NCBI GenBank assembly: GCA_029319145.1
Contig: CP119753.1
Coordinates: 1,674,001 to 1,738,000 of the forward strand
Length of the DNA: 64,000 nt
Reading direction: 5' to 3'
From: Microbacter sp. GSS18
GTDB lineage: Bacteria > Actinomycetota > Actinomycetes > Actinomycetales > Microbacteriaceae
In this document: positions 1 to 64,000 of the stretch, one piece after another
Position numbering within the stretch: the stretch's first letter is position 1
Layout: each line of letters begins with the position of its first letter
Notes under the pieces: generated by a model
What the model was told of the DNA's origin: nothing
Seen by the model: only the letters and a program-made list of their open reading frames with translations
The model's database searches: none
Position numbers and translations under genes: made by a program

Positions 1-383
1 ATGAGTGCGAGGAACGGGCTGCCCGCCTGGCCGTTGCTGATCACGACAAATCCAATGATGATCAACAGGACGGCACACCCGAAGGTGGCCACAAGTACAT
101 CGACCCAAATGAGAGACGGGCGCGTGAGTACGGTTCCGCGGTAGATGCGGTGCACGAGTAGCATCACCATCGCGAGGGCGATGAGACCCAGAATCGTCAA
201 GGTCATCGCAACCGCGAGGAGCGGATCCCGGAGGTCGGCATACTCGGGAAGGCTCGTGGCGACGTTCGTGGAGAAGCTGGGAAGAAGCGCGATCGCGCCG
301 AGGCCGACGAGGAACAGTGCACCCAGGAGTGCCTCGGTGGTGACGACCAAAGCGAGTGGTGGACGCGGAAGATCGAGATTCAT
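1..383 (-). CDS. DUF2975-family membrane protein, 3' end cut by the window edge
   Basis: Reads from an ATG at 383 down to base 1 without a stop, so about 127 residues of the N-terminal part are visible. Four hydrophobic segments can be seen, and the stretch HRIYRGTVLTRP sits where DUF2975 proteins carry their RIYKGxVFTxEN-like loop. Members are small four-helix membrane proteins of unknown function, usually followed by a YozG-like Xre regulator; any such gene would lie outside this window. A palindrome stands 9 bases upstream of the start. The family call is by motif recognition and fairly safe; the function is unknown. Confidence 0.75.
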   Translation of the reverse strand, partial: MNLDLPRPPLALVVTTEALLGALFLVGLGAIALLPSFSTNVATSLPEYADLRDPLLAVAMTLTILGLIALAMVMLLVHRIYRGTVLTRPSLIWVDVLVATFGCAVLLIIIGFVVISNGQAGSPFLAL

Positions 384-391
384 GCATCGAG

Positions 392-413
392 TATCGATAG
401 ATATCCATCGATA
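392..413. promoter_or_regulatory. Inverted repeat upstream of the DUF2975 gene, probable operator
   Basis: TATCGAT and ATCGATA are exact inverted copies separated by 8 bases (AGATATCC), immediately upstream of the minus-strand start at 383. AT-rich dyads of this kind in high-GC actinobacteria are often targets of small regulators such as PadR- or Xre-type proteins. No such regulator gene lies in the visible part, so the binding protein is inferred only. Confidence 0.5.
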
Positions 414-610
414 GTCAATAGATCGTTTGAGATCCTTCCTACCGACCGGGCTGCGTGCCGTTCGGTTGTCTCCCTGTCGTGCGCCGGCCGCTGGGTGCAC
501 GCTCCAGCGCCGGGGTTCGCAGAACCTGATGAGTGATCGCCGAACGGCGCCCACGCGCGTCGATTCCTCACCCTGGTGTGTGGTCGCGGCCGTGGAGGAG
601 ACTCGGTCGC

Positions 611-1306
611 ATGGAGTTCGAGGGAGTGATGGGCGTCGACGCGCCGGATCCGATGGACGCCCAGTGGGAGCGCATCGCCCGGTGGCCTGTCCTGGTGTTC
701 GGCTTGGCTCCTCAGCCGACGATCGAGATGTTTGGCCTATCGTCATTCGGTGGCGGATCGGACGGCTCCGGCTTGCGCCGCGCGCATGTCGGGGTGTCGT
801 ACGTCGTGATCCGTAACCCTGCGGATCGGGCAGACCCTGCCAACCTCGCGGAACTCGACGAAGACGTGCAGCTTGCGCTAGACGAGGTCCCGCCATGGCC
901 GCGACCGAAGTGGCTCATCGAGCAGACCGACCGGCAGCGATACCCGATGCTCTGGGAGGCCGTGCGGAGCAGCTGGTATCGCGACACCGCGAGGCGGCCG
1001 TCGCTCGCCGAGGCCCTCGTGGATCACACCACCGAGGTACTCAACAACAGTTTCCGTCGAGAACGGGGACTCGAAGGCGCGATGGGCGGGCTCCCTCCAG
1101 CACCGGACATCACCATCGCCAGCGTGCAGCACAACGCGGTCCTGCGAGTCGATGGAATCGACCGCCCAGCGGTCCTCCTGGACACAGATCCGCATGTCGT
1201 CGGCATCGGAACCGAACTCGACGCGGCCACCCTCGTCACTGTCGTCCTCACCCGCGACGAGTTCCGGTTCGTCCGGCTCGAACTGACAACTCTCGCCATG
1301 ACCTAA
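611..1306 (+). CDS. Hypothetical protein (231 aa)
   Basis: Start chosen at the ATG at 611 because a GGAGGAG ribosome site lies about 11 bases upstream; the frame is open further 5' but without such a site. The protein is soluble, with no signal peptide or membrane segment, and is rich in Trp and Pro in its first half. I do not recognise a family. It stands alone, followed 80 bases later by a lipoprotein gene in the same direction. Codon use is typical of the window, which supports it as a real gene. Confidence 0.6.
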   Translation: MEFEGVMGVDAPDPMDAQWERIARWPVLVFGLAPQPTIEMFGLSSFGGGSDGSGLRRAHVGVSYVVIRNPADRADPANLAELDEDVQLALDEVPPWPRPKWLIEQTDRQRYPMLWEAVRSSWYRDTARRPSLAEALVDHTTEVLNNSFRRERGLEGAMGGLPPAPDITIASVQHNAVLRVDGIDRPAVLLDTDPHVVGIGTELDAATLVTVVLTRDEFRFVRLELTTLAMT

Positions 1307-1387
1307 CCCGAACACTGCGAGACAGCATCCGGCCCGCAGGACGACCGAGTGTGCGGCGGGCGCGTCGCCTGCGCCAAAATGGACTGC

Positions 1388-1801
1388 ATGAGCTCATTCG
1401 CGCGCGCGGCGTCGGCGGTTGCAGCTTGCCTCGCCGTGATCGTGCTCGCCGGTTGCGCGGCGAACCCTGGGGTCGGATCGGTCAGCCGCGGCGTGCCGGA
1501 CGGTGTCACGCTCGACCCATTCAGCGAGGGACCGGCTGCGGTGTGGATCGACCGCGGCGAGTCGTTTGCGGTCGTGACCTTGGGCAGTTCGAGTTGTCCG
1601 GCGATGGCGACCGAGGTGAGCGCCTCGAGAGACGACCGCGTGTCCGTCACATTCGGACCCTCACCGAGCACCACGTGCACCGCAGACATGGCGCCCACGA
1701 CCCACACATTCGATCTCCCCGCAGGTGTCTCCGGTGACGCGATCAGTGTGGAGATCCACTTCGAGGAGTGGCCCGAGGTCTACACTATCGCGCTGGACTG
1801 A
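1388..1801 (+). CDS. Small lipoprotein (137 aa)
   Basis: An N-terminal basic stretch, a hydrophobic core and the lipobox LAGC within the first 25 residues mark it as a lipid-anchored, surface-exposed protein. The mature part has a compact beta-like pattern and two further cysteines (in SSSCPAM and STTCTAD) that could form a disulphide. Start choice is uncertain: ATG at 1379 adds three residues. No conserved family recognised. It is convergent with the META-domain gene that ends at 1876. Confidence 0.65.
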   Translation: MSSFARAASAVAACLAVIVLAGCAANPGVGSVSRGVPDGVTLDPFSEGPAAVWIDRGESFAVVTLGSSSCPAMATEVSASRDDRVSVTFGPSPSTTCTADMAPTTHTFDLPAGVSGDAISVEIHFEEWPEVYTIALD

Positions 1802-1875
1802 GTTAGAGCGCGATCCGTACGTGCTACCCGCCCGGAGATGGATCGGCCGTGCGCAATGCGGGGCTGGTCGAGGCG

Positions 1876-2562
1876 CTAGTCGTCTACCGCGCGCGGGAGT
1901 ATGCCGCTCACGTGCCCATCTGCGTCGAGCACGTACAGCAGGTCGCCCTTCGCGATCCCGGTGACGGCGGGCCCGCGCAGGTCCGTGTGTCGGGGAGGAC
2001 ACATCATCAGGGTCGTGATCATGTCGGAGAACTCGACGACCCCGCCGGTGAGGTACCAGGTTCCGCCGAAGCCATTGCATCCGTCGCTGCCTGCGACGGT
2101 CCCATCCTCGAGGATCGTCAGGTAGGCCGATCTCTCACTGATCTCCCCCCATTGACCCACCGGGTCATCGGTCGGTGGCGCGGGTGCGGCAGCGGCGAGG
2201 GTGAACCCGGGACTCCACGCCACCGCGAGGTAGGTGACGACGGGAGCGAGCGCGAGGATCACCACTCCCGCCACGACGAACGAGCGTGCTGCGCGGCGCC
2301 ACACCAACGCGACGGCGATCGTGGCGACCCATATTCCGACAGCGACGAGCGTCGCGACCAGGCCGCTTCCGGCCCGGTAGGACGATTGGCAGTTCGTCGG
2401 CGGCGGATCGACCGTGGGGCAGACCCCGGTTCCGATCGGGACGGCGACGAGCCAGATGAGCGCGATGGTTGCGAGCAGGAGGAGGGTCGCGGCGGTAATC
2501 AGCCGCCACAGCACCGACCTGGACGTGTCGGGGAGACTCGATGCCACAGCCCCGGTTTCCAT
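1876..2562 (-). CDS. Membrane protein with C-terminal META (HslJ-like) domain, 228 aa
   Basis: Three hydrophobic segments in the first 130 residues (around residues 20-45, 68-88 and 95-118) precede an extracellular domain. In that domain the pattern LTILEDGTVAGSDGCNGFGG followed by TTLMMCPP matches the core of META/HslJ domains (G-x-D-x-C-N, then M-T-x-M-x-C). These domains occur in heat-shock-induced and envelope stress proteins; the exact role here is unknown. It is divergent from the small membrane gene at 2645, with about 80 bases between them for promoters. Confidence 0.7.
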   Translation of the reverse strand: METGAVASSLPDTSRSVLWRLITAATLLLLATIALIWLVAVPIGTGVCPTVDPPPTNCQSSYRAGSGLVATLVAVGIWVATIAVALVWRRAARSFVVAGVVILALAPVVTYLAVAWSPGFTLAAAAPAPPTDDPVGQWGEISERSAYLTILEDGTVAGSDGCNGFGGTWYLTGGVVEFSDMITTLMMCPPRHTDLRGPAVTGIAKGDLLYVLDADGHVSGILPRAVDD

Positions 2563-2644
2563 ACTCTGACCGTACCGGCCGCCACCGAAGCGGCCGGCGT
2601 CCGGTCGGGGATCCAGCGGACCGACTCCTCGATAGGGTCGTCGC

Positions 2645-2938
2645 GTGGGCGAACGAAAGAGAACGATCGTGGCGTGGGCGATGGCCGGCGCAGTAGTCGC
2701 GGCAGGTGCCGTCGTGCTGATCGTCGGCTTGCTGACTCCGGTAACGTTCGGCTGGTTCGCGTATCAACCTCTCGCCGACGCAACGTTCGTTCCCGGCGCC
2801 GACGGTCTGTTCCTGTCGCGCATCACGATCGTCGGATGGGTCATCCTGACGATCGGTCTCGTCGCGGTCGCCTTCCTTGCCGGCCGGCGAACTGGGCGAG
2901 GGCGACCCAATCGGTTCGACTCAGATTCAGCGGTCTGA
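2645..2938 (+). CDS. Small two-helix membrane protein (97 aa)
   Basis: Starts at a GTG. Two long hydrophobic segments (about residues 9-32 and 58-80) flank a loop, and the C-terminus is basic. The layout resembles small actinobacterial membrane proteins of unknown function. No motif beyond the helices. A copy of the dispersed repeat follows a few bases after the stop. Confidence 0.6.
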   Translation: MGERKRTIVAWAMAGAVVAAGAVVLIVGLLTPVTFGWFAYQPLADATFVPGADGLFLSRITIVGWVILTIGLVAVAFLAGRRTGRGRPNRFDSDSAV

Positions 2939-2945
2939 TCGCCAA

Positions 2946-2997
2946 GTGCCACACGGGCACCCCAACCGCGCATTGCCCGGATGAGGATCCTCGTCCC
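2946..2997 (+). repeat. Dispersed intergenic repeat, copy A
   Basis: Core at 2967-2989 reads CGCGCATTGCCCG, four bases, then AGGATC. It lies between the stop at 2938 and the convergent RidA gene. It belongs to a family of about 14 copies in this window, all in the same orientation. Confidence 0.6.
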
Positions 2998-3165
2998 CCG
3001 GCGGGCGGATAACCAGCGGCCCCATCGCATCGATCCACAGGATTGCTTTCACGGGCGGCGCAGCCCGTCGACGTACTGCTGCTTTTCGTCGCGCTCTCCT
3101 CGAGGCGGCCCGCGGGAGTCACCCCGCTGACTTCGGGCCGGCCCAGACCCCCCACGGGCGCGGTT

Positions 3166-3585
3166 CTAGCGCGGCCCCACTTCGTCGGGCGGCGTGCCGT
3201 CGGAGATGACGGCGTCCACTTCGAACTCGACAAGCCATTCCGGGTTCACGAACCGCTGCACCTGCATGATGGTGTCGACGGGCCGGATGTGCGCAAAAAA
3301 CGCTGCGCGTGCGTCGATGACCGCCTTCCAGTCTTCGATGCGGGTCAGCAGCACCCGGGTCCGGACGACGTCTTCGAGCCGCGCGCCTGCGTCTTCGAGC
3401 GCGGTCTGGATGATCTCGAGGCAGCGCCGGGCCTGTGCCGCTGCGTCGCCCACACCCACGGTCCGCCCGTCCTGCCCTACTGGCGCGGTGCCACCCACGC
3501 AGACGTATGGCCCGACACGCACGGCCCGGCTGAAGCCGACCACCATTTCCATCGGGTTGCCGTTCGAAACCAGGGTCCTCTTCAT
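3166..3585 (-). CDS. RidA family protein (139 aa)
   Basis: A full-length RidA/YjgF/YER057c-type protein. These trimers hydrolyse reactive enamine/imine intermediates released by PLP enzymes. Recognisable features are the N-terminal FSRAVRVGPYVCVGGTAPV strand-turn, QARRCLEIIQTALEDAG helix, LEDVVRTRVLLTRIEDW, and the C-terminal VEFEVDAVI strand. The arginine of VVRTR corresponds to the ligand-carboxylate-binding arginine of the family. The start is the ATG at 3585; the frame continues further upstream but has no family similarity there. No metabolic partner adjoins it. Confidence 0.88.
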   Translation of the reverse strand: MKRTLVSNGNPMEMVVGFSRAVRVGPYVCVGGTAPVGQDGRTVGVGDAAAQARRCLEIIQTALEDAGARLEDVVRTRVLLTRIEDWKAVIDARAAFFAHIRPVDTIMQVQRFVNPEWLVEFEVDAVISDGTPPDEVGPR

Positions 3586-3933
3586 CGGCGTATCCGTTTC
3601 AGTTCTATCGGTGTGCGGCTGAGATCCGCCGTTGGCCTGCCGGCGTCGCTCGCCACCCGGCGTCCCCCGGGGCTGGACAGCAGGGGCTCCATCCCGACGC
3701 TCGCCCGAGGCGGCGGCGAAGGACGACAGGATCGGCTGGTTGAGGTCATCCTGCCAGAGGTGGCGGGCCAGGTTGCGGTGGCCATCATTCAGCACGTCGC
3801 GGCGCAATGATGCGCGCGGTCGCCGCATGACTCACCCGGGGACCTGCCGAATCGGGCGCCCGAAGGCTGACGGATCCTCAGCTCTGGTGCGGCGTGTACG
3901 CGTCAGTTCGGATCGATTGCCGATGTCGTTTCG
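3586..3933. other. Gap without a recognised gene
   Basis: About 350 bases between RidA and the SDR gene, both on the minus strand. Overlapping open frames here have no start sites with ribosome signals and no family look. A weak, degenerate version of the dispersed repeat (GCGCCCGAAGGCTGACGGATC) may lie at about 3857-3877. Confidence 0.4.
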
Positions 3934-4878
3934 TCAGCGAGTGGCACCTGTGGGGACTGGCATTGTGATCCGCGCGAGGGCCTCGACTTGGCTCCAGATG
4001 TCGGCGGCGAGGTCTGGTCTGGGCGATCTCGTGGCGGCGGTTGGGGTCACCTGAATGGGGAGGCCTCGCATAGACCCGGTCGGGCCGTAGTAGTCGCCGC
4101 CCGCGGCGGTGGGGTCGGTCAGCGCACGCACGGCGGACCATGCGGCTGTGTCCTTGCCCTGCGCGAAAGGCGTGAAGGGGTTGCGGCGGTAGGGCGTGTT
4201 CTCATCCCGGATGCCGGGTCGGGCGGGTGTTCGCGCGTCGACTCCGACCCCCGGTCGGGCCACGAGCGACGCAACGGGTGCTTTGCCCGCTCGCAGCCGA
4301 CGATCCAGCTCGAAGGCGAGTACTTCGGTGATCGCCTTTGCCTTCGTGTATTCGCGGACCCCGTTGCGCTCAGGCGCTGAAACATCCTCGATCGACACCG
4401 GGAATCTGTTCACGAAGCCGGTGGACGTGTGGACGACTCGCGACGGGCCGCCCGTTCGCCCGGAGGCGACAAGCGTGGGCAACACCTCGGCGAGCAATGC
4501 GAAGTTCGCGACGACGTGAGTGCCGAGCAGTTCGGGGAGGCCGTCGGCGGTCGTCGCTCCTCGCCGGAGGGCCATTGCACCCCCGTTGAGGAGGAGCCCG
4601 TCGATGCGCGGGAGATCCGCCAGCGCGCCCGCGGCGCGCGACACCGATGAGAGCGAGGCGAGATCCACAATGACGGCAGAAGTCGATGCGTCGGGGACCT
4701 GCTCTCGAATCGAGGCACGCGCGGTCTCGAGCTTCGACGCAGAGCGGCCCGCGAGCACGACATGCGCGCCTGTGGCGGCGAGCTGCTCGGCGGCGAAGTA
4801 GCCGATCCCGGCGGTCGCGCCAGTGACCACGAACGTGTGACCGGACTGGTCGGGGAGGCGGGTGGGGTCCCAGGTCAT
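3934..4878 (-). CDS. Short-chain dehydrogenase/reductase (314 aa)
   Basis: NAD(P)-dependent oxidoreductase of the SDR superfamily, retinol-dehydrogenase-like in length. The Rossmann motif TGATAGIG follows within 20 residues of the start. LLLNGG replaces the usual NNAG, the serine strand is VVHTSTGF and the catalytic Tyr-Lys pair is in EYTKAKA (YxxxK). The start is ATG 4878; upstream codons in the same frame belong to the operator region. It is divergent from a TetR regulator whose double operator fills the gap, so it is almost certainly that regulator's target. Substrate unknown. Confidence 0.88.
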   Translation of the reverse strand: MTWDPTRLPDQSGHTFVVTGATAGIGYFAAEQLAATGAHVVLAGRSASKLETARASIREQVPDASTSAVIVDLASLSSVSRAAGALADLPRIDGLLLNGGAMALRRGATTADGLPELLGTHVVANFALLAEVLPTLVASGRTGGPSRVVHTSTGFVNRFPVSIEDVSAPERNGVREYTKAKAITEVLAFELDRRLRAGKAPVASLVARPGVGVDARTPARPGIRDENTPYRRNPFTPFAQGKDTAAWSAVRALTDPTAAGGDYYGPTGSMRGLPIQVTPTAATRSPRPDLAADIWSQVEALARITMPVPTGATR

Positions 4879-4898
4879 GTCATTCTCCAAACGCGAAT

Positions 4899-4947
4899 CG
4901 GATGAACTATCCGTATCAACATACACTGATACGGATGCTCTATCCGT
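4899..4947. promoter_or_regulatory. Tandem TetR operators between the SDR gene and its regulator
   Basis: Two copies of the dyad CGGAT-N5-ATCCG lie at 4899-4913 and 4932-4946. The inner half-sites additionally form a larger exact inverted repeat, ATCCGTATCA / TGATACGGAT with 8 bases between (4909-4936). Half-site spacing of 10, 23 and 10 bases puts the two dyads about three helical turns apart, a layout expected for cooperative binding by two dimers. It spans both divergent promoters, so the TetR protein probably represses the SDR gene and itself. Confidence 0.75.
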
Positions 4948-4967
4948 TTCTGTGGGAGACTTGCGCT

Positions 4968-5516
4968 GTGACTTCACTCCGTTCCGACGCCGCCCGGAGC
5001 CGGGCCCGCGTGCTCGACGCCGCCCGCGGCCTCGACGTGCAGGCGATCCGCCTCAACGACATCGCGCGCGCGGCCGGCGTCGGAGTCGGCACGGTCTACC
5101 GCCACTTCCCGACCGTTCAGGCGCTGGTCGAGGCTCTCGCGACCGACACACTCGTGCGGCTGCACGAACTCGCGCGGATGGCCGAAGCGGAGACCGACCC
5201 CGGCAAGGCTCTGGAGGACCTGATCCGCGCCACCGTCGCCCTTCAACTCGAAGACGGCGGGCTCCAACGCGTACTGCTCGCCGCGGACGTCGCGCCCGAA
5301 ACCCGCGCGCTCCGGCGCGACGTACATGCCCGGCTCGCGGGCGTCCTTGATCGCGCTGTCGCAGCCGGCGTCGTGCGTCCTGACCTGACGCCGACCCGCG
5401 TGCAGCACCTCCTGTGCGGAGTCGAACACGCAGTCCGCGTCGGATCACCAGACGACCGCGACTTCTATACCGACATAGCGCTCACCGGCCTCCGCCCGCA
5501 GGCCACAGTGGTCTGA
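4968..5516 (+). CDS. TetR family transcriptional regulator (182 aa)
   Basis: The N-terminal helix-turn-helix is clear: ARVLDAARGL, then IRLNDIARAAGVGVGTVYRHF (about residues 30-50), the classic TetR recognition helix GVGTVYRHFP. The C-terminal domain is helical and ligand-binding in this family. The GTG at 4968 was chosen because a GGGAG site precedes it and the HTH then begins at the usual distance; upstream codons overlap the operator. It is divergent from an SDR gene, a common arrangement in which the regulator responds to the enzyme's substrate. Confidence 0.88.
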   Translation: MTSLRSDAARSRARVLDAARGLDVQAIRLNDIARAAGVGVGTVYRHFPTVQALVEALATDTLVRLHELARMAEAETDPGKALEDLIRATVALQLEDGGLQRVLLAADVAPETRALRRDVHARLAGVLDRAVAAGVVRPDLTPTRVQHLLCGVEHAVRVGSPDDRDFYTDIALTGLRPQATVV

Positions 5517-5621
5517 CGGGAACGCTCCGGTAGCCCAACTCGACGAGGTGCCGGAGACAGGACGCTCGCGCCCGCCATACCCGAACGCCAATCCGGCAGC
5601 CGGTTCCACGTCGCGCGCGGC

Positions 5622-5697
5622 GGAACCTCAAACGCACGGCGTCAGACTCGCACGCCTCGCTCCTGCTCCGCGCAGTGCCCGTATGAGGATCGTGGCG
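5622..5697 (+). repeat. Dispersed intergenic repeat, copy B (full length)
   Basis: One of the best-preserved copies. It starts GGAACCTCAA, continues through a variable middle, and ends in the core CGCGCAGTGCCCGTATGAGG followed by ATC (5669-5691). Copies at 20868 and 31138 share the same left end and length. It lies between TetR and the convergent DUF1254 gene. Confidence 0.7.
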
Positions 5698-5714
5698 TTT
5701 GCGGTTCGGGTGCG

Positions 5715-7007
5715 TCACGCTCGCCGCAGAGTGGGTGGATTCCAGCGACCGTCGAGCGCTTCGGGGCGCGGACCGTAGAGTCGCAGGGTGAGCCCCAGGG
5801 GTCCGGGGGGTGAGGGGAGCCAGTTGGCTTCGGCGGGTCCGCCGGGGCTGGTGCGGCTGATCAGCAGGTCGAGGGCTCCGTCGTCGGCGTAGACGAGCGG
5901 GTCGCGGTCGCCGAGCGCGTATCGATCCAGCCGGTTCGGGACGGTGAACCCCTCGCCGTCGTACATGGTCAGTGACCAGAACGCATCCACCGGCGGCAGT
6001 TCGTCGGCGTCGAAGTGCAGCACGTAGTCCTTCTCGCCCACGGGTTCGTGACCGTCCTCGTCGGTGGCGAGAAGCGGGTACAGGGCATCCTCGGGAAGGT
6101 TCGCGCCGAGCCCGATCATCGCGACCGCCGCTCGGATCAGGTAGTCCGTTCCGTAGACCCCGATGCCGGCGCGGCGCGTCGACCAGCCGTTGACGGTGGG
6201 GGTCGCGCTCCCGATGGCCACCGCCATGCGCGCCACGGCCTCTTTCGGCGCCGCGCTCATCGCTGCGAGCACCTCGGGTGAGGAGCCGCCAGCGTCGAAC
6301 GGGCGGCCTGGTTCGATGCCGAGCCTGCGCAGCCTGCTCAGGATCGGCTGGTCGGTGAGGTGAGGAGGATCCACTGTCAGCAGCTCCGCAGCGCGGGCGA
6401 AGAACTCCACACCGGACAGCGCCGCTACGTGATCCACAGGCGCGACCGCGTCGTGCGAAGCCTCCGGCTCCGCGGGGTGCTGCCGGCCGGCGAGTGGTCG
6501 CACATCGAAGCAGTCCTGGACGGCGTGCACCGCGGGGTAGTCGGCGACCCCGTTCGTCTGCGTGCGGCCAAGAACCCACACACGCGAGGTGGGGGCGTCG
6601 ATCCGAGCCATCCCGTGCGGCAGCGCGCCCGACCATCCCGGTGGGACGATCGCATACTCGCCCGCGTCGTCACCGGTCGTGCGGGTGCCGATCACGGCGA
6701 ACACATCCGTCCACATGTCCAGCAGCGGGAGCATGAAGAACCTGCGCACCGGCTCGCCGACAGTGAGCACCTGCGGGCCATCGCGCAGATCGAGCCACGC
6801 CGTGGAATACAGAGTGTCGAAGTTCGGCCGCACGACATCCCGGAAGTCACCCGGCGGAAACGCGCGTTTGTGCACGAAGCTGTTCACAGTGCCGCCACTC
6901 CCGCCGCCCGTCGCGACCCTCTGCGTGGCATCCATCAGGATCAGCGGGTAGAAGTAGTGGTAACCCTCGACCGCGATCCGCTCCAGTTCGCCCGCCTTGT
7001 GACTCAT
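5715..7007 (-). CDS. DUF1254/DUF1214 domain protein (430 aa)
   Basis: The N-terminal part has the DUF1254 hallmarks: EGYHYFYPLILMDATQR, then FPPGDFRDVVRPNFDTLYS and LDLRDGPQVLTV. The C-terminal part has the DUF1214 pattern (FWSLTMYDGEGF, then NRLDRYALGDRDPL and PGGPAEANWLPSPPG). These two-domain proteins are widespread and have no firmly established biochemical role. Start at ATG 7007, preceded by a GGAGGCT ribosome site; the frame runs open upstream without such a site. No signal peptide is evident, so it is probably cytoplasmic. Confidence 0.88.
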   Translation of the reverse strand: MSHKAGELERIAVEGYHYFYPLILMDATQRVATGGGSGGTVNSFVHKRAFPPGDFRDVVRPNFDTLYSTAWLDLRDGPQVLTVGEPVRRFFMLPLLDMWTDVFAVIGTRTTGDDAGEYAIVPPGWSGALPHGMARIDAPTSRVWVLGRTQTNGVADYPAVHAVQDCFDVRPLAGRQHPAEPEASHDAVAPVDHVAALSGVEFFARAAELLTVDPPHLTDQPILSRLRRLGIEPGRPFDAGGSSPEVLAAMSAAPKEAVARMAVAIGSATPTVNGWSTRRAGIGVYGTDYLIRAAVAMIGLGANLPEDALYPLLATDEDGHEPVGEKDYVLHFDADELPPVDAFWSLTMYDGEGFTVPNRLDRYALGDRDPLVYADDGALDLLISRTSPGGPAEANWLPSPPGPLGLTLRLYGPRPEALDGRWNPPTLRRA

Positions 7008-7179
7008 GACAGCCTCCTCGCTTCTCGAGGCCCCATAGGCACGGCCCGTCACGTCGATCGATGACCAGGGTCGTGCGTTCAGCCCCTCACGATGCACGAT
7101 AGGCGTGGCCCGCCGCGAGCAGCAGGGGCGAAAGGCCCGCGTTCCGCGCGCATCACACCGTCGCGCGCATCGATGCCGG

Positions 7180-8262
7180 TCAAAGCGTGCTCAAAGCCGC
7201 GGTGACCCTCGCGATGTCGTCTTCGTGGTTGTAGAAGTGGACCGACAGCCGAAGATGGCGGTCGCGGGCCGCGGCGATGATCCTCTGCTCCCGGAGGTGA
7301 GCGAGGAGCTTTCCCGCGTCGCGGTCGCCGAGGGGCGCGGAGACGATCGTGCTCCGGTTGGGTTTGGGCAGATCGGCGGGGGCCCATCCGGCATCGGTGA
7401 GTGAGGACCGGAGGTGGTCGGCGAGTTGCGCGTTGCGGCGGTAGATGTTCTCGGCGCCGAAGGTGTCGAAGACCGATAGGGCGGCTTCGTCGCCGATTGC
7501 GGCGAGCCAGCTGATCGAGTTGTCGAACCGGGATGCCGTCGTCGAGAGCTGCATGTGGGGTCCGAAGAAGCTCGCGAAGGGCTCGGCTCCTGCCTTCCAG
7601 CCGGCGTTGACGGGGGTGAGCCGGGTCTGCGCCTGCGGCGACAGATAGCAGTAGCCGACACCGCGGCCCGCGTTGAGGAGGAATTTGTGGTCGGATGCCG
7701 CGAGGACGTCGATCCAGTGCAGGTCATCGGCCACGGATGCCGCACCGACCAGCTGCGACCCGTCGACGAACAGCAGCGCGCCGACGGCACGAGCGATCTG
7801 ACCGACCGCGGGGATGTCGGTGCGATGACCCGTCGCCGTCTGCACGCCGCTGACGGCGACCAGTCGAGTGCCGCCGTCGACGAAGGCGGCGATGTCGTCG
7901 GGTTCGAGCCCGCCGTTGCGGAACGGCACCTGCCGGACCTCGCAACCGCGCTCGGCGAGCATCCGCCACGGGAAGTGGTTCGAGCTGTACTCCCGCTCGC
8001 CGATCACGACGTTGCCGCCGGCCGGCTTCTCGGACGCGAGTTGCGCGGCGACCAGGCCGGCAGCGGCGGACACCGAGGGGATCAGCGCGACGTCGGATCG
8101 GTCGGCGCCGATCAGGCCCGCGACGATCGACCGCGACGCCTCGGCCGCCGCCTCACCCCTCACGAAGTCGAGGCCCGACGAGGTCCACTCATCGACGTAT
8201 CGCCGCAGCGCCGCGGAGAGCCGCAGACTCGCGAGACCGACCGCCGCGGTGTTCAGATACAC
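7180..8262 (-). CDS. Class-V aminotransferase-fold PLP enzyme (360 aa)
   Basis: Related to cysteine desulphurase/kynureninase-type enzymes. YLNTAAVGL is the substrate-entry motif, VDGSQLVGA the cofactor aspartate region, and SDHKFLLNAGRG carries the PLP-binding lysine (about residue 195). The GTG at 8262 is the only start available near the expected N-terminus. The frame is open for about 29 more codons with family-like residues (ARSLFPATQES) but contains no ATG, GTG or TTG, so the N-terminus may be damaged or use a rare start. It is a single gene with no Fe-S or NAD pathway neighbours. Substrate unknown. Confidence 0.8.
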   Translation of the reverse strand: MYLNTAAVGLASLRLSAALRRYVDEWTSSGLDFVRGEAAAEASRSIVAGLIGADRSDVALIPSVSAAAGLVAAQLASEKPAGGNVVIGEREYSSNHFPWRMLAERGCEVRQVPFRNGGLEPDDIAAFVDGGTRLVAVSGVQTATGHRTDIPAVGQIARAVGALLFVDGSQLVGAASVADDLHWIDVLAASDHKFLLNAGRGVGYCYLSPQAQTRLTPVNAGWKAGAEPFASFFGPHMQLSTTASRFDNSISWLAAIGDEAALSVFDTFGAENIYRRNAQLADHLRSSLTDAGWAPADLPKPNRSTIVSAPLGDRDAGKLLAHLREQRIIAAARDRHLRLSVHFYNHEDDIARVTAALSTL

Positions 8263-8440
8263 CGACTCCTGCGTCGCCGGGAACAGACTCCGGGCCTCCC
8301 CGATGTCCGCGACGCGATCCCTCGACGTGTGGGCGATGCGCTCACTCTATCCGGTGCGATCGGCTGACCCCGGAAACGTGTGACCGCTGTGCCCGCGACC
8401 GAATCGGGCGCGGCCGCCAACTACGCTCAGGCATGCTCGA

Positions 8441-8523
8441 CCAATGCCCCCAATCGGACGCCGGAGAGCCCGCCCACGACCCGCCGCTATCGCGCAACGC
8501 CCGCAAGACGATCCAAGCCGGGT
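8441..8523 (+). repeat. Dispersed intergenic repeat, copy C
   Basis: Core at 8491-8513 reads CGCGCAACGCCCG, then AGACGATC, with similar left flank (AATCGGACGC). It lies in the gap upstream of the serine recombinase gene. Confidence 0.6.
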
Positions 8524-8556
8524 GCGCGTGGGCGCTCCCGGTGGGACGCTCGCGGC

Positions 8557-9165
8557 ATGAATGGAATACAGATTGGCTATGCCAGAGTCTCCACCGCCGA
8601 TCAGGATCTCACCTCGCAGCGGGACGCCCTGCTGCGACTCGGAGTCCTCGATTCGGACATCTACGTCGACCACGGACTGACCGGCACCAACCGGGCCAGG
8701 CCCGGACTGCGCGAAGCGCTCGCCGCCGTCCGGGAAGGCGACACCCTCGTGGTCACGAAGCTCGACCGGCTCGCCCGGTCGGTGCGTGACGCGAGGGACA
8801 TCGCCGACGAGCTGACCACGAAGGGCGTCGCGCTCAGTCTCGGCGGGAGCAGATACGACCCCACCGACCCGGTGGGTCGGCTGCTGTTCAACGTGCTCGC
8901 CATGGTCGCCGAGTTCGAACGCGACTTGATCAGCATGCGCACGAAAGAAGGGATGGCGGTGGCCCGCGCGAAGGGTCACTTGAAGGGCAAGCAGCCGAAG
9001 CTGTCGATGACGCAGCGCAAGCTCCTGTTCGACGTGCAGGACCGGGGTGAGTACACCCAGACGGAGATCGCCGAGCTGTTCAACGTCTCACGCGCCACCG
9101 TCTACCGCGAACTCCAGCGCCGCCGGGTGGCGTTCCTCGCCACCTGCGAGGCACACATCTTCTGA
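8557..9165 (+). CDS. Serine recombinase, resolvase/invertase type (202 aa)
   Basis: Small serine recombinase that cuts and rejoins DNA through a serine-DNA link. YARVSTADQD holds the catalytic serine near residue 12, TKLDRLARS contains the active-site arginines, and MVAEFERDLI begins the long dimer helix. The C-terminal TQTEIAELFNVSRATVYREL is the DNA-binding helix-turn-helix. Length and motif order are those of Tn3 resolvases and Pin-type invertases. No transposase lies beside it; the next genes are ParDE. Its last codons and 3' flank are repeated at 21774-21824, which suggests relics of a related element. Confidence 0.9.
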   Translation: MNGIQIGYARVSTADQDLTSQRDALLRLGVLDSDIYVDHGLTGTNRARPGLREALAAVREGDTLVVTKLDRLARSVRDARDIADELTTKGVALSLGGSRYDPTDPVGRLLFNVLAMVAEFERDLISMRTKEGMAVARAKGHLKGKQPKLSMTQRKLLFDVQDRGEYTQTEIAELFNVSRATVYRELQRRRVAFLATCEAHIF

Positions 9166-9213
9166 CCACCCACGGCTCCGCCCATCCCCCCGCGGAGTCG
9201 ACCACCCAAAGTC

Positions 9214-9243
9214 TTGGCAATTCTTGCCAACGCTCGTATGCTG
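9214..9243 (+). promoter_or_regulatory. parDE promoter with embedded operator
   Basis: TTGGCAA-TTC-TTGCCAA is a perfect inverted repeat at 9214-9230. Its left arm doubles as a -35 box (TTGGCA) and TATGCT at 9238-9243 fits a -10 box with an 18-base spacer. The ATG at 9249 is only 5 bases downstream, so the transcript would be leaderless or nearly so. Antitoxins of the ParD type bind such dyads to repress their own operon; this assignment is inference. Confidence 0.65.
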
Positions 9244-9248
9244 GCGGC

Positions 9249-9500
9249 ATGGTCACGATGAATGTCTCGCTTCCCGATTCGCTGAAGCAGTTCGTCGATG
9301 AGCAGGTGTCCGAACGAGGCTTCGGCACCACCAGCGAGTATGTCCGCGAACTGATTCGATATGACCGGGATCGGTCTCTTCTCCGTGAGCGCATCCTGGC
9401 CTCAGCGGATGCGGAGTTCTCCGAGCCGATGGACGGGGCATACTTCGAACGGCTGCGCGGCAAGATCCGCGCCGCCGGCGACGGCACTGCCGCCCGGTGA
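9249..9500 (+). CDS. parD: ParD-type antitoxin (83 aa)
   Basis: The N-terminal MNVSLPDSLKQFVDEQV followed by GFGTTSEYVRELIR is the ribbon-helix-helix pattern of ParD antitoxins, which bind DNA as dimers and neutralise a ParE toxin with their flexible tail. Its stop overlaps the toxin start by four bases (GTGA), the usual coupled arrangement. A palindromic promoter sits directly upstream. Confidence 0.88.
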   Translation: MVTMNVSLPDSLKQFVDEQVSERGFGTTSEYVRELIRYDRDRSLLRERILASADAEFSEPMDGAYFERLRGKIRAAGDGTAAR

Positions 9501-9814
9501 CCGGGAAGCGGGTGCGCACACGCACCAGCGCGGAGGCCGAACTGCAATCCGCGATCGCCTACTACCTGGACGACGGTGCGCTGGATGCCGCGCTCGGCCT
9601 GCTGGACGAGTTCGAAGCCGCACTGGAAGCAGTCGGCAACCACCCGGCCATCGGATCCCCGCGCCTCGAGGTCGAACTCGGCATCCCCGGCGTCCGAGTC
9701 TTCGCCCTGCGAACCTACCCCTACGTCATCATCTACTTCGATACCGCCGAGTTCGTCGACGTCCGGCACGTGCTCCACTCCAGCCGCGACATCCCTGCCC
9801 GAATGACCGAGTGA
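9497..9814 (+). CDS. parE: ParE/RelE-superfamily toxin (105 aa)
   Basis: Follows the ParD gene with a 4-base overlap. The protein has the ParE layout: a helical AEAELQSAIAYYLDD start, a helix containing LLDEFEAALEAV, HPAIGSPR, then the strands VRVFALRTYPYVIIYF and VDVRHVLHSSRD with the conserved C-terminal HxxRD-like end. ParE toxins act on DNA gyrase; that target is family knowledge, not visible here. Confidence 0.87.
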   Translation: MTGKRVRTRTSAEAELQSAIAYYLDDGALDAALGLLDEFEAALEAVGNHPAIGSPRLEVELGIPGVRVFALRTYPYVIIYFDTAEFVDVRHVLHSSRDIPARMTE

Positions 9815-9835
9815 CTGAACGCACACTCCCGTCCG

Positions 9836-9906
9836 TCTTTCGTGCACACTCCCGACTGCACGCGGCGCCCGCTGTCGTGCGATGCCCGCAGGGGGATCGT
9901 AGGCTG
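9836..9906 (+). repeat. Dispersed intergenic repeat, copy D
   Basis: Core at 9876-9898 reads CGTGCGATGCCCGCAGGGGG followed by ATC. It fills most of the gap between parE and the alpha/beta hydrolase gene. Confidence 0.55.
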
Positions 9907-9933
9907 GCCGGACTGGTCCGCTGCGTTGGGGGC

Positions 9934-10827
9934 ATGGGTATGGAGTTCCGTGACGAAGAGCTTGTCCTGCCCGATGGGCGGACGGTCGCGTGGACGGAGT
10001 ACGGTCCGCTCGGTGGCGTCCCGCTGGTCCGGTTTCCGGGTACTCCGAGCTCACGGTGGGCGATCCGCTCGGACACGGATCCGTGGGACGAGCGCAGCTT
10101 GTTCGTCGTCACGACGGAGCGTCCTGGGTTCGGCCGTTCCACGCGGCTCCCGGGGCGCGGGTTCGCGGAACATGCGGACGACGTCGCCGCGATCCTGGAT
10201 CACCTCGGCATCGCGCGGGCCTATGTGTCGGGTGGGAGCGGAGCGGCACCGCACATCCTCGCGTTGTGCGCTCGTCACCCCGACCGGGTGGTCGCCGCGA
10301 CCGTGCTCGCCGGCATCTCGCCGTTGGAGCCCGCGGAGGCGCACGGCATGATCGGACTCAACCGAGCTGTGTGGGCGTGTGCGTCACGCAGCGACTGGGA
10401 CGGCATCCGGGACATCCATGAACCGTTGATGCAGCGGATGCGCGCCGACCCGCTCGGCTCGTTCGAGGACATCATGTCAACCGCACCCGCCGCGGATCAG
10501 GCGGTCATCCGCGACGAAGCGTGGCGGGAGGTCTTCGCCCGCAGCATCCGCGAGGCCTTCCGGCAGGGCGTCGAAGGGTGGACTGACGAGTCTCTCGCCG
10601 CCTTCGGCACCTGGCCGGACATCGACTCGTCGATGGTGCGCACCTCCGTGACCTGGTGGCATGGGGCCGATGACAAGAACACCCCGTACGCGGCGGCGAA
10701 GCGTCTGGTCCGAAGGCTCCCGAACGCACGCCTTGTCACCTGGCCGGCCGGCGCCGGGCACATGTACGCGTATCAGCACGAAGACGAGATCCTCGACGAA
10801 CTGCTCGCGCGCACCAGCGACAGCTGA
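9934..10827 (+). CDS. Alpha/beta hydrolase (297 aa)
   Basis: Typical alpha/beta-hydrolase fold. PGTPSSRW is the oxyanion-side HG-like loop, SGGSGAAP carries the nucleophilic serine (GxSxA variant, about residue 113), WHGADDKNTP the acid, and AGHMYAY the histidine. The order and spacing match esterases/hydrolases of about 290 residues. Start at ATG 9934 or the second ATG at 9940. Single gene; substrate not deducible. Confidence 0.85.
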   Translation: MGMEFRDEELVLPDGRTVAWTEYGPLGGVPLVRFPGTPSSRWAIRSDTDPWDERSLFVVTTERPGFGRSTRLPGRGFAEHADDVAAILDHLGIARAYVSGGSGAAPHILALCARHPDRVVAATVLAGISPLEPAEAHGMIGLNRAVWACASRSDWDGIRDIHEPLMQRMRADPLGSFEDIMSTAPAADQAVIRDEAWREVFARSIREAFRQGVEGWTDESLAAFGTWPDIDSSMVRTSVTWWHGADDKNTPYAAAKRLVRRLPNARLVTWPAGAGHMYAYQHEDEILDELLARTSDS

Positions 10828-10849
10828 AGCGCGGCCGCGCGATCGGAAC

Positions 10850-10935
10850 CCGAACACCAACCGCGCCCCCGTGAGCCCGCACGCGACGCACCATCTCGGT
10901 GCGATGCCCGCGTGAGGATCCACCGCGTCGTCTCG
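10850..10935 (+). repeat. Dispersed intergenic repeat, copy E
   Basis: Core at 10896-10919 reads CGGTGCGATGCCCG, then TGAGGATC. It lies in the convergent gap between the hydrolase gene and the phosphorylase gene at the end of the nucleoside operon. Confidence 0.6.
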
Positions 10936-10943
10936 CGTGCCCG

Positions 10944-11810
10944 CTACTCCGCAGCCGTGAGGAATCGGTCGATCAGGTTGGCGAGAAGCGAGCCGAGCTG
11001 CGCTTCCGCGACAGCGCCGGATTCGAGGACCTCGGCGTGGTTGAGGGGGGTGTCTTGGATACCCGCTGCGAGGTTGGTGACGAGTGATAGCCCGACGACC
11101 TCGATCCCTGCCTCGCGCGCGGCGATGGCTTCGAGCACTGTGGACATGCCGACGAGATCGACTCCCAGGGTTCGGAGCATGCGAACTTCTGCGGGTGTCT
11201 CATAGTGGGGCCCGGGCAACTGCGCGTAGGTGCCCTCGGCGAGTGAGGGGGCGACGGACCGGGCGAGGTCCCGGAGCCTCGTCGCGTAGAGGTCGGTGAG
11301 GTCGACGAAGTTCGCACCGACGATGGGCGAGCGAACGGTGAGGTTGACGTGGTCGCTGATCAGGACGGGCTGCCCGGGTGCGAGGTCGGCGGTGACACCT
11401 CCCGCGCCGTTCGTCAGGACCAGGATCTTCGCGCCGAGTGCGGCGGCGACGCGAACGCCGTGCACGACGGCCTCGGTGCCGTGTCCCTCGTACAGGTGGG
11501 TTCTCGCGCCGATCACGAGAACGCATGCACCGCGCGCAGTGCGGATGATCGTCAGTTCACCCGCGTGACCGGCGACCGCCGCCGCGTGGAATCCGGGGAT
11601 CTCGGTTGCCGGAATCCGCGCGATGGGGGTGCCGAGACGGCCCGCTGCCTGCTTCCATCCGCTGCCGAGGGTCACGGCCAGGTCGACCTTATCGATGCCG
11701 GATCCTTCTCTGATGGCGTGCGCGGCGAGGCGTGCGAGCGATCGCGGTGACGCCGGGGAGTCGTTGGGTGCGTTCATCTTCGGGAACTCCAGGATCGGGT
11801 CCGCACTCAT
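10944..11810 (-). CDS. punA: Purine nucleoside phosphorylase (288 aa)
   Basis: Trimeric-type phosphorylase that splits purine nucleosides with phosphate to base and ribose-1-phosphate. Features are VTLGSGW (phosphate loop), [15 protein letters not shown], the substrate patch [27 protein letters not shown] and the base-binding SLVTNLAAG. The length agrees with PunA/PNP-II enzymes. Start at ATG 11810 overlaps the ribokinase stop by 4 bases; a second ATG (MNAPND) lies 11 codons in. It is the last gene of the six-gene operon that begins with the binding protein. Confidence 0.92.
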
Positions 11811-12646
11811 GCGAGCCCGTCGTACGTGGGCAGCGATCGGAGACTGGGCTGTGAGGCGGGGTCGGCGACGGCGGCCGCACCGACGGCGCACGCCCGCGCC
11901 AGCGCCGCGGCGGGAGGATCCTCGCGCAGAAGCCCGACGGTGAGTGCCGCGGCGAAGGCGTCCCCGGCCCCAACGGTATTGACGACGCGTGTGGCGGCGG
12001 CGGACGCGCGCGCGATCTCTTCGCCGTCGCGGTACAGAATCGCGCCTCGGGACCCGAGAGTGAGCGCCACCAGCCGGGCATCGCTCAGCCACGGCTGCGC
12101 GGCGTATTCGGTCTCGTTCACGATGAACAGGTCGACCCGTTCCCGCAGCGCCGCGGGGAGTTCGGTGATCGGTGAGGCGTTGAGTGCGACGAACCCGGTG
12201 GTGGATTCAACGACGTGCTGGATGATGGCGAGGGGCACCTCGAGTTGGGCGAGCACGGCTGCGTCGTCGGCGAGCGCGATACGGGCGGCGTCGATGTGGC
12301 TGTTGGCGCCGGGGCAGACGACGATCGAGTTCTCCCCGTCCCCGTCGACGACGATCAGCGCGGTCCCTGTCGGCTGGTCAACGGTCTGGACTCCGGTCGC
12401 GTCGACTCCGGTCTTCTCGAGGCCCTGGCGGAGCATCCGCCCGTCGGGGTCGTCGCCGACGGCACCGATCAGTTGGACGTCGGCGCCGAGCCGGGCGGCC
12501 GCGACCGCCTGGTTCGCGCCCTTTCCGCCCGGGTGGCGGGTGAGGGTTCCGTCGGCGACGGTCTCGCCGCGGTGCGGGGCGCGGGAGACGTGCGCGGTGA
12601 TGTCGATGTTGATCGCACCGACCACCGTCAGCCTGGGCGTGCTCAC
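11807..12646 (-). CDS. rbsK: Ribokinase, PfkB family (279 aa)
   Basis: Phosphorylates ribose, the product expected from the upstream hydrolase. The N-terminal [11 protein letters not shown], the PfkB signature 1 region [15 protein letters not shown] and the C-terminal catalytic signature [13 protein letters not shown] (aspartate base) are all present. Start is GTG 12646, overlapping the nucleoside hydrolase stop (GTGA). Its stop overlaps the phosphorylase start, so translation is coupled on both sides. Slightly shorter than the usual 300 residues but complete in motifs. Confidence 0.92.
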
Positions 12647-13578
12647 GTCGCTTTCCCGGCCGCGGTGGTGGGGCGCGTGGCGTGGACGATGCCGTCGACG
12701 ATCGCCTTGGAGACCGCGGCGACGTCGAGGTTCACAACGATTCGGGTGTTGCCGTCGCCGGCGGGCCGGTCGCTGACGCCCTCGTCGTCGCCGGCGTGGA
12801 TGTGGACGGTGCCGGGTGCGCCGAGCTGGAACAGGCTCGGGTCGGTCATGGTCAGGACCGTGACCGGGTCGTGGGGAACGTTCCACTCCGTGTTCCAGAA
12901 CTGCCACCACTGTCGGATTTCGTCGTTGATCAGTCGGCCGAGCTCGCCGCTGGCAGCGATGCGTTCCAGGTCGGAGTGGTCGATGTGGATCTTGCGGGTG
13001 ATCTCCAGTCCGGTGATCGTCGTGGGGATCCCGGATCCGAAAACCTGCCGGGCGGCGGTGTCGTCGCTGCGGAAGTTGTGCTCCGGCTCGCGGTCTGCGA
13101 ACGCGCCGCCCATGACCCACAGGTGCCGCACCGCGTTGGCGAATCGCGGGTCTGCGGTGATGGCCTTCGCGATATTGGTGAGGGGTCCGATTGCGATGAT
13201 GTCGATCTCGCCCGGAGCGGCAAGCACGGTGTCGACGAGGTACTGCGCGGCTGCGTCGGAGTCGTAGTGCTCGGCGTCGAGGTCGGGGTAGAGGGCGCCT
13301 TCGTGGCCCGCCCACCAGACCTCGCGGCCCGACAGCGGGGTGGACTCCCCGGCGTGGACGGGGATCTCGCGTCCGGCGAGCGACAGGACCCGGCGTGCGA
13401 TGCGGGCGCGGAGCGCGGTGTCGCCGTACACCGTGGTGACGCCGAGCAGATCGATGGTCGGTGTGCCGAGGATGAGGGCGAGGGCCATCAGGTCGTCGAC
13501 GTCGCTGCCGATGTCGGTATCGAGGATGACGCGGTGTGTTCTGGGCACGGGTGTGCCCCCTTTCGAGGTCTCAGCCAT
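12643..13578 (-). CDS. Inosine-uridine-type nucleoside hydrolase (311 aa)
   Basis: Hydrolyses nucleosides to free base and ribose. LDTDIGSDVDD near residue 20 is the calcium-binding DxDxxxDD signature. LLGVTTVYGD, IAIGPLTNIA, VMGGAF and EHNFRSDD (metal/ribose-binding Asn and Asp) follow in the usual order. The start is ATG 13578, two bases after the permease stop at 13581. It sits between transporter genes and ribokinase, giving an uptake, cleavage and phosphorylation route. Confidence 0.92.
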   Translation of the reverse strand: MAETSKGGTPVPRTHRVILDTDIGSDVDDLMALALILGTPTIDLLGVTTVYGDTALRARIARRVLSLAGREIPVHAGESTPLSGREVWWAGHEGALYPDLDAEHYDSDAAAQYLVDTVLAAPGEIDIIAIGPLTNIAKAITADPRFANAVRHLWVMGGAFADREPEHNFRSDDTAARQVFGSGIPTTITGLEITRKIHIDHSDLERIAASGELGRLINDEIRQWWQFWNTEWNVPHDPVTVLTMTDPSLFQLGAPGTVHIHAGDDEGVSDRPAGDGNTRIVVNLDVAAVSKAIVDGIVHATRPTTAAGKAT

Positions 13579-13580
13579 GG

Positions 13581-14447
13581 CTACTTGAGACCGGTGGTGC
13601 TGACGGACTGGATGAAGTAGCGCTGGAATCCGAGGATGATCGCCAGCGGGATGAGGACGAGGACCATCGATGCGGCGAAGAGCACGCCGTAGTCGACCTG
13701 GAACTGTCCCTGCAGGTTCGACAGCGCGACGGGGCCGAGGATGTGCTCGTCGTCGGTTCCCATCAGCAGCGGCCACACGTAGGCCTGCCACTGGAACAGG
13801 AACAGCATCAGGCCGGCGCCGATCAGCGCGGGGCGGGACAGCGGGAGGTAGATGCGGGTGAAGACACCCCACCATCCGAGCCCATCCAGGCGCGCCGCTT
13901 CGACGAGCTCCTCCGGGATCGCGAGGAAGAACGTGCGGAGCAGGAAGATCGCCATCCCGTTGCCGATGCCGGGCAGGATCAGGCCGATGAACGTGTTCTG
14001 CAGGTTCCAGTCTCGGAACATGTCCGCGAGGGGGATCGCGATCGCGTCGAACGGAATCAGGAACGACAAGATCACGACGGAGAACAGCACACCCTGGCCG
14101 CGGAACTTGAACGCGGACAGACCGTACGCGGCGGTGGCACACACTCCGAGTCCGACGATGACGGTCACCACACTCACGAACAGCGAGTTCAGGATGGCTC
14201 GGCCGAGGTCGCTGTCGAGGAGCGCCAGATAGTTCTCGAGCGTGGGCGTGGCGGTGAAGAAGGTCTGCCACTGCAGCGGGTTGAGGTAGCTGAAGGTCTC
14301 CGCGCCGGGGCGCAGCGAGTTGATGAAGGACCACCACAGCGGAATGAGGAACGCGAGGCCGACGGTGATCGCGAGCAGGGTGTTCCAGACGAACAGCACT
14401 GTGCGCCGGGACATGCCGCGACGTGAGCGGACAACGGTGTCGGTCAT
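13581..14447 (-). CDS. ABC transporter permease, MalG-like (288 aa)
   Basis: Six hydrophobic segments and the EAA loop EELVEAARLDGLGWW that docks the ATPase, as in carbohydrate uptake permeases of the CUT1 class. It is paired one base away from the MalF-like gene. No ATPase gene is in the operon; CUT1 systems in actinobacteria commonly share one MsiK-type ATPase encoded elsewhere. Substrate is inferred from the adjoining nucleoside enzymes. Confidence 0.9.
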   Translation of the reverse strand: MTDTVVRSRRGMSRRTVLFVWNTLLAITVGLAFLIPLWWSFINSLRPGAETFSYLNPLQWQTFFTATPTLENYLALLDSDLGRAILNSLFVSVVTVIVGLGVCATAAYGLSAFKFRGQGVLFSVVILSFLIPFDAIAIPLADMFRDWNLQNTFIGLILPGIGNGMAIFLLRTFFLAIPEELVEAARLDGLGWWGVFTRIYLPLSRPALIGAGLMLFLFQWQAYVWPLLMGTDDEHILGPVALSNLQGQFQVDYGVLFAASMVLVLIPLAIILGFQRYFIQSVSTTGLK

Positions 14448-14448
14448 G

Positions 14449-15375
14449 TCAGTCCTCCGTCTTCAGGAGCCGGAACTGGAGCGCGACGATCACGACGGTG
14501 ATGAGCACGAGGATCACGACTTCGGCCTGAGCCCGGTTGATGTCGCCGAACGTGAAGGCGCGCGTGTAGATGTCGTACATGAGCAGGTTCGTGGAGCCGT
14601 TCGGCCCGCCCTTGGTGAGGATCTGCACGGGGGCGAACACCAGGAAGTTCGAGACGGTGTCGGCGACGAGCACGAATGCGAGCGGGCGTCGGACCAGCGG
14701 GAGCGTGATCGCCCACAGCTGCCGCCACGATGATGCTCCGTCGAGGGATGCCGCTTCGTAGTAGGAGGCGGGGATGTCGTTGATCCCGGCGATGAGGAAC
14801 ATCATCCAGTAGCCGACACCGATCCAGGACAGCAGGATCATGATCGACAGCAGCGCCTGGTACTGCGAGGTGAGGAACGGCTGGGGTGGGATGCCGATGA
14901 CGGCGAGGAACCCGTTCGCGAGGCCGTCGGGCCGGTAGATGACGCTCCAGATCACCGCGGACACGGCTGGGGGCACAGCGATCGGCAGGATCACCATCGA
15001 TCGCCAGAAGCGAGAGCCGGCGGCGCGACGAGTGAACAGCACCGCGAGGAGGAACGCGGCGGCGATCTGCAGCGGGTTGATGAGCACCGTGAACAGCAGC
15101 GTCACGGCGATGGAGTTCTGGAAGTCAGGGTTGCCGAACAGCTCGGCGTAGTTCCCGAGGCCGACGAAGCTGGTGCCGCCGAGCAGCGTGGTCCGGAAGA
15201 AGCTGTCGACGAGTGCGACGGCGGCAGGCGCGAGCCGCAGCACGACCAGCGAGACGAGTGCGGGGAGGAGGAACAGCAAGGCGATGCCGGCGGGTCCGGT
15301 CAGGACCCGCCGGGCCCCACCCCCGCGGGGGCGACCGCGTGAAGCGGTCACCACCCTCCGGGTTTTGGTGCTCAT
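14449..15375 (-). CDS. ABC transporter permease, MalF-like (308 aa)
   Basis: N-terminal basic cytoplasmic stretch, then six membrane segments and the EAA loop SYYEAASLDGASSW. Partner of the next permease in a CUT1-type importer. Its start overlaps the stop of the binding-protein gene by four bases, showing operon structure. Confidence 0.9.
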   Translation of the reverse strand: MSTKTRRVVTASRGRPRGGGARRVLTGPAGIALLFLLPALVSLVVLRLAPAAVALVDSFFRTTLLGGTSFVGLGNYAELFGNPDFQNSIAVTLLFTVLINPLQIAAAFLLAVLFTRRAAGSRFWRSMVILPIAVPPAVSAVIWSVIYRPDGLANGFLAVIGIPPQPFLTSQYQALLSIMILLSWIGVGYWMMFLIAGINDIPASYYEAASLDGASSWRQLWAITLPLVRRPLAFVLVADTVSNFLVFAPVQILTKGGPNGSTNLLMYDIYTRAFTFGDINRAQAEVVILVLITVVIVALQFRLLKTED

Positions 15376-16667
15376 CGCAACTGGCTCCAGGCGTCTTCGA
15401 TCTGCTGCTGCGCCTGCTCGAGCCGGTCGGCAGCGTCGGATCCGTTTCGGATGTCGGCGAAGGCCTGGTTGATCAGCGCTTCGAACTGGACGTATCCGAC
15501 CGACACCGGACGCGCGACGGCGGTGTTGTCGATCTCGTACGCGATCAGGTCGGCCGCGCCGGCACTGTTGTCTCCGCCCATCGCCTCGAGCGTCGGGAGG
15601 TACTCGGCCGCGGCCTCCGAGTTGGCGGGGATGATCGTCTGCGTCTCGGTCGACGTGAGGTTGCCCTCAGGGTTCAGCGCGACGTATTCGAGGAACGCTC
15701 GTGCGGCGGCCTTGTTGTTCGAAGCGGCATTGATGCCCCACGACCAGGAGCCGGTCGGGGTGACCGCATCGCCGCCGTCGAAGTAGGGATGCGGTGCGAT
15801 GCCCCAGTTGAAGTCCGCGTTCGCTGCGAATCCGCCCACGTCCCACGGTCCGCCGACGAAGAACGCCGTCTTCTGATCGGTGAACACCGCGCTGGTCTGG
15901 AAGCCTCCGACACCGCGAGGCGAGAATCCGGACTCGAACGTCTGGGCGTACCAGTCCATCGCCTCGACCCACCCATCGGTGGTGACATCGACGGTGAGCA
16001 TGTCGTCACCGGTGATACCCGAACCGCCGCCGAGCGACTCGACGAGCGGCTGCAGCTGGTAGTACGCCTCGACCTGCTCCAGCAGCAGGCCCGACTCCAT
16101 GCCGGCTTCCTGCGCCTTCACGCCGGCCTCTTCGACCTGCTCCCACGTCCACCGGTCGGCGGGGTCAGCCGACGGGTACTCGACGCCAGCGGCATCCAGG
16201 ATGTCCTTGTTGTAGAAGAGCATCTGCGTGGAGTTCCAGATCGACAGCGCGTACATCTTGTCGTCGTAGATGTTGATCTCGTACTGAGCCTCGGAAGTCG
16301 CGTCCTGCGCGGCGTCCTTCAGGTCGCTGAGGTCTTCGAGGAAGCCCTGCGCGGCGATCTGCGCGAGGTTGGGCTGGTCGACGGCGAACACGTCGATCGT
16401 GTCGTCGCCTGCCGAGAGGCGCTGCTGCATGGTCGTCGCATACGTATCGAACGGCACCTGGTTGTACTCCACAGTGATGTCCGGGTACTCGGCCTCGAAC
16501 GACGCGATCACCGGCTCGAACACCGCGGGATCCTCGGGCCCAACGAACTGGACCGTTCCGGTTGCGTCCCCGGTCGAGTCCGTCGCGCTCCCTCCGGAAG
16601 CTGAACAGCCCGCCAGGACGACTGCAGCGGCCGCGGTTCCGACCACCAGTGCAATCGGTCGTTTCAT
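15372..16667 (-). CDS. Extracellular solute-binding lipoprotein, family 1 (431 aa)
   Basis: Signal peptide with lipobox VLAGC (cysteine at about residue 21), then a Ser/Gly/Thr-rich linker and a MalE/UgpB-like fold: VIASFEAEYPDITVEY near the start and DVFAVDQPNLAQIAAQGFL, typical of family-1 binding proteins. It is the first gene of the operon, downstream of LacI-type sites at about 16710. It should deliver the substrate to the two permeases. A CUT1-type binding protein next to nucleoside enzymes is unusual (see findings). Confidence 0.9.
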   Translation of the reverse strand: MKRPIALVVGTAAAAVVLAGCSASGGSATDSTGDATGTVQFVGPEDPAVFEPVIASFEAEYPDITVEYNQVPFDTYATTMQQRLSAGDDTIDVFAVDQPNLAQIAAQGFLEDLSDLKDAAQDATSEAQYEINIYDDKMYALSIWNSTQMLFYNKDILDAAGVEYPSADPADRWTWEQVEEAGVKAQEAGMESGLLLEQVEAYYQLQPLVESLGGGSGITGDDMLTVDVTTDGWVEAMDWYAQTFESGFSPRGVGGFQTSAVFTDQKTAFFVGGPWDVGGFAANADFNWGIAPHPYFDGGDAVTPTGSWSWGINAASNNKAAARAFLEYVALNPEGNLTSTETQTIIPANSEAAAEYLPTLEAMGGDNSAGAADLIAYEIDNTAVARPVSVGYVQFEALINQAFADIRNGSDAADRLEQAQQQIEDAWSQLR

Positions 16668-16700
16668 ATCCCTGTCTCCTTTGCTGGGTCCGCGATCTAC

Positions 16701-16722
16701 GCGGTTAGACTAAGCGGTTAGA
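16701..16722. promoter_or_regulatory. LacI-type operator in front of the binding-protein operon
   Basis: GCGGTTAGA occurs twice (16701-16709 and 16714-16722), and CTAAGCGGTTAG at 16710-16721 is a near-palindrome with the central CG that LacI-family proteins kink. It resembles the second site at 16796-16809, so the adjacent LacI protein probably controls both directions. Confidence 0.65.
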
Positions 16723-16795
16723 TGGACTGTACACACACATATCCTCAGAAATCAAGACTTCTCTAGCGATGAAACCTGCTGGTAACGTAGTGGCA

Positions 16796-16809
16796 TCTAA
16801 TCGATTAGA
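16796..16809. promoter_or_regulatory. LacI-type operator in front of the lacI-family gene
   Basis: TCTAATCGATTAGA is a perfect 14-base palindrome, 9 bases before the ATG at 16819. Its centre and TAA/TTA arms fit the LacI-family operator style. Position implies autoregulation. Confidence 0.75.
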
Positions 16810-16818
16810 GAGGTGAGC

Positions 16819-17820
16819 ATGGTCACGGGCAAGGATGTCGCGGAACGCGCAGGCACATCGACAGCGGTCGTGAGCTATGTCTTCAACAACGGGCCGCGCA
16901 GCGTCGCGCCAGAGACACGTGAGCGCGTCCTCAGGGCGGCAGAGGAACTGAACTACCGCCCGAACGCACTGGCGCGGGCCCTGAGTTTCGGCCGCACCTC
17001 GTCGATCGGACTCATCGTCCCCGATATCGCGAACCGGTTCTTCGGCGAGCTCGCCCGCGCGCTGGAGGACTCCGCCTCCGCCCGTGGAAACCTGCTCCTC
17101 ATCGGGGACTCCGGTCTCGACCCCAAGCGCGAGGCGTCGCACATCTCCGCGTTCGTCGACCGGCGAGTCGACTCCGTCGTCATGGTGTCGCTCCAAGACT
17201 CCCCCGACCTGTCGCCGCTCGTCCGAGCCGGCATCCCAGTGGTCGCCCTGCATCCTGTGCCCACCGACGCCGGGGTCTCCACCATCTCCATCGACTATGC
17301 GGCTGCCGCGCGCGCTGCCACATCCCACCTGATCGACCACGGCTACGCGTCCATCGCCCTGTTCAACACCCAAGCCGAATCCACCGGCGGGCAACAGCAC
17401 CGCGATGGATTCCATCAGGCGGTCGCCTCGGCACCGGGGACGAGGGTCGTGGAACTGCGGAGCGAGATCTCCCGCTCCCACGCAGCGCAGGTCGCGATGG
17501 ACGCGCTGGCTCGACCGGACCGTCCACGAGCCGTGTACTGCTCGACCGACGAACAGGCCTATGGGGTGCTGTTCGCCTGCCATCGGCTGGGCCTATCCGT
17601 CCCCGACGACGTCGCCGTGACCGGCTTCGACGGCACCGAGCACTCCGCCTACTCGATTCCGCCGCTCACCACGATCCGTCAGCCCATCCCGCACATGGCT
17701 GAACGTGCCATCGCGATCCTGACAGGGACGATCCCGGCCGAACCATTGCGCGAGATCGCCGACTTCGAACTAGTCCTCCGCGAATCCTGCGGCAACCACA
17801 CGAACGGAACCACTGCATGA
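16819..17820 (+). CDS. LacI family transcriptional regulator (333 aa)
   Basis: The N-terminal DNA-binding domain VTGKDVAERAGTSTAVVSYV with the hinge helix NYRPNALARAL is followed by a periplasmic-binding-like effector domain (SIGLIVPDIANRFF, CSTDEQAYGVL, VAVTGFDGTE). Start at ATG 16819 with a GAGAGG site 6 bases upstream. It is divergent from the nucleoside operon, and matching palindromes lie at both promoters, so it most likely represses that operon until ribose or a nucleoside binds. The true effector is unknown. Confidence 0.92.
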   Translation: MVTGKDVAERAGTSTAVVSYVFNNGPRSVAPETRERVLRAAEELNYRPNALARALSFGRTSSIGLIVPDIANRFFGELARALEDSASARGNLLLIGDSGLDPKREASHISAFVDRRVDSVVMVSLQDSPDLSPLVRAGIPVVALHPVPTDAGVSTISIDYAAAARAATSHLIDHGYASIALFNTQAESTGGQQHRDGFHQAVASAPGTRVVELRSEISRSHAAQVAMDALARPDRPRAVYCSTDEQAYGVLFACHRLGLSVPDDVAVTGFDGTEHSAYSIPPLTTIRQPIPHMAERAIAILTGTIPAEPLREIADFELVLRESCGNHTNGTTA

Positions 17821-18098
17821 CCGAACTCATCGGCTGGCTCGGATCAGCGCTGCTCATCGTCTCCCTCCTTCAGGGAAAGATGATGAAGCTCCGCGTCCTC
17901 AACCTGATCGCCGCGCTCATCCTCGTCGGCTACAACGCCGCGGTCGAGACCTGGCCGATGGTCGGAATGAACGTCGCCGTCGCCATCATCGACGTCTACT
18001 ACATCGTCAAGCTACGCCACGACCGCCGGCTCAACACGCCCACGGACCCCCACCCGAGTAGGGACGACCTCCCCCACGCCGCGACAGCGACCCGCTGA
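17817..18098 (+). CDS. YgjV-like small membrane protein (93 aa)
   Basis: Overlaps the lacI-type gene by the ATGA pattern. The sequence begins IGWLGSALLIVSLLQGKMMKLRVLNL and has three hydrophobic segments, resembling Imp-YgjV/SemiSWEET-like short membrane proteins. The C-terminal tail is hydrophilic and His/Arg-rich. If SemiSWEET-like, a transport role would fit its position beside sugar genes; this is inference. Confidence 0.65.
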   Translation: MTELIGWLGSALLIVSLLQGKMMKLRVLNLIAALILVGYNAAVETWPMVGMNVAVAIIDVYYIVKLRHDRRLNTPTDPHPSRDDLPHAATATR

Positions 18099-18131
18099 CC
18101 TCGCCACGCAGACCGACGAGGAGCGCTAGCC

Positions 18132-18284
18132 CATGACCACGCCCACTTCGACGCCCTCGCGAGCATCGGCGTCGACTTCGCCGACGTCACCCAGGTGCTC
18201 GAGGACGAAGGCGTCGACAAGTTCATCGCCTCCTGGCACGACCTCCAGAACACCGTTGCCAAAGCACTGCAGGCTGCGAGGTAG
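18132..18284 (+). pseudogene. Transaldolase C-terminal fragment
   Basis: Reads HAHFDALASIGVDFADVTQV, then LEDEGVDKFIASW and a helix ending at TAG 18282-18284, which matches the last 50 or so residues of actinobacterial transaldolase (Tal). Everything upstream, including the Schiff-base lysine barrel, is missing, and no start with a ribosome site is present. It is probably the relic of a full tal gene deleted from the 3' side of this sugar locus. Confidence 0.65.
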
Positions 18285-18349
18285 CGTGCGACCAGGCGTG
18301 CAGTCGCCTCGGTAGGAAGCTCACGCGCGCAACACCCACTTTGTCGTAC

Positions 18350-18430
18350 ACGCCCGGAGGGTGCCGCTATTGCACCCCGCAGCGACTGCACCTCCCGCTT
18401 GCGCGCGGTGCCCGTTTGAGGATCGTCGCG
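18350..18430 (+). repeat. Dispersed intergenic repeat, copy F
   Basis: Core at 18401-18424 reads GCGCGCGGTGCCCG, then TTTGAGGATC. A second, degenerate core (CTTGCGCAGAACTGCGTATC, then AGGATC) follows at about 18444-18469, reaching the stop of the TfoX-like gene, so two copies may be in tandem. Confidence 0.6.
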
Positions 18431-18461
18431 TATCGACATTGCCCTTGCGCAGAACTGCGTA

Positions 18462-18833
18462 TCAGGATCCTTTCTTGCGGGCCTTCGGCTGCTTCGGCGG
18501 TAGCGCGCTCACCTGCGCCAGGGCGAGGCCGATCCATTCGGTGAGCAGCTCGGGTTCGTCCCTCCAGGCCGCGGGCGTGGCGAGGTAGCCGCGCATGGGA
18601 CGCTCCGCCGGGCCGAACGGCCTGCTCCCTGGGATCGTTCGGAACTGCTCTGCTGTCGCCTGGTCGATGAGGCGAACTCCGATGTCGTCACCGAACAGGC
18701 CCGCGAACATGTTGCCATTCACGAAGGCGCCGAGGTTCCCGAACATCGGTTTGACCGCCACGTTGGGCGCGTCGGGCACGAGACGACGGAAGAGCTCCGC
18801 AACCTCCGAACTCGGCTTCGGGATCTGCATCAT
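18462..18833 (-). CDS. TfoX/Sxy N-terminal domain protein (123 aa)
   Basis: KPMFGNLGAFVNGNMFAGLF followed by GVRLIDQ is the TfoX_N pattern (MFGGxGxxxxxxMFAxI). The stand-alone N-domain is common in actinobacteria, and no competence role has been shown for it. The tail ends in a Lys-rich stretch. Start at the double ATG 18833 with an AGGAGAG site. It follows the propeller gene on the same strand with 23 bases between, so the two may be co-transcribed. Confidence 0.8.
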   Translation of the reverse strand: MMQIPKPSSEVAELFRRLVPDAPNVAVKPMFGNLGAFVNGNMFAGLFGDDIGVRLIDQATAEQFRTIPGSRPFGPAERPMRGYLATPAAWRDEPELLTEWIGLALAQVSALPPKQPKARKKGS

Positions 18834-18856
18834 CGACTCTCCTCGTGTGCGCTCGG

Positions 18857-20449
18857 TCACCCAAGGTCGAACGCGTAGAGCTTGTTGCTGGGGGTTCCGA
18901 AGGCTCCGCCATAGAACCCGTACCCGGATCCCCAGAAGACCATCCCGTTGGAGATCGCGGCGCCCGAGACGCACGATCCACCGCTCTCGAACGACCATAG
19001 GACCTCTCCGGTCGCCGCGTCGAGCGCGTACATCCAGCCGTCCGCGTCGTTCGTGCAGCCGAAGACGACGCCGTTGGCGGTGGTCGCCGGCCCTGATGCG
19101 CCGCCGCCGTTCGGCGGTCGGGTCTGCCAGAGGATCTCGCCGGTCGCTGCGTCGAGGGCGCTCCAGATCCCGGTCGTGGGGTCGGATGCGGTGGGGTAGG
19201 GCACCTGGTCGCTGTTGGCGTTCGCTGTGTAGACCCGCTTGCCGTCGACGGCCGACCCCCACTGCAGCCCTCCGTTGATGCCGCCGGGGCCGGTGTCGGT
19301 GACCCAGACGACTGCGCCGGTGGCCGGGTCGAGCGCCCAGTACTGTCCGCTCTTCTGCCCCGCGCCGAGCAGTTCGCGCGGGCCGCCGCCGGCGTTCTTG
19401 ACCTTGAAGAGCGCCGGCGCCTGGCCGAAGTCGTAGTCGGGGCCTGTCGGCGTGGGGCACGATGGCGCACCGAAGAGGCAGGCCCACGTCCAGGTGTCAT
19501 ACGGAAGCGCCCGCGTGACCCACTTCACCGCTCCCGTCGTCATGTCGAGCGCGACGATGGCGTCGAAGTAGTCGTCAGGGGGCAGGCACGCCTGCTGGGC
19601 ATCGGGGTCGTCGCCCGCCGCTTCGACGCACGCCAGGGCGTCGGCCGGGATGGCGTAGTTGTTCCCCGTCGCGACGTAGACGCTCCCGCGCTTGGGATCC
19701 ACTGCGGGCGAGCTTCCCCACACCGAGGCGCCCGGGTAGCCCTCCGGCGCCATGTAGGTCTTCCAGAGGATCGCTCCCGTCTCGAGATCGAGAGCCGCGA
19801 GGCTGCCTCGGAAGGTGCAGCACTCGTAGCCGGGGATGAGGCCCGCCAGACCCTCTTCGACCGAGGACACGCCCACATAGACGACACCGTCGAAGATCGT
19901 CGGCGACTGCGTGATCACCGCCGCGAAGTGTGTCTCGACCTGGGTCACCCATCGCACGTCACCGGTCTGCTTGTCGACGGCGATCACCCGGCCGCCGTTG
20001 CCCAGCGACGGGCTTCCATCCGCGTTCGAGGTCGCGCCCTTGTCGCCGATGACGAGGGTGGTGTCGGTGAACGCGGGGCTGGTCCGGGACGCATCGCGCG
20101 GGACGCCCGTGTAGTCCTCGATCTGCCTCTGCCACACCACCGCACCGGTCGACCGGTCCACCGCGTACAAGTTACCCGCCCAGTCCGGGACGTAGACCCG
20201 GTCGCCGTCCACCGCAGGCGTCGCCGAGACGTCGCCACCCGTGTTGAGCACCCACTTCAACGAAAGGTCCGCGACGGTGGCTGGAGAGATCTTGGACTCG
20301 CTTGCGGCATGACGGGTGTTCGACCGGTCACCGCCGGCGGAATTCCACCCTGCTCCGCCCGGCGCGGCAGACGCGGGCCCTCCGATCAGCACGACGGCCG
20401 CGATCCCCGCGATCGCCAGCAGCATGGCACGGGACTTCATCCAACTCAT
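18857..20449 (-). CDS. Secreted quinoprotein-type beta-propeller, probable PQQ-dependent dehydrogenase (530 aa)
   Basis: Sec-type signal peptide (LLAIAGIAAVVLIGGPASA, cleavage about residue 28), then repeated blades ending in AVDRSTGAVVW, AVDKQTGDVRW, ALDLETGAILW, ALDMTTGAVKW, ALDPATGAVVW, ALDAATGEILW and ALDAATGEVLW, the docking motif of quinoprotein dehydrogenases. An adjacent cysteine pair (YECCTF) matches the vicinal disulphide near PQQ in these enzymes. Polyvinyl-alcohol-dehydrogenase-like proteins have this build. No PQQ biosynthesis genes are in view. Start at ATG 20449 just before the signal peptide. Confidence 0.82.
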   Translation of the reverse strand: MSWMKSRAMLLAIAGIAAVVLIGGPASAAPGGAGWNSAGGDRSNTRHAASESKISPATVADLSLKWVLNTGGDVSATPAVDGDRVYVPDWAGNLYAVDRSTGAVVWQRQIEDYTGVPRDASRTSPAFTDTTLVIGDKGATSNADGSPSLGNGGRVIAVDKQTGDVRWVTQVETHFAAVITQSPTIFDGVVYVGVSSVEEGLAGLIPGYECCTFRGSLAALDLETGAILWKTYMAPEGYPGASVWGSSPAVDPKRGSVYVATGNNYAIPADALACVEAAGDDPDAQQACLPPDDYFDAIVALDMTTGAVKWVTRALPYDTWTWACLFGAPSCPTPTGPDYDFGQAPALFKVKNAGGGPRELLGAGQKSGQYWALDPATGAVVWVTDTGPGGINGGLQWGSAVDGKRVYTANANSDQVPYPTASDPTTGIWSALDAATGEILWQTRPPNGGGASGPATTANGVVFGCTNDADGWMYALDAATGEVLWSFESGGSCVSGAAISNGMVFWGSGYGFYGGAFGTPSNKLYAFDLG

Positions 20450-20867
20450 CTCAGCTTCCTCGCTTCGACTTGCTCGCAGCCTCCCCGCCTCCGCCTCGGC
20501 CCAGCACCGGGAAGGAGAGTCACGATCAGCGTGTCGCGGGATCGCTGCCACATTCAGAGAAGCGCCCGAGGGCGCGGAGTGCGCGGGGGCCGATTCGTCA
20601 TCGGTGATCCCGCCGAGACGGCTACATTGCACATCCGGGTCGTCAACGTCGCCGTGGCTGACGCGGTTCACGATCCTCTCCCATGGCACGCCTGTCAACA
20701 CGCACCCGCCAGCATCCCGCATGCGCGGGTGCGTTCCGCGGCAGGACCGTAGGGGAAGGGAGCGTGTCCGGAGCAACGGTGCTGACAGCGGTCAGGGCCG
20801 TATCGGCTCGCCCCTCACGAGAGGGGGTCGCGCGTCTTGGAGTACGTTCGAGCAACCGGCGCGCAGG
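20450..20867. other. Gap without a recognised gene
   Basis: About 420 bases upstream of the propeller gene. Open frames cross it on both strands but none has a ribosome site or family look. It should contain the promoter of the propeller gene near 20450-20510; no clear boxes were seen. Confidence 0.4.
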
Positions 20868-20943
20868 GGAACCTCACTCGGACAGCTCCGAGCCCGTATG
20901 CCTCGCCCCTGCTTCGCGCAGTGCCCGGAACGGGATCGTGGCG
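20868..20943 (+). repeat. Dispersed intergenic repeat, copy G (full length)
   Basis: Starts GGAACCTCAC and ends with core CGCGCAGTGCCCG, then GGGATC (20915-20937) and GTGGCGGC. Same length and both ends as copies B and L. It lies just upstream of the DUF4336 gene. Confidence 0.7.
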
Positions 20944-20975
20944 GCTGGGGATCGCCCCGGGCGTACGCTCGCCGC

Positions 20976-21674
20976 ATGGGCTTGTTGACTTCTCTCGGTG
21001 ACGGCCTGTTCGTCGTCGACGGACCCGCGACACGGGACATGGGCATGCCGTTCACGACGCGGATGTCGGTGGTGCAGCTCCGTGACGGCTCGGTATGGGT
21101 TTCGTCACCGGTCCCGCTGCCCTACGAGGCGCGCACGGAAGTGACATCGCTCGGGCCCGTGCGCTACCTCGTAAGCCCGACTCCGCGGCACTTCTGGCGG
21201 CTCGCCCGATGGCACATGCTGTTTCCCGACGCCGAACTCTGGTCGAGTCCGATGACACCCTTCACCCTGAAGCGTGGCGACCTCCCACTCACGGGCGTGC
21301 TGGGCGCCGGACTCCCGAGATCATGGGCACCCGAACTCGACCACGTCGTGCTCGGCAGCTCGGTGCTGCAAGAATCCGCTTTCCTCCACGCGCCGAGCGG
21401 CACACTCCTCATCGAGGACGCGATCCAGGTTCACAACCCTCGACCCCGACATCCGATCAGCAATACCGTGTTCCGTCTCGGCGGAGTCATGGGTCCTGAC
21501 GGCGGCGTTTCGCGCGACCTCCGCCTCACCTTCCGACCGCGGACGACAGCGCGAGAATCTGTACTCCACATGCTCGATTGGGATTTCGACACCGTCGTCC
21601 TCGCCCATGGCCCGATCGTCACCGAGAAGGCCAAAGAATTCGTCGCCAGGGCATTTAACTGGCTGATCGACTGA
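20976..21674 (+). CDS. DUF4336 protein (232 aa)
   Basis: Opening LGDGLFVVDGP, then RMSVVQLRDGSVWVSSPVPL, GPVRYLVSPTPRHFW and the late VVLAHGPIV match DUF4336 proteins, distant relatives of the metallo-beta-lactamase fold that lack the HxHxDH metal motif. Function unknown in the family. The start codon ATG 20976 is the only sensible one because the dispersed repeat occupies the preceding bases. Single gene. Confidence 0.78.
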   Translation: MGLLTSLGDGLFVVDGPATRDMGMPFTTRMSVVQLRDGSVWVSSPVPLPYEARTEVTSLGPVRYLVSPTPRHFWRLARWHMLFPDAELWSSPMTPFTLKRGDLPLTGVLGAGLPRSWAPELDHVVLGSSVLQESAFLHAPSGTLLIEDAIQVHNPRPRHPISNTVFRLGGVMGPDGGVSRDLRLTFRPRTTARESVLHMLDWDFDTVVLAHGPIVTEKAKEFVARAFNWLID

Positions 21675-21773
21675 CCCCGCCAACGCCCGCATTCCAGCCA
21701 GCTCGCGAAAGACATCGGTGACGTGGTCAAGGTGACGTTCACCAAGCGGTGACGGCGCCCGCTCCGCGCCAGC

Positions 21774-21824
21774 TTCGAAGCACACATCTTCTGACACTCC
21801 TTGGCTCCGCCCATCCCCCCGCGG
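21774..21824 (+). pseudogene. Relic of a serine recombinase 3' end and flank
   Basis: These 51 bases match 9145-9195 at 44 positions. They encode the same final residues EAHIF plus stop and continue into the same GGCTCCGCCCATCCCCCCGC flank found after the intact recombinase at 8557-9165. No upstream recombinase coding remains. Both loci are followed by toxin-type genes, so this looks like the decayed scar of a related element. Confidence 0.65.
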
Positions 21825-21847
21825 TGCCGATCTCGACCGACAGGCGC

Positions 21848-22039
21848 TCAGCGGCGGTGATACGCGTCCCGACGATGCTCGATGGTGACGATCTCGATGA
21901 CCAGTCGGTCGTCCTCGATGCGATAGAGCACTCGATACTCGCCGCGACGCGCTGGGCGAAAAGGCGCGAGCGGCTCGCGCAACGGGTTGCCCAGTCTCCT
22001 CGGGTTGCCGGCCAACGGCCCGACGATGAACTCGAACAC
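21848..22039 (-). pseudogene. Truncated RelE/ParE-type toxin
   Basis: About 63 residues with the RelE pattern: VFEFIVGPLAGNPRRLG, RRGEYRVLYRIEDDRL and EIVTIEHRRDAYHR. The usual first 30 residues are absent: upstream the frame runs about 20 codons (including SVAAG) to a TGA with no start codon. The remaining frame would start at a GTG within the conserved helix. No antitoxin gene is next to it. Probably a decayed toxin; a shortened but expressed protein cannot be excluded. Confidence 0.65.
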
Positions 22040-22090
22040 GCCCGCTGCTACGGATCGAGGATCGGCGCGGTCGCGGACGGGGCGCGTACA

Positions 22091-22762
22091 TCAATCGCGA
22101 GTGTCCGTCCACGGCACGATATCGATGCCGTGGTTCTCGGGCGACGCGAGAGTCCAGAACGCCGGAGCGTTGGTGTCGTTCACGATCCTGCCGCCGGCCG
22201 CCACTGCGGCATCCACCCGCGCCTTGGCCTGGTCGGCAGGGACATAGACGTCGAGGTGAGTACGTCCCCTGTTCGGCGCGTCGCCCGCGATCGGATTGAA
22301 CGCCAGCTGCGGTCCGCAGCGCAGCGGATCGATGGCATCCGTGTCGCCCAGCTCTTCGTAGCCGAGCGCCGCGGTGAAGAACGGGCGGCTGTCAGCCTGC
22401 GAGTGCTGGGCCACGTAGATCGCCACCGACTGGATGCGAGACGGGTCGGGTACCAGCTCGAGTTCCGTGGCTGCGCGAGAGACCGCCGCAGCGAACTCCG
22501 CCGCACCCGCCGGTATGTCAGCTGTGTCTCTCGTTGGGACTCGGACCACGACGCCCTCGGGACGTACATCGATGTCCGGCGTGATGCCGGCTCGCTCGGC
22601 GGCGTCGACCACGGGCTTCACCAGATCGGCCGCGTGAGCGAGAGAGGTGGCTGCGAACACGGCCTGTGGGCCCGTGGCCGGGACGCGCCAGTCGGCAACC
22701 CCCGGCGCCCGATGGAACTCGGCCGCGGACATCCAACCCGAACCGCTCGTCGACTCATTCAT
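22091..22762 (-). CDS. Pterin dehydratase-like plus VOC/glyoxalase-like fusion (223 aa)
   Basis: The first half (WMSAAEFHRAPGVADWRV, then VDAAERAGITPDIDVRP and VVVRVPT) resembles the 4a-hydroxytetrahydrobiopterin dehydratase fold. The second half (IQSVAIYVAQ, HLDVYVPADQAKARVDAA, WTLASPENHGIDI) is a VOC/Glyoxalase_6 domain. This two-domain build is frequent in actinobacteria and of unknown activity. Start at ATG 22762, with a GAGGAGG site eight bases upstream. Likely cytoplasmic. Confidence 0.8.
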   Translation of the reverse strand: MNESTSGSGWMSAAEFHRAPGVADWRVPATGPQAVFAATSLAHAADLVKPVVDAAERAGITPDIDVRPEGVVVRVPTRDTADIPAGAAEFAAAVSRAATELELVPDPSRIQSVAIYVAQHSQADSRPFFTAALGYEELGDTDAIDPLRCGPQLAFNPIAGDAPNRGRTHLDVYVPADQAKARVDAAVAAGGRIVNDTNAPAFWTLASPENHGIDIVPWTDTRD

Positions 22763-22899
22763 GTCGAAGCCTCCTCTTTGCAGACTCTTCTCGCGGTCAT
22801 ACCCCCGCACACGCTGGCGGCAACGTTACGACGTGAGAGCGGAGCGCGGAACCCGCGCCGACGGATAGGCCGGACGAACTGGCTCGACCGGCTCGCAAG

Positions 22900-22975
22900 G
22901 AATCCCAATCGCACCGTCGTTGGCCCGCACGCGACCCTCCGCTATCGCGCAGTGCCCGCAAGAGGATCCCGCCGG
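22900..22975 (+). repeat. Dispersed intergenic repeat, copy H
   Basis: Core at 22946-22968 reads CGCGCAGTGCCCG, then AAGAGGATC, preceded by AATCCCAATCGCACCG like the left part of other copies. It lies in the divergent gap between the VOC gene and the SHOCT gene. Confidence 0.65.
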
Positions 22976-23060
22976 TAGGGGGCGAAGCACCTTCGGACGG
23001 TCCGGGTGAGGTTCATTGCGCAGTAGGCTCACTTGCGTCTGCCGGAGACGAAGGATCCCC

Positions 23061-23297
23061 ATGCAGGATGCCACCCGCATCTTCCGGCCGCCACCGGCAG
23101 AGCGCACCCCGGTTTGCGAGTTCGCCAAGCTTGCCCAGCTCTACGACGCCGGCGTGATCGCCGCCGACGAATTTGACGCGCGGCGAGCGGATCTGTTCCG
23201 CACCACCTGCGACGACGCGTTCCGGTTGGACGCGCGTACACTGACCCTGCGCGGCACCCGATCCCCGCACCCCCCCTGCGCGGGATCACGCGTCTGA
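23061..23297 (+). CDS. Small SHOCT-domain protein (78 aa)
   Basis: FAKLAQLYDAGVIAADEFDA with the following helix is the SHOCT short C-terminal domain, an oligomerisation helix pair usually found at the end of larger proteins; here it makes up most of the protein. Start at ATG 23061 with GAAGGA upstream. A strong hairpin follows 23 bases after the stop, consistent with a single-gene transcript. Confidence 0.65.
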   Translation: MQDATRIFRPPPAERTPVCEFAKLAQLYDAGVIAADEFDARRADLFRTTCDDAFRLDARTLTLRGTRSPHPPCAGSRV

Positions 23298-23319
23298 CGT
23301 CTCTGGCGTTCGCCGCGCG

Positions 23320-23362
23320 ACGGCTCCCTCGCCGCCCCCCGAACGATCAGCGAGGGAGCCGT
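23320..23362. terminator. Rho-independent-like hairpin
   Basis: ACGGCTCCCTCGC and GCGAGGGAGCCGT form a perfect 13-base stem with a 17-base loop, just downstream of the SHOCT gene. The T-run is poor, as is usual in high-GC actinobacteria. It could serve both strands. Confidence 0.65.
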
Positions 23363-23711
23363 CCTCCGCAGGTCGCCTCGGGCAGGCACCCTTTCAATGC
23401 GTCGAGGTTCGCGTGTAGCCGGGCCCGTTGTGCGCACACGGTCCGGCGACAGAGTGCCCCGCGCATGAGGTGTCGTGCGCGGTCAGGATGGACGCCAGAT
23501 CGCCCCCGGAGTGGGCGCTCCGGAGACACGTGTCTGCTAATCCTTGAGCCCGTCGCGACCGCGGCACGCTAGCTGAAGCGATCGAGCGCACGCATCGGAG
23601 CGTATATCGCACGTCCGAGACCCCGCCCACAATCGGCCATCTCCGCGCACCGCCCATTTGGGGATCGCCTTCGGCGGGTGTCAAGCAGCCCGAAGTGGCC
23701 GATGACTTCGC
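23363..23711. other. Gap with repeat copy I and no recognised gene
   Basis: About 350 bases between the hairpin and the convergent membrane-protein pair. A degenerate dispersed-repeat core lies at 23643-23666 (CCGCGCACCGCCCATTTGGG, then GATC) with flank from about 23600. Nothing else recognised. Confidence 0.45.
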
Positions 23712-24167
23712 TCAGGCTGCCGTGGTCGCTTGCGAGGTATGTGCGCGGCGACGGTCGAACACGTGGGGCGCCGAGAGGAGGAGGCCGAGGGAGGTCACTC
23801 CCACCAGCGTGAGACCGAAGTAGCCGAAGACCGCGAACCGCTCGACGGCGAGCAGGCTGACGATCCCGGGCAGCATCCATAGGGGCAACAGCCAGAGCGC
23901 GAACCAAGCCCACCGCTGTCGGGTGCGGAGAGCGAAGACCGCGATGAACAGCGCGAGCGACCCGATGACGACTGTCCCGGTGAGCGTCGCGACACTCATC
24001 GTGTCCACCTGGTCTGCCACCGTGGGGTAGGTGCTGGTGAGGACCACCCACGGGACTCCCGTGTCGGATCCGAAAGTTGCGTGGCGGTCTCCCAGGAGCA
24101 TCGAGGTTCCCACGATCACCTGCAAAGTCGCGACCACCGCTACTAGGACCCATCCGATGTGTCTCAT
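23712..24167 (-). CDS. Four-helix membrane protein (151 aa)
   Basis: Four hydrophobic segments, about residues 5-25, 62-82, 88-108 and 112-132, with an extracellular loop after the first. No family recognised. The start ATG 24167 overlaps the stop of the upstream membrane gene (ATGA), so the two are translated together. Confidence 0.7.
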   Translation of the reverse strand: MRHIGWVLVAVVATLQVIVGTSMLLGDRHATFGSDTGVPWVVLTSTYPTVADQVDTMSVATLTGTVVIGSLALFIAVFALRTRQRWAWFALWLLPLWMLPGIVSLLAVERFAVFGYFGLTLVGVTSLGLLLSAPHVFDRRRAHTSQATTAA

Positions 24168-24772
24168 GCCCGCGCGTTCCTCTCCTCCCGGTGCGCTGCT
24201 GTCGCACGGTTCCCGACAATCACGGCGTCCGCGGTTGACCGGCTGCAAGTGAGCACGAGCACGGCGATCGAGAGGGAGACGAGGCCCCACAGAAGCCCGA
24301 GCAGCATGAAGTGCAGTTCGGTGGCGGCCGAGTACATCGACGCGAGGCCCAACTCGACCGCGAACCCCAGCGCAGGCACCCACGCCACCCCCGAACGTGG
24401 GGACCGCACGAGGAATGATCCCACCGCCACGACTGCGATTCCGGCGAGGGTCAGCCCGATGCTGCCCAGCACCAGCGCAAGCACCTCCGCCGAGGGCTCG
24501 ACGACGGAGATGAGTGCCGCGACGATGCGCAGCAGGAACCCCGCGGATGCCGTAACGGCGCCCACGGTCACTGTTCGTCCGGGGGCGACCACCCCAGCCC
24601 AACCGACGAGGCCCGCGATCATGCCGATGTTCACGACGATCCATAGGCCCTCCGCGCCCGGGTTCAGGATGGCGGGCCAGGGTTGCATCACCGCCAGCAG
24701 GCCGTACCCGATCTGGCAAATCGCGCCGATCAGCGCGATCACGCCGAGAAGCCGCGCCGTTGATCTGCTCAT
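24164..24772 (-). CDS. Membrane protein with six predicted helices (202 aa)
   Basis: Hydrophobic segments follow one another through the whole length, beginning STARLLGVIALIGAICQIGY. Family not recognised with confidence; it resembles DUF4386-like actinobacterial proteins. Start ATG 24772. It is divergent from a LuxR-type regulator gene about 125 bases away, which may control this two-gene unit. Confidence 0.7.
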   Translation of the reverse strand: MSRSTARLLGVIALIGAICQIGYGLLAVMQPWPAILNPGAEGLWIVVNIGMIAGLVGWAGVVAPGRTVTVGAVTASAGFLLRIVAALISVVEPSAEVLALVLGSIGLTLAGIAVVAVGSFLVRSPRSGVAWVPALGFAVELGLASMYSAATELHFMLLGLLWGLVSLSIAVLVLTCSRSTADAVIVGNRATAAHREERNARA

Positions 24773-24897
24773 GACACACTGACCCTTCGTCTCCCGCGCA
24801 CCCTTCGTCTGCTGCGCGCGTGCTGTTTCGCCCTCACACGCGAGGCTAGGCTCGGCGTTACACCTGCGGTATCCGTGAGAACACGCAAAGGCAGAGA

Positions 24898-26349
24898 ATG
24901 CGTACTGGTCAGGGAGCGTCCGAGGCGGGGCAGTCGAGGCGACGCGCCGAACAGCTCCTCTCAGAAGCACGGAGTCAGTCGCAGCGAGGATCCGAGGCAC
25001 GAGCGTGGGTGCTGAGCACGGAGGCCGCGCAGATCGGTCGTGAACTCGGCGACGCGGAGATCGTCGGACGCGCGGCGGCCGCGCTGCGCGGACCACAGCT
25101 GACGTCCCGCACTGTGACCGCGGCGCGTCAGGCACTTTGCCTCGAAGCGCTCGGGATGCTTGGACCCGACCCGTCTGACTTACGCGCGCTCGTGACCGCG
25201 CAACTCGCGGCGATCACGACCGCGTGGTCTGAACCCAATCTGCCACCCGCGTCGATCATTCCCCCAGAGCAGGCCGAGCTGCGGTTCGTCGAGCTGCAAG
25301 CCGCCCACGCTAGGGCGCTCGGCCCAACTGGCGTTTCGCAGCGACTCGAACTCGCCGCGAACCTCTCAACACTTGGCCATGCAGCTGCCGACGACGAGAT
25401 CCTGAGCTGGGGGCTGCTTTGGAAGGCGGACGCGCTCATACAGCTCGGGCTCCGCGTCGAGTTCGCACATGCCGTCTCAGCGCTCACCGCCGTTATCGCA
25501 CGAACCGATGCGCCCGTCTGGCAATGGCGACTGGAACTTATCGCCGCGAACACCGCGCTCATCGAAGACCGCCGCGACGACGCCGCGACCCTCGCACATC
25601 GGGCACGTGAGATGGGACGGCAGGCGGGCGCTCGCGACGCCGACGAGATCTACCTGTTCTTCCGAGATCCGCTCGATGAGCGAACAGGCCGCGACACGGC
25701 CGCGCTCGAACGAGACGTCACGGTTGCACTAACCGGCGCACCCCACCCGATGCAGGCATGGCGAGCGGACCTACTCGCGCGAGCCGGGCGAACAGACGAG
25801 GCGGTCGCCATCTGGAAGACCATCGCGCCCCGATTGGACGCACTGCCCGAACACGCCGTCGAGTGGCTCATCGCAAGCGCCACTTTCACTCGCCTAGCCA
25901 TCCTCGCCGACGACCACGCCGCGATCGCACAGCTGCGCGACACCCTCACCCCGATCAGCCACCTGCACGTGTCCGCCGGCGCGACAACTCCATACGGTGG
26001 ACCGGTCGCCCACCTACTCGGGATGCTCACCGCCCATCTCGGCGACCGAGCCGCGGCCGCCGACTGGTACACCGACGCGGAACGGCGCGCCACCGCTATG
26101 GGAGCACGATGGCACGCCGAGCGGGCACGAGCCGCCACATCCGCCCTCACCGCACCAGCCGCGTCACTATCACCGAGAGAGACCGAGGTCGCGACTCTGC
26201 TCGCCCGAGGCGAAACCAACCGCACCATCGCTTCGAAGCTGTTCCTTTCGGAACGGACAGTCGAGCAGCATGTCCGCTCGATCCTCCGAAAGCTCGGCCT
26301 CCCGAACCGAGCAGCCGTGGCGGCCTGGGTGGCAAGCGGGGGTCGCTGA
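24898..26349 (+). CDS. LuxR-family regulator with TPR-like sensor region (483 aa)
   Basis: The C-terminal LSPRETEVATLLARGETN, then TIASKLFLSERTVEQHVRSI and KLGLPNRAAVAAWV is a complete GerE/LuxR helix-turn-helix (about residues 415-478). The preceding 400 residues are Ala-rich paired helices like the TPR/MalT-type part of LAL regulators, but the N-terminal ATPase domain of that family is missing. Start ATG 24898 with GGCAGAG upstream. It is divergent from the two membrane-protein genes, the likeliest targets. Confidence 0.85.
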   Translation: MRTGQGASEAGQSRRRAEQLLSEARSQSQRGSEARAWVLSTEAAQIGRELGDAEIVGRAAAALRGPQLTSRTVTAARQALCLEALGMLGPDPSDLRALVTAQLAAITTAWSEPNLPPASIIPPEQAELRFVELQAAHARALGPTGVSQRLELAANLSTLGHAAADDEILSWGLLWKADALIQLGLRVEFAHAVSALTAVIARTDAPVWQWRLELIAANTALIEDRRDDAATLAHRAREMGRQAGARDADEIYLFFRDPLDERTGRDTAALERDVTVALTGAPHPMQAWRADLLARAGRTDEAVAIWKTIAPRLDALPEHAVEWLIASATFTRLAILADDHAAIAQLRDTLTPISHLHVSAGATTPYGGPVAHLLGMLTAHLGDRAAAADWYTDAERRATAMGARWHAERARAATSALTAPAASLSPRETEVATLLARGETNRTIASKLFLSERTVEQHVRSILRKLGLPNRAAVAAWVASGGR

Positions 26350-26534
26350 TCCAATACGCCTCAACCGAGCCGACACCAACCACTTCCAGAAGACGAACAG
26401 CGCCTCATCATGGTGGTACTCGGCCCCACCCCGCGAGGTTCCCGATCCAAGCCTGTATCACGCGAGCGCAGGAGCTCGCATAGCGAGGCGGAATGACCAA
26501 CGCGGCTCGCGCTCCCTGAGAAGGACACTGGCGG

Positions 26535-26610
26535 GAACTGACAGACCTCTCGATCGCCCGCCCGAGCGGGTCGCCGCAACGCGCGATGCCGGTTTGAGGA
26601 TCCGCCCGAC
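26535..26610 (+). repeat. Dispersed intergenic repeat, copy J
   Basis: Core at 26581-26602 reads GCGCGATGCCGGTTTGAGG followed by ATC, with a left end GGAACTGACA. It sits in the convergent gap between the LuxR gene and the frameshifted membrane gene. Confidence 0.6.
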
Positions 26611-26613
26611 GGA

Positions 26614-27199
26614 TCAAGCTTCCTCGGGGGTCTTCGGAGTATGTGGGCGACTTGTTAGTCGCACCACATACGCGGCGACGAGGGAGAGGAGAGCGGCAAC
26701 GAAGTAGACGAGCTCGATCGTTGCCGTCAGTTCGGCCCCGCTGGCAAACGGAACCGGCCAGGTCAGTTCCGGGTTCGCAGCCCACCAAGCCAAATCGATC
26801 AAGTACAGAGAGGAAGGCGAAGACGACTACCCGTATCCAATGGAACGTGATGTCCGTCCGGCTACCGGGGCGCCCGAAGAACCTCTTGAACGCAGCAACG
26901 CCCAACGGGAAGATCGGCAGATAGGTAGTCACAAAGCCTCCGAAATCACCGAGGGCAGCGCCTTCATCCCCGAAGACGCGGAAAAGCCACGGCAGCCCGA
27001 CCACTGATCCGACAACACCGGCCGCCGCCGGAGTCAGATCGCCATCCTCGCGAAAGCTACGGAGCGTTCCCAGGACGCTCCCAACGCATAGCAACACCCC
27101 GAACACCGTCCCGAAGAACATGACGACGCCCAGGTCTCCAAGATCGTGGATCAGCAAGGGGCCTCCGCCGCCGAGCCACTCTCGAACCCAATCGATCAT
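26614..27199 (-). pseudogene. Membrane protein gene split by a frameshift
   Basis: Two reading frames join to one membrane protein of about 195 residues. From ATG 27199 (MIDWVREW) the first frame runs through four hydrophobic segments up to VFAFLS near 26815. The sense then continues in another frame as LYLIDLAWWAANPELTWPV and a last membrane helix, ending at 26614. The switch falls in a CTCTCT run (26806-26813), so loss of one CT or a similar slip explains it. Could be real inactivation, phase variation or a sequencing error. Family not recognised. Confidence 0.7.
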
Positions 27200-27604
27200 C
27201 TGCCCATGCTCCAATAGCGCGTAGCGAGCCAAAAGACTGCGTGGCCGGCGTCTCCACGCTCCCTGTGCCGGCGGGCTGGGACTTTGCGTTAGCTGTCCGC
27301 TATGGCCGCGGCGCTAACACTCGGGTCCGTCGCTAGAGAGACGAACCTCAAGTACCGACAGCCCGGCCCGGACTCATGCAACGAGCGGGATGACGCTCGA
27401 TCACCGAGCGAATGTCATCGCGCGGCGATGAGGCGCGCTGCTTCGACATCGGGCGGATTCCGCGACACGGATATCGAACGGATACCGCTCGGGGTCACTT
27501 TGATATCAGCGCGCCGCTAACGGTGATTCGGTACCACGGTCGAGTTGCCGGGATCCGGCTCGTCGCTTGGAACAAGCGCTGCAAGACGACTAGGGAGTAG
27601 AGAA
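27200..27604. other. Gap without a recognised gene
   Basis: About 400 bases between the divergent membrane gene and the metalloprotease gene. A 72-codon open frame at 27302 lacks a ribosome site and family look. Promoters for both flanking genes should be here, but no clear boxes were found. Confidence 0.4.
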
Positions 27605-29869
27605 ATGCCGGGACCTGAGGACCGCCTGTACGCGTCAGCAACACGGAAGTCGTGGGAAAACCAGCACATGCTGGTGATCCGCTACATCGGCACGCCTTCT
27701 GGCTCCGGCGGATACGGGCCACAGTTTCGACCAGAGCACGACGAGGCGTACTTTCGCGACTTCTTCTTCGAACGGGCGGACAGCGTCGCGGCATTCATTG
27801 AACACGTCTCGCACGGTGCGGTCCGGTTCTCACGTAGAGGGCCGCTTGTAGCGCCGAAAATCTATTCCGCGCAGCGGTTCGATGCAGCCGGCAAACCGCG
27901 CTCGTCGGAACAGATCCGCACGGAACTCCTGACGGCCGCTGCCGAGGACATCGACTTCTCCATCTTCGACGACGACCAGACCGGGCTCTTGACGAACGGG
28001 GAACTCGTCGTGGTTCTCGTGGCCGCCGGCGCCTATTCGAAAGCGATCGTACGACCCTCCGATCCAGCAAGCATCGTTCTGACCGACAACCCAGACCTCA
28101 AGCTGCAGAGCGTCGCGGTCTCCGAAAGCCTCGATGCCGCAGGGACAGCGGGCGAGAAGATGACCGCGCTCGTCGGCCACGAAGTACTCCACGTCATCGC
28201 GTCGATGACAGACCTCTACGGGCCCTGGCAGGACGGGGCGTGGAACACCCCAGAGTCACTCGCAGGGAAGATCGCCGGGCTGACCCACCTGGACGCCGTC
28301 TACAAGACCATCTACGGCTGGTGCCGCCCGAAGAGCTACGACATCTCCTCCGCTGATCACCTCTGCGTGAACCTAACGGCCCCAAGTGCCGTGGACCCTT
28401 CCGAAGACGCCCCGGACCCGGTCCTGCTGTACGACAGCTCGCGAGGTGGGGACGAATTCTTCATGCTCGAGTATCGCTCACCCGCCATTCCGACGGCCGC
28501 GGGCCGATTCGACAAGACGATCTCACAGCACGGTGTCGCGATCTGGCACGGGAATCTTGCAGGTGGGAGCTTGGCGCGCAGACCGGGCTACATCGCCGCT
28601 CCCCAAACGCAGGGAGCCACTTTCCAACCCCAGCCTCCATCGGGCGACGACCGACTAGTCGGCCGTCACATCGACTGGGGGCCGAATGGCGTGCTCGAGA
28701 CCGCTCCGCTCGGAACGAACGTGACGGCGAGCGGACCGCCGATCAACCTCTACGCGTCCCCAAACGGGGAGATTGGGACAGCGAGCGGCCTATGGCGGTC
28801 TGAGCACGGTCGGTTCGGGCTCAGGTGGATTGACCAGACCGACGTCGGCATCGAGATTCAGGTCGAGGATGTGGCACCAGACTCGCCCTCACTTCGCGTC
28901 GCCATCGACCGACGAAACACGCCACTGACGCTCGCGGAGGACTTCGCGCTGCTGCAGTGCCGAGAATCCGTATCGGGTCAGAGACTTGACACGTCCGTTG
29001 GCGCCCAGGATGCGATCCTCTACGCCGCCGACAGCGCGGGGAGTCTGGGGTGGTACCGGCACCTGGCCAGGTTGTCGGGTGATGCGACATTCGCGAACGG
29101 CGGCAACGAACGAGTCCTCGCCCGCGGCCACGGCCCCGGATCCGGATGGGCCGAACTCACCCACGTTATCTCTGGCGGCGACGGCGTCCTCTACGGCGTG
29201 AAGCCCGACGGGTCACTCGTCTGGTATCGACACGAGGGATGGCAAACCGGTGATGCGACATTCGCGAACGGCGGCAACGAACGAGTCCTCGCCCGCGGCC
29301 ACGGCCCCGGATCCGGATGGGCCGCACTCACCCACGTTATCTCTGGCGGCGACGGCGTCCTCTACGGCGTGAAGCCCGACGGGTCACTCGTCTGGTATCG
29401 ACACGAGGGATGGCAAACCGGTGATGCGACATTCGCGAACGGCGGCAACGAACGAGTCCTCGCCCGCGGCCGCGGCCCCGGATCCGGATGGGCCGCACTC
29501 ACCCACGTTATCTCTGGCGGCGACGGCGTCCTCTACGGCGTGAAGCCCGACGGGTCACTCGTCTGGTATCGACACGAGGGATGGCAAACCGGTGATGCGA
29601 CATTCGCGAACGGCGGCAACGAACGAGTCCTCGCCCGCGGCCGCGGCCCCGGATCCGGATGGGCCGCACTCACCCACGTTATCTCTGGCGGCGACGGCGT
29701 CCTCTACGGCGTGAAGCCCGACGGGTCACTCGTCTGGTATCGACACGAGGGATGGCAAACCGGTGATGCGACATTCGCGAACGGCGGCAACGAACGAGTC
29801 CTCGCCCGCGGCCGCGGCCCCGGATCCGGATGGGCCGCACTCACCCACGTCGCAGTAGCGAGCCGATAG
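27605..29869 (+). CDS. M6-like metalloprotease fused to tachylectin-like repeats (754 aa)
   Basis: HEVLH at residues 192-196 followed by MTDLYG (Asp at about 203) matches the zinc motif HExxH...DLY of M6/immune-inhibitor-A peptidases. Upstream, FDDDQTGLLTNGEL resembles an EF-hand calcium loop. Residues 493 to the end are tandem 57-residue units (ISGGDGVLYGVKPDGSLVWY, RHEGWQTGD), the blade pattern of tachylectin-2-type sugar-binding propellers. No signal peptide is visible, which is odd for such a protein. Start ATG 27605 with GGGAG upstream. Single gene. Probably binds and cleaves a glycosylated target; substrate unknown. Confidence 0.8.
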   Translation: MPGPEDRLYASATRKSWENQHMLVIRYIGTPSGSGGYGPQFRPEHDEAYFRDFFFERADSVAAFIEHVSHGAVRFSRRGPLVAPKIYSAQRFDAAGKPRSSEQIRTELLTAAAEDIDFSIFDDDQTGLLTNGELVVVLVAAGAYSKAIVRPSDPASIVLTDNPDLKLQSVAVSESLDAAGTAGEKMTALVGHEVLHVIASMTDLYGPWQDGAWNTPESLAGKIAGLTHLDAVYKTIYGWCRPKSYDISSADHLCVNLTAPSAVDPSEDAPDPVLLYDSSRGGDEFFMLEYRSPAIPTAAGRFDKTISQHGVAIWHGNLAGGSLARRPGYIAAPQTQGATFQPQPPSGDDRLVGRHIDWGPNGVLETAPLGTNVTASGPPINLYASPNGEIGTASGLWRSEHGRFGLRWIDQTDVGIEIQVEDVAPDSPSLRVAIDRRNTPLTLAEDFALLQCRESVSGQRLDTSVGAQDAILYAADSAGSLGWYRHLARLSGDATFANGGNERVLARGHGPGSGWAELTHVISGGDGVLYGVKPDGSLVWYRHEGWQTGDATFANGGNERVLARGHGPGSGWAALTHVISGGDGVLYGVKPDGSLVWYRHEGWQTGDATFANGGNERVLARGRGPGSGWAALTHVISGGDGVLYGVKPDGSLVWYRHEGWQTGDATFANGGNERVLARGRGPGSGWAALTHVISGGDGVLYGVKPDGSLVWYRHEGWQTGDATFANGGNERVLARGRGPGSGWAALTHVAVASR
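29081..29866 (+). repeat. 171-bp tandem coding repeats, four full units and one partial
   Basis: Units start at 29081, 29252, 29423, 29594 and 29765, exactly 171 bases apart. From the second unit on they are almost identical at DNA level, including third positions; one visible difference is CAC versus CGC in the GHGPG/GRGPG codon. The fifth unit ends early in the gene's last codons. Such identity implies recent unequal crossing-over, so unit number may vary. Confidence 0.95.
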
Positions 29870-30014
29870 TCAGCGCGCAGCGTGACCGATGTACTGGGCC
29901 ATCCGGAGCGCATTCTGCCCAGCCGAAGATGCTCCTCTTGGCGCGATGGCTGGAGGCTGCGCCCAAGTCAGCGCGACGTCGGGGGACACGCGACGGACTT
30001 GGCCGACTCTGCCA

Positions 30015-30095
30015 GGCACCTCAACCGGGCGCCTCCCAGCCCGCCCGCAACCTTCCGCTCTCGCGCAGCGCCCGTTTGAGGATGGTCCGGTCCGG
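30015..30095 (+). repeat. Dispersed intergenic repeat, copy K
   Basis: Core at 30062-30083 reads CGCGCAGCGCCCG, then TTTGAGGAT. It lies in the convergent gap between the metalloprotease gene and the HxlR gene. Confidence 0.62.
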
Positions 30096-30146
30096 ACGCG
30101 GCGTCCGGTTGGCCGGTTCGAGCGAAGCAGGTGCTCGGGCGTTGCC

Positions 30147-30566
30147 TCAGCGCGGGTGAGCTTCGTCGTAGGCCGCGCGGGCTGTCTCGATGCGTGGGTG
30201 GTTCTGGATCGCCCAGTCCGCGAGCTCCATCGCGAGCGCGATCAATGTGCCGCCGAGTGCCGTGAGTTCGTATTCGACCCGCGGAGGCACCTCGGCGTGG
30301 ACGGTTCGAGTGATCAGCCCATCCCGTTCGAGCTGCCGGAGAGTGAGGGTCAGCATTCGCTGCGAGATTCCGGGAATGTGCCGCTGCAGCTCAGTGAACC
30401 GGCGCCTCTCCTGCCCAAGCGTGCCGATGACCAGGAGCGACCACTTGTCGCCGACCCTGTCCAGGACGTCACGAATCGCGCGACCATGCTCGCTGCCGGC
30501 GGGGCCGCCTGCGCACGAGCGCTCGTAGCCGGTCGGCGCCGGCTCACCGGGAAGCGCGATCGTCAT
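30147..30566 (-). CDS. HxlR family transcriptional regulator (139 aa)
   Basis: The HxlR winged helix is plain: VGDKWSLLVIGTLGQERRRF, TELQRHIPGISQRMLTLTLR, LERDGLITRTVHAEVPPRVE and YELTALGGTL. A cysteine before the domain (ERSCAGG) could be redox-sensing, as in some family members. It is divergent from a DoxX-like gene, the typical target arrangement in this family, with dyads in between. Start ATG 30566. Confidence 0.9.
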   Translation of the reverse strand: MTIALPGEPAPTGYERSCAGGPAGSEHGRAIRDVLDRVGDKWSLLVIGTLGQERRRFTELQRHIPGISQRMLTLTLRQLERDGLITRTVHAEVPPRVEYELTALGGTLIALAMELADWAIQNHPRIETARAAYDEAHPR

Positions 30567-30630
30567 CGCATGTCACCTGCTTACATCCATGTGCCTTTTG
30601 CATGCCCTTCGAAGATCACACATGATGGGG

Positions 30631-30648
30631 TTGCTTACAAACAGTAAC
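30631..30648. promoter_or_regulatory. Probable HxlR operator upstream of the DoxX-like gene
   Basis: TTAC-AAACA-GTAA is an exact inverted repeat at 30635-30647, overlapping a TTGCTT that could act as a -35 box. A similar GCTTAC half-site recurs at about 30579-30584 near the HxlR start. Regulation of both genes by HxlR is inferred from the layout. Confidence 0.5.
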
Positions 30649-30677
30649 AGGCCCCATCTTTCTTCCCTGGAGTTCCC

Positions 30678-31043
30678 ATGATCGTCGCCCTGTGGATCGT
30701 CAACGCCCTGCTCGCCCTCGCCTTCATCGCCGCCGGCACCATGAAGGTCCTGCGGCCCAAGCCCGCGCTCGTCGCGAGCGGCCTCGCCTGGGCTGACGAC
30801 TTCGCCGACCCGACCGTCAAGCTCATCGGCGCGGCCGAACTGATCGGCGGCATCGGCCTGATCCTCCCGCTGCTGACGGGCATCGCCCCCGTGCTCACTC
30901 CGATCGCGGCCACCGCACTGACCGCCGTCATGATCGGCGCCATCACCGTGCACGTCCGCCGCAAGGAGAACGCGACGCCCTCCATCGTGCTCGGCGCACT
31001 CTCGGCCATCAGCGCGGTGCTCGGCTTCCTCGTCGTGCTCTGA
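30678..31043 (+). CDS. DoxX-like membrane protein (121 aa)
   Basis: Four membrane helices; FIAAGTMKVLRPKP near the start and GAAELIGGIGLILPLL in the middle are the DoxX_2 family pattern. DoxX-like proteins are linked to oxidative or electrophile stress, and HxlR-DoxX pairs are common. Start ATG 30678 with a short TGGAG site. Confidence 0.88.
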   Translation: MIVALWIVNALLALAFIAAGTMKVLRPKPALVASGLAWADDFADPTVKLIGAAELIGGIGLILPLLTGIAPVLTPIAATALTAVMIGAITVHVRRKENATPSIVLGALSAISAVLGFLVVL

Positions 31044-31137
31044 CCGCGGCGCCCCGGGAGCGGAGCGTTCAACTCGAGGTACCCGCTCCCACGCCGAACG
31101 AGAAATCAGATCCTGCACGCCGATCTATTCAGCGCGA

Positions 31138-31214
31138 GGGAACCTCAATCGAACGGTCTCAGGCCCGTACGCTTCGTCCCTACTTCGCGCATTGCACGGA
31201 TACGGATCGCGGCG
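31138..31214 (+). repeat. Dispersed intergenic repeat, copy L (full length)
   Basis: Begins GGAACCTCAATCG and ends with core CGCGCATTGCACGGATACGG followed by ATC (31186-31208). Same ends and length as copies B and G. Confidence 0.7.
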
Positions 31215-31639
31215 AGAACCCGTCCGGCGTTCGCATCCCGAGGGTGTTGGCGGGGTGAGGCGGTCCCCTCGCCCCGCGTGTCACAGGACCCGGGTCGGCG
31301 AGGGGACCACCGCGCAACATCACACCAGAAGTACAGGTGCACGGGCCCCAGGCAAGGGGGGACGCCGGGGGCTCGGGTGCCGCGCGCCGCCAGTGTACGC
31401 GCGACCGCACGTCTCGGCGATGATCGCGAAACGCGACGCAAAGACGGACGTCGCGTCCCGCCCCAGGCGTCCGAGGAACGCTCGCACAGACCGCGGCGCT
31501 CGCGCACTGACCGGTGCGGGATCGAGTGGAGCCCTCGTGTGACGCGGGGGTTCGGTGGGCGGCACTGGCTGTGTCGGTTGCCTTGTCCACGCTCCCGCCG
31601 ACTGCTAGCGTGCCCGCATCGGCCAGCGAGGGGGACGCA
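31215..31639. other. Gap without a recognised gene
   Basis: About 425 bases before the lipoprotein gene. Open frames occur in all phases, as expected for high GC, but none has a start signal or family look. Confidence 0.4.
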
Positions 31640-32149
31640 ATGACCGGACGATCTGCGACGACCGTTGGCCGGCGTCGACCGATGATGGGCGCCGTGCTGA
31701 TCGCGGGATCGCTGCTGCTCACCGGGTGCGACGGCATGGATGACCTGAGCGACCTGCAGGACACGATTGACCAGGTACAAGAAGCCATCGACGATCTGGC
31801 CGAGACCGATCCGGACAACCCGTCGGAATTCCAGCAGGAGATGTCGAAGGCCCGCGAAGAGGCGAGCTACCCGGAACCCCCCGACGACATCGACCCGCTC
31901 GAAGAGGACCCGTTCATGTCGTACGTGGATCAGGCCGACGGTTCGAGGGATGCGCTCGAGGAGTACGCCTACGGGTCCGAGTACACCGAAACCCTCGAGA
32001 GGTACTACTCCGAGGAGTACGGTCAGGATCCGACGACGAACGCCGACGGAGACCTGGAGTGGAGCGACGACGACTCTACGACGGTGCTGGAGGAGCAACC
32101 GCATCTGCACCGGGTGAAGGTCCAGTCGACCTGGCACGTGGCCGCGTAG
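31640..32149 (+). CDS. Acidic lipoprotein (169 aa)
   Basis: Signal sequence MMGAVLIAGSLLLTGC with lipobox LTGC at about residue 30, following a basic N-terminus. The mature part is strongly acidic, with a coiled-coil-like start (LSDLQDTIDQVQEAIDDL) and Tyr/Glu-rich stretches. Start ATG 31640 with GAGGGGGA upstream. No family recognised. Confidence 0.7.
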   Translation: MTGRSATTVGRRRPMMGAVLIAGSLLLTGCDGMDDLSDLQDTIDQVQEAIDDLAETDPDNPSEFQQEMSKAREEASYPEPPDDIDPLEEDPFMSYVDQADGSRDALEEYAYGSEYTETLERYYSEEYGQDPTTNADGDLEWSDDDSTTVLEEQPHLHRVKVQSTWHVAA

Positions 32150-32180
32150 CAGCCTGTTCCTCCCCGTGCGGGCTCTCCGA

Positions 32181-32255
32181 AGGGCAATCGAACGCGCCAG
32201 CAAACGCACGCCCGCTCCGCCTCCCGGGCGGTGCCCGCTTGCGGGGATCGAGGTT
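32181..32255 (+). repeat. Dispersed intergenic repeat, copy M
   Basis: Core at about 32225-32249 reads CGGGCGGTGCCCG, then GGGGATC, preceded by a GGCAATCGAACGCGCC flank. It lies between the acidic lipoprotein gene and the next small gene. Confidence 0.55.
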
Positions 32256-32316
32256 GCATTGCAGTCCCCCCAGGACCGATACGGTGTGACTACGGCCGGA
32301 GAGAGGGATCCTGGTC

Positions 32317-32595
32317 GTGGAGAGCAAGCGTGAGTGGCATCCGATCCTTGCAGCCGTCGAGGGGCCGCCGGGAGTGTGGCGGATGGTCGACCCTCAGGGG
32401 CACGAGTACGGGCGCGTGGAGATTCGGCGCGTGATGAACGGCACGGATGTGCGGTACAAGGCCATCTGGCGCGGTGACGTGCTCGGGTGGGCGACAACGC
32501 TCCGGGAGGCCTGCGAACGCGTCCATATGGCGTTCATCCGGTCGCACGGCCCGCAAGGCGGGGCGGTCGCGAACTGGGGCAGGCCCGGTGACTAG
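32317..32595 (+). CDS. Hypothetical protein (92 aa)
   Basis: GTG start at 32317 with GAGAGGGA 9-16 bases upstream. A compact protein with VWRMVDPQGHEYGRVEIRRV and a conserved-looking WRGDVLGWATTLREACERVH segment. It resembles small actinobacterial proteins of unknown function. No membrane segment. It is the last gene before the mobile block. Confidence 0.6.
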   Translation: MESKREWHPILAAVEGPPGVWRMVDPQGHEYGRVEIRRVMNGTDVRYKAIWRGDVLGWATTLREACERVHMAFIRSHGPQGGAVANWGRPGD

Positions 32596-32653
32596 AGTCG
32601 CTTTCCGCGAGTCGGGGAGCCGGTCCGGAGAGGCCGTGTGAGCTCGCGTCGGC

Positions 32654-32794
32654 TCACGTGAACGCGTGGTGAGCGCTGATGCTCCGGAGGTATGTCATGG
32701 CGCAGGTGCGGCATTCGTAGCCTCCGGGTATGTCTCGCAGGACCGTGCTGCATTCCAGGCATCGGGGCTGCGCGCCCGCTTCCTCGTCCCCCAT
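32654..32794 (-). CDS. Small zinc-ribbon protein (46 aa)
   Basis: ATG 32794 to TGA 32654 encodes 46 residues with two CxxC pairs (CLEC at about 12-15 and CRTC at about 28-31) separated by 12 residues, the spacing of a zinc ribbon. The stretch between (LRDIPGGYE) is typical of ribbon turns. Too short for most gene callers. It lies between two larger genes, immediately downstream of the relaxase gene on the same strand. Function unknown. Confidence 0.55.
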   Translation of the reverse strand: MGDEEAGAQPRCLECSTVLRDIPGGYECRTCAMTYLRSISAHHAFT

Positions 32795-32915
32795 GGCGCC
32801 ACGCTATCGCCGTGGTGGCGCACGCGGAGGGGGTGTGGAAAACGTGCCCCAGTGCGGAGATCTGGGGATGAGGATGCGATCCCGGGTGAGCTTCTCCCGC
32901 GCGGACGACGCCCGT

Positions 32916-35900
32916 TTACAGTCCGAGGCTGGGCCCCGAGGATGTGGTGTGCGGCTGGACTGTGGCGGTCTGTCGGGCTCGGGTTTCGGCGAGGTGCTGT
33001 GCCGGGCTGAGGTTTCGGCGTAGGGCGTGCTCGAGGTGTGCGGCGTTCATGCGTGAGGTTGCGTCGTCGAGCACGGTGAGCAGGTCTTCATGAGCGTCGC
33101 GTTGGTCGGCCAGTCGGGCGGACAGCGTGCGCGCGCGGGGGTCTGGTTCGACCGTGTCCGGGGTTGCGTGGGAGCGTGCGTTCCCTGACGAGGCGGTTGC
33201 GTTCATGGCGTGGAGCAGTCGCTGGGCGTTGTCGATCCAGTCGGCGGATCGGTGGACGGCGGCGCGCGCGTCGGCGGCGGCGGCTTCGGTGGTCGCGATG
33301 AGACGGTGGATGTTCTCGATGTGGCCGTAGGGGCGTCGTGCGCGATCGTTCCAGGTGGGTGCGGTGTCGGGGGTGCGGGCGGCGCGGTTCAGTTCGGTGC
33401 GGGCTGCGCGGATGGAGTCGTCGATGCTGACTTCTGGTGTGCCGCGCATCATGCTGTCGGCGAGTGCGTCGCGAGCGGCAGCCGGAGTACGGGCGATGGT
33501 GATGGCTTCGTTGCGTTCCCGGCCTCGAGTCATTCCGACGTAGAGGCCAGCTGCGTCGACGCCGGGGCCGACGACGGACACGTCGGTGGTTTCGCCTTGG
33601 ATGCCGTGGACGGTGGAGGCGTAGGCGAGGTGGATGTGCTCGGTTGCGTAGTCGCGGGTGACGGTGCGGGTGTCGGCGGGGTCGGTGGGGCTTGCGAGTT
33701 CGAGGGTGTCGGGTGTGATGTGCCGGATGGTCCAGACGGCGCGGTTCTCGACGGCTGCGTGGGTGTCGTTGCGGCGGGTTTGGACGGTGTCGCCTTCGAG
33801 GAGTCGCTGTTCGCCCTGGCCGACGGCGATGCGGCGTTGGTGGAGGTCGCCGCCCTCGAGGCGTCGTTGCTGGATGGCTTCGTTGATCGCGTCGGCTTCG
33901 TCGTTCGTGCCGGTGACGAGGGCGACCCTTCTGTGGCCGGTGGCTTCGCGGAAGTAGGCGTCGACCATCGCTTGCCGTGCGGCGCCGGCGTCGGGGACGT
34001 GGCGGACGAGGCCGCGGCCCTGCAGTTCGGCGGCGACAGCCAGGGCGGTGTCGCGGGTGTTGGGGTCGCGCAGCTGCAGGGTGAGTGCGGCGTAGTCGGG
34101 GTCGCGGAAGCGGTGCACGTTGGTGAGTTCGACGACGGCGGTGGCGCGGCGGGTGAGGGCGGTCATGGCGCCTGAGTGGCCGACGGGCATGGCTTGGAGG
34201 TGGTCGCCGACCATCGCGATCCCCGCGCCGGTGTCGGCGCAGACGAGGGTGAGGGCGTGGGCGGTGTGCAGGTCGACCATGCCGGCTTCGTCGACGACGA
34301 CCCGGTCCCCCGGTTGCAGCGGGAAGCGTCTGGGCCCGTCGTAGATGTGACCGGTGGTGGGGTCGATGGTTCCGGGGCTCAGGCGGGTCCAGGTGGGTGC
34401 GTCGGCGTCGTCGTGGCCCCACCGCCAGCCGTGGTCGGCGAGGAGGGCGTGCAGGCTGGACGTGGTCGCGCCGATCTCGCGGGCGGCGACGGTCGCCGCT
34501 TTCCGGGTCGGGGCGACGACGACCATGCGGCGGCCCTGCCGTGCCAGCAGGACGCGGGTGATGCGGAGCATGGTGGTCTTGCCGGCACCGGCGGGCCCGG
34601 TGACCGATACGAGCCGGTCCGTGCCGGCGATCGCGGCGGCGGCGTCGCGCTGTCCAGGATCCGGTGCCGCGTCGGCGGGGAGCACCTGCTGGGCGGCGTG
34701 GTCGACGGTGTCGGGGTCGACGGTGGCACCGGGAGTGGTGAGGGCGTCGAGTCTGGCAGCGAGGTCGACCTTGAGCGCTGCGGTCGCGGCAGCCATGAAC
34801 GCCTTCACGTGCCCTGGCCGGTCGGGCTCGTCGCCGAGGAGGTCGACGGTGTCGGTGGCGGCGCGGGCGGTGATGTCGTCGATCAGCTCTTGGAGGACCT
34901 GCCGGGGTGCGACGACACCGGAGGCGGCGACCGCCCGGGTCGCGCCGGCGCGGATGTCGAACATGCTGAAACGGGCCCCGGTGGAGGTCGCCCGCTGGTC
35001 GGCGTCGACGATCGCCCGTGCGGCGAGCAGGTCCCGATCGACCGCCCCCACCGGCACGGGTGCCATTGCGGTGGGCGGGCGGGTCGCGACGATGGCCGGG
35101 TCGATGTCTGTCAGTTCGTCTCGGATCAGGGTCTCCCAGGCGGTCTCGTCGAGCGCGTCGGGCTTGTCGGGTCGGGCTTTCGCCCAGGCGAGCCGGTCGA
35201 CTTGCTTTAGCACGTCCGGGCCGGCGGTCTGGCCCGGGTGGCCTGTGTGCCAGTCGGCGAGCAGGAGCGCCCGGTTCGCTTCGATCTGGGTGGACCGGCG
35301 CGACAGCGGCCGGACGGCGTGCGCGAGTTCGGTGATCTCGCCGTCGGCGTCGAGGGTGTAGCCGTGGCGGGCGAGGGCGGTGATCCATTCGGGGTCGGTG
35401 CGGGCGGCGAGTTCGCCTTCGGCGTTGATGAGGGTGTGGAGCTTCATCGCGACCCGGGTGTCCACGTTGGACCACCTGCCGTCTTCGCCCTGGACCTTCA
35501 CGCTCAGCCACAGGTGCCGGTGGATGTGCGGGTCCAGTGCCCGCGACCGGCGGTGCCGGAGCTCGACGACCTCGATGCGGTGGAGGGGTTCGCGCAGGCG
35601 TCCGCCGGCGCCGCGGCGCGCGTTGAGCTCGGCCTGCCAGGTGCGGATGATCCGGTCCCGCAACCGGTCCTGCAGGGCCTCGAACTCGGCCGCGAGCTCG
35701 GGGTTGAGGAGCGCGGCGATGCTGTACGACTTGGGCGCGTTGATCGTGCCGTCCAGGATCAGGTCCGCATCAGCGGACAGAAGCTCGCGCCCGCGCCGCT
35801 CGTCCGTCGCCGGGTCACGCCCGTCCACCCACACCCGCAACTGGTCGGCGTCCAGGCGATCGACCGCGACCTCCCCCGCAGCGACAGTGAACCTCGCGAC

Positions 35901-36068
35901 CCCGGCCTCGTCGACCTGGCTGTACCCGGCGAGGGTCTCAACCCCGGTCGTGGCGCTGGAGCGCAGGTGGGAGTCGCACGAGCCCTGGAACGCGTAGGCC
36001 ATCGCCTGCCGAACCCCCTGGGACTCGACCCCTCGCTTCCACCGCTGCAGACCCCCGCGCACACCCAC
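32916..36068 (-). CDS. MobF-type conjugative relaxase/helicase, TraA/TrwC-like (1050 aa)
   Basis: The relaxase domain occupies about residues 90-260, with NAPKSYSIAALLNPE and the metal-binding histidines in DPHIHRHLWLSV. A RecD-like helicase follows: Walker A GPAGAGKTTML, Walker B VVVDEAGMVD, later motifs LTNVHRF and ASTVHGIQGETTDV. The tail is helical. Such proteins nick oriT and unwind DNA during conjugation. Start GTG 36068. The N-terminal tyrosine region is shorter and less typical than in TrwC. No coupling protein or type IV secretion genes are visible, so the element may only be mobilisable. Confidence 0.88.
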   Translation of the reverse strand: MGVRGGLQRWKRGVESQGVRQAMAYAFQGSCDSHLRSSATTGVETLAGYSQVDEAGVARFTVAAGEVAVDRLDADQLRVWVDGRDPATDERRGRELLSADADLILDGTINAPKSYSIAALLNPELAAEFEALQDRLRDRIIRTWQAELNARRGAGGRLREPLHRIEVVELRHRRSRALDPHIHRHLWLSVKVQGEDGRWSNVDTRVAMKLHTLINAEGELAARTDPEWITALARHGYTLDADGEITELAHAVRPLSRRSTQIEANRALLLADWHTGHPGQTAGPDVLKQVDRLAWAKARPDKPDALDETAWETLIRDELTDIDPAIVATRPPTAMAPVPVGAVDRDLLAARAIVDADQRATSTGARFSMFDIRAGATRAVAASGVVAPRQVLQELIDDITARAATDTVDLLGDEPDRPGHVKAFMAAATAALKVDLAARLDALTTPGATVDPDTVDHAAQQVLPADAAPDPGQRDAAAAIAGTDRLVSVTGPAGAGKTTMLRITRVLLARQGRRMVVVAPTRKAATVAAREIGATTSSLHALLADHGWRWGHDDADAPTWTRLSPGTIDPTTGHIYDGPRRFPLQPGDRVVVDEAGMVDLHTAHALTLVCADTGAGIAMVGDHLQAMPVGHSGAMTALTRRATAVVELTNVHRFRDPDYAALTLQLRDPNTRDTALAVAAELQGRGLVRHVPDAGAARQAMVDAYFREATGHRRVALVTGTNDEADAINEAIQQRRLEGGDLHQRRIAVGQGEQRLLEGDTVQTRRNDTHAAVENRAVWTIRHITPDTLELASPTDPADTRTVTRDYATEHIHLAYASTVHGIQGETTDVSVVGPGVDAAGLYVGMTRGRERNEAITIARTPAAARDALADSMMRGTPEVSIDDSIRAARTELNRAARTPDTAPTWNDRARRPYGHIENIHRLIATTEAAAADARAAVHRSADWIDNAQRLLHAMNATASSGNARSHATPDTVEPDPRARTLSARLADQRDAHEDLLTVLDDATSRMNAAHLEHALRRNLSPAQHLAETRARQTATVQPHTTSSGPSLGL

Positions 36069-36343
36069 ACACTACCCTTGTTTTGCTTAACCCGCGTGGT
36101 GATTCACAGAAAGTGCCTGCGTGCATTCCGGTCTTTCCTTCTCCGGGAGGTGTTCGATGATCACTGGGTGGTCGCCGGGGCTCGGGATGTCGTCTGGGCG
36201 AGGTGTGTGGCGCTGTGCCGGTAGGCCGTGGATTGCGTGGTTCATGCTGCTGGCGCGAGTATCCGTCTGTTCCACCGGGTGGGAGCGTGACCCATAACGG
36301 TGGTGAGACCCTTTTCGGTATGCTGTGACGCGACGGGGGTGGA

Positions 36344-37588
36344 ATGAGCGTTTCTGGCTCTGCGTGGCGTCTGGGGGATGCCGGCGCGGACACCGCGATG
36401 CGGGAGGCGGCAGCCGCAGAGTTGGCACGCCTGATCGAACGCGCCCGCGAGAACGACGCCGACCTCGCTACGGCGACCGCCGACGTGGCGTCGGCGTATC
36501 GCGATCTGGTGGCGGTGGATGGGTTCGATCGTCGTGAGGTCGAGGCCGCCGCGCGAGCCTTTGCCGGCCCGCCGGTGGCGGACGCGGTTGCGGGTGCGGG
36601 TGGTGTGCTCGACGAGGCTGCGGTGCGCGCGGTGCTCGAGACCCAGGTGCTTCCCGTGGTGTTCCCGCCGGGAGCCGCCGAGGAGCATCCCACGCTGGTG
36701 GTGGTCGCCGGTCAGCCGGGGGCAGGGCAGGCGCGGGCGATCGGCCGGGTCGCCTCGGAGTACGAGGGCGGGATGGCGGTGGTGCGGGCGGGTGACCTGC
36801 GCGCGTTCTACCCTCCCGCGGCAGACCCTCGCCGGTATGACGGGGCGCGTGAGGAGGCGGTCTCGACGGCATCCGCCGCGTGGTTGCAGGGCTGCCTGGG
36901 CCATGCGCGGGCGGAGCGCCGGTCGATGCTGCTGGAGGGGTCGTTCCCGAACCCGGGCACGGTTCTTGCGGTGGCGGACCGGTTCGCGAAGGAGGGGTTC
37001 CGCACCCGTCTGGTGCTGGTGGGTGCGCGGCGGGCGGAGAGCCTGCTGACCCTCACCTCGGGGTACCTGCGGAACGTGCGCGAGGGTGTGCCTGCGACGC
37101 CGGTGGACCGTGGGGCGCATGAGCGGGCGTGGGAGGCGACGCTCGCTCTCGCGGGTGACGCGGAGACCTCGACCGGGGTGGGGCGGGTGAGCGTGCTGGA
37201 CCGGTCCGGCGTGGTGGTGTTCGACGGTGAGGGAGACCGGCTCGGGGCGCGGGCGGGGTTGGTGGCGGCGGAGCAGCGACCGTTGACGGTGCTGCAGTCG
37301 GCGGCGTGGCTGGGGGAACTGCGCCGGGTGACCGAGTTCGCGCGCGGGCTGCGGAATCCGCCCCGCGAGGTGATGGAGTCTCTGCTCGAGCTGCACCAGG
37401 CGGCGATCCGGGAGATCGTTCCGGAACTGCCGCTCCCCCGCGACTCCGACGTCGCCACAGTGCAGCTCGGCCGTCACGCGGAGCAGGTCGTCGGGCTGCG
37501 GCGGCTGCTGGCACCGCGCGAGGCCGTGGACCGTGCCGCGCCGGTGGTGGCGGTCGCCGGTCCTGAGCGTGGAGGCGTGTCGCGGTGA
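36344..37588 (+). CDS. Zeta-toxin-like kinase with degenerate P-loop (414 aa)
   Basis: The zeta/PezT architecture is recognisable: VVVAGQPGAGQA (P-loop), AGDLRAFYPP where zeta proteins have the substrate Asp/His-Pro motif, EGSFPNPGTVLAVADRF and VNVR-like arginine segment LRNVREG. The usual P-loop lysine and Ser/Thr (GAGKS) are replaced by Gln-Ala, so phosphotransfer should be lost or altered. A helical N-terminal extension of about 110 residues precedes the domain. Start ATG 36344 with GGGGGTGG upstream. The next gene overlaps by GTGA. No epsilon antitoxin gene seen. Confidence 0.75.
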   Translation: MSVSGSAWRLGDAGADTAMREAAAAELARLIERARENDADLATATADVASAYRDLVAVDGFDRREVEAAARAFAGPPVADAVAGAGGVLDEAAVRAVLETQVLPVVFPPGAAEEHPTLVVVAGQPGAGQARAIGRVASEYEGGMAVVRAGDLRAFYPPAADPRRYDGAREEAVSTASAAWLQGCLGHARAERRSMLLEGSFPNPGTVLAVADRFAKEGFRTRLVLVGARRAESLLTLTSGYLRNVREGVPATPVDRGAHERAWEATLALAGDAETSTGVGRVSVLDRSGVVVFDGEGDRLGARAGLVAAEQRPLTVLQSAAWLGELRRVTEFARGLRNPPREVMESLLELHQAAIREIVPELPLPRDSDVATVQLGRHAEQVVGLRRLLAPREAVDRAAPVVAVAGPERGGVSR

Positions 37589-38148
37589 CCCGCATCGTCG
37601 GGTACACCCGCACGTTGGTCACCGACACCGATCCCGCCGGGGACAGTGACGCGCTGCGCAGTGCGGGTGCCGAGGTGATCTTCGCCGATGCCGGCACCGG
37701 GGATCCGCGGCGTCGTCCGGAGCTGGTGCGGTGTCTGGCGTCGCTGTCGGCGGGTGACGTGCTGGTGGTGACCAGCGCACCGCGGCTGTCGCACGCGATC
37801 GGGCACTTCCTGTCCACGTGCGCGGGCCTGACCGCCCGTGGCGTCGCGGTGCAGTGCGTAGCGCAGCCGGCGCTGTCGACGGGCGTGAAGGTGCCGGCAG
37901 GCGACGTGTTGGCCGCGTTGGACGGGTTGCGGCGTGAGCTGGTGGGGTTGCGGACCCGCGCCGGGATGACGGTCGCCGCGTCGGCGGGCAGGCGTGCGGG
38001 ACGCCCGCTGGTGATGACGGCCGACCGGGTCTCGGTCGCCCGTGAGCTGCGGGATCAGGATCTGTCGCTGGCGCAGATCGCCCGGGTGCTCGGGGTCAGT
38101 ACGAGCACCGTGCAGCGCGCGCTCACCCGCCCCGCGACGTCACGCTAG
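37585..38148 (+). CDS. Serine-recombinase-like protein without the catalytic serine (187 aa)
   Basis: The N-terminus VGYTRTLVTDTD aligns with GYARVSTxDQ of resolvases but has Leu where the nucleophile serine should be. RLSHAI replaces the active RLARS motif. The dimer-helix region LRRELVGLRTRAGM and a good C-terminal helix-turn-helix (SLAQIARVLGVSTSTVQRAL) remain. This points to a DNA-binding protein that no longer recombines, perhaps a regulator for the zeta-like gene with which it overlaps by four bases. Confidence 0.75.
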   Translation: MTRIVGYTRTLVTDTDPAGDSDALRSAGAEVIFADAGTGDPRRRPELVRCLASLSAGDVLVVTSAPRLSHAIGHFLSTCAGLTARGVAVQCVAQPALSTGVKVPAGDVLAALDGLRRELVGLRTRAGMTVAASAGRRAGRPLVMTADRVSVARELRDQDLSLAQIARVLGVSTSTVQRALTRPATSR

Positions 38149-38370
38149 CTAGGCTCCCAGGACCCCGCCCAGATCCCCCGGGATGCGGCCGGCGAGCATG
38201 CTCGCGGTCACGATCAGAGCCGCCACGAGCATGGTGACGGTGACGGCTGCGCGGACCACGCCGGCAAGGCCGCGGCGAAACAGCGTCAGGACGAGGAACG
38301 GCAGGAACACGACGAGCGCGACGCCGAGCGCCCCGGTGGCGATCATCGCGCCGGCGGCAACGCCATCCAT
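38149..38370 (-). CDS. Small two-helix membrane protein (73 aa)
   Basis: Two hydrophobic segments (about residues 8-30 and 42-60) joined by a basic FRRG loop. Start ATG 38370 with GGAAGGA upstream; it ends one base after the convergent recombinase-like gene. It may belong to the transfer or maintenance genes of the mobile block. No family recognised. Confidence 0.6.
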   Translation of the reverse strand: MDGVAAGAMIATGALGVALVVFLPFLVLTLFRRGLAGVVRAAVTVTMLVAALIVTASMLAGRIPGDLGGVLGA

Positions 38371-38634
38371 CGCCTTCCTCCTTCCGTGGTCCTGTCGGCT
38401 GATCTCAGTGTGCTCCGGGGTCCGGACATCCCACCCTGTGACTGGTCTGCGGGTGTTCCTGCTCTCAGCGGACCCTGCGACCGGAGGGGTGCGCAGTGCC
38501 GACGGGCGGGGTGTGCGCGGACGGAGCGGAGCGACGGAGCACATGCCCCGCCCGCCGGAACGGAGCAGCCCGCAGGGCGCTACACTCCCCCGCCAGGAAC
38601 CCGCTCCCGCGCTCCCATCCGCGAGTGCGCCCGA
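38371..38634. other. Short gap without a recognised gene
   Basis: About 260 bases between two minus-strand genes of the mobile block; no coding or structure recognised. Confidence 0.4.
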
Positions 38635-38892
38635 TCAGGGGGTGGTGATGAGTGCGGTGATGTCGCGGGTGAAGGCGTGGCGGTGGCCGGTGGGGTCGGT
38701 GATGACTTCGCGGATCCTCTGCCGCATGGACTGCCGGTAGGCGTCGGGCAGGCCGCGGAGGGGTTCGAGGACCCAGTCAATGTCTTCGTCGATGGTGTAG
38801 CCCGGCTGGTCGGCGGACTTGTCGGGGTGGTAGCCGAGCGCGGCGATCGCGGCACGGTTCAGGACGTTTTCGGCGGTGTTGCGGTCGAGCAT
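38635..38892 (-). CDS. Hypothetical mobile-block protein (85 aa)
   Basis: Acidic/helical protein with IAALGYHPDKSADQPGY and LPDAYRQSMRQRIREVI. Two starts compete: ATG 38892 has a clear GAAAGGA site, while ATG 38943 overlaps the stop of the upstream Arg-rich gene (ATGA) and would add 17 residues. I chose the one with the ribosome site. Family unknown. Confidence 0.6.
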   Translation of the reverse strand: MLDRNTAENVLNRAAIAALGYHPDKSADQPGYTIDEDIDWVLEPLRGLPDAYRQSMRQRIREVITDPTGHRHAFTRDITALITTP

Positions 38893-38939
38893 GGTGGTGT
38901 CCTTTCGGGACGAGTCTTCCCCACCCGGACGGCGGGTGG

Positions 38940-39974
38940 TCATCGGGACAGGCCTCCGGTGGAGAACCCGGCGCCGGCACCGGCGCCGGGCCCGTGAGGC
39001 GCGGCCGGATCCGGGCGCGGGCCGCGGCGAGGCTGGGTGCGCAGGCGCTGATTGATCTGTTTCGCGATCTGATCCATCCGCTCCTCTTCGGCTTCCCGGG
39101 CGGCAGCGCGCGCGGCCTCGCGGCGGCAGCGTTCTGCGACCGCCGGGTTGTCGGCGGCGAACGAGGCGTTGCGGATGCGTTCACTCTCCTCGCGGAACGC
39201 CTCCAGCAGGTGCGGCGGGGTGGCGTCCTCTGCCATCACCCGCGCGATCAGCTCGGGGGTGGCGGGGCGTGCGAAGAACGCGTCGGCGGCGGTCTGGTTC
39301 TCCCCCCTGGCCGCGGTCGTGGTGCGGCGGATCCGCCAGGGCGGGAGACCGGCCTTCTTGCGGGCGCGATCGCGGGCGCGCCATTCCCGGTTGTACGCGA
39401 GGCGCTTCTCCGGGTCCTGCCGGTACTGCTCGCGGCGTCGGGCGGTGATCTCGTCCTTGTGGCGGTCGTAGTAGCGGCGCGCCTTCGCCTTCCCCGCCGT
39501 CGGGTCGTCGCGGTACCGGTCGCGGGCCTTCTGCTGCAGCCTGTCGCGGTTGCGGGCGTAGTAGTCGCGCTGCAGCTGGTTGCGGTGCCGGCGGAACCCG
39601 GCGGGGTCTTCCCGGTACCGGCGCGCCAGCCATGCCCTCGACCGCTGGCGGTGCTCTTCGGCGTGTTCCCGCGCGTACCGGCGGTCGTACTCGCGGCGCT
39701 TCTGGAGGGCCGCGGCGTGCTTGCGGGCGCGGTCTTTCCGGCGGCGGGAGGCAGCGACCTCGCGGCGGTTGATCCGCTCCCGGTTCGCGGCGCGGTACTT
39801 CTCCTTCGACGCGGCCACCTTCTCCGGATTCGCCTCCCGCCACCGCCGCCCGTACTCGCGCCGCTTCTCGGCATTCGCGTCCCGCCACCGCGCGTTGGAG
39901 GCCCGCGGCGTCCCCCCGGTGTCGTTCCCTCCGACGGGCTGCGAGGCGCCGGCGAGGGTGGTGTCCTCGGTCAT
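38940..39974 (-). CDS. Arg-rich repetitive protein of the mobile block (344 aa)
   Basis: From about residue 30 to 210 the protein is a run of basic helical repeats of the form RWREANPEK, KYRAANRER, RYREDPAGF, RYRDDPTAG, QYRQDPEKR. Each has an aromatic/Arg pair, a turn (NP, DP or AN) and a basic helix. The C-terminal 100 residues are helical (ELIARVMAEDATPPHLLEAF). Extreme Arg content suggests nucleic-acid binding. Start ATG 39974 overlaps the glutaredoxin-like stop. No known family assigned. Confidence 0.65.
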   Translation of the reverse strand: MTEDTTLAGASQPVGGNDTGGTPRASNARWRDANAEKRREYGRRWREANPEKVAASKEKYRAANRERINRREVAASRRRKDRARKHAAALQKRREYDRRYAREHAEEHRQRSRAWLARRYREDPAGFRRHRNQLQRDYYARNRDRLQQKARDRYRDDPTAGKAKARRYYDRHKDEITARRREQYRQDPEKRLAYNREWRARDRARKKAGLPPWRIRRTTTAARGENQTAADAFFARPATPELIARVMAEDATPPHLLEAFREESERIRNASFAADNPAVAERCRREAARAAAREAEEERMDQIAKQINQRLRTQPRRGPRPDPAAPHGPGAGAGAGFSTGGLSR

Positions 39975-40243
39975 GGCCGGCTCTCCTCCTCGTGGAGGCG
40001 GCCGATCAGCTGCGTCAGCAGGTCGGGGCGGAAACCCGCCCACGGGGTGCTGTCGCCGGTGGGGACCACGACCGGCACCCGGGTGTAGCCGAGCACGTCG
40101 ACGACGACCACGCGCAGGGCCCGATTGTCGGGATCGCTCAGATCGACCTCGCGGTACGGGATGCCGAGCCCGTCCAGCAGCGCCCGCGTCGCCCGGCACC
40201 GATCACACACCGGACCCGTCGTGTACAGCGTCACCGGGATCAC
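39971..40243 (-). CDS. Glutaredoxin/NrdH-like redox protein (90 aa)
   Basis: VTLYTTGPVCDRCRATRALL carries a CxxC redox pair at the usual position, followed by LGIPYREVDLSD, YTRVPVVV (cis-proline) and a WAGFRPDLL helix, the NrdH/glutaredoxin fold. Encoded in a coupled run with partition-like genes, overlapping neighbours on both sides, so it belongs to the mobile block rather than to a ribonucleotide reductase operon. Confidence 0.82.
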   Translation of the reverse strand: MIPVTLYTTGPVCDRCRATRALLDGLGIPYREVDLSDPDNRALRVVVVDVLGYTRVPVVVPTGDSTPWAGFRPDLLTQLIGRLHEEESRP

Positions 40244-41112
40244 CGCCCCACCCCCGCCACGCGCTGCCGGGCGGGGGCCGCGGCGGACGACCCGGGAACC
40301 GGACTCCGGAACTGCGGCACTCCCACACTCCGCGACTCCGGAACACCCGTACTCCCGCCGTCGCGGAGATCCGTCCTGCCAGACCCCGCCACTCCCGCGA
40401 TGCCCGAGTCTGCGGGATCCGACCTCGGCGAGGTCGTGACGCCGGGCGTTCCGGAGTCCGTGGCATCCGAAGTCCGGGAGTCCGCGGCATCCGACCTCGG
40501 GGAGTTCGCGACACCCGGTGTTTCGGAGTCGGCAACATCCGAAGTCCGGGAGTCCGCGGCATCCGGCGTCCCGACGTCCGCGACTCCCGAAGTCCGCGAG
40601 TGCGGAAGTCCGGGACTCGCCGACTGCCGGGGTTCGGTGGTCGGCTGCTCCGCCACTGAGTGAGTTCCTGAGTCCGCGACTCCCGCACTGCGTGAGGTCG
40701 AGACTTCCGCAGGCCGGGACTCCGGGGGTCCAGGGCTGTGCGACTGCGAGCCTTCCGGTGTTCGGGAGTCAGGACGTCCGGGAGTGTCGGATGCGGTGAG
40801 TGCCGTGGTCACGGAGTCACGGAGTGCGGTCTCGGTGGACCCGGCCAGCAGGTGCTGGTTCGCGAGCAGCACGTCGATCGCGACGCGGATGAGGGTGTTC
40901 TCGGTGATCCGTTCCGTCTTCACGGTCCGGCGGCGCATCAGTGCTCGTGCGAGCGTGCCGAGGGCCGCGTACTGGTCCTCCCGCACGCGCGCGTCCTTGC
41001 GTGTCAGCCGCGCGAACATCGGCCCGGGCCCCGAGCCTGGCGCGGGCGTCGTCTCGGCGGCGACCCTGTTGCGGGCATCGCCGAGGCGGCCGGCGAGGTC
41101 GATCTTCGCCAT
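40240..41112 (-). CDS. Putative partition partner of ParA with a repetitive tail (290 aa)
   Basis: Starts at ATG 41112, two bases after the parA stop. Residues 1-100 form a conserved-looking domain (RVREDQYAALGTLARALMRR, then ITENTLIRVAIDVLLANQHL), similar in style to small centromere-binding or plasmid ParB-like proteins. The remaining 170 residues are low-complexity Ser/Asp/Pro/Thr repeats (SRTSDVADSETPGV type). Role in partition is inferred from position only. Confidence 0.6.
   Translation of the reverse strand: MAKIDLAGRLGDARNRVAAETTPAPGSGPGPMFARLTRKDARVREDQYAALGTLARALMRRRTVKTERITENTLIRVAIDVLLANQHLLAGSTETALRDSVTTALTASDTPGRPDSRTPEGSQSHSPGPPESRPAEVSTSRSAGVADSGTHSVAEQPTTEPRQSASPGLPHSRTSGVADVGTPDAADSRTSDVADSETPGVANSPRSDAADSRTSDATDSGTPGVTTSPRSDPADSGIAGVAGSGRTDLRDGGSTGVPESRSVGVPQFRSPVPGSSAAAPARQRVAGVGR
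40464..40565. repeat. Imperfect internal repeats in the partition-partner gene
   Basis: A 30-base stretch at 40464-40493 recurs identically at 40536-40565, 72 bases apart. Shorter related units with GAGTCCGCG or CATCCGA extend from about 40300 to 40760. They encode the low-complexity tail. Confidence 0.75.
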
Positions 41113-41114
41113 GC

Positions 41115-41786
41115 TCACCACCTCCCGGCGAGCACCGGCACCCCGGCCGTGCTCATCTCGAACCCGACCTGGGTGACGTCGAAGATCGACCCCGCGGTGC
41201 GGCGCGTGTCGCGCAGATCCGTCACGAGCTGCCCCGCGATCGGGGCATCCGCGTGAGCCTTGTACTGCCGCAGGTACGCGTCGAACCTCGGCACCCCCAG
41301 GGTGGTGTCCAGCAGATGACGCCACTGCGGCAGCTGCAACGGGATGCGCGCGTCGATCCGGTTCAATAGCACCCGGTACGACACATCCCTCGGATCGATC
41401 AGTCGCGTGATCGTCCGCATCGTCGGCTCCACCGCCAGCGGCTCCGGGACCAGCGGCACGATCACCTCACCGGCCGCATCCAGCACCGTCTCCAGCGTCC
41501 GCGTGTCCTCCAGCGACCCGGGAGTGTCGACGAGCACGAAGTCGTAGTCGCCGCCCAGATCACGCAGCCGCGACAGCACCTGCGGCTGCTGGTTGCCGGC
41601 GAAGTCGAACGGGAGGTTGCCGCCCGCATTGTCGGCCCACCACACCGTCGACTGCTGCGGATCCACATCCACCACCAGCACCCGGAACCGGCGCGACAAC
41701 GCCGCGGCCAGCTGCATCGTGACCGTGGTCTTCCCAACCCCGCCCTTCTGATTCGCGACCGCGACGATCCTCATCGCGCCGCTCAT
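41115..41786 (-). CDS. parA: ParA family partition ATPase (223 aa)
   Basis: VANQKGGVGKTTVTMQLAAA is the deviant Walker A of ParA/MinD ATPases. VVDVDPQQSTVWWA and FVLVDTPG give the A' and B motifs. The size is that of small plasmid ParA proteins without an N-terminal HTH. Its start overlaps the AlpA-like gene by four bases. It should segregate the element together with the next gene's product. Confidence 0.92.
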   Translation of the reverse strand: MSGAMRIVAVANQKGGVGKTTVTMQLAAALSRRFRVLVVDVDPQQSTVWWADNAGGNLPFDFAGNQQPQVLSRLRDLGGDYDFVLVDTPGSLEDTRTLETVLDAAGEVIVPLVPEPLAVEPTMRTITRLIDPRDVSYRVLLNRIDARIPLQLPQWRHLLDTTLGVPRFDAYLRQYKAHADAPIAGQLVTDLRDTRRTAGSIFDVTQVGFEMSTAGVPVLAGRW

Positions 41787-42007
41787 CGGAGATCCCCCTC
41801 ACCGGACGAGTGACGAATCCACTCCTCCAGCTCGTCGATCGCGTACAGGATGACGCGACCGAGCTTGTAGTACGGCGGACCCTTCTTCTCGTACCGCCAC
41901 TGCGCCAGGGTCTTCTTCTTCAACCCCGGCAGCAGCGCCACCACCTCGTCAGGACTCAGGAAATCTTGGCTCAACCGGGAGGATGCCCGGTTCGTCACGG
42001 TCGTCAT
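41783..42007 (-). CDS. AlpA/excisionase-like DNA-binding protein (74 aa)
   Basis: DFLSPDEVVALLPGLKKKTL followed by AQWRYEKKGPPYYKLGRVIL and YAIDELEEWI is the HTH_17/MerR-like fold of excisionases and AlpA regulators. Start ATG 42007 preceded by GGAGAGG; an upstream in-frame ATG lies in the promoter. First gene of the operon with parA, and divergent from another HTH gene. It may regulate the block or act in excision. Confidence 0.82.
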   Translation of the reverse strand: MTTVTNRASSRLSQDFLSPDEVVALLPGLKKKTLAQWRYEKKGPPYYKLGRVILYAIDELEEWIRHSSGEGDLR

Positions 42008-42034
42008 AACACCTCTCCTTTGCGCATCCCAAAT

Positions 42035-42077
42035 CGGAATTGACACTAGTAGACGGGTTATCAGTACACTTAGTCAA
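42035..42077. promoter_or_regulatory. Divergent promoter region of the partition operon
   Basis: AT-rich relative to its surroundings. On the plus strand TTGACA (42040-42045) and TACACT (42065-42070) could be -35/-10 boxes, though the 19-base spacer is long. On the minus strand TTGACT (complement of 42072-42077) could serve the AlpA-parA operon. Overlapping boxes would let one regulator control both directions. Confidence 0.45.
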
Positions 42078-42132
42078 GAGAGATCTGCGAATTCCTCGCC
42101 CCGTAAGGCAAACTGAGGAGGTGAAGCTCGAC

Positions 42133-42708
42133 GTGACCACCCCCGACGGCTCCCCCATGTCCGCCGACGCCGCCAGCCAGCCCGTGGGCTCCGCGCTGCG
42201 CATCGCGCCCGCGTTCATCGCGACCGCCACCGACGACGACACCGGCATCGAAACCACCATCGAAGCCCGCTACAGCGCCAACGAAGGCCGCTACATCGTC
42301 ACCACGATCATCAACCGCGCAACCCGAGACGACTTCGACCAGGCAGCCCTCCGCCGCACCGCACCACAGACGATCCTGCAATCAGCGATCCCCCACTGCA
42401 TCGCCCTGCAACTCGAAGACGACCCCGACGCCGCCTGGATCACCGTCGCCGACCTCACCGCCACCGAAGGCCGCATCATCCCCGAATGGATGGCCGCCGC
42501 CGTCGTCAAACGCACCGCCAAACACGAACGCATGGACGCCATCGAGATCCTCTACGGCACAGCCGCCCTCGCCGGCCTCCCACCCGTCAAAGCCGTGCAG
42601 GTCGAACTCAACGTCCCCCACCGCACCGCCTCCGACTGGATCAAGAAAGCCCGCGACGCCGGCCGGCTCGAAGGCATGAGCTACCTCGTCGGACGCCAAG
42701 CCGAGTAG
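42133..42708 (+). CDS. HTH protein divergent from the partition operon (191 aa)
   Basis: The C-terminal KAVQVELNVPHRTASDWIKK is a good helix-turn-helix of the kind that reads DNA repeats. The N-terminal 100 residues form an unfamiliar alpha/beta domain (IEARYSANEGRYIVTTIINR). Start is uncertain: GAGGAGG at about 42116-42122 fits the GTG at 42133. Placement suggests a regulator or replication-control protein of the mobile block. No known initiator motif seen. Confidence 0.6.
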   Translation: MTTPDGSPMSADAASQPVGSALRIAPAFIATATDDDTGIETTIEARYSANEGRYIVTTIINRATRDDFDQAALRRTAPQTILQSAIPHCIALQLEDDPDAAWITVADLTATEGRIIPEWMAAAVVKRTAKHERMDAIEILYGTAALAGLPPVKAVQVELNVPHRTASDWIKKARDAGRLEGMSYLVGRQAE

Positions 42709-42912
42709 CAGCGATCATCACACTCTGACGATCGACAAACGAGCATTGCACGGAACGGGAACGGTCCGAGCGGGTCTGACGGCGTTCGTTCGACGTTCCT
42801 GCTTGTTCAGCTCCGGCAGGTCATTGTCGCAGTGAAGCCGCGCCGGTGAGCGCAGAGTCAGATGGAGCTGGGGCTTCCGTGGTGTGCGCTATTGCTGCAA
42901 TCCCGAGCGTAG

Positions 42913-43572
42913 TCAGTCAGCGTCCTCGTCCTCGAAGGACGCCAGGTACTCACGACGTTCGGTCATCTCCTTGTGAGCATCATCAGTCGCCGTCTCGTGG
43001 CCCTCACAGGAGGCAGTTGTATCGGCGTCCAGACCGAGTTGGTAGCGAATCTCCTGCGCCGCAGCCGCAGCCGTGTCCTGGTTCGGCCACGTGGAGTAGT
43101 AGGCGTCTTCGAATCGGTCCGCGTTGGCGATCTCGCTGAGGTTGCTACTTGCGGCGAGGTTTGCATCGCGGACTACCTTGAGATGCTCGGCAACGTCACT
43201 CGGCCAGGTGTAGTAGTCGTCGTCTGCGAGCTCGACTGAAGCGCGTGCGATGCGAAGTCCCTCGGCGGCGGCCGCCTGGATCTCCGTCATGGCTGGTGTT
43301 CCGCCATTGAGGAACTCGTCCTCCTTCGCGAAGACCGCATCGCTGAGAGCTTCCATCGCGATGTTGCGCTGGCAGACGATCGCGAGATACAGGTCTGCTG
43401 CTTCGTCATCCGTAAGCTCGACTGGGCCGACAGGGATCGTCGGGGTCGGTTTTGGCGCGGAACTCGGAGTGACGAGCGTCGGCACGGCCTCGGACGTTGC
43501 GGATGCGGTGCAGCCCGTCAGCGCGAGCACGGCGCACGTGCTGGCAATGGTGAGTGATTGCAGGACTCTCAT
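42913..43572 (-). CDS. Lipoprotein (219 aa)
   Basis: Signal peptide SLTIASTCAVLALTGC with lipobox LTGC at about residue 21, a Pro/Thr/Ser-rich linker, then a helical domain with many Ala/Glu/Asp (DDEAADLYLAIVCQRNIAME). It matches no family I recognise but has the look of small secreted actinobacterial lipoproteins. Start ATG 43572. Confidence 0.7.
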   Translation of the reverse strand: MRVLQSLTIASTCAVLALTGCTASATSEAVPTLVTPSSAPKPTPTIPVGPVELTDDEAADLYLAIVCQRNIAMEALSDAVFAKEDEFLNGGTPAMTEIQAAAAEGLRIARASVELADDDYYTWPSDVAEHLKVVRDANLAASSNLSEIANADRFEDAYYSTWPNQDTAAAAAQEIRYQLGLDADTTASCEGHETATDDAHKEMTERREYLASFEDEDAD

Positions 43573-43659
43573 GGCGGTCACTGTATCCGGGCGCACGGAC
43601 GCCCGTGACAACGAGGCGCGAGCTTGAACGGCCGCCTGTGGCCGTGATGTTGAGTTGAG

Positions 43660-43712
43660 TCGAGCGCCACACAGCACCCATCCCCATACGTGCAATGCCC
43701 GAAGCAGGCTGG
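43660..43712 (+). repeat. Dispersed intergenic repeat, copy N (degenerate)
   Basis: Core at about 43689-43712 reads CGTGCAATGCCCGAAGCAGG then CTGG in place of ATC. It is the last copy seen; none was found from here to the window end. Confidence 0.4.
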
Positions 43713-43812
43713 TCGCGGACGGGCTGTAGTGCGCGCGATGAGGGGACGCCGAATGATTCATCGGCCTGATCGTGGCTCGCCAAGTCGAGGGACAGATCGC
43801 TTCTGTCGCCTG

Positions 43813-46800
43813 TCAGACTCTCCGATCGTCCGCATACCGCGGAGCCATCGACTCCATCTGGTCCATGACGAGCTTGATCGCGTCGAGTTGCTTGTCCGGT
43901 GGGTACTTGTACTTCACCAGGAGTCGCTTGATCGATGACCGCAGCTTCGCGCGGACGTCGTCGCGCACGGTCCAGTCGGTGCGCACGTCGCGGCGCATGA
44001 CGGCGACGAGTTCCCGCGCGATCTGCGCGAGAACGTCCTCACCCTGCACGTCGATCGCGGATTCGTTGGTGGCGACGGCGTCGTAGAACGCGAGTTCGTC
44101 GCTGGAGAGCGGGGGCGTGAACGTCGCCCCTCGGTTGGCCTCGGCCGCGACATCCTTCGCCAACTCCACAAGCTCGGCGATGACCTCGGCGGAGGTGAGC
44201 TGCTGGTTCGTGTAGCGGTTCATGATCTCGGCGATCCGTTCCGAGAACGCGCGCTGGCGGACGAGGTTGCCGCGGGTCGCGGCCGCGCCGGCATCCGTCA
44301 GTGACTTGCGCAGCGCCTCGATCGCGAGGTGAGCGTTCGGCGCTGCCTGGGCCTTCGCGAGGAACTCGGGCCCGAGGTCGTCGAGAGCGAGTCGGGGCAG
44401 GCCGGCGGCGTCGTAGATGTCGACGACGTCTCCTGGTGCGATCGAGTCGGCCACGAGTGTTCCGAGCAGGCGCGAGATCTCCTCCGGGATCGGTTCGTCG
44501 CGCGACTGCCGCTCGGCGGCGTCGAACTTCGCCATCCACACGCGGACCTCTTCGTAGAAGGCGATCTCGTCGTGCAGTTCGGCGAGCCCTTCGCGTCCGG
44601 ATGCGAGCGCCCACGCACGCGCCAGCTGCCCGGTCGCGAGTCGATACTGGGCCGACAGCCGCTCCGAGCCGAGGTCCTCGGCGTTGAGCGGGTTCTGCGG
44701 GTCGCGCAGGTAGTTCGTCGCCATGGTCGCCGCGGTTCGCCATGCGCGCGAGCCGCCCTCGCGCGCGACGGCACGCCAGTCGCACTCGGCGAGCAGATCC
44801 CGGATCTGCGCCACCAGCTCGGTCGCGATCGCCACCGCCTCGTCGACGTCGCGTCCGATCGGCTTGTGCTCCTGATCCGAGACCGTGTACTCCGATAGTG
44901 CCTTGGCGAGGTTGTCGGCCAGCGGGGCGTATGCGACGAGCAGGCCGTCCTTCTTGCCGCGGAACGTGCGGTTCACGCGGGCGAGGGTCTGCATCAGCAA
45001 CGCACCCTTGAGTGGTCGGTCGAGGTAGAGAGTATGCAGCGGCGGGGCGTCGAACCCCGTGAGCATCATGTCCTTCACGATGACCAGTTCGAGTTCGTCC
45101 GAAGCATCCTTCAGGCGCGCCTTGATCGCCTTGTTCTCGGAGTCGCGCCGCACGTGGTCGCTCACCGGCGGCTGATCCGACGCAGACCCCGAGTACACGA
45201 CCTTGATGCGACCCGAGTCCAGGGCATCCGAGTGCCAGTGCGGTCGCAGCGCGACGATCGCGGTGTAGAGCCGTGCGCAGATCTCGCGCGTGCCGCCCAC
45301 GATGAGCGCCTTGCCGGGCGACTCGAGGAACGGCTTCATCCGCTCACGCCGCTCCTCCCAGTGCCGCACCAGGTCCTCGGCGAGCGTCTCAATGCGCTCC
45401 GGCGCCCCGTACACGGCGTTGACGACGGCAACGGATGCCTCGAGCCTCGCCCGCTCGGTGTCATCGAGCCCGAGCGTGTACTCGTCGGCGGCGCGGTCGA
45501 TGTCCTCTTCGCTCGCACCGTCGGCGAACGACACCTTGATGAGCCGCGGCTCGAAGTACACCGGGACCGTCGCCCCGTCATCCACAGCACGGGTGAGGTC
45601 GTAGATGTCGATGTAGTCGCCGAACACCGCACGGGTGTCGCGCTCGGCGAACGAGATCGGGGTGCCGGTGAACGCGATGAGCGTCGCGTTCGGCAACGCG
45701 TCCCGCAGGTGCCGGGCGTACCCGTCGAGGTCGTCGTAGTGGCTGCGGTGCGCTTCGTCGACGACGACGATCACGTTGCGCCGGTCGGTGAGGAGCGGAT
45801 GCTGCGTGCCCGACTGCTTCTCAGCATCCGTCAGCCCGAACTTCTGCAACGTCGTGAAGTAGATCCCGCCCGTGACCCGGTTGCTCAGCTCGTCACGCAG
45901 CTGCGCGCGCTCGCGCACCTGCACCGGCCTCTCGGCCAGCAGCAGGCTCTGATCGAACGTCTGGAACAGCTGCCCGTCGAGCTCGGTGCGGTCGGTGACG
46001 ACAATCACGGTCGGATTCTTGAGTTTCGGATGCCGCGACACGAGGTTCGCGTACAGCTCCATCTCCATCGACTTGCCCGACCCTTGCGTGTGCCACACCA
46101 CGCCGGCCTTGCCGTTCGTCTCGACCGCCTGCACCGTCGAGCCGACCGCCTTCGTCACCGCGAAGTACTGGTGCGGCTTCGCGATGCGCTTGGTCAGCCC
46201 GTCGGAGTTCCCGTCGAACGCCGTGAAGCTGCGCACGAGCTGCAGGAACCGCTCCTGGTTGAACAGGCCATTGAGCGCGTCATCGAGCGGCTCGACCGAC
46301 ATCCCGTTCTCGAGCCGCGGCTGATTCAGCGGTGCACCGTCGTCGTCGACGTTCCAGGGCGCGAAGTGATTCAGCGGGGTGAATGGGGTGCCGTACTTGG
46401 CTGCGATCCCATCGCTGGCGAGGGTCAGCACACAGAACCGGAACACCATCGGGAACTCGCGCAGATACGTCTGCAACTGCCGATGCGCTTCAGCAACGCC
46501 GGCCGATGCCGAGCCGGCACGCTTCAGCTCGACGACGACCAGAGGCATCCCGTTGACGAACAGCACGACGTCGAACCGGCGATGCAGGTCGCCCTGGCGC
46601 AGCGTCAGCTGGTTAACGGCGAGCCAATCGTTCTCGTGCGGCTGCGTTCCGAGCAGGCGCAGCCGCGGGTTCTGCTCAACCCCGTCGGAGTCGATGTAGC
46701 TCAGCGGATACCCACCGACCAGGTACTGATGGACGCGGTGGTTCTCGGTGATCGCATCCTGCGAGGTCGGCGAAGCGATCTGAGCGACGACCTGCTGCAG

Positions 46801-46995
46801 ATACTCGCCCGGGACGCCAGGGTTCAGGCGACGCAGCGCGTCAAGGAGCCGGGGACGAATGAGCAGGTCATCCCACGTGTCGCGCTGTCCACTCCCGGGT
46901 GCGATGTCCTCGCCCCTGGACGGCTGCCAGCCGAGCGGCTCGGCGAGCGTTTCGAGAGCATCATGCTCCCAGTCGGCCTCGGACAGCCCTGTCAT
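43813..46995 (-). CDS. hsdR: Type I restriction enzyme R subunit (1060 aa)
   Basis: The nuclease motif FDVVLFVNGMPLVVVELKRA (D...ExK), the SF2 helicase motifs HTQGSGKSMEM, VTDRTEL, VVVDEAHRS, FTGTPI and LVIVKDMMLTGFDAPPL, and the late QTLARVNRTF are all present in order. The length of about 1060 is normal for HsdR. It translocates and cuts DNA lacking the methyl mark set by HsdM-HsdS. It is the last gene of the operon, 8 bases after the GTPase gene, separated from hsdS by three non-RM genes. Confidence 0.95.
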   Translation of the reverse strand: MTGLSEADWEHDALETLAEPLGWQPSRGEDIAPGSGQRDTWDDLLIRPRLLDALRRLNPGVPGEYLQQVVAQIASPTSQDAITENHRVHQYLVGGYPLSYIDSDGVEQNPRLRLLGTQPHENDWLAVNQLTLRQGDLHRRFDVVLFVNGMPLVVVELKRAGSASAGVAEAHRQLQTYLREFPMVFRFCVLTLASDGIAAKYGTPFTPLNHFAPWNVDDDGAPLNQPRLENGMSVEPLDDALNGLFNQERFLQLVRSFTAFDGNSDGLTKRIAKPHQYFAVTKAVGSTVQAVETNGKAGVVWHTQGSGKSMEMELYANLVSRHPKLKNPTVIVVTDRTELDGQLFQTFDQSLLLAERPVQVRERAQLRDELSNRVTGGIYFTTLQKFGLTDAEKQSGTQHPLLTDRRNVIVVVDEAHRSHYDDLDGYARHLRDALPNATLIAFTGTPISFAERDTRAVFGDYIDIYDLTRAVDDGATVPVYFEPRLIKVSFADGASEEDIDRAADEYTLGLDDTERARLEASVAVVNAVYGAPERIETLAEDLVRHWEERRERMKPFLESPGKALIVGGTREICARLYTAIVALRPHWHSDALDSGRIKVVYSGSASDQPPVSDHVRRDSENKAIKARLKDASDELELVIVKDMMLTGFDAPPLHTLYLDRPLKGALLMQTLARVNRTFRGKKDGLLVAYAPLADNLAKALSEYTVSDQEHKPIGRDVDEAVAIATELVAQIRDLLAECDWRAVAREGGSRAWRTAATMATNYLRDPQNPLNAEDLGSERLSAQYRLATGQLARAWALASGREGLAELHDEIAFYEEVRVWMAKFDAAERQSRDEPIPEEISRLLGTLVADSIAPGDVVDIYDAAGLPRLALDDLGPEFLAKAQAAPNAHLAIEALRKSLTDAGAAATRGNLVRQRAFSERIAEIMNRYTNQQLTSAEVIAELVELAKDVAAEANRGATFTPPLSSDELAFYDAVATNESAIDVQGEDVLAQIARELVAVMRRDVRTDWTVRDDVRAKLRSSIKRLLVKYKYPPDKQLDAIKLVMDQMESMAPRYADDRRV

Positions 46996-47003
46996 GGGTC
47001 AGC

Positions 47004-48245
47004 TCAACCCTTCGCGATCTTCTGCTCTGCCATCTTGCGGATGACGTCGAGGAACCCAGGGACGAAGTCACCCCACGAATCGTTCACTGCATCGAGGTCG
47101 AGCTTGCCCGTGTGCACCTGCTCGCACAGGCGCGTCCAACCCTCACCCGTCGCGCCGGTGAGCGCTGCCGCAACGCCGGCGTTGATGACGCTCCCTGCGC
47201 CGGGAATCAGCTTGAGCAAACTGCTGGCGAGCGCCCTGCCCGCGAGTTGCACGCCGACCTGCGCGAGGGCGCCGGCCGAGAGCATGCTCTTGATCTCGAG
47301 GTCGTAGATGATCGCGATGCGACCCATCATTCCGAGTTGGATCGGCGCCAGAATTGCGGCATCTGCGACGGGAACGGGAACCGCGGCTGCTCCGGCAGCT
47401 GCAGCCGAAGCTGCTCCGACAACCGTGCGAGCCATTTCGCGCTTCCAGGGGAGGTTGAGTCGCTGGGCGATGCGAAACGCATCCTTCTCGTCTTCGGGCG
47501 CGAGCGAGAGAGTCTCGGTGACGAGCTCACCGAGCCCATATCCCGAGTCCTTTCCGTGCTTGTCGCGGGCCGCCGTCAGGATCACTCGCTGGTACGGGAT
47601 GTCGATCGGCTGGTCGGTCTCGTCGACAGGGTTCTCGAGCCAGTCGACGAACTCCTGGACCCCCTTCGGGATCGAGCGCTTGCCGGGGATGACGCTGATT
47701 CCGGTGTCGACCTTGGTCAGGACCAGGATGACGGGTAGACCCTCGGCGTCGAGTTCGCGGATCATCTCGATGTCCGCCGGGGTGAGCCGGTCGTCGTTGG
47801 ACTTCACGCAATACCAGACGACCGCGATCTGTCGATCAGCGGGGTGTTCTGAGATCGTCTTGAGGTGAGCCCTCAGCTGCTCACGCGGCGCAAGCTTCGA
47901 CCCGATCTCGAATCCCTCCACGTCCCAGATACCAAGGGAGTCGTCGTTGAAGTACTGGACGCCGCGGGTCACTGGCAGGCCTTTGCCGACCTTCGCCCAG
48001 TCACGCCCGAACACGGCGTTGACGAGGGACGACTTTCCCACGCCCGAACCACCGATGACTGCGAGGTTGAACCGGCCGTAGCGGGACTTGGCCTCGGAGC
48101 TCGCCTCGAGGAATGGGCGCTCGTCGAACTCCGGCGCGGCTGCGGTGGACTCGGGGATGTCCTTCGCGGATTCGCCTTCGGCTCGAGCTTCGGCCTCGTT
48201 TGACACCATGGACTCGTCCTCCTGCAGCTGCTCGTCGGCACTCAT
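47004..48245 (-). CDS. YcjF/dynamin-like GTPase embedded in the RM operon (413 aa)
   Basis: All G-protein motifs are present: P-loop GGSGVGKSS (65-73), a switch Thr in PVTRG (93), DVEG (108-111, G3) and TKVD (177-180, G4). The C-terminal part has hydrophobic helices with PVADAAILAPIQLGMMGRIA and LIPGAGSVINAGVAAALTGA, the DUF697/YcjF-like membrane-associating domain. It overlaps the DUF4230 gene by 4 bases and precedes hsdR by 8 bases. Not a known type I RM subunit. A defence or membrane-sensing role is inferred from position. Confidence 0.88.
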   Translation of the reverse strand: MSADEQLQEDESMVSNEAEARAEGESAKDIPESTAAAPEFDERPFLEASSEAKSRYGRFNLAVIGGSGVGKSSLVNAVFGRDWAKVGKGLPVTRGVQYFNDDSLGIWDVEGFEIGSKLAPREQLRAHLKTISEHPADRQIAVVWYCVKSNDDRLTPADIEMIRELDAEGLPVILVLTKVDTGISVIPGKRSIPKGVQEFVDWLENPVDETDQPIDIPYQRVILTAARDKHGKDSGYGLGELVTETLSLAPEDEKDAFRIAQRLNLPWKREMARTVVGAASAAAAGAAAVPVPVADAAILAPIQLGMMGRIAIIYDLEIKSMLSAGALAQVGVQLAGRALASSLLKLIPGAGSVINAGVAAALTGATGEGWTRLCEQVHTGKLDLDAVNDSWGDFVPGFLDVIRKMAEQKIAKG

Positions 48246-48910
48246 ACTGCGAACTCGAACTCAAGCGTGATCGTGGGGTCGATCGCCTCCACGATGCGGG
48301 TGTAGAATACCTTCGCCTGCTCCTCGAGCACCGGCCGGAATCCCTTGATGTGCTCGTCTACGGCCGCCGCAGACAGTAGCTCCTCGAACACCGCCGTCGT
48401 GTCGATCTCGGGGGTCGTCCAGCTGAGAATGCCGTTATCCTCGCTGGCCACGCTCAGGTCGGGGTTCTCATAACCCAGGTAGATGAACTTCGGAATGGTC
48501 ACGAGGTACGAGTTGTCACCCGTCTGGGTGATTTCGACGTCCTTGCCCTCGATGCCGAACTTCGCGTCGTAGTCATAGCGAACGAGCAACGACCGCTCGG
48601 TGCCGGGCAGAGTGAAGAGACTCCAATCGCCGATCGCGAGCTTCAGGCCATCGCCGCGCTCCTCCTGCACGTCGGTCACGCCGGCGGTGACGAGGATCAC
48701 CTGCTCTTCGCCCTTGAGCGACCGGATGACCTGAACGTCACGCGACTCCGCGGCGCCGAGGAACTTCCCCACCGTGAGCCCCGCGAAGGCAGCCCCGCCG
48801 ATGAGCGCGAAGACGAATAGCCACAGCAGGAGCTTCGCCCACAGCGGGGTCTTCTTCACCGGCTTGGGAGCGGACGTGGTGGGCGGCGCAGGCGTGGCTG
48901 TCGTGGTCAT
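48242..48910 (-). CDS. DUF4230 membrane-anchored protein (222 aa)
   Basis: One membrane helix (KLLLWLFVFALIGGAAFAGL, about residues 25-45), then an outward beta-rich domain with VIRSLKGEEQVILVTAGVTD and LLVRYDYDAKFGI, the DUF4230 pattern. Function unknown in the family. Start ATG 48910. Its stop overlaps the GTPase start (ATGA), so the two are made together and probably act together at the membrane. Confidence 0.82.
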   Translation of the reverse strand: MTTTATPAPPTTSAPKPVKKTPLWAKLLLWLFVFALIGGAAFAGLTVGKFLGAAESRDVQVIRSLKGEEQVILVTAGVTDVQEERGDGLKLAIGDWSLFTLPGTERSLLVRYDYDAKFGIEGKDVEITQTGDNSYLVTIPKFIYLGYENPDLSVASEDNGILSWTTPEIDTTAVFEELLSAAAVDEHIKGFRPVLEEQAKVFYTRIVEAIDPTITLEFEFAV

Positions 48911-48983
48911 TTGGCGAATCTCCCCAGGTGGTTGGTGCAGTGCACTCGTATATGAAATCTAGAGTCTCAAGCAGAAGTGCATG

Positions 48984-49952
48984 TCATTCGCTTGCCGCCG
49001 GGTCGCCTCCGACATCACCATCGGAGTCCGCAGCCACGTACGCCGGCCGCGCGGAGAACTCATCCAACGTCGCGGGATCGCCGGTCGCAACGTAGTCCAC
49101 AGCGAGCCCGACACGGCGCGGAAGCTCGACTACTTCAGCGAGCCGATAGCTTCCTCCTGTGTATTGGAAGTCGGGGTCAATCTCACAGTCCGGAGTGACG
49201 TCATCGTGGTCGAGCGAGACCACCTCACGGTTGACCACCAACGACGCGACACGAACGGCTCGCTGGCCAGCGCAGAGTACTGGGGCGCCTGTCTCGACCG
49301 ACTCAAGAAGCTCCTCTCCGTCTTGGACAAGACCCTCGACCACAGTTGAGAAAGCCGCGATCTTCCCTACGAGTGCGACCTGGACAGGAATCATCTGCCG
49401 GTGCTTGTCGCCGTTGTTCAGTTGTTGGAGCCCATGCAGCCCGTGGTACGGGCTCGCCCACGGTTGAACGGCCTCGTAGCGCGCAATTGCCCAAGAGGGA
49501 AGACCGGCATGAACCTTCGCCCACTCTCGCCATTGTCTTCCTGGCTCCGTGATCGGGAAGTAGGGGCGTCGAGGAAGCTCTCCGACGGAGTACCGCTCGA
49601 TCATCAGCGTGTTCAAGTTGTCGAGGGCGCTTCGACAGTCGTGAAGGATACGGCCGACGCGCAGTGCCCAGTCCTGATGGGGGAAGGCGGAGCCTGCAGT
49701 AAGGGTGAAGTCGACGATATCTGGTGATCCGCTACGCAGGGAGACTTCCACCTTGACGTCGGAGCGGTGGCGCCAATCGTGGATCGCCTGCCGCAAGTCG
49801 AGCGCATCTCTCCGAGCTGCCCGAACTCTGAATCGGATGTCCTCGAGGTCCGCGAGGCCAAGTCCGTTGGAGTCCTTCCGTCTGAACGACGAGCCCGCCC
49901 CGAGGTCCTCCAGCGCCTCATGATTCGAGTTTGACTGGTGCTGCTGGGTCAA
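48984..49952 (-). CDS. Unknown helical protein embedded in the RM operon (322 aa)
   Basis: TTG start at 49952 is supported by a GGAGGT site seven bases upstream and by a 4-base overlap with hsdS. Conserved-looking motifs include HDCRSALDNLNTLMIER (about residue 105) and LQQLNNGDKHRQMIPV (about residue 185); the HD...LDN and DKHR pairs recur in actinobacterial hypothetical proteins of unknown role. The latter half is beta-rich. No catalytic family assigned. Confidence 0.78.
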   Translation of the reverse strand: MTQQHQSNSNHEALEDLGAGSSFRRKDSNGLGLADLEDIRFRVRAARRDALDLRQAIHDWRHRSDVKVEVSLRSGSPDIVDFTLTAGSAFPHQDWALRVGRILHDCRSALDNLNTLMIERYSVGELPRRPYFPITEPGRQWREWAKVHAGLPSWAIARYEAVQPWASPYHGLHGLQQLNNGDKHRQMIPVQVALVGKIAAFSTVVEGLVQDGEELLESVETGAPVLCAGQRAVRVASLVVNREVVSLDHDDVTPDCEIDPDFQYTGGSYRLAEVVELPRRVGLAVDYVATGDPATLDEFSARPAYVAADSDGDVGGDPAASE

Positions 49953-51157
49953 CTGTTCACCTCCGACGCGATGCGATGCGCCTCGCGCACGCGGATCCTG
50001 CCAGACATCAGCTGCGGGAGGAGCGCATCCCGGGTTGCGGCCAGGGCGCGGTTCTCCCGGGCCTGCGAAGCGACAAGCTCGCGGAGAGGGGCTGCCTGAG
50101 CCTCAAAGGAGGCGAGCCCCTCAGCCGGAATGTCGGGAACCGGTGCGTCGAGGAACCGGTCCGCGCGAACCGCAGGGTAGGCGCTTCCCTCGGCAACGTT
50201 CTCCAGGTAGGCGGCGAACTCAGGGCGCTTCGTTGCCTCGTAGAGGAAGGCAAATCCGACGTCGCGTGGCGACAGAATCGCGAGGCCGGTCGAAGCAACG
50301 AGCATTGGGTCGTCCTCAAGGTTCAGGGCGTGGGACCGCCGGTTGGGCCGGACGGTCGACCACATCGTGTCGCCCAGGGACAGTCCGCGCCGGGCCCTTC
50401 CCGGAGCATCCGCCCATTCACTGCGCTCGGGATAGTCAAAGGAGCCCACCGTGACCGACGCGATGTCGACGTATCGCAGGCTCCCGTCTGCGATTGGCTT
50501 GACTGAGCGCTTATTGACGTCCGCGATCGAGCCGAGCTTCGTTGTCCCGTTGCCGCTCGCCAGTTCATCGAGGAGACCCGCGAGGTACGAATCGATGGTT
50601 GCAGCGAGGGCAGTGTTGGCGGCGATCTTGTCGTCGAGGGCGCCCAGCACCTCGGCGATCGCCTGCTGCGCGGGAAGTGCCGGGAATCGGATCGGCAAGG
50701 AACGCAGCTGGCCGAGATTGAAGCCGGGAACAGAGCTACCGATCGCCTGGCCGCGAACAAGATCAACCATCCACGGCTGTGAGAGGTAGTAGTACAGGAA
50801 CGTGGGATCGACCTGTTGCGGGTCAGGACGTAGCCGCATCTGCTTGTTGGAAACGAGGAATCGATCATAGGCCTCGCGCCCGTCGAGCAGGCCAATTTGA
50901 CCGATCGTTCCCCAGCAGGTGAACACGAGGTCTCCCGCGCGTGCAACAGCACGCGGAAACTGCTCGACGATCGACTCAGGCAGAAAGACGAGATCCGCAG
51001 TGTCGATCCGCTTGCCGATATCGTCGCTGAGATTCGATCCGCGCAGCATCGGCACCCCATCGTTCACGAAGTGCTTTGATGACACGGCCGATCCAAAAGG
51101 GCCGGTGGCGGTCTCCGCCGCTATGTCACCAAGTGTGCTGGCGCTCCACGGGATCAT
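49949..51157 (-). CDS. hsdS: Type I RM specificity subunit (402 aa)
   Basis: Two target-recognition domains (about residues 1-155 and 190-360), each ending in a helical spacer: LPAQQAIAEVLGALDDKIAA and SFEAQAAPLRELVASQARE. TVRPNRRSHALN and VPGFNLGQLRSLPI are typical HsdS strands. The protein chooses the DNA site for both methylation and restriction. It overlaps hsdM and the next gene by four bases each. The recognition sequence cannot be read from the protein by eye. Confidence 0.93.
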   Translation of the reverse strand: MIPWSASTLGDIAAETATGPFGSAVSSKHFVNDGVPMLRGSNLSDDIGKRIDTADLVFLPESIVEQFPRAVARAGDLVFTCWGTIGQIGLLDGREAYDRFLVSNKQMRLRPDPQQVDPTFLYYYLSQPWMVDLVRGQAIGSSVPGFNLGQLRSLPIRFPALPAQQAIAEVLGALDDKIAANTALAATIDSYLAGLLDELASGNGTTKLGSIADVNKRSVKPIADGSLRYVDIASVTVGSFDYPERSEWADAPGRARRGLSLGDTMWSTVRPNRRSHALNLEDDPMLVASTGLAILSPRDVGFAFLYEATKRPEFAAYLENVAEGSAYPAVRADRFLDAPVPDIPAEGLASFEAQAAPLRELVASQARENRALAATRDALLPQLMSGRIRVREAHRIASEVNS

Positions 51158-52758
51158 GAGACTCTCGCGAGCTGGTTGCGAACGACATCGGCTAGGCGTG
51201 CCGACTCGGACAACTGCGCCTCGAGGTCGGCCCGCAACCGCGCGAGCTTCTCTTCGATCGGCTCGCCGTCGTCCTCCGCTTCGGCGGCGCCGACGTACCG
51301 CCCAGGCGTCAGCGCGTAGTCCGCAGCCTTGATCTCGGCGTGCATCGCCGAGTAGCAGAACCCCGGAACATCGGCGTACCCGTCGGACGCAGCATCCGAC
51401 TCAACTCCTCGCCACGCGTGGAACGTGCCCGCGATCTTCGCGATGTCCTCATCGCTCAGCGCGCGCTCGGCGCGGTCAACCATGTGCCCGAGTCCGCGGG
51501 CGTCGATGAACAGCACCTCGCCCGCACGCTTCCCCTTGTCCTTCGCGAAGAACCACACGCACACCGGGATGCCGGTCGAGCGGAACAGCTGGGTCGGCAG
51601 GGCGACCATGCACGACACGAGGTCGGCTTCCACGATCTCGGCGCGGATCTGCCCCTCCCCGCCGGAGTTCGATGACATCGAGCCGTTGGCCATGACGACG
51701 CCGGCCTGCCCGCCGGGGGCGAGCTTGGAGAGGATGTGCTGGATCCAGGCGTAGTTCGCGTTGCCGGTGGGCGGGACGCCGAATCGCCAGCGCGGGTCGT
51801 CTTCGGTGCGGGCCCAGTCCTTGATGTTGAAGGGCGGGTTGGCCATGACGAAGTCGGCCTGCAGGTCGGGGTGAAGGTCGCGTGCGAAGGTGTCGCCCCA
51901 GCGCGGTCCGAGGTTGCCCGAGAGTCCGTGGATGGCGAGGTTCATCTTTGCCATGCGCCAGGTGCGCTCGTTGAGTTCCTGCCCGTACACCGAGATGTCG
52001 CTGCCCTCGCCGTGGTGGGCGTCGATGAACTTCTCGGCCTGGACGAACATTCCGCCCGATCCGCAGCAGGGGTCGTAGACGCGCCCGTGGGTAGGCTGCA
52101 GCAGTTCGACGAGCACCCGCACGACGCCGGCGGGCGTGTAGAACTCGCCGCCCCGCTTGCCTTCGGCGGCGGCGAACTTCTCGAGGAAGTACTCGTACAC
52201 CTCACCGAGCAGATCCCGCGCGCGGCGTCCGTCCGATCCGCCCTGCCCCTGGGCGGCGAACCGTGCCGAGTTGAGCAGGTCCATGAGTTCGCCAAGGCGC
52301 CGCTGGTCGACGTTGTCGCGGTTGAAGATCCGCGGGAGCGTGCCCGAGAGCTGCGGGTTGGCCTGCATGACGGCATCCATCGCCTCGTCGATCAGCAGGC
52401 CGATCGACTTCTCGACGCCGTCGACCTGCGCGCCCTTCGCATTCTCGGCGAGAAAGCCCCACCGCGCGTTCGCGGGCACCCAGAACACTCCGCGGCCGGT
52501 GTACTCGTCGGTGTCGTCGATGAGGTCGGCGATTTGGTCGTCGTCGTACCCGTCGGCGGTGAGCTCGGCGCGGATGCCCGCGCGGCGCTCGTCGAAGGCA
52601 TCCGACACGTACTTGAGGAAGACGAGCCCGAGGATGACGTCCTTGTACTGCGAGGCGTCCATCGATCCGCGCAGCTTGTCGGCGGCCTTCCAGAGCGTGT
52701 CCTTCAGCTCCTTCATGGTCGACGGCGCCTGCGGGGCGGCTTTCGGTGTGCGGGGCAT
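51154..52758 (-). CDS. hsdM: Type I RM DNA adenine methyltransferase (534 aa)
   Basis: Motif I DPCCGSGGMFVQ (SAM binding) and motif IV NPPFNIKDW (catalytic, N6-adenine) are intact. The N-terminal HsdM domain (MKELKDTLWKAADKLRGSMD, VFLKYVSDAFDE) and the C-terminal ALPTQLFRSTGIPVCVWFF are also typical. Length is normal. Start ATG 52758 with GGAAG upstream, nine bases after the HsdM-like gene. Confidence 0.95.
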   Translation of the reverse strand: MPRTPKAAPQAPSTMKELKDTLWKAADKLRGSMDASQYKDVILGLVFLKYVSDAFDERRAGIRAELTADGYDDDQIADLIDDTDEYTGRGVFWVPANARWGFLAENAKGAQVDGVEKSIGLLIDEAMDAVMQANPQLSGTLPRIFNRDNVDQRRLGELMDLLNSARFAAQGQGGSDGRRARDLLGEVYEYFLEKFAAAEGKRGGEFYTPAGVVRVLVELLQPTHGRVYDPCCGSGGMFVQAEKFIDAHHGEGSDISVYGQELNERTWRMAKMNLAIHGLSGNLGPRWGDTFARDLHPDLQADFVMANPPFNIKDWARTEDDPRWRFGVPPTGNANYAWIQHILSKLAPGGQAGVVMANGSMSSNSGGEGQIRAEIVEADLVSCMVALPTQLFRSTGIPVCVWFFAKDKGKRAGEVLFIDARGLGHMVDRAERALSDEDIAKIAGTFHAWRGVESDAASDGYADVPGFCYSAMHAEIKAADYALTPGRYVGAAEAEDDGEPIEEKLARLRADLEAQLSESARLADVVRNQLARVS

Positions 52759-52767
52759 GGAGCTTCC

Positions 52768-54780
52768 TTACTGCGGGTCGGATGCCGCGGGCGCGGCGTC
52801 CATGTCGGTCAGAGTGACGGCGCCGGCGGCCACAGCGGCTGTCAGCGTATCGATGTAGTGGTCGAGATTCGCGACGCGGCTCTCGAGTTCGGCACGAGCC
52901 GCGGCGAGGTCAGCGAGTGCGCGGCGGAGCGGGGCGATGGATGCCGGGGCGACGCGGCGCATCATCCACCGCTTCCACGCGCCCGGCCCGGCGGACTGGG
53001 TCGGGATGTCGGCGGCGACCAGCTCGGGGACGAGTCCGCCGGGGTCGGACGCGGTGATCCGCAGCACACGGGCGGGGTAGGCGACGATCTTGGATCCGTC
53101 GTGGTCGACCCAGGCGGCGGGTGTGGGGCTGGTGCGGAAGACGATGTCGCCGGGGCGGGTGAGCTGCGCGGACGGATGCTGGTGCGCGAAGGTCATCGGG
53201 TCGATGCGGCGGTTGCCGATCCGGGTCGGCGTGCTGAGGTCTTCGGCGGTGACGACGCCGAGGCCGGTCGTTCCGGCGTCCTCGACGGCGAGTCTCGTGC
53301 CGGGGATGATCCGTGCGTGTCCGTTGCCGATGAGGTCCCCGAGCGGGGCTGGCGGGACCGCTGTCGATGGGTCACCGATTGCCCTGATGCGCTCTGGGAG
53401 GTCGATGGCGGCGGTGACCGCCGCGGCGTCCAGGTTCGCGGCGAGTGCCGCGGTGTGCGAGGGCGACGTCGTGTGGGGGGTGCGTGGGGCGAGGAGTGCG
53501 CCGGAGCGTGCGAGGAACGATGACGTGCGCACGAGGCGCGCGAACCGGAAGGTTCGCGCCAATACGTCGGCGCGGCTTCCCATGCCGGCGAGGACGTCGC
53601 TGACGATGTCCGCACGCGTGGCGGGAGTCAGTTCGCCATCGATGAGATCGGCGACAGCCGTGAACCTCTCACCACGAGGGACGTCACCGGTCGGTGGGCC
53701 GAGCACCCACAGTGCGAGCGGTTCGCGCGTGGCGGCGGCCACGAGACCGTGCGGCAAGCGGACCGCGGCACGAAGGCGACCGGACCGCAGCACGTCGTCG
53801 CGGGCCGCTCGGGCGGGCGCGGGCAGCGCGTCAATGAGGGCGCGCGCTGGGCCCACCACGACGGCGACGTCCTTGTCGCGAAGCGACAACGCCACATCGT
53901 CGGCGTCCGCCAGCATCCGCTCGACGTTGTCGCCGGGCGTCGCGGGCACGCGCGCGAGGTAGACGGTCGCCGTGCTGTCGACATCGTCCTCGATCCAGAT
54001 GTCGGCGACCTGGAGGTGCCGACGGACGCTCCGCTCGCGGGGAGATGCCGCGACCGAGAGCGCGATGTCATCGCTGATGTCGCTCGCGGTGCGGAGCGCG
54101 GTCAGTTCGTCGATTCCGCGGTCGATCACCACCCGATCGACGCCATCCCGCTGGGCGAGCGCCGTCGTGACTTCAAGGATGAGGTCGAGCGCAGTGCCGG
54201 CGAGCGGAGCGGCCGAGCCATCCGCTGCAGTCGTAGCTGTGTGACGAGCGCGCGAGACCTCAAGCGCCTGCGCAGGCGAGTAGGCCGCATCGATGAGCTG
54301 ATCGGTGAACGGCGCCCAGTCTGCTCCGCGGTCGAGGTGTCGGGACACCTCACTGCGAAGGAACGCGTCAGACGGGTCCACTTCGCCCGCAGCCTGACGC
54401 AGAGCGTCGGGCGTCTCGTCGGTGAGTCCGCCAACGAGCGCGGCCAGGACGATGAGCGCGTTGAGCTCGGCGACGTGCGAGGCGTTCGCCCAGTCGAGAT
54501 CGGCCGGCGCGGCGGCTGCCGCGGCATCCGCCACCGCCTCGGGATTGTTGCCATGGCCGGTCCGCACGAGCCACTCGGCCACCGCGCCGGCATCGAAGAG
54601 TGGCGACCCCGACTTGCGCGCGATCGGCGCGGGAAACGCATCATCCCCTGTCGCAAACCGTGAACGCCACATCGACGCGACCGGGCGCCGCACTCTCGCG
54701 AGCTCGGCCACATCCGACAGCGAGAGCCGAAGAGGCACAGGGCCCTCGGCTGCTCGCTGGGCGGAAGTCGCGGTGGTCAC
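52768..54780 (-). CDS. HTH plus HsdM/HsdS-like protein without methylase motifs (670 aa)
   Basis: Three parts can be seen. Residues about 18-75 (LSLSDVAELARVRRPVASMW, then GSPLFDAGAVAEWLVRTG) look like a MerR/AlpA-type DNA-binding domain. Around 335-360, AAVRLPHGLVAAATREPLAL, then WVLG resembles the late HsdM segment ALPxxLFxxTxxPxCxWxL. Residues 460-655 resemble an HsdS target domain with a closing coiled coil (ALADLAAARAELESRVANL). Neither the DPxxGxG nor the NPPF motif is present. GTG start 54780. First gene of the operon; likely a regulator or an accessory specificity factor. Confidence 0.72.
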   Translation of the reverse strand: MTTATSAQRAAEGPVPLRLSLSDVAELARVRRPVASMWRSRFATGDDAFPAPIARKSGSPLFDAGAVAEWLVRTGHGNNPEAVADAAAAAAPADLDWANASHVAELNALIVLAALVGGLTDETPDALRQAAGEVDPSDAFLRSEVSRHLDRGADWAPFTDQLIDAAYSPAQALEVSRARHTATTAADGSAAPLAGTALDLILEVTTALAQRDGVDRVVIDRGIDELTALRTASDISDDIALSVAASPRERSVRRHLQVADIWIEDDVDSTATVYLARVPATPGDNVERMLADADDVALSLRDKDVAVVVGPARALIDALPAPARAARDDVLRSGRLRAAVRLPHGLVAAATREPLALWVLGPPTGDVPRGERFTAVADLIDGELTPATRADIVSDVLAGMGSRADVLARTFRFARLVRTSSFLARSGALLAPRTPHTTSPSHTAALAANLDAAAVTAAIDLPERIRAIGDPSTAVPPAPLGDLIGNGHARIIPGTRLAVEDAGTTGLGVVTAEDLSTPTRIGNRRIDPMTFAHQHPSAQLTRPGDIVFRTSPTPAAWVDHDGSKIVAYPARVLRITASDPGGLVPELVAADIPTQSAGPGAWKRWMMRRVAPASIAPLRRALADLAAARAELESRVANLDHYIDTLTAAVAAGAVTLTDMDAAPAASDPQ

Positions 54781-54909
54781 GAGCCAAACGGTACTGCACT
54801 AGGAGTTCTGGAGGCCTGCGCTTGTTGATAAGGGGGATTATCACGCCGCTGAGCCAATTCACCGAGTGGCCTTCGTAGCTTCAGTGACGGCGGACAACAC
54901 GTACCGCCG

Positions 54910-54948
54910 GAGCGGACGGGCCCTGCTGGGGGGCCGGCCCGTCCGCTC
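54910..54948. terminator. Strong hairpin before the lipoprotein gene
   Basis: GAGCGGACGGGCC and GGCCCGTCCGCTC form a perfect 13-base stem with a 13-base loop, 25 bases before the ATG at 54973. No gene on the plus strand ends close upstream. It is therefore either an old terminator left at the island border, or a leader hairpin that shapes expression of the next gene. Confidence 0.55.
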
Positions 54949-54972
54949 GCTTCCGCCACGAAGGGACTGACC

Positions 54973-55605
54973 ATGCGACGCTCGCTCACTTTGACTCTCA
55001 CTCTCGCGGTTGCGGCGCCGCTGCTGTTGGCCGGATGCACGTCGACATCGGCGCCCGATGCGGATCACGTGCCCGACACGGCGCCGGTCGCGACCGCGAC
55101 ACCGACGCCCACGCCGACCGATGACCCCGGCAAGACGGCCACCTACGGGGAGCGGGTCATCAACGACCGCGGCAACCTCGTGAAGGAGGTCGGGCAGCTC
55201 GCCGGGATCTCCATCGGCGACGACGCAGACATCACTGCTGCCCAGTTCGTCGTCACCGACATCGTGACCGACGTCGACTGCACTGACGAATACGCGGACG
55301 AGTCGAAGAACGGCCACTTCGTCGGCATCCATCTCAACGTCGAGACCACCCCGAAACTCGCTCAGGACGAGATCGGCACTGTGTCGTTCTCGCAGTGGGC
55401 GTGGCAGGCGTTCGACGCCGACGACAAGCGCGTGAACGACCCCGTCGGGAACGCCCTCTGGTGCATGGACGCCGGCGACCAGCTGCCATCTGACATCGGC
55501 CCCGGCCAGAGCGTTTCCGGATGGATCGTCCTCGACCTGCCCACCGACCACGGTGTCGTCGTGCTCACGATGGGCGCCGCCAACGGCTGGGAGTGGGCGT
55601 ACTGA
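54973..55605 (+). CDS. Lipoprotein with DUF4352-like domain (210 aa)
   Basis: Signal peptide with lipobox LLAGC (cysteine about residue 22), then a Thr/Pro linker ([12 protein letters not shown]) and a beta-sandwich-like domain containing [24 protein letters not shown] and [14 protein letters not shown], close to the DUF4352 pattern found in immunoglobulin-like lipoproteins. Start ATG 54973 with AAGGGA upstream. Followed by the TM2-domain gene 41 bases later, probably one transcript. Confidence 0.78.
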
Positions 55606-55646
55606 GCCCGTCCCGACGTCACCTCAATCACAAAGGAGAAATCACA

Positions 55647-56681
55647 GTGAGCAATCCCTCAACCCCGGCACCGCCGGCCATGCCCGCAGCACCCGTGCCC
55701 GGCGCGCAGTTCCCGCAGCCGCCCGCGAAGTCGTTCATCGCGACCTGGCTGTTCGCCTGGCTGCTCGGCGTCTTCGGCGTCGACCGGTTCTACCTCGGCA
55801 AGGTCGGCACCGGCATCCTCAAGCTCGTCACCTTCGGCGGCCTCGGCATCTGGATCCTCGTCGACCTGATCATGGTGCTCGTCGGCGCCACCCGCGACAA
55901 GCTCGGCCGCCCCCTCGAGGGCTACGACAAGCACCGCGTCATCGCGTGGATCGTCACCGGCGTCGTGATCATCCTCGGCATCGCGGTGGGCGCAGTCAGC
56001 GGCGGAAGCGGTGGGAACGACGCCGCCGACGTACCCGCCGTGGAACAGAGCGACGCCACCACCGATGAATCGAAGCAGCCCGCTGAGCCGACAGAGGAGG
56101 CACCCGCCGAGGAACCCGCGGTCACGGCGGCGAGCTGGGCGAACGAGGAGTGGGGCGAGTTCGCGCCCGTCGAGCAGTCCGGCACGGGTGACACCCTCAT
56201 CACCCTCCCCGATGGAGCGACCGGCGGGATCGTGACCGCGACCCACAACGGCGAGCGTAACTTCGCGATCTCGGTCCTCGACGCCTCGAACGAGACGACC
56301 GGCGAACTCCTCGTCAACACCATCGGCTCCTACTCGGGCACGACCGCGTGGGGCATCAACGCCTTCGGCGAGGGCGCGCGCCTGCAGGTGACCGCCGACG
56401 GGGCATGGACGATCACCATCAGCCCGATGGGGTCGGCCCCGACCGCCGCAGAGTCGGGAACCGGCGACGCCGTGTTCCTCTACGACGGAGGCGCCGCGGC
56501 CCTGACCGCCACCCATGACGGCGAGCGCAACTTCGCGATCCTCGAAGAGACCTCGGAAGCGTTCAACATGGGGCTCCTGGTGAACGAGATCGGCACCTAC
56601 TCGGGCACCGTCCCACTCTCGGCCGGACCGTCGGTCGTCACCGTGACCGCCGATGGCAACTGGACGCTCGTCATCGAGTGA
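55647..56681 (+). CDS. TM2-domain protein with two C-terminal beta modules (344 aa)
   Basis: The TM2 pair is clear: [20 protein letters not shown], then [21 protein letters not shown] third membrane helix ([20 protein letters not shown]) and an acidic Pro/Glu linker lead to two related outward modules. Each runs GTGDxxxxL...TATHxGERNFAI...LLVNxIGxYSGT, so they arose by duplication. Start GTG 55647 with a perfect AAAGGAG site. Function of TM2 proteins in bacteria is unknown; an envelope role is likely. Confidence 0.88.
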
Positions 56682-56795
56682 TCCATCGGCTGGGGGGCCG
56701 AGTCGCGATACCGCGGCTCGGCCCCGCTGCCACATCGGGAGCTTGGCCAAACTCCCGAAGCCGACCAATCAGCCAGAACCAGTTCGAAGGATGTG

Positions 56796-56996
56796 ATGTA
56801 CATGTCTCTGCACAAGTCCCACAGCTGCGGCAAGGTTCGCTTCCGCGACCACCGCGAGGCCGTCTCCGCACTCCACAACGTCACGACCCTCCGCAAGCGC
56901 GCCGAAGAAGACATGGTTCCGTCGCGGCGGCGCGAGGTTCGCACCTACGAGTGCGACGCCTGCCACGGCTACCACCTCACGAGCATGGCCGCATGA
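56796..56996 (+). CDS. Small Cys/His zinc-binding protein (66 aa)
   Basis: HSCGKVRFRDHREAVSALH begins and RTYECDACHGYHLTS ends the protein, giving C...CDACHGYH, a plausible zinc site, with a basic helix between. Similar short proteins are common in Microbacteriaceae. Starts at GTG 56793, ATG 56796 or ATG 56802 are possible; GAAGG upstream fits 56796. Confidence 0.65.
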   Translation: MYMSLHKSHSCGKVRFRDHREAVSALHNVTTLRKRAEEDMVPSRRREVRTYECDACHGYHLTSMAA

Positions 56997-57121
56997 CCCT
57001 GCTCAGATCCCATCGCAATGTGTCCTTGGTCGGGCGCGCGAAGGGCACCGCACGTCATGCGTGACAAACCGCTTCAGCAGTCCTCCTCGGCTGGCCAGTC
57101 CGAGCGGTGCTCCAGGACAGG

Positions 57122-58009
57122 TCAGACGGCGTCGGTCGCGGCTTCCCTACGTTCGGCGACAGACTCGGTGCTGCCACCGTGTCCCGCGAACGCGACTCTT
57201 CCACTCGCTCCGCGCTTGATTGTCATGGCCTTCTTGCGCTCCGCGTGGGTCCAGATCCCGGTGGTGGAGTAGACATTCACGGTTCGCCGCAGGGTGGGAG
57301 ACTTCAGGTTGAGTGTTGAGTTCTTCCCCACCGTCAGGATCCCGCGTTCCTCGAGGCCACGGAGTCCCCGCTTCGCGGTCGACTCGGGTATCCCGTACCA
57401 CTGTGGGATTCGGGCCGCAGGCAGTTCGAAACTCGGTTTCTGGTCGAGCGCGACGAGAAGCATGAGTTTCTGCACGAGGGGCAGCGCTCGGTCGAAGCCG
57501 TCCAGCCAGTACGCGTGCGGAATGGTGATCCACCCGCCTTGACTGATCTGCCTTGGACGCTCGTAGGGGGCGCGGTTCCCGGACTCGTGGAGGAGCGTGT
57601 ACTTCGACTGCTGTCCGTCTCGTTCGCTCTGAATGAGGCTGAGCTTCTTCAGCTTCTGCACAGCCTTCGACCAGCGCTGACGCGCCGACTTCGGAGACGC
57701 GTACCGGGTCATGTCGGCGGCATGAGCCCACGTCATGGCGGGGTAGGTCGACTCGTAGGGGCTGCTTGCACTCGCGAGCGCGTGGATCAGGAGGTAGGCG
57801 TCTAGCGCTGGCTCATCGCTGGTCAGGGACGCGAGTGGACCTATCCGCGAGCCGGCAGCATTGGGCTGCTTGAGCTGCACGAAGTCCCCACGAACTGGGA
57901 CCCCGCCGCGGGCAGTTGTAGACAGCAAAGTCTGCAGAACCTCGTGTCGATCAGGCAAGCCGGCATCGTGATCGCCGCCTTCCGATGAGTCCCGTGATGC
58001 TGAGTTCAT
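57122..58009 (-). CDS. Winged-helix protein, possibly replication- or element-related (295 aa)
   Basis: Two helix-rich DNA-binding segments can be seen: PKSARQRWSKAVQKLKKLSL (residues about 105-125) and RIPQWYGIPESTAKRGLRGL followed by EERGILTVGK (about 200-230), the latter a good winged helix. Layout resembles actinobacterial plasmid/phage proteins with paired winged helices, but no family is certain. GC appears lower than in most of the window, hinting at transfer. Single gene on the minus strand. Confidence 0.65.
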   Translation of the reverse strand: MNSASRDSSEGGDHDAGLPDRHEVLQTLLSTTARGGVPVRGDFVQLKQPNAAGSRIGPLASLTSDEPALDAYLLIHALASASSPYESTYPAMTWAHAADMTRYASPKSARQRWSKAVQKLKKLSLIQSERDGQQSKYTLLHESGNRAPYERPRQISQGGWITIPHAYWLDGFDRALPLVQKLMLLVALDQKPSFELPAARIPQWYGIPESTAKRGLRGLEERGILTVGKNSTLNLKSPTLRRTVNVYSTTGIWTHAERKKAMTIKRGASGRVAFAGHGGSTESVAERREAATDAV

Positions 58010-58452
58010 GAGTCATATGCTGTCTCCTCGGCAGGGGTGCAGCAACCATGACACGCAGATTCGTGTTGGCGACTCAGGACTGACTATGAAAGGTCATGCG
58101 AGATACCTGGAAGTTCGAGTGCAACGTCCATGCGAGGTCACGAGGGGCGGCTTGGCGACTGGGGATCGACTTGGCGTTTCATGCCGCGGCCATCGCACCC
58201 TGGGCTTCGTGTCTGGGTTGGCCGATCTGCAGATCGCCGGTGAACCGGTGTCCCCCTCCACTAAAATTGGGAGCACAGCAGAAAGGCCCGCACAAGGCGG
58301 GCCGATCGCCACTCGAAAGAGTGTCGCATCAGAGACTGACACGGTGTGGTTACCAGACAGTCTAGGCGAATTGCGGCCCGCGGGCTAGCGCGCCTCTCGC
58401 CTGACGCGGCGTCCTTCCGGGTGGTTCTTGAGACCCTCGGAAGGAGGAGTCG
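58010..58452. other. Gap with a hairpin and no recognised gene
   Basis: About 440 bases. Two open frames (from 58086 and 58096) run across the hairpin at 58285-58303 and lack ribosome sites, so I did not call them. The promoter of the winged-helix gene should lie near 58010-58100. Confidence 0.4.
58285..58303. terminator. Short GC hairpin
   Basis: GGCCCGC-acaag-GCGGGCC, a 7-base stem preceded by AGAAA, has the form of a small intrinsic terminator. It may end a transcript on either strand. Confidence 0.6.
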
Positions 58453-58575
58453 ATGACAGGTGACGGTCATCACGCGCGCAAGCGTGTCCCGGTGCGCTTC
58501 TGGTTGCGCATCGTCGGACGCACGCTGGGCGTCGTCGTCCGCATCATCATGATCTGGCTCGACATGAACAACTAG
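58453..58575 (+). CDS. Small basic, partly hydrophobic peptide (40 aa)
   Basis: ATG 58453 has a near-perfect AAGGAGGAG ribosome site 3-11 bases upstream. The peptide begins TGDGHHARKRVPVRFWLRIV and ends with hydrophobic VVVRIIMIWLD, like a small membrane-associated protein. It lies in a gap of accessory DNA between the winged-helix and OLD genes. No family recognised; the ribosome site is the main support. Confidence 0.5.
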   Translation: MTGDGHHARKRVPVRFWLRIVGRTLGVVVRIIMIWLDMNN

Positions 58576-58779
58576 CCACCTGGCTAGTCGACCGGTGGGG
58601 TGTCTGGAGACAGCGAGACCCGGGCATCCCCACCCCCGCTCCGCCACGGCGTGATGCAGAAGTTTGCCGTTGGCGCTTGCTGGTAGTCACTACCTTGAGG
58701 CAACTGTGCGTGTTCCCAACGCACGCGGGACTCCAGCGATGGACGGAAGTCTCCGCGCCCGATCCGTGATCTCTCCGAA

Positions 58780-58920
58780 GTGCGGGCGATGATCGAGGCA
58801 GCTGCCCACGAAGGTGAGGCATTGCACCTGATCGCAATGATTCATGGCGAGCGGATGGCGCGTCGTGCCGGCGGACGTGCTGAGCAGCTCTATCGAATGA
58901 ATGACGGACGACGAGCGTGA
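58780..58920 (+). CDS. Possible short helical protein (46 aa)
   Basis: In this frame EVRAMIEAAAHEGEALHLIA and MIHGERMARRAGGRAEQLYR read like a soluble helical hairpin. The frame is open and similar in tone for about 20 codons further upstream, without a start. Starts at GTG 58780 or ATG 58789 lack a good ribosome site. It could be the tail of a decayed gene. Low confidence. Confidence 0.3.
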   Translation: MRAMIEAAAHEGEALHLIAMIHGERMARRAGGRAEQLYRMNDGRRA

Positions 58921-58991
58921 TCCGAAGCTGATGCCGCCGGAATCTAGACCAGCCCACCCGCAACGCCGGGCACTCGGCTTAGGCTCCGACC

Positions 58992-60695
58992 CTATGCATT
59001 CGCATTCGCTCGCTCGATGAGGGCGATGAGCGCGCCAACCCGCTTCTTGAGATCGAGAGGCCACTCGTCCCCCCATCGCCGAACTGCCTCTCTCGCGATC
59101 GCGGTCTTGCTCGGTTGTCGAATGCCGATCCGATCAGGGTCGAGCGGGTTCTGCCACCGCGCTTGATCGGAAAATGTGGTGTTTGCCGTGCTGGGGTGCG
59201 CTTGCTTGATGGCTTCGGAGAGAGTCTGCTCGGGAACGTAGTTCTCGATCGTGTATCCCGCGGTGACCCACGCGAGTCCCGACTCCTCGCCCTCACCGAG
59301 CGACTCGATCACTCGGGTCTTGCTCGCATTCAGCTTCGCGCTGGCGCGCTTCTTGTCAGAGTCGATAACGATCGCCATGTAGCGATTGAGGGCACGGAGT
59401 GAGATGAACTCATCGACTTCCTCGCGATCCAACGGTGACAGCTCGCTCAGAAGCGACCCGCCGTAGAACATCACCGAGTAGTGCGTGCCTTCGATGAAGG
59501 CACCGGGCTGCAGCTTGTCGATCAGATGCTTCAGGTAGGTGCGGTCGGAGGGTCCCTCAACCCAGACAATTGCGTTTGTTTGTACGAGGTCGGATGGGCG
59601 GTACCCCAGGTCCGCGCACACCGCCGCTCTCTCCCGAGCCGAGCCAGCGTAGCGAACGGTTGACTGTCCGTCGCGCCGCGTCACATGGAATATCGAGCCA
59701 AGCTCCGAGTCGAGCATGTGAGCCGAATGTGTGGCGATGAAGTACTGATTCGATGTGCTCTCGGCGAGATAGCGAAGTAGCTTGCGCTGGAGAACGGGGT
59801 GGAGATGAACCTCCGGCTCCTCAATACAGACCACAGAGTCTTGAACGATTGTCGCTGCCGCCGCAAGAATCACGACCTCGTGCACGCCGGTGCCGACGTA
59901 CTCGATCGGCAATGTCCGCCCGCCCTGGGTCACGTGAATCGTCGAGAGGTCGTGAGGAACGTCGATCGTGACGGTGTCGTCATCCATCACGGCTCGCACG
60001 AAGTCCTGAATCTGCTGGAACTTCTCCTTGTCGGCCAACTTCTGGGAGCTGGGCGCCTGAAGCTCGAGCAACCTCCGCTTGATGCTTCGACCATTCAGAT
60101 CTGGCTCGTCATCGCTGTCGGTCGAGATCTCCCGGACACCTTCAACACGGTAGGCGGCAGCCAGCTTTGGCTGGCTGCCGGCAATTCTCTCAATCACACG
60201 AAGCGCGTCATCGCCGAGACTCCCACCCGACGTGTTTGTCAATCCGCTAGAGAGCTCGCGTGCAAAGTGGTCTGCGCCGATAGTCCGAGCCCATTCCGGG
60301 TATAGCCAGGCAGCCGATGGGTCAGACGGTGCCGCCAGCCACACGAAGTCCGATTGGCTATCGAGAGTCAGCTCTGACAGAGCAGAGGCAAACTCGCGCA
60401 GCTTGCGGCGAAAATCTTGTACTCGACCTGGATCCGTGACCCACGAGACCACTTCGTCCAGGTTGTGAGCGAAAAGCCTGATGGGCCTGTGCTCCGCATC
60501 GCTGAAGGGCCGATCCCACGTGGCTGCCTTCGTGGAGCCATTGACCGCGTCGGCGATCACCCGGAGCACATTTGACTTCCCGGTGTTGTTTTGGCCCGCG
60601 ATCAGGTTGACCTTCGAAAGCGGTGCAAGCACTGCGAGCTGGCTGGATGCGAAGCTTCGGTACCCCGCGAAGGCGATCCCTTTGAGTAGGTCCAC
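58992..60695 (-). CDS. OLD-family ATPase-TOPRIM nuclease (567 aa)
   Basis: N-terminal SMC/AAA_21-type ATPase: Walker A LIAGQNNTGKSN at about 32-43, Walker B VVCIEEPEVHLHP (about 290), H-loop IATHSAHML. A C-terminal TOPRIM domain follows with IVWVEGPSDRTYL (Glu) and VIDSDKK (Asp-x-Asp). This is the overcoming-lysogenisation-defect nuclease build used in phage defence. No UvrD-like helicase (Gabija GajB) lies next to it, so it is a stand-alone type. Start GTG 60695. It is divergent from a Cys-His-Asp protein gene 86 bases away. Confidence 0.88.
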   Translation of the reverse strand: MDLLKGIAFAGYRSFASSQLAVLAPLSKVNLIAGQNNTGKSNVLRVIADAVNGSTKAATWDRPFSDAEHRPIRLFAHNLDEVVSWVTDPGRVQDFRRKLREFASALSELTLDSQSDFVWLAAPSDPSAAWLYPEWARTIGADHFARELSSGLTNTSGGSLGDDALRVIERIAGSQPKLAAAYRVEGVREISTDSDDEPDLNGRSIKRRLLELQAPSSQKLADKEKFQQIQDFVRAVMDDDTVTIDVPHDLSTIHVTQGGRTLPIEYVGTGVHEVVILAAAATIVQDSVVCIEEPEVHLHPVLQRKLLRYLAESTSNQYFIATHSAHMLDSELGSIFHVTRRDGQSTVRYAGSARERAAVCADLGYRPSDLVQTNAIVWVEGPSDRTYLKHLIDKLQPGAFIEGTHYSVMFYGGSLLSELSPLDREEVDEFISLRALNRYMAIVIDSDKKRASAKLNASKTRVIESLGEGEESGLAWVTAGYTIENYVPEQTLSEAIKQAHPSTANTTFSDQARWQNPLDPDRIGIRQPSKTAIAREAVRRWGDEWPLDLKKRVGALIALIERANANA

Positions 60696-60781
60696 CTCCC
60701 CATAGTGCCCCAGGCATGGGACGCGTTGCCCACACCGGCCAAGGGGGTCGATCCGGCAGTCTCAGCGGTAGCGTCAAGGGC

Positions 60782-61225
60782 GTGGACGTTGATGCGGTGC
60801 GCGCGACCGTCGATGACGTTATTGCGGCGATGTTTGCTACGGATCCCGGGGTCGGGCGATTCCCAAGAGGCGACTGGCCCCACGGTGGCTGTGAGTTCAC
60901 CACAGTAGCGATTGCGGCAGTTCTAGAGGATCGCGGTCTTGGTCGTTGGACCTTCGTGTCTGCTGGCCTATCGGGCGAGGTCAATCACGCGTGGCTCGAA
61001 TGGCGCAATGAGGACGGTGAGGTGATCTTCTCCATAGATGCGACCCTGCACCAGTTCGACGGGTGGGATGCACCATTCGCGCAGGAGGGGGTCACGCCCG
61101 CAGCGAGCATGTTCTCCCCGGTGCAATATGCGGGGGAGATGTGGGACTGGCCGTGGCTAGGTGACGAGCGGCAGATCTTCCGACGCTTGATCCGCGCGGT
61201 CCGGGAGCAACTCGCGTCCAGTTAG
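60782..61225 (+). CDS. Cys-His-Asp protein with transglutaminase/papain-like layout (147 aa)
   Basis: WPHGGCEFTTVAIAAVLEDR, NHAWLEWRNEDGEVIFSIDA and TLHQFDGWD provide Cys, His and Asp in the order and spacing of transglutaminase-like or NlpC-type enzymes. No signal peptide is evident, so it should act in the cytoplasm. Start GTG 60782 is a guess; the frame is open to 60716. It is divergent from the OLD nuclease. A protease, deamidase or amidase activity is possible but not shown. Confidence 0.6.
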   Translation: MDVDAVRATVDDVIAAMFATDPGVGRFPRGDWPHGGCEFTTVAIAAVLEDRGLGRWTFVSAGLSGEVNHAWLEWRNEDGEVIFSIDATLHQFDGWDAPFAQEGVTPAASMFSPVQYAGEMWDWPWLGDERQIFRRLIRAVREQLASS

Positions 61226-61473
61226 TCTGTGCAGCGCGGTCGGTCCGGGTGAGCTCATCCGCGCAAGTATCGCGGAGCCGTGAGCGCGGAATGTCCGGCG
61301 AGTATCCGCCGGTCCAGTCCGACGTGTTGCCCCGGCGGCTGCGCGCGCAAGCCGGTCGTGCGGCGGGCTCTGCGCGGATGCGGTGCCTCGAGTACATGGC
61401 GGCGCGCGTACGAAACGGGCTCCGGCTCGCGAATCCCAGCCGGCCGCCGCGAGACTTCTGCTTCACTGGGCCC

Positions 61474-61734
61474 ATGGGCATCGGTCGCGCACGCGTCGCC
61501 CCAGTCGTATGGCTAGGTGTGGCCGGTCTGGTCGCGGTCACGGTGTTGTTCGCGCCGGTGGTCACCGGCGGCTGGTGCGCAGACGCACCCGTCGGCGGAA
61601 CATCGGTGTGCGGCACCTTCGAGCGATCGGTCCTCGGCATCGACACGTCGATATGGCTGTGGCTGGCACTGTCAGGTGCGGTCACGCTCACAACGGTGCT
61701 CGCGGTGCGACGTCGCCGAGCCGATCGCCGATAG
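61474..61734 (+). CDS. Small membrane protein with a Cys loop (86 aa)
   Basis: Two membrane helices (about residues 9-27 and 58-78) flank an outer loop with two cysteines (GGWCADAPVGGTSVCGTF) spaced to form a disulphide. Start ATG 61474. Convergent with the next membrane gene, five bases apart. No family recognised. Confidence 0.55.
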   Translation: MGIGRARVAPVVWLGVAGLVAVTVLFAPVVTGGWCADAPVGGTSVCGTFERSVLGIDTSIWLWLALSGAVTLTTVLAVRRRRADRR

Positions 61735-61739
61735 ACCGG

Positions 61740-62264
61740 TCAGCTGCGAGCGGGTCGCCGAAGCACTCGACTCAGTGCCACGGCGACACCCGAGAGGACC
61801 AGCCACACGGCGAGGACCGCCGCTGAGCTGAGCGACGCGAACGCCATCGACTGAACGATTCCGAGATCCAGGATCGACGACGCCCGCGCCACGTCCCAGA
61901 GCACCATCGAGCCATAGATCGATGTCGACAGCAGGAGCCACACCGAGGCTCTGAACCCGGTAGAGCGGGACTCGAGCACGCCGAACACGACCCCGCCCAC
62001 CACAGCCGCGACGACGAGAATCGTGACGGACACCTGCCCGACCGTCAGCAGCATGCCCCCGGTATCGCCGGCGCAGACCGCGGTCCGGTTGGCGCCCCAC
62101 GCATAGGGCGGGTTCTGGCAGACCAGCCGGTTGGCCACGATGCTCAGGGCAACAATCCCAACAGCGGTGAACGCGCCCGTCAGCAGCAGGATCCACCCGA
62201 CTCGGGCATGCCTGCGGCGCACGCGCGAACCGGCCCGCAGGTTGTCCGAGATCGGCTCTGCCAT
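61740..62264 (-). CDS. Four-helix membrane protein with a Cys loop (174 aa)
   Basis: Hydrophobic segments at about residues 23-45, 70-95, 103-122 and 135-165. The first outer loop has two cysteines (RLVCQNPPYAWGANRTAVC). This resembles the loop of the small convergent neighbour, so both may be envelope proteins with disulphides. Start ATG 62264. Family unknown. Confidence 0.65.
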   Translation of the reverse strand: MAEPISDNLRAGSRVRRRHARVGWILLLTGAFTAVGIVALSIVANRLVCQNPPYAWGANRTAVCAGDTGGMLLTVGQVSVTILVVAAVVGGVVFGVLESRSTGFRASVWLLLSTSIYGSMVLWDVARASSILDLGIVQSMAFASLSSAAVLAVWLVLSGVAVALSRVLRRPARS

Positions 62265-62490
62265 GGCACCACTCTGTCAGGCGTGGTCGGGCGAGCGCGA
62301 ACGAGGGTGGTCAAGCGCACACCGCCGAGACTCCTCGCCAATCCGGTCGCACGGTTTCGCCCGCTGACGCAGGAAGGGAGGCGGCGCTGACGCTGGAGTG
62401 GCCGCACGCAAAGCGGGCGTGTTCGGGCACTCGGTGCCAGCGCCGACCCCGGTGCTGGTCTCGACATTGCCCGCGTGCGAGAGTGGGGAC

Positions 62491-62940
62491 ATGGGAGCAG
62501 GGCGCGCTTCAGAGCACCGACATGTACGGAGCATCCTGGTCAGCGCACCTGTGGCAGAGGTGTTTGATCACATTTCTGAACCTCGCAACTTCGTCGCCGC
62601 CGATCCGGCGAACGTTGAGCTGAAGAATGTCGAGATGAAGGCCGAAGGCAGCGGCTCAACCTGGGAGACGTCCTTCCGGGTTGCGGGCATGCCTGTGCAC
62701 GCCCGATGGACGCGTCGGGAGTTCCAGCGGAACAACCGAATCGTCGATCATGCATCGACGGGCATGACGTGGACCTTCGAGACCGCGGCGGAAGGACCCG
62801 CTACGCGACTCACGGTGAGCTTCGCCCCTGAAACGAGGTCAGGGGTCATCAACGCGATTCTCGACCGCACCGCCACGAGCGAGGAGCCTCAACTCGAGGC
62901 AATGGTTGAGGCCTACCGCGACGCGATCGAGTCGGCGTAG
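62491..62940 (+). CDS. SRPBCC-fold protein (149 aa)
   Basis: RSILVSAPVAEVFDHISEPR followed by NFVAADPANVELKNVEMKAE and a late helix LEAMVEAYRDAIESA give the START/Bet v1-like (polyketide cyclase/SRPBCC) pattern, a hydrophobic-ligand pocket of broad roles. Start ATG 62491 gives the typical length. No neighbouring enzyme indicates the ligand. Confidence 0.78.
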   Translation: MGAGRASEHRHVRSILVSAPVAEVFDHISEPRNFVAADPANVELKNVEMKAEGSGSTWETSFRVAGMPVHARWTRREFQRNNRIVDHASTGMTWTFETAAEGPATRLTVSFAPETRSGVINAILDRTATSEEPQLEAMVEAYRDAIESA

Positions 62941-63076
62941 AGGCAGATCTAGTGCTACGCGCGCCTGTTGGCCATTGGTCACGCAGGCTCGGATGCCCAG
63001 GTCGTCCGGCATCGGCGTGACCCGCGCGGTAGCGCGTCGTTAGCCGACCCGCCTGGACGAGCATTGGTCGGCCCGA

Positions 63077-63580
63077 CTAGCTGACCTTCCGCCGGGGGCG
63101 CCACCAGGGAACGGGTCGGAGCTCCCTGAGAGCGGCAGCGGCGGACGCCTCGGTGGTCTTCTTCCGTTGCTGGTCGCGAACGCGATCGGGGCCAATCGCC
63201 GCAACTGCGAGACCTGCCACGTACGCGACGCCACCGATGCCAGACACGATCCAGCCAATCCAGAGCGCCACGTCGTCGCCGATTCGCGCCACCGCCATAC
63301 CGACTGTGACTGCGACGAATCCGACTGCGGCTATGCCGAATCCGATGATCGCGAGCTGAGCGCGTCGTCTTCGCGTCAACTCGGCGACAGCCAGTTCGAC
63401 GAAGTAGTGGTCCACCCGGTCCGCGGCGGTCTCCGCTTGATGTTGGTTGCGCGCGTTGTTGAGCACCTTCACCCAGAGGTCGTAGCGAACCGACGCGCTG
63501 AGCTGGTTGGTGATCGTGATGGCTACAGTGGCTAGGGCGGCGACTCCGGCGAGCACCGTGCCGAACACCATCCAGTTCAT
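63077..63580 (-). CDS. Membrane protein (167 aa)
   Basis: A first helix (VFGTVLAGVAALATVAITIT), a cytoplasmic-looking charged segment (NNARNQHQAETAADRVDHYF), then two helices (IIGFGIAAVGFVAVTVGMAV and WIVSGIGGVAYVAGLAVAAI) and a basic tail. Start ATG 63580. No family recognised. Confidence 0.6.
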   Translation of the reverse strand: MNWMVFGTVLAGVAALATVAITITNQLSASVRYDLWVKVLNNARNQHQAETAADRVDHYFVELAVAELTRRRRAQLAIIGFGIAAVGFVAVTVGMAVARIGDDVALWIGWIVSGIGGVAYVAGLAVAAIGPDRVRDQQRKKTTEASAAAALRELRPVPWWRPRRKVS

Positions 63581-63660
63581 GCATCCGATTATTGCCGCAC
63601 GGTGCGACCGTCTCAGATCATGCGAATCGTCCACCGCTGACTGCGCGACGGACGGTCGCC

Positions 63661-64000
63661 CTACGCGCGGGGCTTCGGATTGTCGTCCAGGACCTCGCGG
63701 AGTCGGGCGGCGAAGGCTTCGGGTTTGCCCGCGTAACCGAACTCGCCACCCATGAAGCCACCGTGGTGGCTGGGGAATATGGTCGCTTCCTGGCCGAGTT
63801 GTTCAGCGAGGGCGATCGCGGTTCTCCCTGTGTAGACCTTCACGGATTCCTCGCCGACCGCGACCACGATCCGCGTCGGCGCCGACCGCAGGCCGTCGAG
63901 GTCGGGCCGGTAGTGGGTGACGGCCCACGACCGATCGGACAACAGCGGGTCGTCCCGCGTACCGTCGTCCTCCGCGGGCAGGCCGAACGCAGCCGGGTCG
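63661..64000 (-). CDS. Alpha/beta hydrolase, 5' end cut by the window edge
   Basis: The visible 112 residues are the C-terminal part. LRSAPTRIVVAVGEES is the strand before the acid, and IFPSHHGGFMGG carries the catalytic His region, followed by a closing helix FAARLREVLDD. The frame is open to base 64000 without a start, so the gene continues beyond the window. Substrate unknown. Confidence 0.75.
   Translation of the reverse strand, partial: DPAAFGLPAEDDGTRDDPLLSDRSWAVTHYRPDLDGLRSAPTRIVVAVGEESVKVYTGRTAIALAEQLGQEATIFPSHHGGFMGGEFGYAGKPEAFAARLREVLDDNPKPRA

Follow-up and report, generated by a model that had tools for sequence, protein, structure and literature searches.

A DUF697 GTPase as recurrent cargo between hsdS and hsdR in a type I restriction-modification lineage of Microbacteriaceae

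A stretch of 64,000 nucleotides from Microbacter sp. GSS18 (contig CP119753.1), referred to below as the window, holds a type I restriction-modification (RM) operon in which three further genes lie between hsdS and hsdR, and raises the question of whether these genes act with the RM enzyme, with each other, or on their own. Genes embedded at this place are of a known kind. PDC candidates inside type I RM operons were reportedly described by Payne et al. in 2024. PrrC is embedded in the type I operon EcoprrI (PMC3874165), DarTG2 lies between hsdS and hsdR in an EPEC island, with an AAA ATPase pair reported at the same position (PMC12255303), and TgvAB is embedded in a type I RM operon of V. cholerae VPI-2 (PMC11411939). 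The window cargo is like all of these in that a type I operon holds genes beyond its own hsd set, and like DarTG2 in its exact position; unlike PrrC, DarTG2 and TgvAB, which to the extent of these accounts are nucleases, a toxin-antitoxin pair and restriction enzymes, it comprises a GTPase with a single-pass, predicted outward-facing partner.

The preliminary description listed a run of seven minus-strand genes with its overlaps and gaps, and the open reading frame (ORF) coordinates bear this out. The features, from hsdR upstream, are:

43813..46995, minus strand: hsdR, restriction/translocation subunit (TIGR00348 468.4 bits, NCBIfam; motifs)
46996..49948, minus strand: variable cargo slot, the hsdS-hsdR interval, with contents that vary over 17 lineage loci
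47004..48245, minus strand: P-loop GTPase with a DUF697 C-terminal domain, the core cargo (Pfam; motifs; recurrence in the slot)
48242..48910, minus strand: DUF4230-type protein with a single N-terminal transmembrane helix, residues 27-45 (homology; hydropathy and charge)
48984..49952, minus strand: U322, a 322-aa protein with a TTG start (no match in Pfam, PADLOC or NCBIfam)
49949..51157, minus strand: hsdS, specificity subunit (Methylase_S 49.8 bits, Pfam; PADLOC Specificity_I)
51154..52758, minus strand: hsdM, N6-adenine methyltransferase subunit (N6_Mtase 371.8 bits and HsdM_N, Pfam; NPPF at residues 307-310)
52768..54780, minus strand: HsdM-like protein of 670 aa, encoded first in the operon, without the NPP[FY] methylase motif (no match in Pfam, PADLOC or NCBIfam)
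55695..56681, plus strand, opposite to the operon: TM2-domain membrane protein (TM2 64.2 bits, Pfam, longer ORF start)

Overlaps of four bases join HsdM/HsdS, HsdS/U322 and DUF4230/GTPase, and the remaining gaps are 9 bases (HsdM-like to hsdM), 73 bases (U322 to DUF4230) and 8 bases (GTPase to hsdR). Independent gene calling gave the same genes, apart from starting the HsdM-like one later. That the host operon is of type I is confirmed by hsdR, hsdM and hsdS standing together, all three products above their Pfam cut-offs, with motor/nuclease motifs in HsdR (VELK, the Walker A GSGKS and DEAH) and methylase motifs in HsdM (DPCCGSG and NPPF). The closest named HsdR is that of Microbacterium sp. 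70-16 (90% identity). Concerning the HsdM-like gene, hhalign gave P=0.0018 against HsdS, P=0.036 against HsdM and P=0.33 against an unrelated control; its C-terminal part weakly resembles an HsdS recognition domain, and its name is a weak one, taken solely from profile similarity. Within the window the operon is flanked by a relaxase, ParA, a resolvase and a GajA/OLD-like ATPase. The TM2 gene lies no more than about 1 kb upstream of the operon, here and in six other loci of the lineage defined below.

The GTPase has intact P-loop motifs (G1 GGSGVGKS at residues 65-72, G3 DVEG at 108-111, G4 TKVD at 177-180) and matches MMR_HSR1 at 39.1 bits and DUF697 at 30.7 bits (cut-off 27.7), as a DUF697 GTPase should. 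We take its C-terminal domain to be of the YcjX/YcjF type, the likeness to YcjF itself being one of name; unlike that type, the subfamily of the window GTPase is linked to RM. Hydrophobic peaks at residues 275-293, 296-314 and 344-362 accompany this domain, and the protein is probably membrane-linked. A hydrophobic C-terminal part with a presumed membrane role is shared with DynA and LeoABC; unlike these dynamin-like proteins, the window GTPase scores 21.3 bits against Dynamin_N (cut-off 27), and sequence comparison with solved structures places EngA/Der and EngB closest to it, rather than any dynamin. In PADLOC 2.0 it shows a weak LeoBC match of 34.7 bits limited to the G domain, with LeoA at 17.0 and mad3 at 11.6; Pfam gave no DUF262 or McrB match of the McrBC/GmrSD type. 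EcsC was considered as kin of the C-terminal domain and set aside as unconvincing (hhalign, 22 columns, P 0.008, 5% probability).

The adjoining protein has no direct Pfam match. It is 31% identical over 205 residues to a protein of the Lactococcus plasmid pIL6, which itself exceeds the Pfam cut-off for DUF4230 (PF14014; 28.6 vs 27 bits), and is hence assigned to the DUF4230 type by transitivity; its plasmid relatives match at E 1e-17. It stands apart from the Pfam family in this indirect match and in its pairing with a GTPase. A search of 398 genomes of the window's family, Microbacteriaceae, matched 17, and after removal of G308 and G385, where only a short part of a long ORF matched, left 16 ORFs in 15 genomes. 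In six of these 16 loci a GTPase adjoins DUF4230, in line with the partnership proposed in the preliminary description, and four of the six lie outside an intact RM operon: the window and L036 are in RM, L028 is by an RM remnant, and L025, L030 and L031 (divergent) are without RM. An N-terminal helix with the more positively charged side at its N-terminal end is seen in 17 of 19 relatives, and this charge bias predicts that the DUF4230 domain lies outside the cytoplasm, suggesting an N-in/C-out topology for the 17; in the other two, with short called starts, a clear helix is absent. The membrane anchor was thus also part of what the preliminary description had right, at the level of prediction.

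Plasmids yielded 12 DUF4230 matches, 10 of whose neighbourhoods were examined. On pIL6 DUF4230 follows hsdR-hsdM-hsdS, on pLLE01E it follows hsdS, in E. gallinarum and E. faecalis an IS separates it from an AlwI RM pair, and on the Lactococcus plasmid pSD96_06 it precedes an HTH-dynamin GTPase; on four other Lactococcus plasmids and one of Paenarthrobacter the stretch shown has no RM neighbour. The 'VSDGDG' neighbours of DUF4230 were tried as EcsC kin and do not align to EcsC. In S. mutans a DUF4230 gene stands beside ribosome-biogenesis genes (PMC13041782), which, as far as that account goes, suggests a general role in the cell. The DUF4230 protein has no match in PADLOC 2.0. Pattern scans of viral contigs found no relative of the GTPase, DUF4230 or U322, and phage records held one partial G-domain match to the GTPase and no DUF4230 relative; no significant match to DUF4230 or U322 was found among solved structures.

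To see what this position holds elsewhere, HsdR was searched in the 398 family genomes, giving 32 places in 29 genomes at E <= 1e-100; genes were called at the 30 places beyond the window and L036 (G072), numbered L040-L069. The lineage was defined by an HsdR identity of at least 60%, and comprises 17 readable intervals upstream of hsdR (the window, L036, L040-L052, L066 and L070), L049 being retained with neither hsdS nor hsdM recognised and L053, L054 and L067 being left out (cut contig or fragment). The search for neighbouring RM genes used HMMs and BLAST made from the Hsd proteins of this lineage, so that very different RM types could escape detection.

The GTPase is found in the slot in 6/17 loci, that is, in the window and five further genomes (L036, L040, L042, L043, L070), and so repeatedly inside a defence operon. 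DUF4230 is there in three (window, L036, L070), a 5'-nucleotidase in three (L043, L044 and L066, the last copy 67% identical to that of L044), and one locus each has U322 (window), Fic (L043), a YhcG nuclease (L050), an AAA_16 ATPase with a 411-aa protein (L041) and a disrupted slot with small genes (L049); the L070 slot additionally holds a 168-aa protein and two antisense genes. The interval is empty in six (L045-L048, L051, L052), where for L047 and L048 hsdS was called in part only and the gap has room for just hsdS. Families were assigned for six cargo proteins (two each from L041 and L043, and those of L044 and L050), and three kinds of cargo match PADLOC defence models: YhcG (PDC-S02), the 5'-nucleotidase (PDC-S08) and Fic (SoFic). 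L055 has HsdM, an HsdS piece and HsdR. A second lineage, with HsdR about 40% identical, has a protein of about 247 aa in the slot of L060-L062 (58-76% identity to the L061 copy), that of L061 being Hypoth_Ymh with a weak Aga_HEPN match. These contents are best read as accessory defence genes, for which the hsdS-hsdR interval of this type I lineage serves as a cargo slot. A GTPase/DUF4230 cargo in such a slot was found neither in the PADLOC 2.0 models, beyond the weak LeoBC match, nor in the literature searched, where we also found no earlier description of this GTPase cargo type and nothing joining dynamin, antiphage, abortive infection and GTPase.

Within this slot the GTPase may provide an optional second layer of defence that acts at the membrane and is carried along by the RM operon, an explanation to which we assign a probability of about 0.5. 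In one HsdR subclade the usual cargo is a GTPase whose DUF697 domain is hydrophobic and helical, joined in half of the cases by a single-pass DUF4230 protein with a predicted outward-facing domain. Before infection the GTPase would be cytoplasmic and idle; the trigger might be a membrane disturbed by infection, or a phage that evades the type I enzyme. DUF4230 would then anchor or signal to the GTPase, whose hydrophobic segments would aid recruitment to the inner membrane, where GTP-dependent assembly would follow. The outcome could be a membrane held together and a delayed lysis, as DynA delays phage lysis (PMC8844932), or a membrane disabled in an abortive manner. RM would be the first layer and the GTPase the second, no physical complex of the two being required; as far as the cited accounts go, the functional analogy would be DynA and the positional analogy PrrC, DarTG2 and TgvAB. 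The recurrence in the slot, presence in most of the subclade, defence-type co-cargo, pairing with DUF4230, suggested DUF4230 topology, mobile-element flanks, embedded precedents and the dN and dS values given below speak for such a layer. Against it speak the close GTPases with no RM trace and the distant ones with no nearby RM gene, detailed below, as well as the near absence of relatives from viral contigs and phage records, the lack of DUF4230 beside half of the RM-linked GTPases, the S. mutans setting of DUF4230 and the weakness of the LeoBC match.

The subclade comprises the window, L036, L040, L041, L042, L043 and L070, with support 100/100 in the HsdR tree (18 rows), and all its members except L041 have the GTPase. 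Pairwise identities are 80-92% for HsdR, 83-91% for HsdM and 29-71% for HsdS, and 63-78% among the six RM-linked GTPases. Retention of the GTPase across the subclade despite HsdS identities down to 29% would suit a dedicated controller of the type I enzyme, gating the production, assembly or placement of HsdR and so holding restriction back in a newly arrived operon or after loss of methylation from the host DNA. Such a role would also agree with the place of the GTPase immediately upstream of hsdR in four of the six loci, at 8, 10, 10 and -4 bases, and with the GTPase tree, where the AU test rejects neither of the two HsdR subgroups as a group (p 0.30 and 0.44). However, that tree (19 rows) rejects the RM-linked GTPases as one clade (AU p 0.008), with solo copies nested among them, and HsdR and GTPase identities are uncorrelated (r 0.13, 200/720 permutations as high). 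The GTPase is moreover split from hsdR by Fic in L043 and by the two antisense genes in L070, is missing from the slot in L041 and in every one of the 10 readable loci that belong to the lineage but not to the subclade, and also exists without RM. A controller is hence unlikely.

The distribution of the GTPase beyond the slot bears on whether it belongs to defence at all. Close GTPases number 16, 12 of them in the family sample (12/398 genomes) plus L070-L073; six are in an intact slot, two adjoin an hsdR remnant and eight (G106, G096, G351, G102, G377, L071, L072, L073) have no RM trace in the examined stretch, which for L071 ends with the contig 258 bases past the GTPase. In G084 the remnant is a piece of the hsdR N-terminal part, downstream of the DUF4230-GTPase pair (L028, 8162-7992); in G296 a broken GTPase is followed by 19 residues from the C-terminal part of HsdR (L109, 10241-10297). 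Short HsdR-like matches occur near two of the eight (E 0.14 and 0.31). More distant GTPases (37-43%) have a recognised RM gene in 0/15 family and 0/24 class loci over the fetched stretches, the GTPase itself having been missed by the gene caller in the class loci L126 and L130; a further 24 loci yielded a single case, L081 (Ruminococcus albus), with an hsdS fragment close by, which brings the RM link to 1/63, and as several contigs are short, linkage of GTPases to RM is a lower bound. Several of the class loci share common gene neighbours, and look like housekeeping.

This pattern is consistent with a single capture by the ancestor of the subclade, after which the gene was replaced in L041 and copies escaped elsewhere; alternatively, the GTPase may have been captured repeatedly. 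Escape is favoured in that, of the seven close GTPases of the family sample outside an intact slot, two adjoin hsdR remnants. Between the GTPases of G084 and G096, both outside intact RM operons, dN is 0.099 and dS 1.525 (near saturation), which fits purifying selection and a function that does not depend on HsdR, although part of the divergence may predate RM loss.

The wide distant family in ordinary chromosomal settings, the many DUF4230 settings without RM and the mobile-element flanks would all fit a GTPase and DUF4230 that are general envelope-maintenance genes, hitch-hiking on a mobile element and using the slot as a tolerated insertion site. Against this, the close subfamily is patchy, half of its 16 members lie in an intact slot or by an hsdR remnant, their presence in six of seven subclade members exceeds what we would expect of a neutral passenger, and the remaining slot cargo is of defence type; hitch-hiking is thus improbable, to about the same degree as the controller. 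More doubtful still is that the GTPase with its DUF4230 anchor forms a fourth RM subunit, which would place or gate HsdR, under GTP control, at the point where phage DNA enters through the inner membrane.

A joint system of all three genes, as first proposed, fares worst. Confirmed by ORFs and homology as lying with the other two between hsdS and hsdR, U322 is absent from the slots of the 16 other readable lineage loci, so that the expected co-occurrence held for the GTPase and failed for U322. Relatives of U322 were matched in 12/398 genomes, window included, and five align at 24-34% identity; of the 11 other neighbourhoods eight were fetched, with the gene recovered in five and an RM match in none of the eight stretches, and plasmids gave no match. 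U322 was therefore rejected as part of the system and is probably a passenger. One relative (L119) has in its vicinity a YhcG gene that shares 47% identity with the L050 copy. A PrrC-type anticodon nuclease domain was not found by Pfam, PADLOC or NCBIfam in U322, DUF4230 or the GTPase. An obligate system of the three genes with RM, suggested by their overlaps and close spacing in the window, is contradicted by this distribution, by the absence of DUF4230 for 3/6 RM-linked GTPases and by DUF4230-GTPase pairs and solo GTPases away from RM, which the preliminary description had itself held to speak against it, and has next to no likelihood; judged from gene distribution, a form restricted to DUF4230 and the GTPase survives.

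If the second-layer explanation is true, DUF4230, which just 3 records (2 works listed) among 5.39 million searched papers name, would gain its first function. Type I RM operons would then carry membrane-acting GTPases too, beyond nucleases and toxins, and this locus would be a single-operon case of DNA restriction combined with membrane-level protection.

The type I restriction-modification (RM) operon of the window opens with an HsdM-like gene and is accompanied upstream by the other two genes given here:

52768-54780, minus strand, HsdM-like first gene of the operon, weakly aligning to HsdS and HsdM
55695-56681, plus strand, TM2-domain membrane protein, opposite strand to the RM operon
58992-60695, minus strand, AAA ATPase, relative of the GajA, AriA and OLD defence proteins

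A family search with the HsdM-like gene returned no match and the NPP[FY] motif is absent. HsdM matches the middle of the protein and HsdS its C-terminal part, both weakly; it is perhaps a non-catalytic M-S fusion or a regulator.

Of the 17 lineage loci (readable, HsdR at least 60% identical, window included), 7 encode a TM2-domain membrane protein upstream of the HsdM-like gene, on the opposite strand and within about 1 kb; this is possibly an undercount, since detection relied on a sequence motif and further TM2 genes may have been overlooked. The 7 loci are the window, L044, L046, L047, L048, L050 and L070, with either no gene or one gene in between. A TM2-domain gene also lies close to the RM-free GTPase-DUF4230 pair of L030.

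DUF4230 genes were also found near other GTPase or GTPase-like genes. The genome from which the window comes contains a second DUF4230 gene, with a P-loop GTPase-like gene and an FRG-domain gene nearby (L039:6776-10241); the GTPase-like protein carries a hydrophobic stretch at its N-terminal end and scores under the cut-off for MMR_HSR1. On the Lactococcus plasmid pSD96_06 (L156:347-3377), DUF4230 is followed by an HTH-dynamin fusion GTPase.

Genes that match PADLOC models adjoin hsdR in two relatives, G072 (L036) and the empty-slot lineage locus L051, where the hsdR end and the EcsC-family gene share four bases:

L036:8208-10313, plus strand, gene directly after hsdR in G072, matching the PADLOC Orf5, HEC-06 and type IV restriction models
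L051:18015-19034, plus strand, EcsC-family gene, PADLOC PDC-S29 match

The RM operon of the window itself seems to be located within an integrated mobile element: positions 32916-42007 encode a TrwC relaxase-helicase, a Zeta toxin, a resolvase, ParA and an HTH gene.
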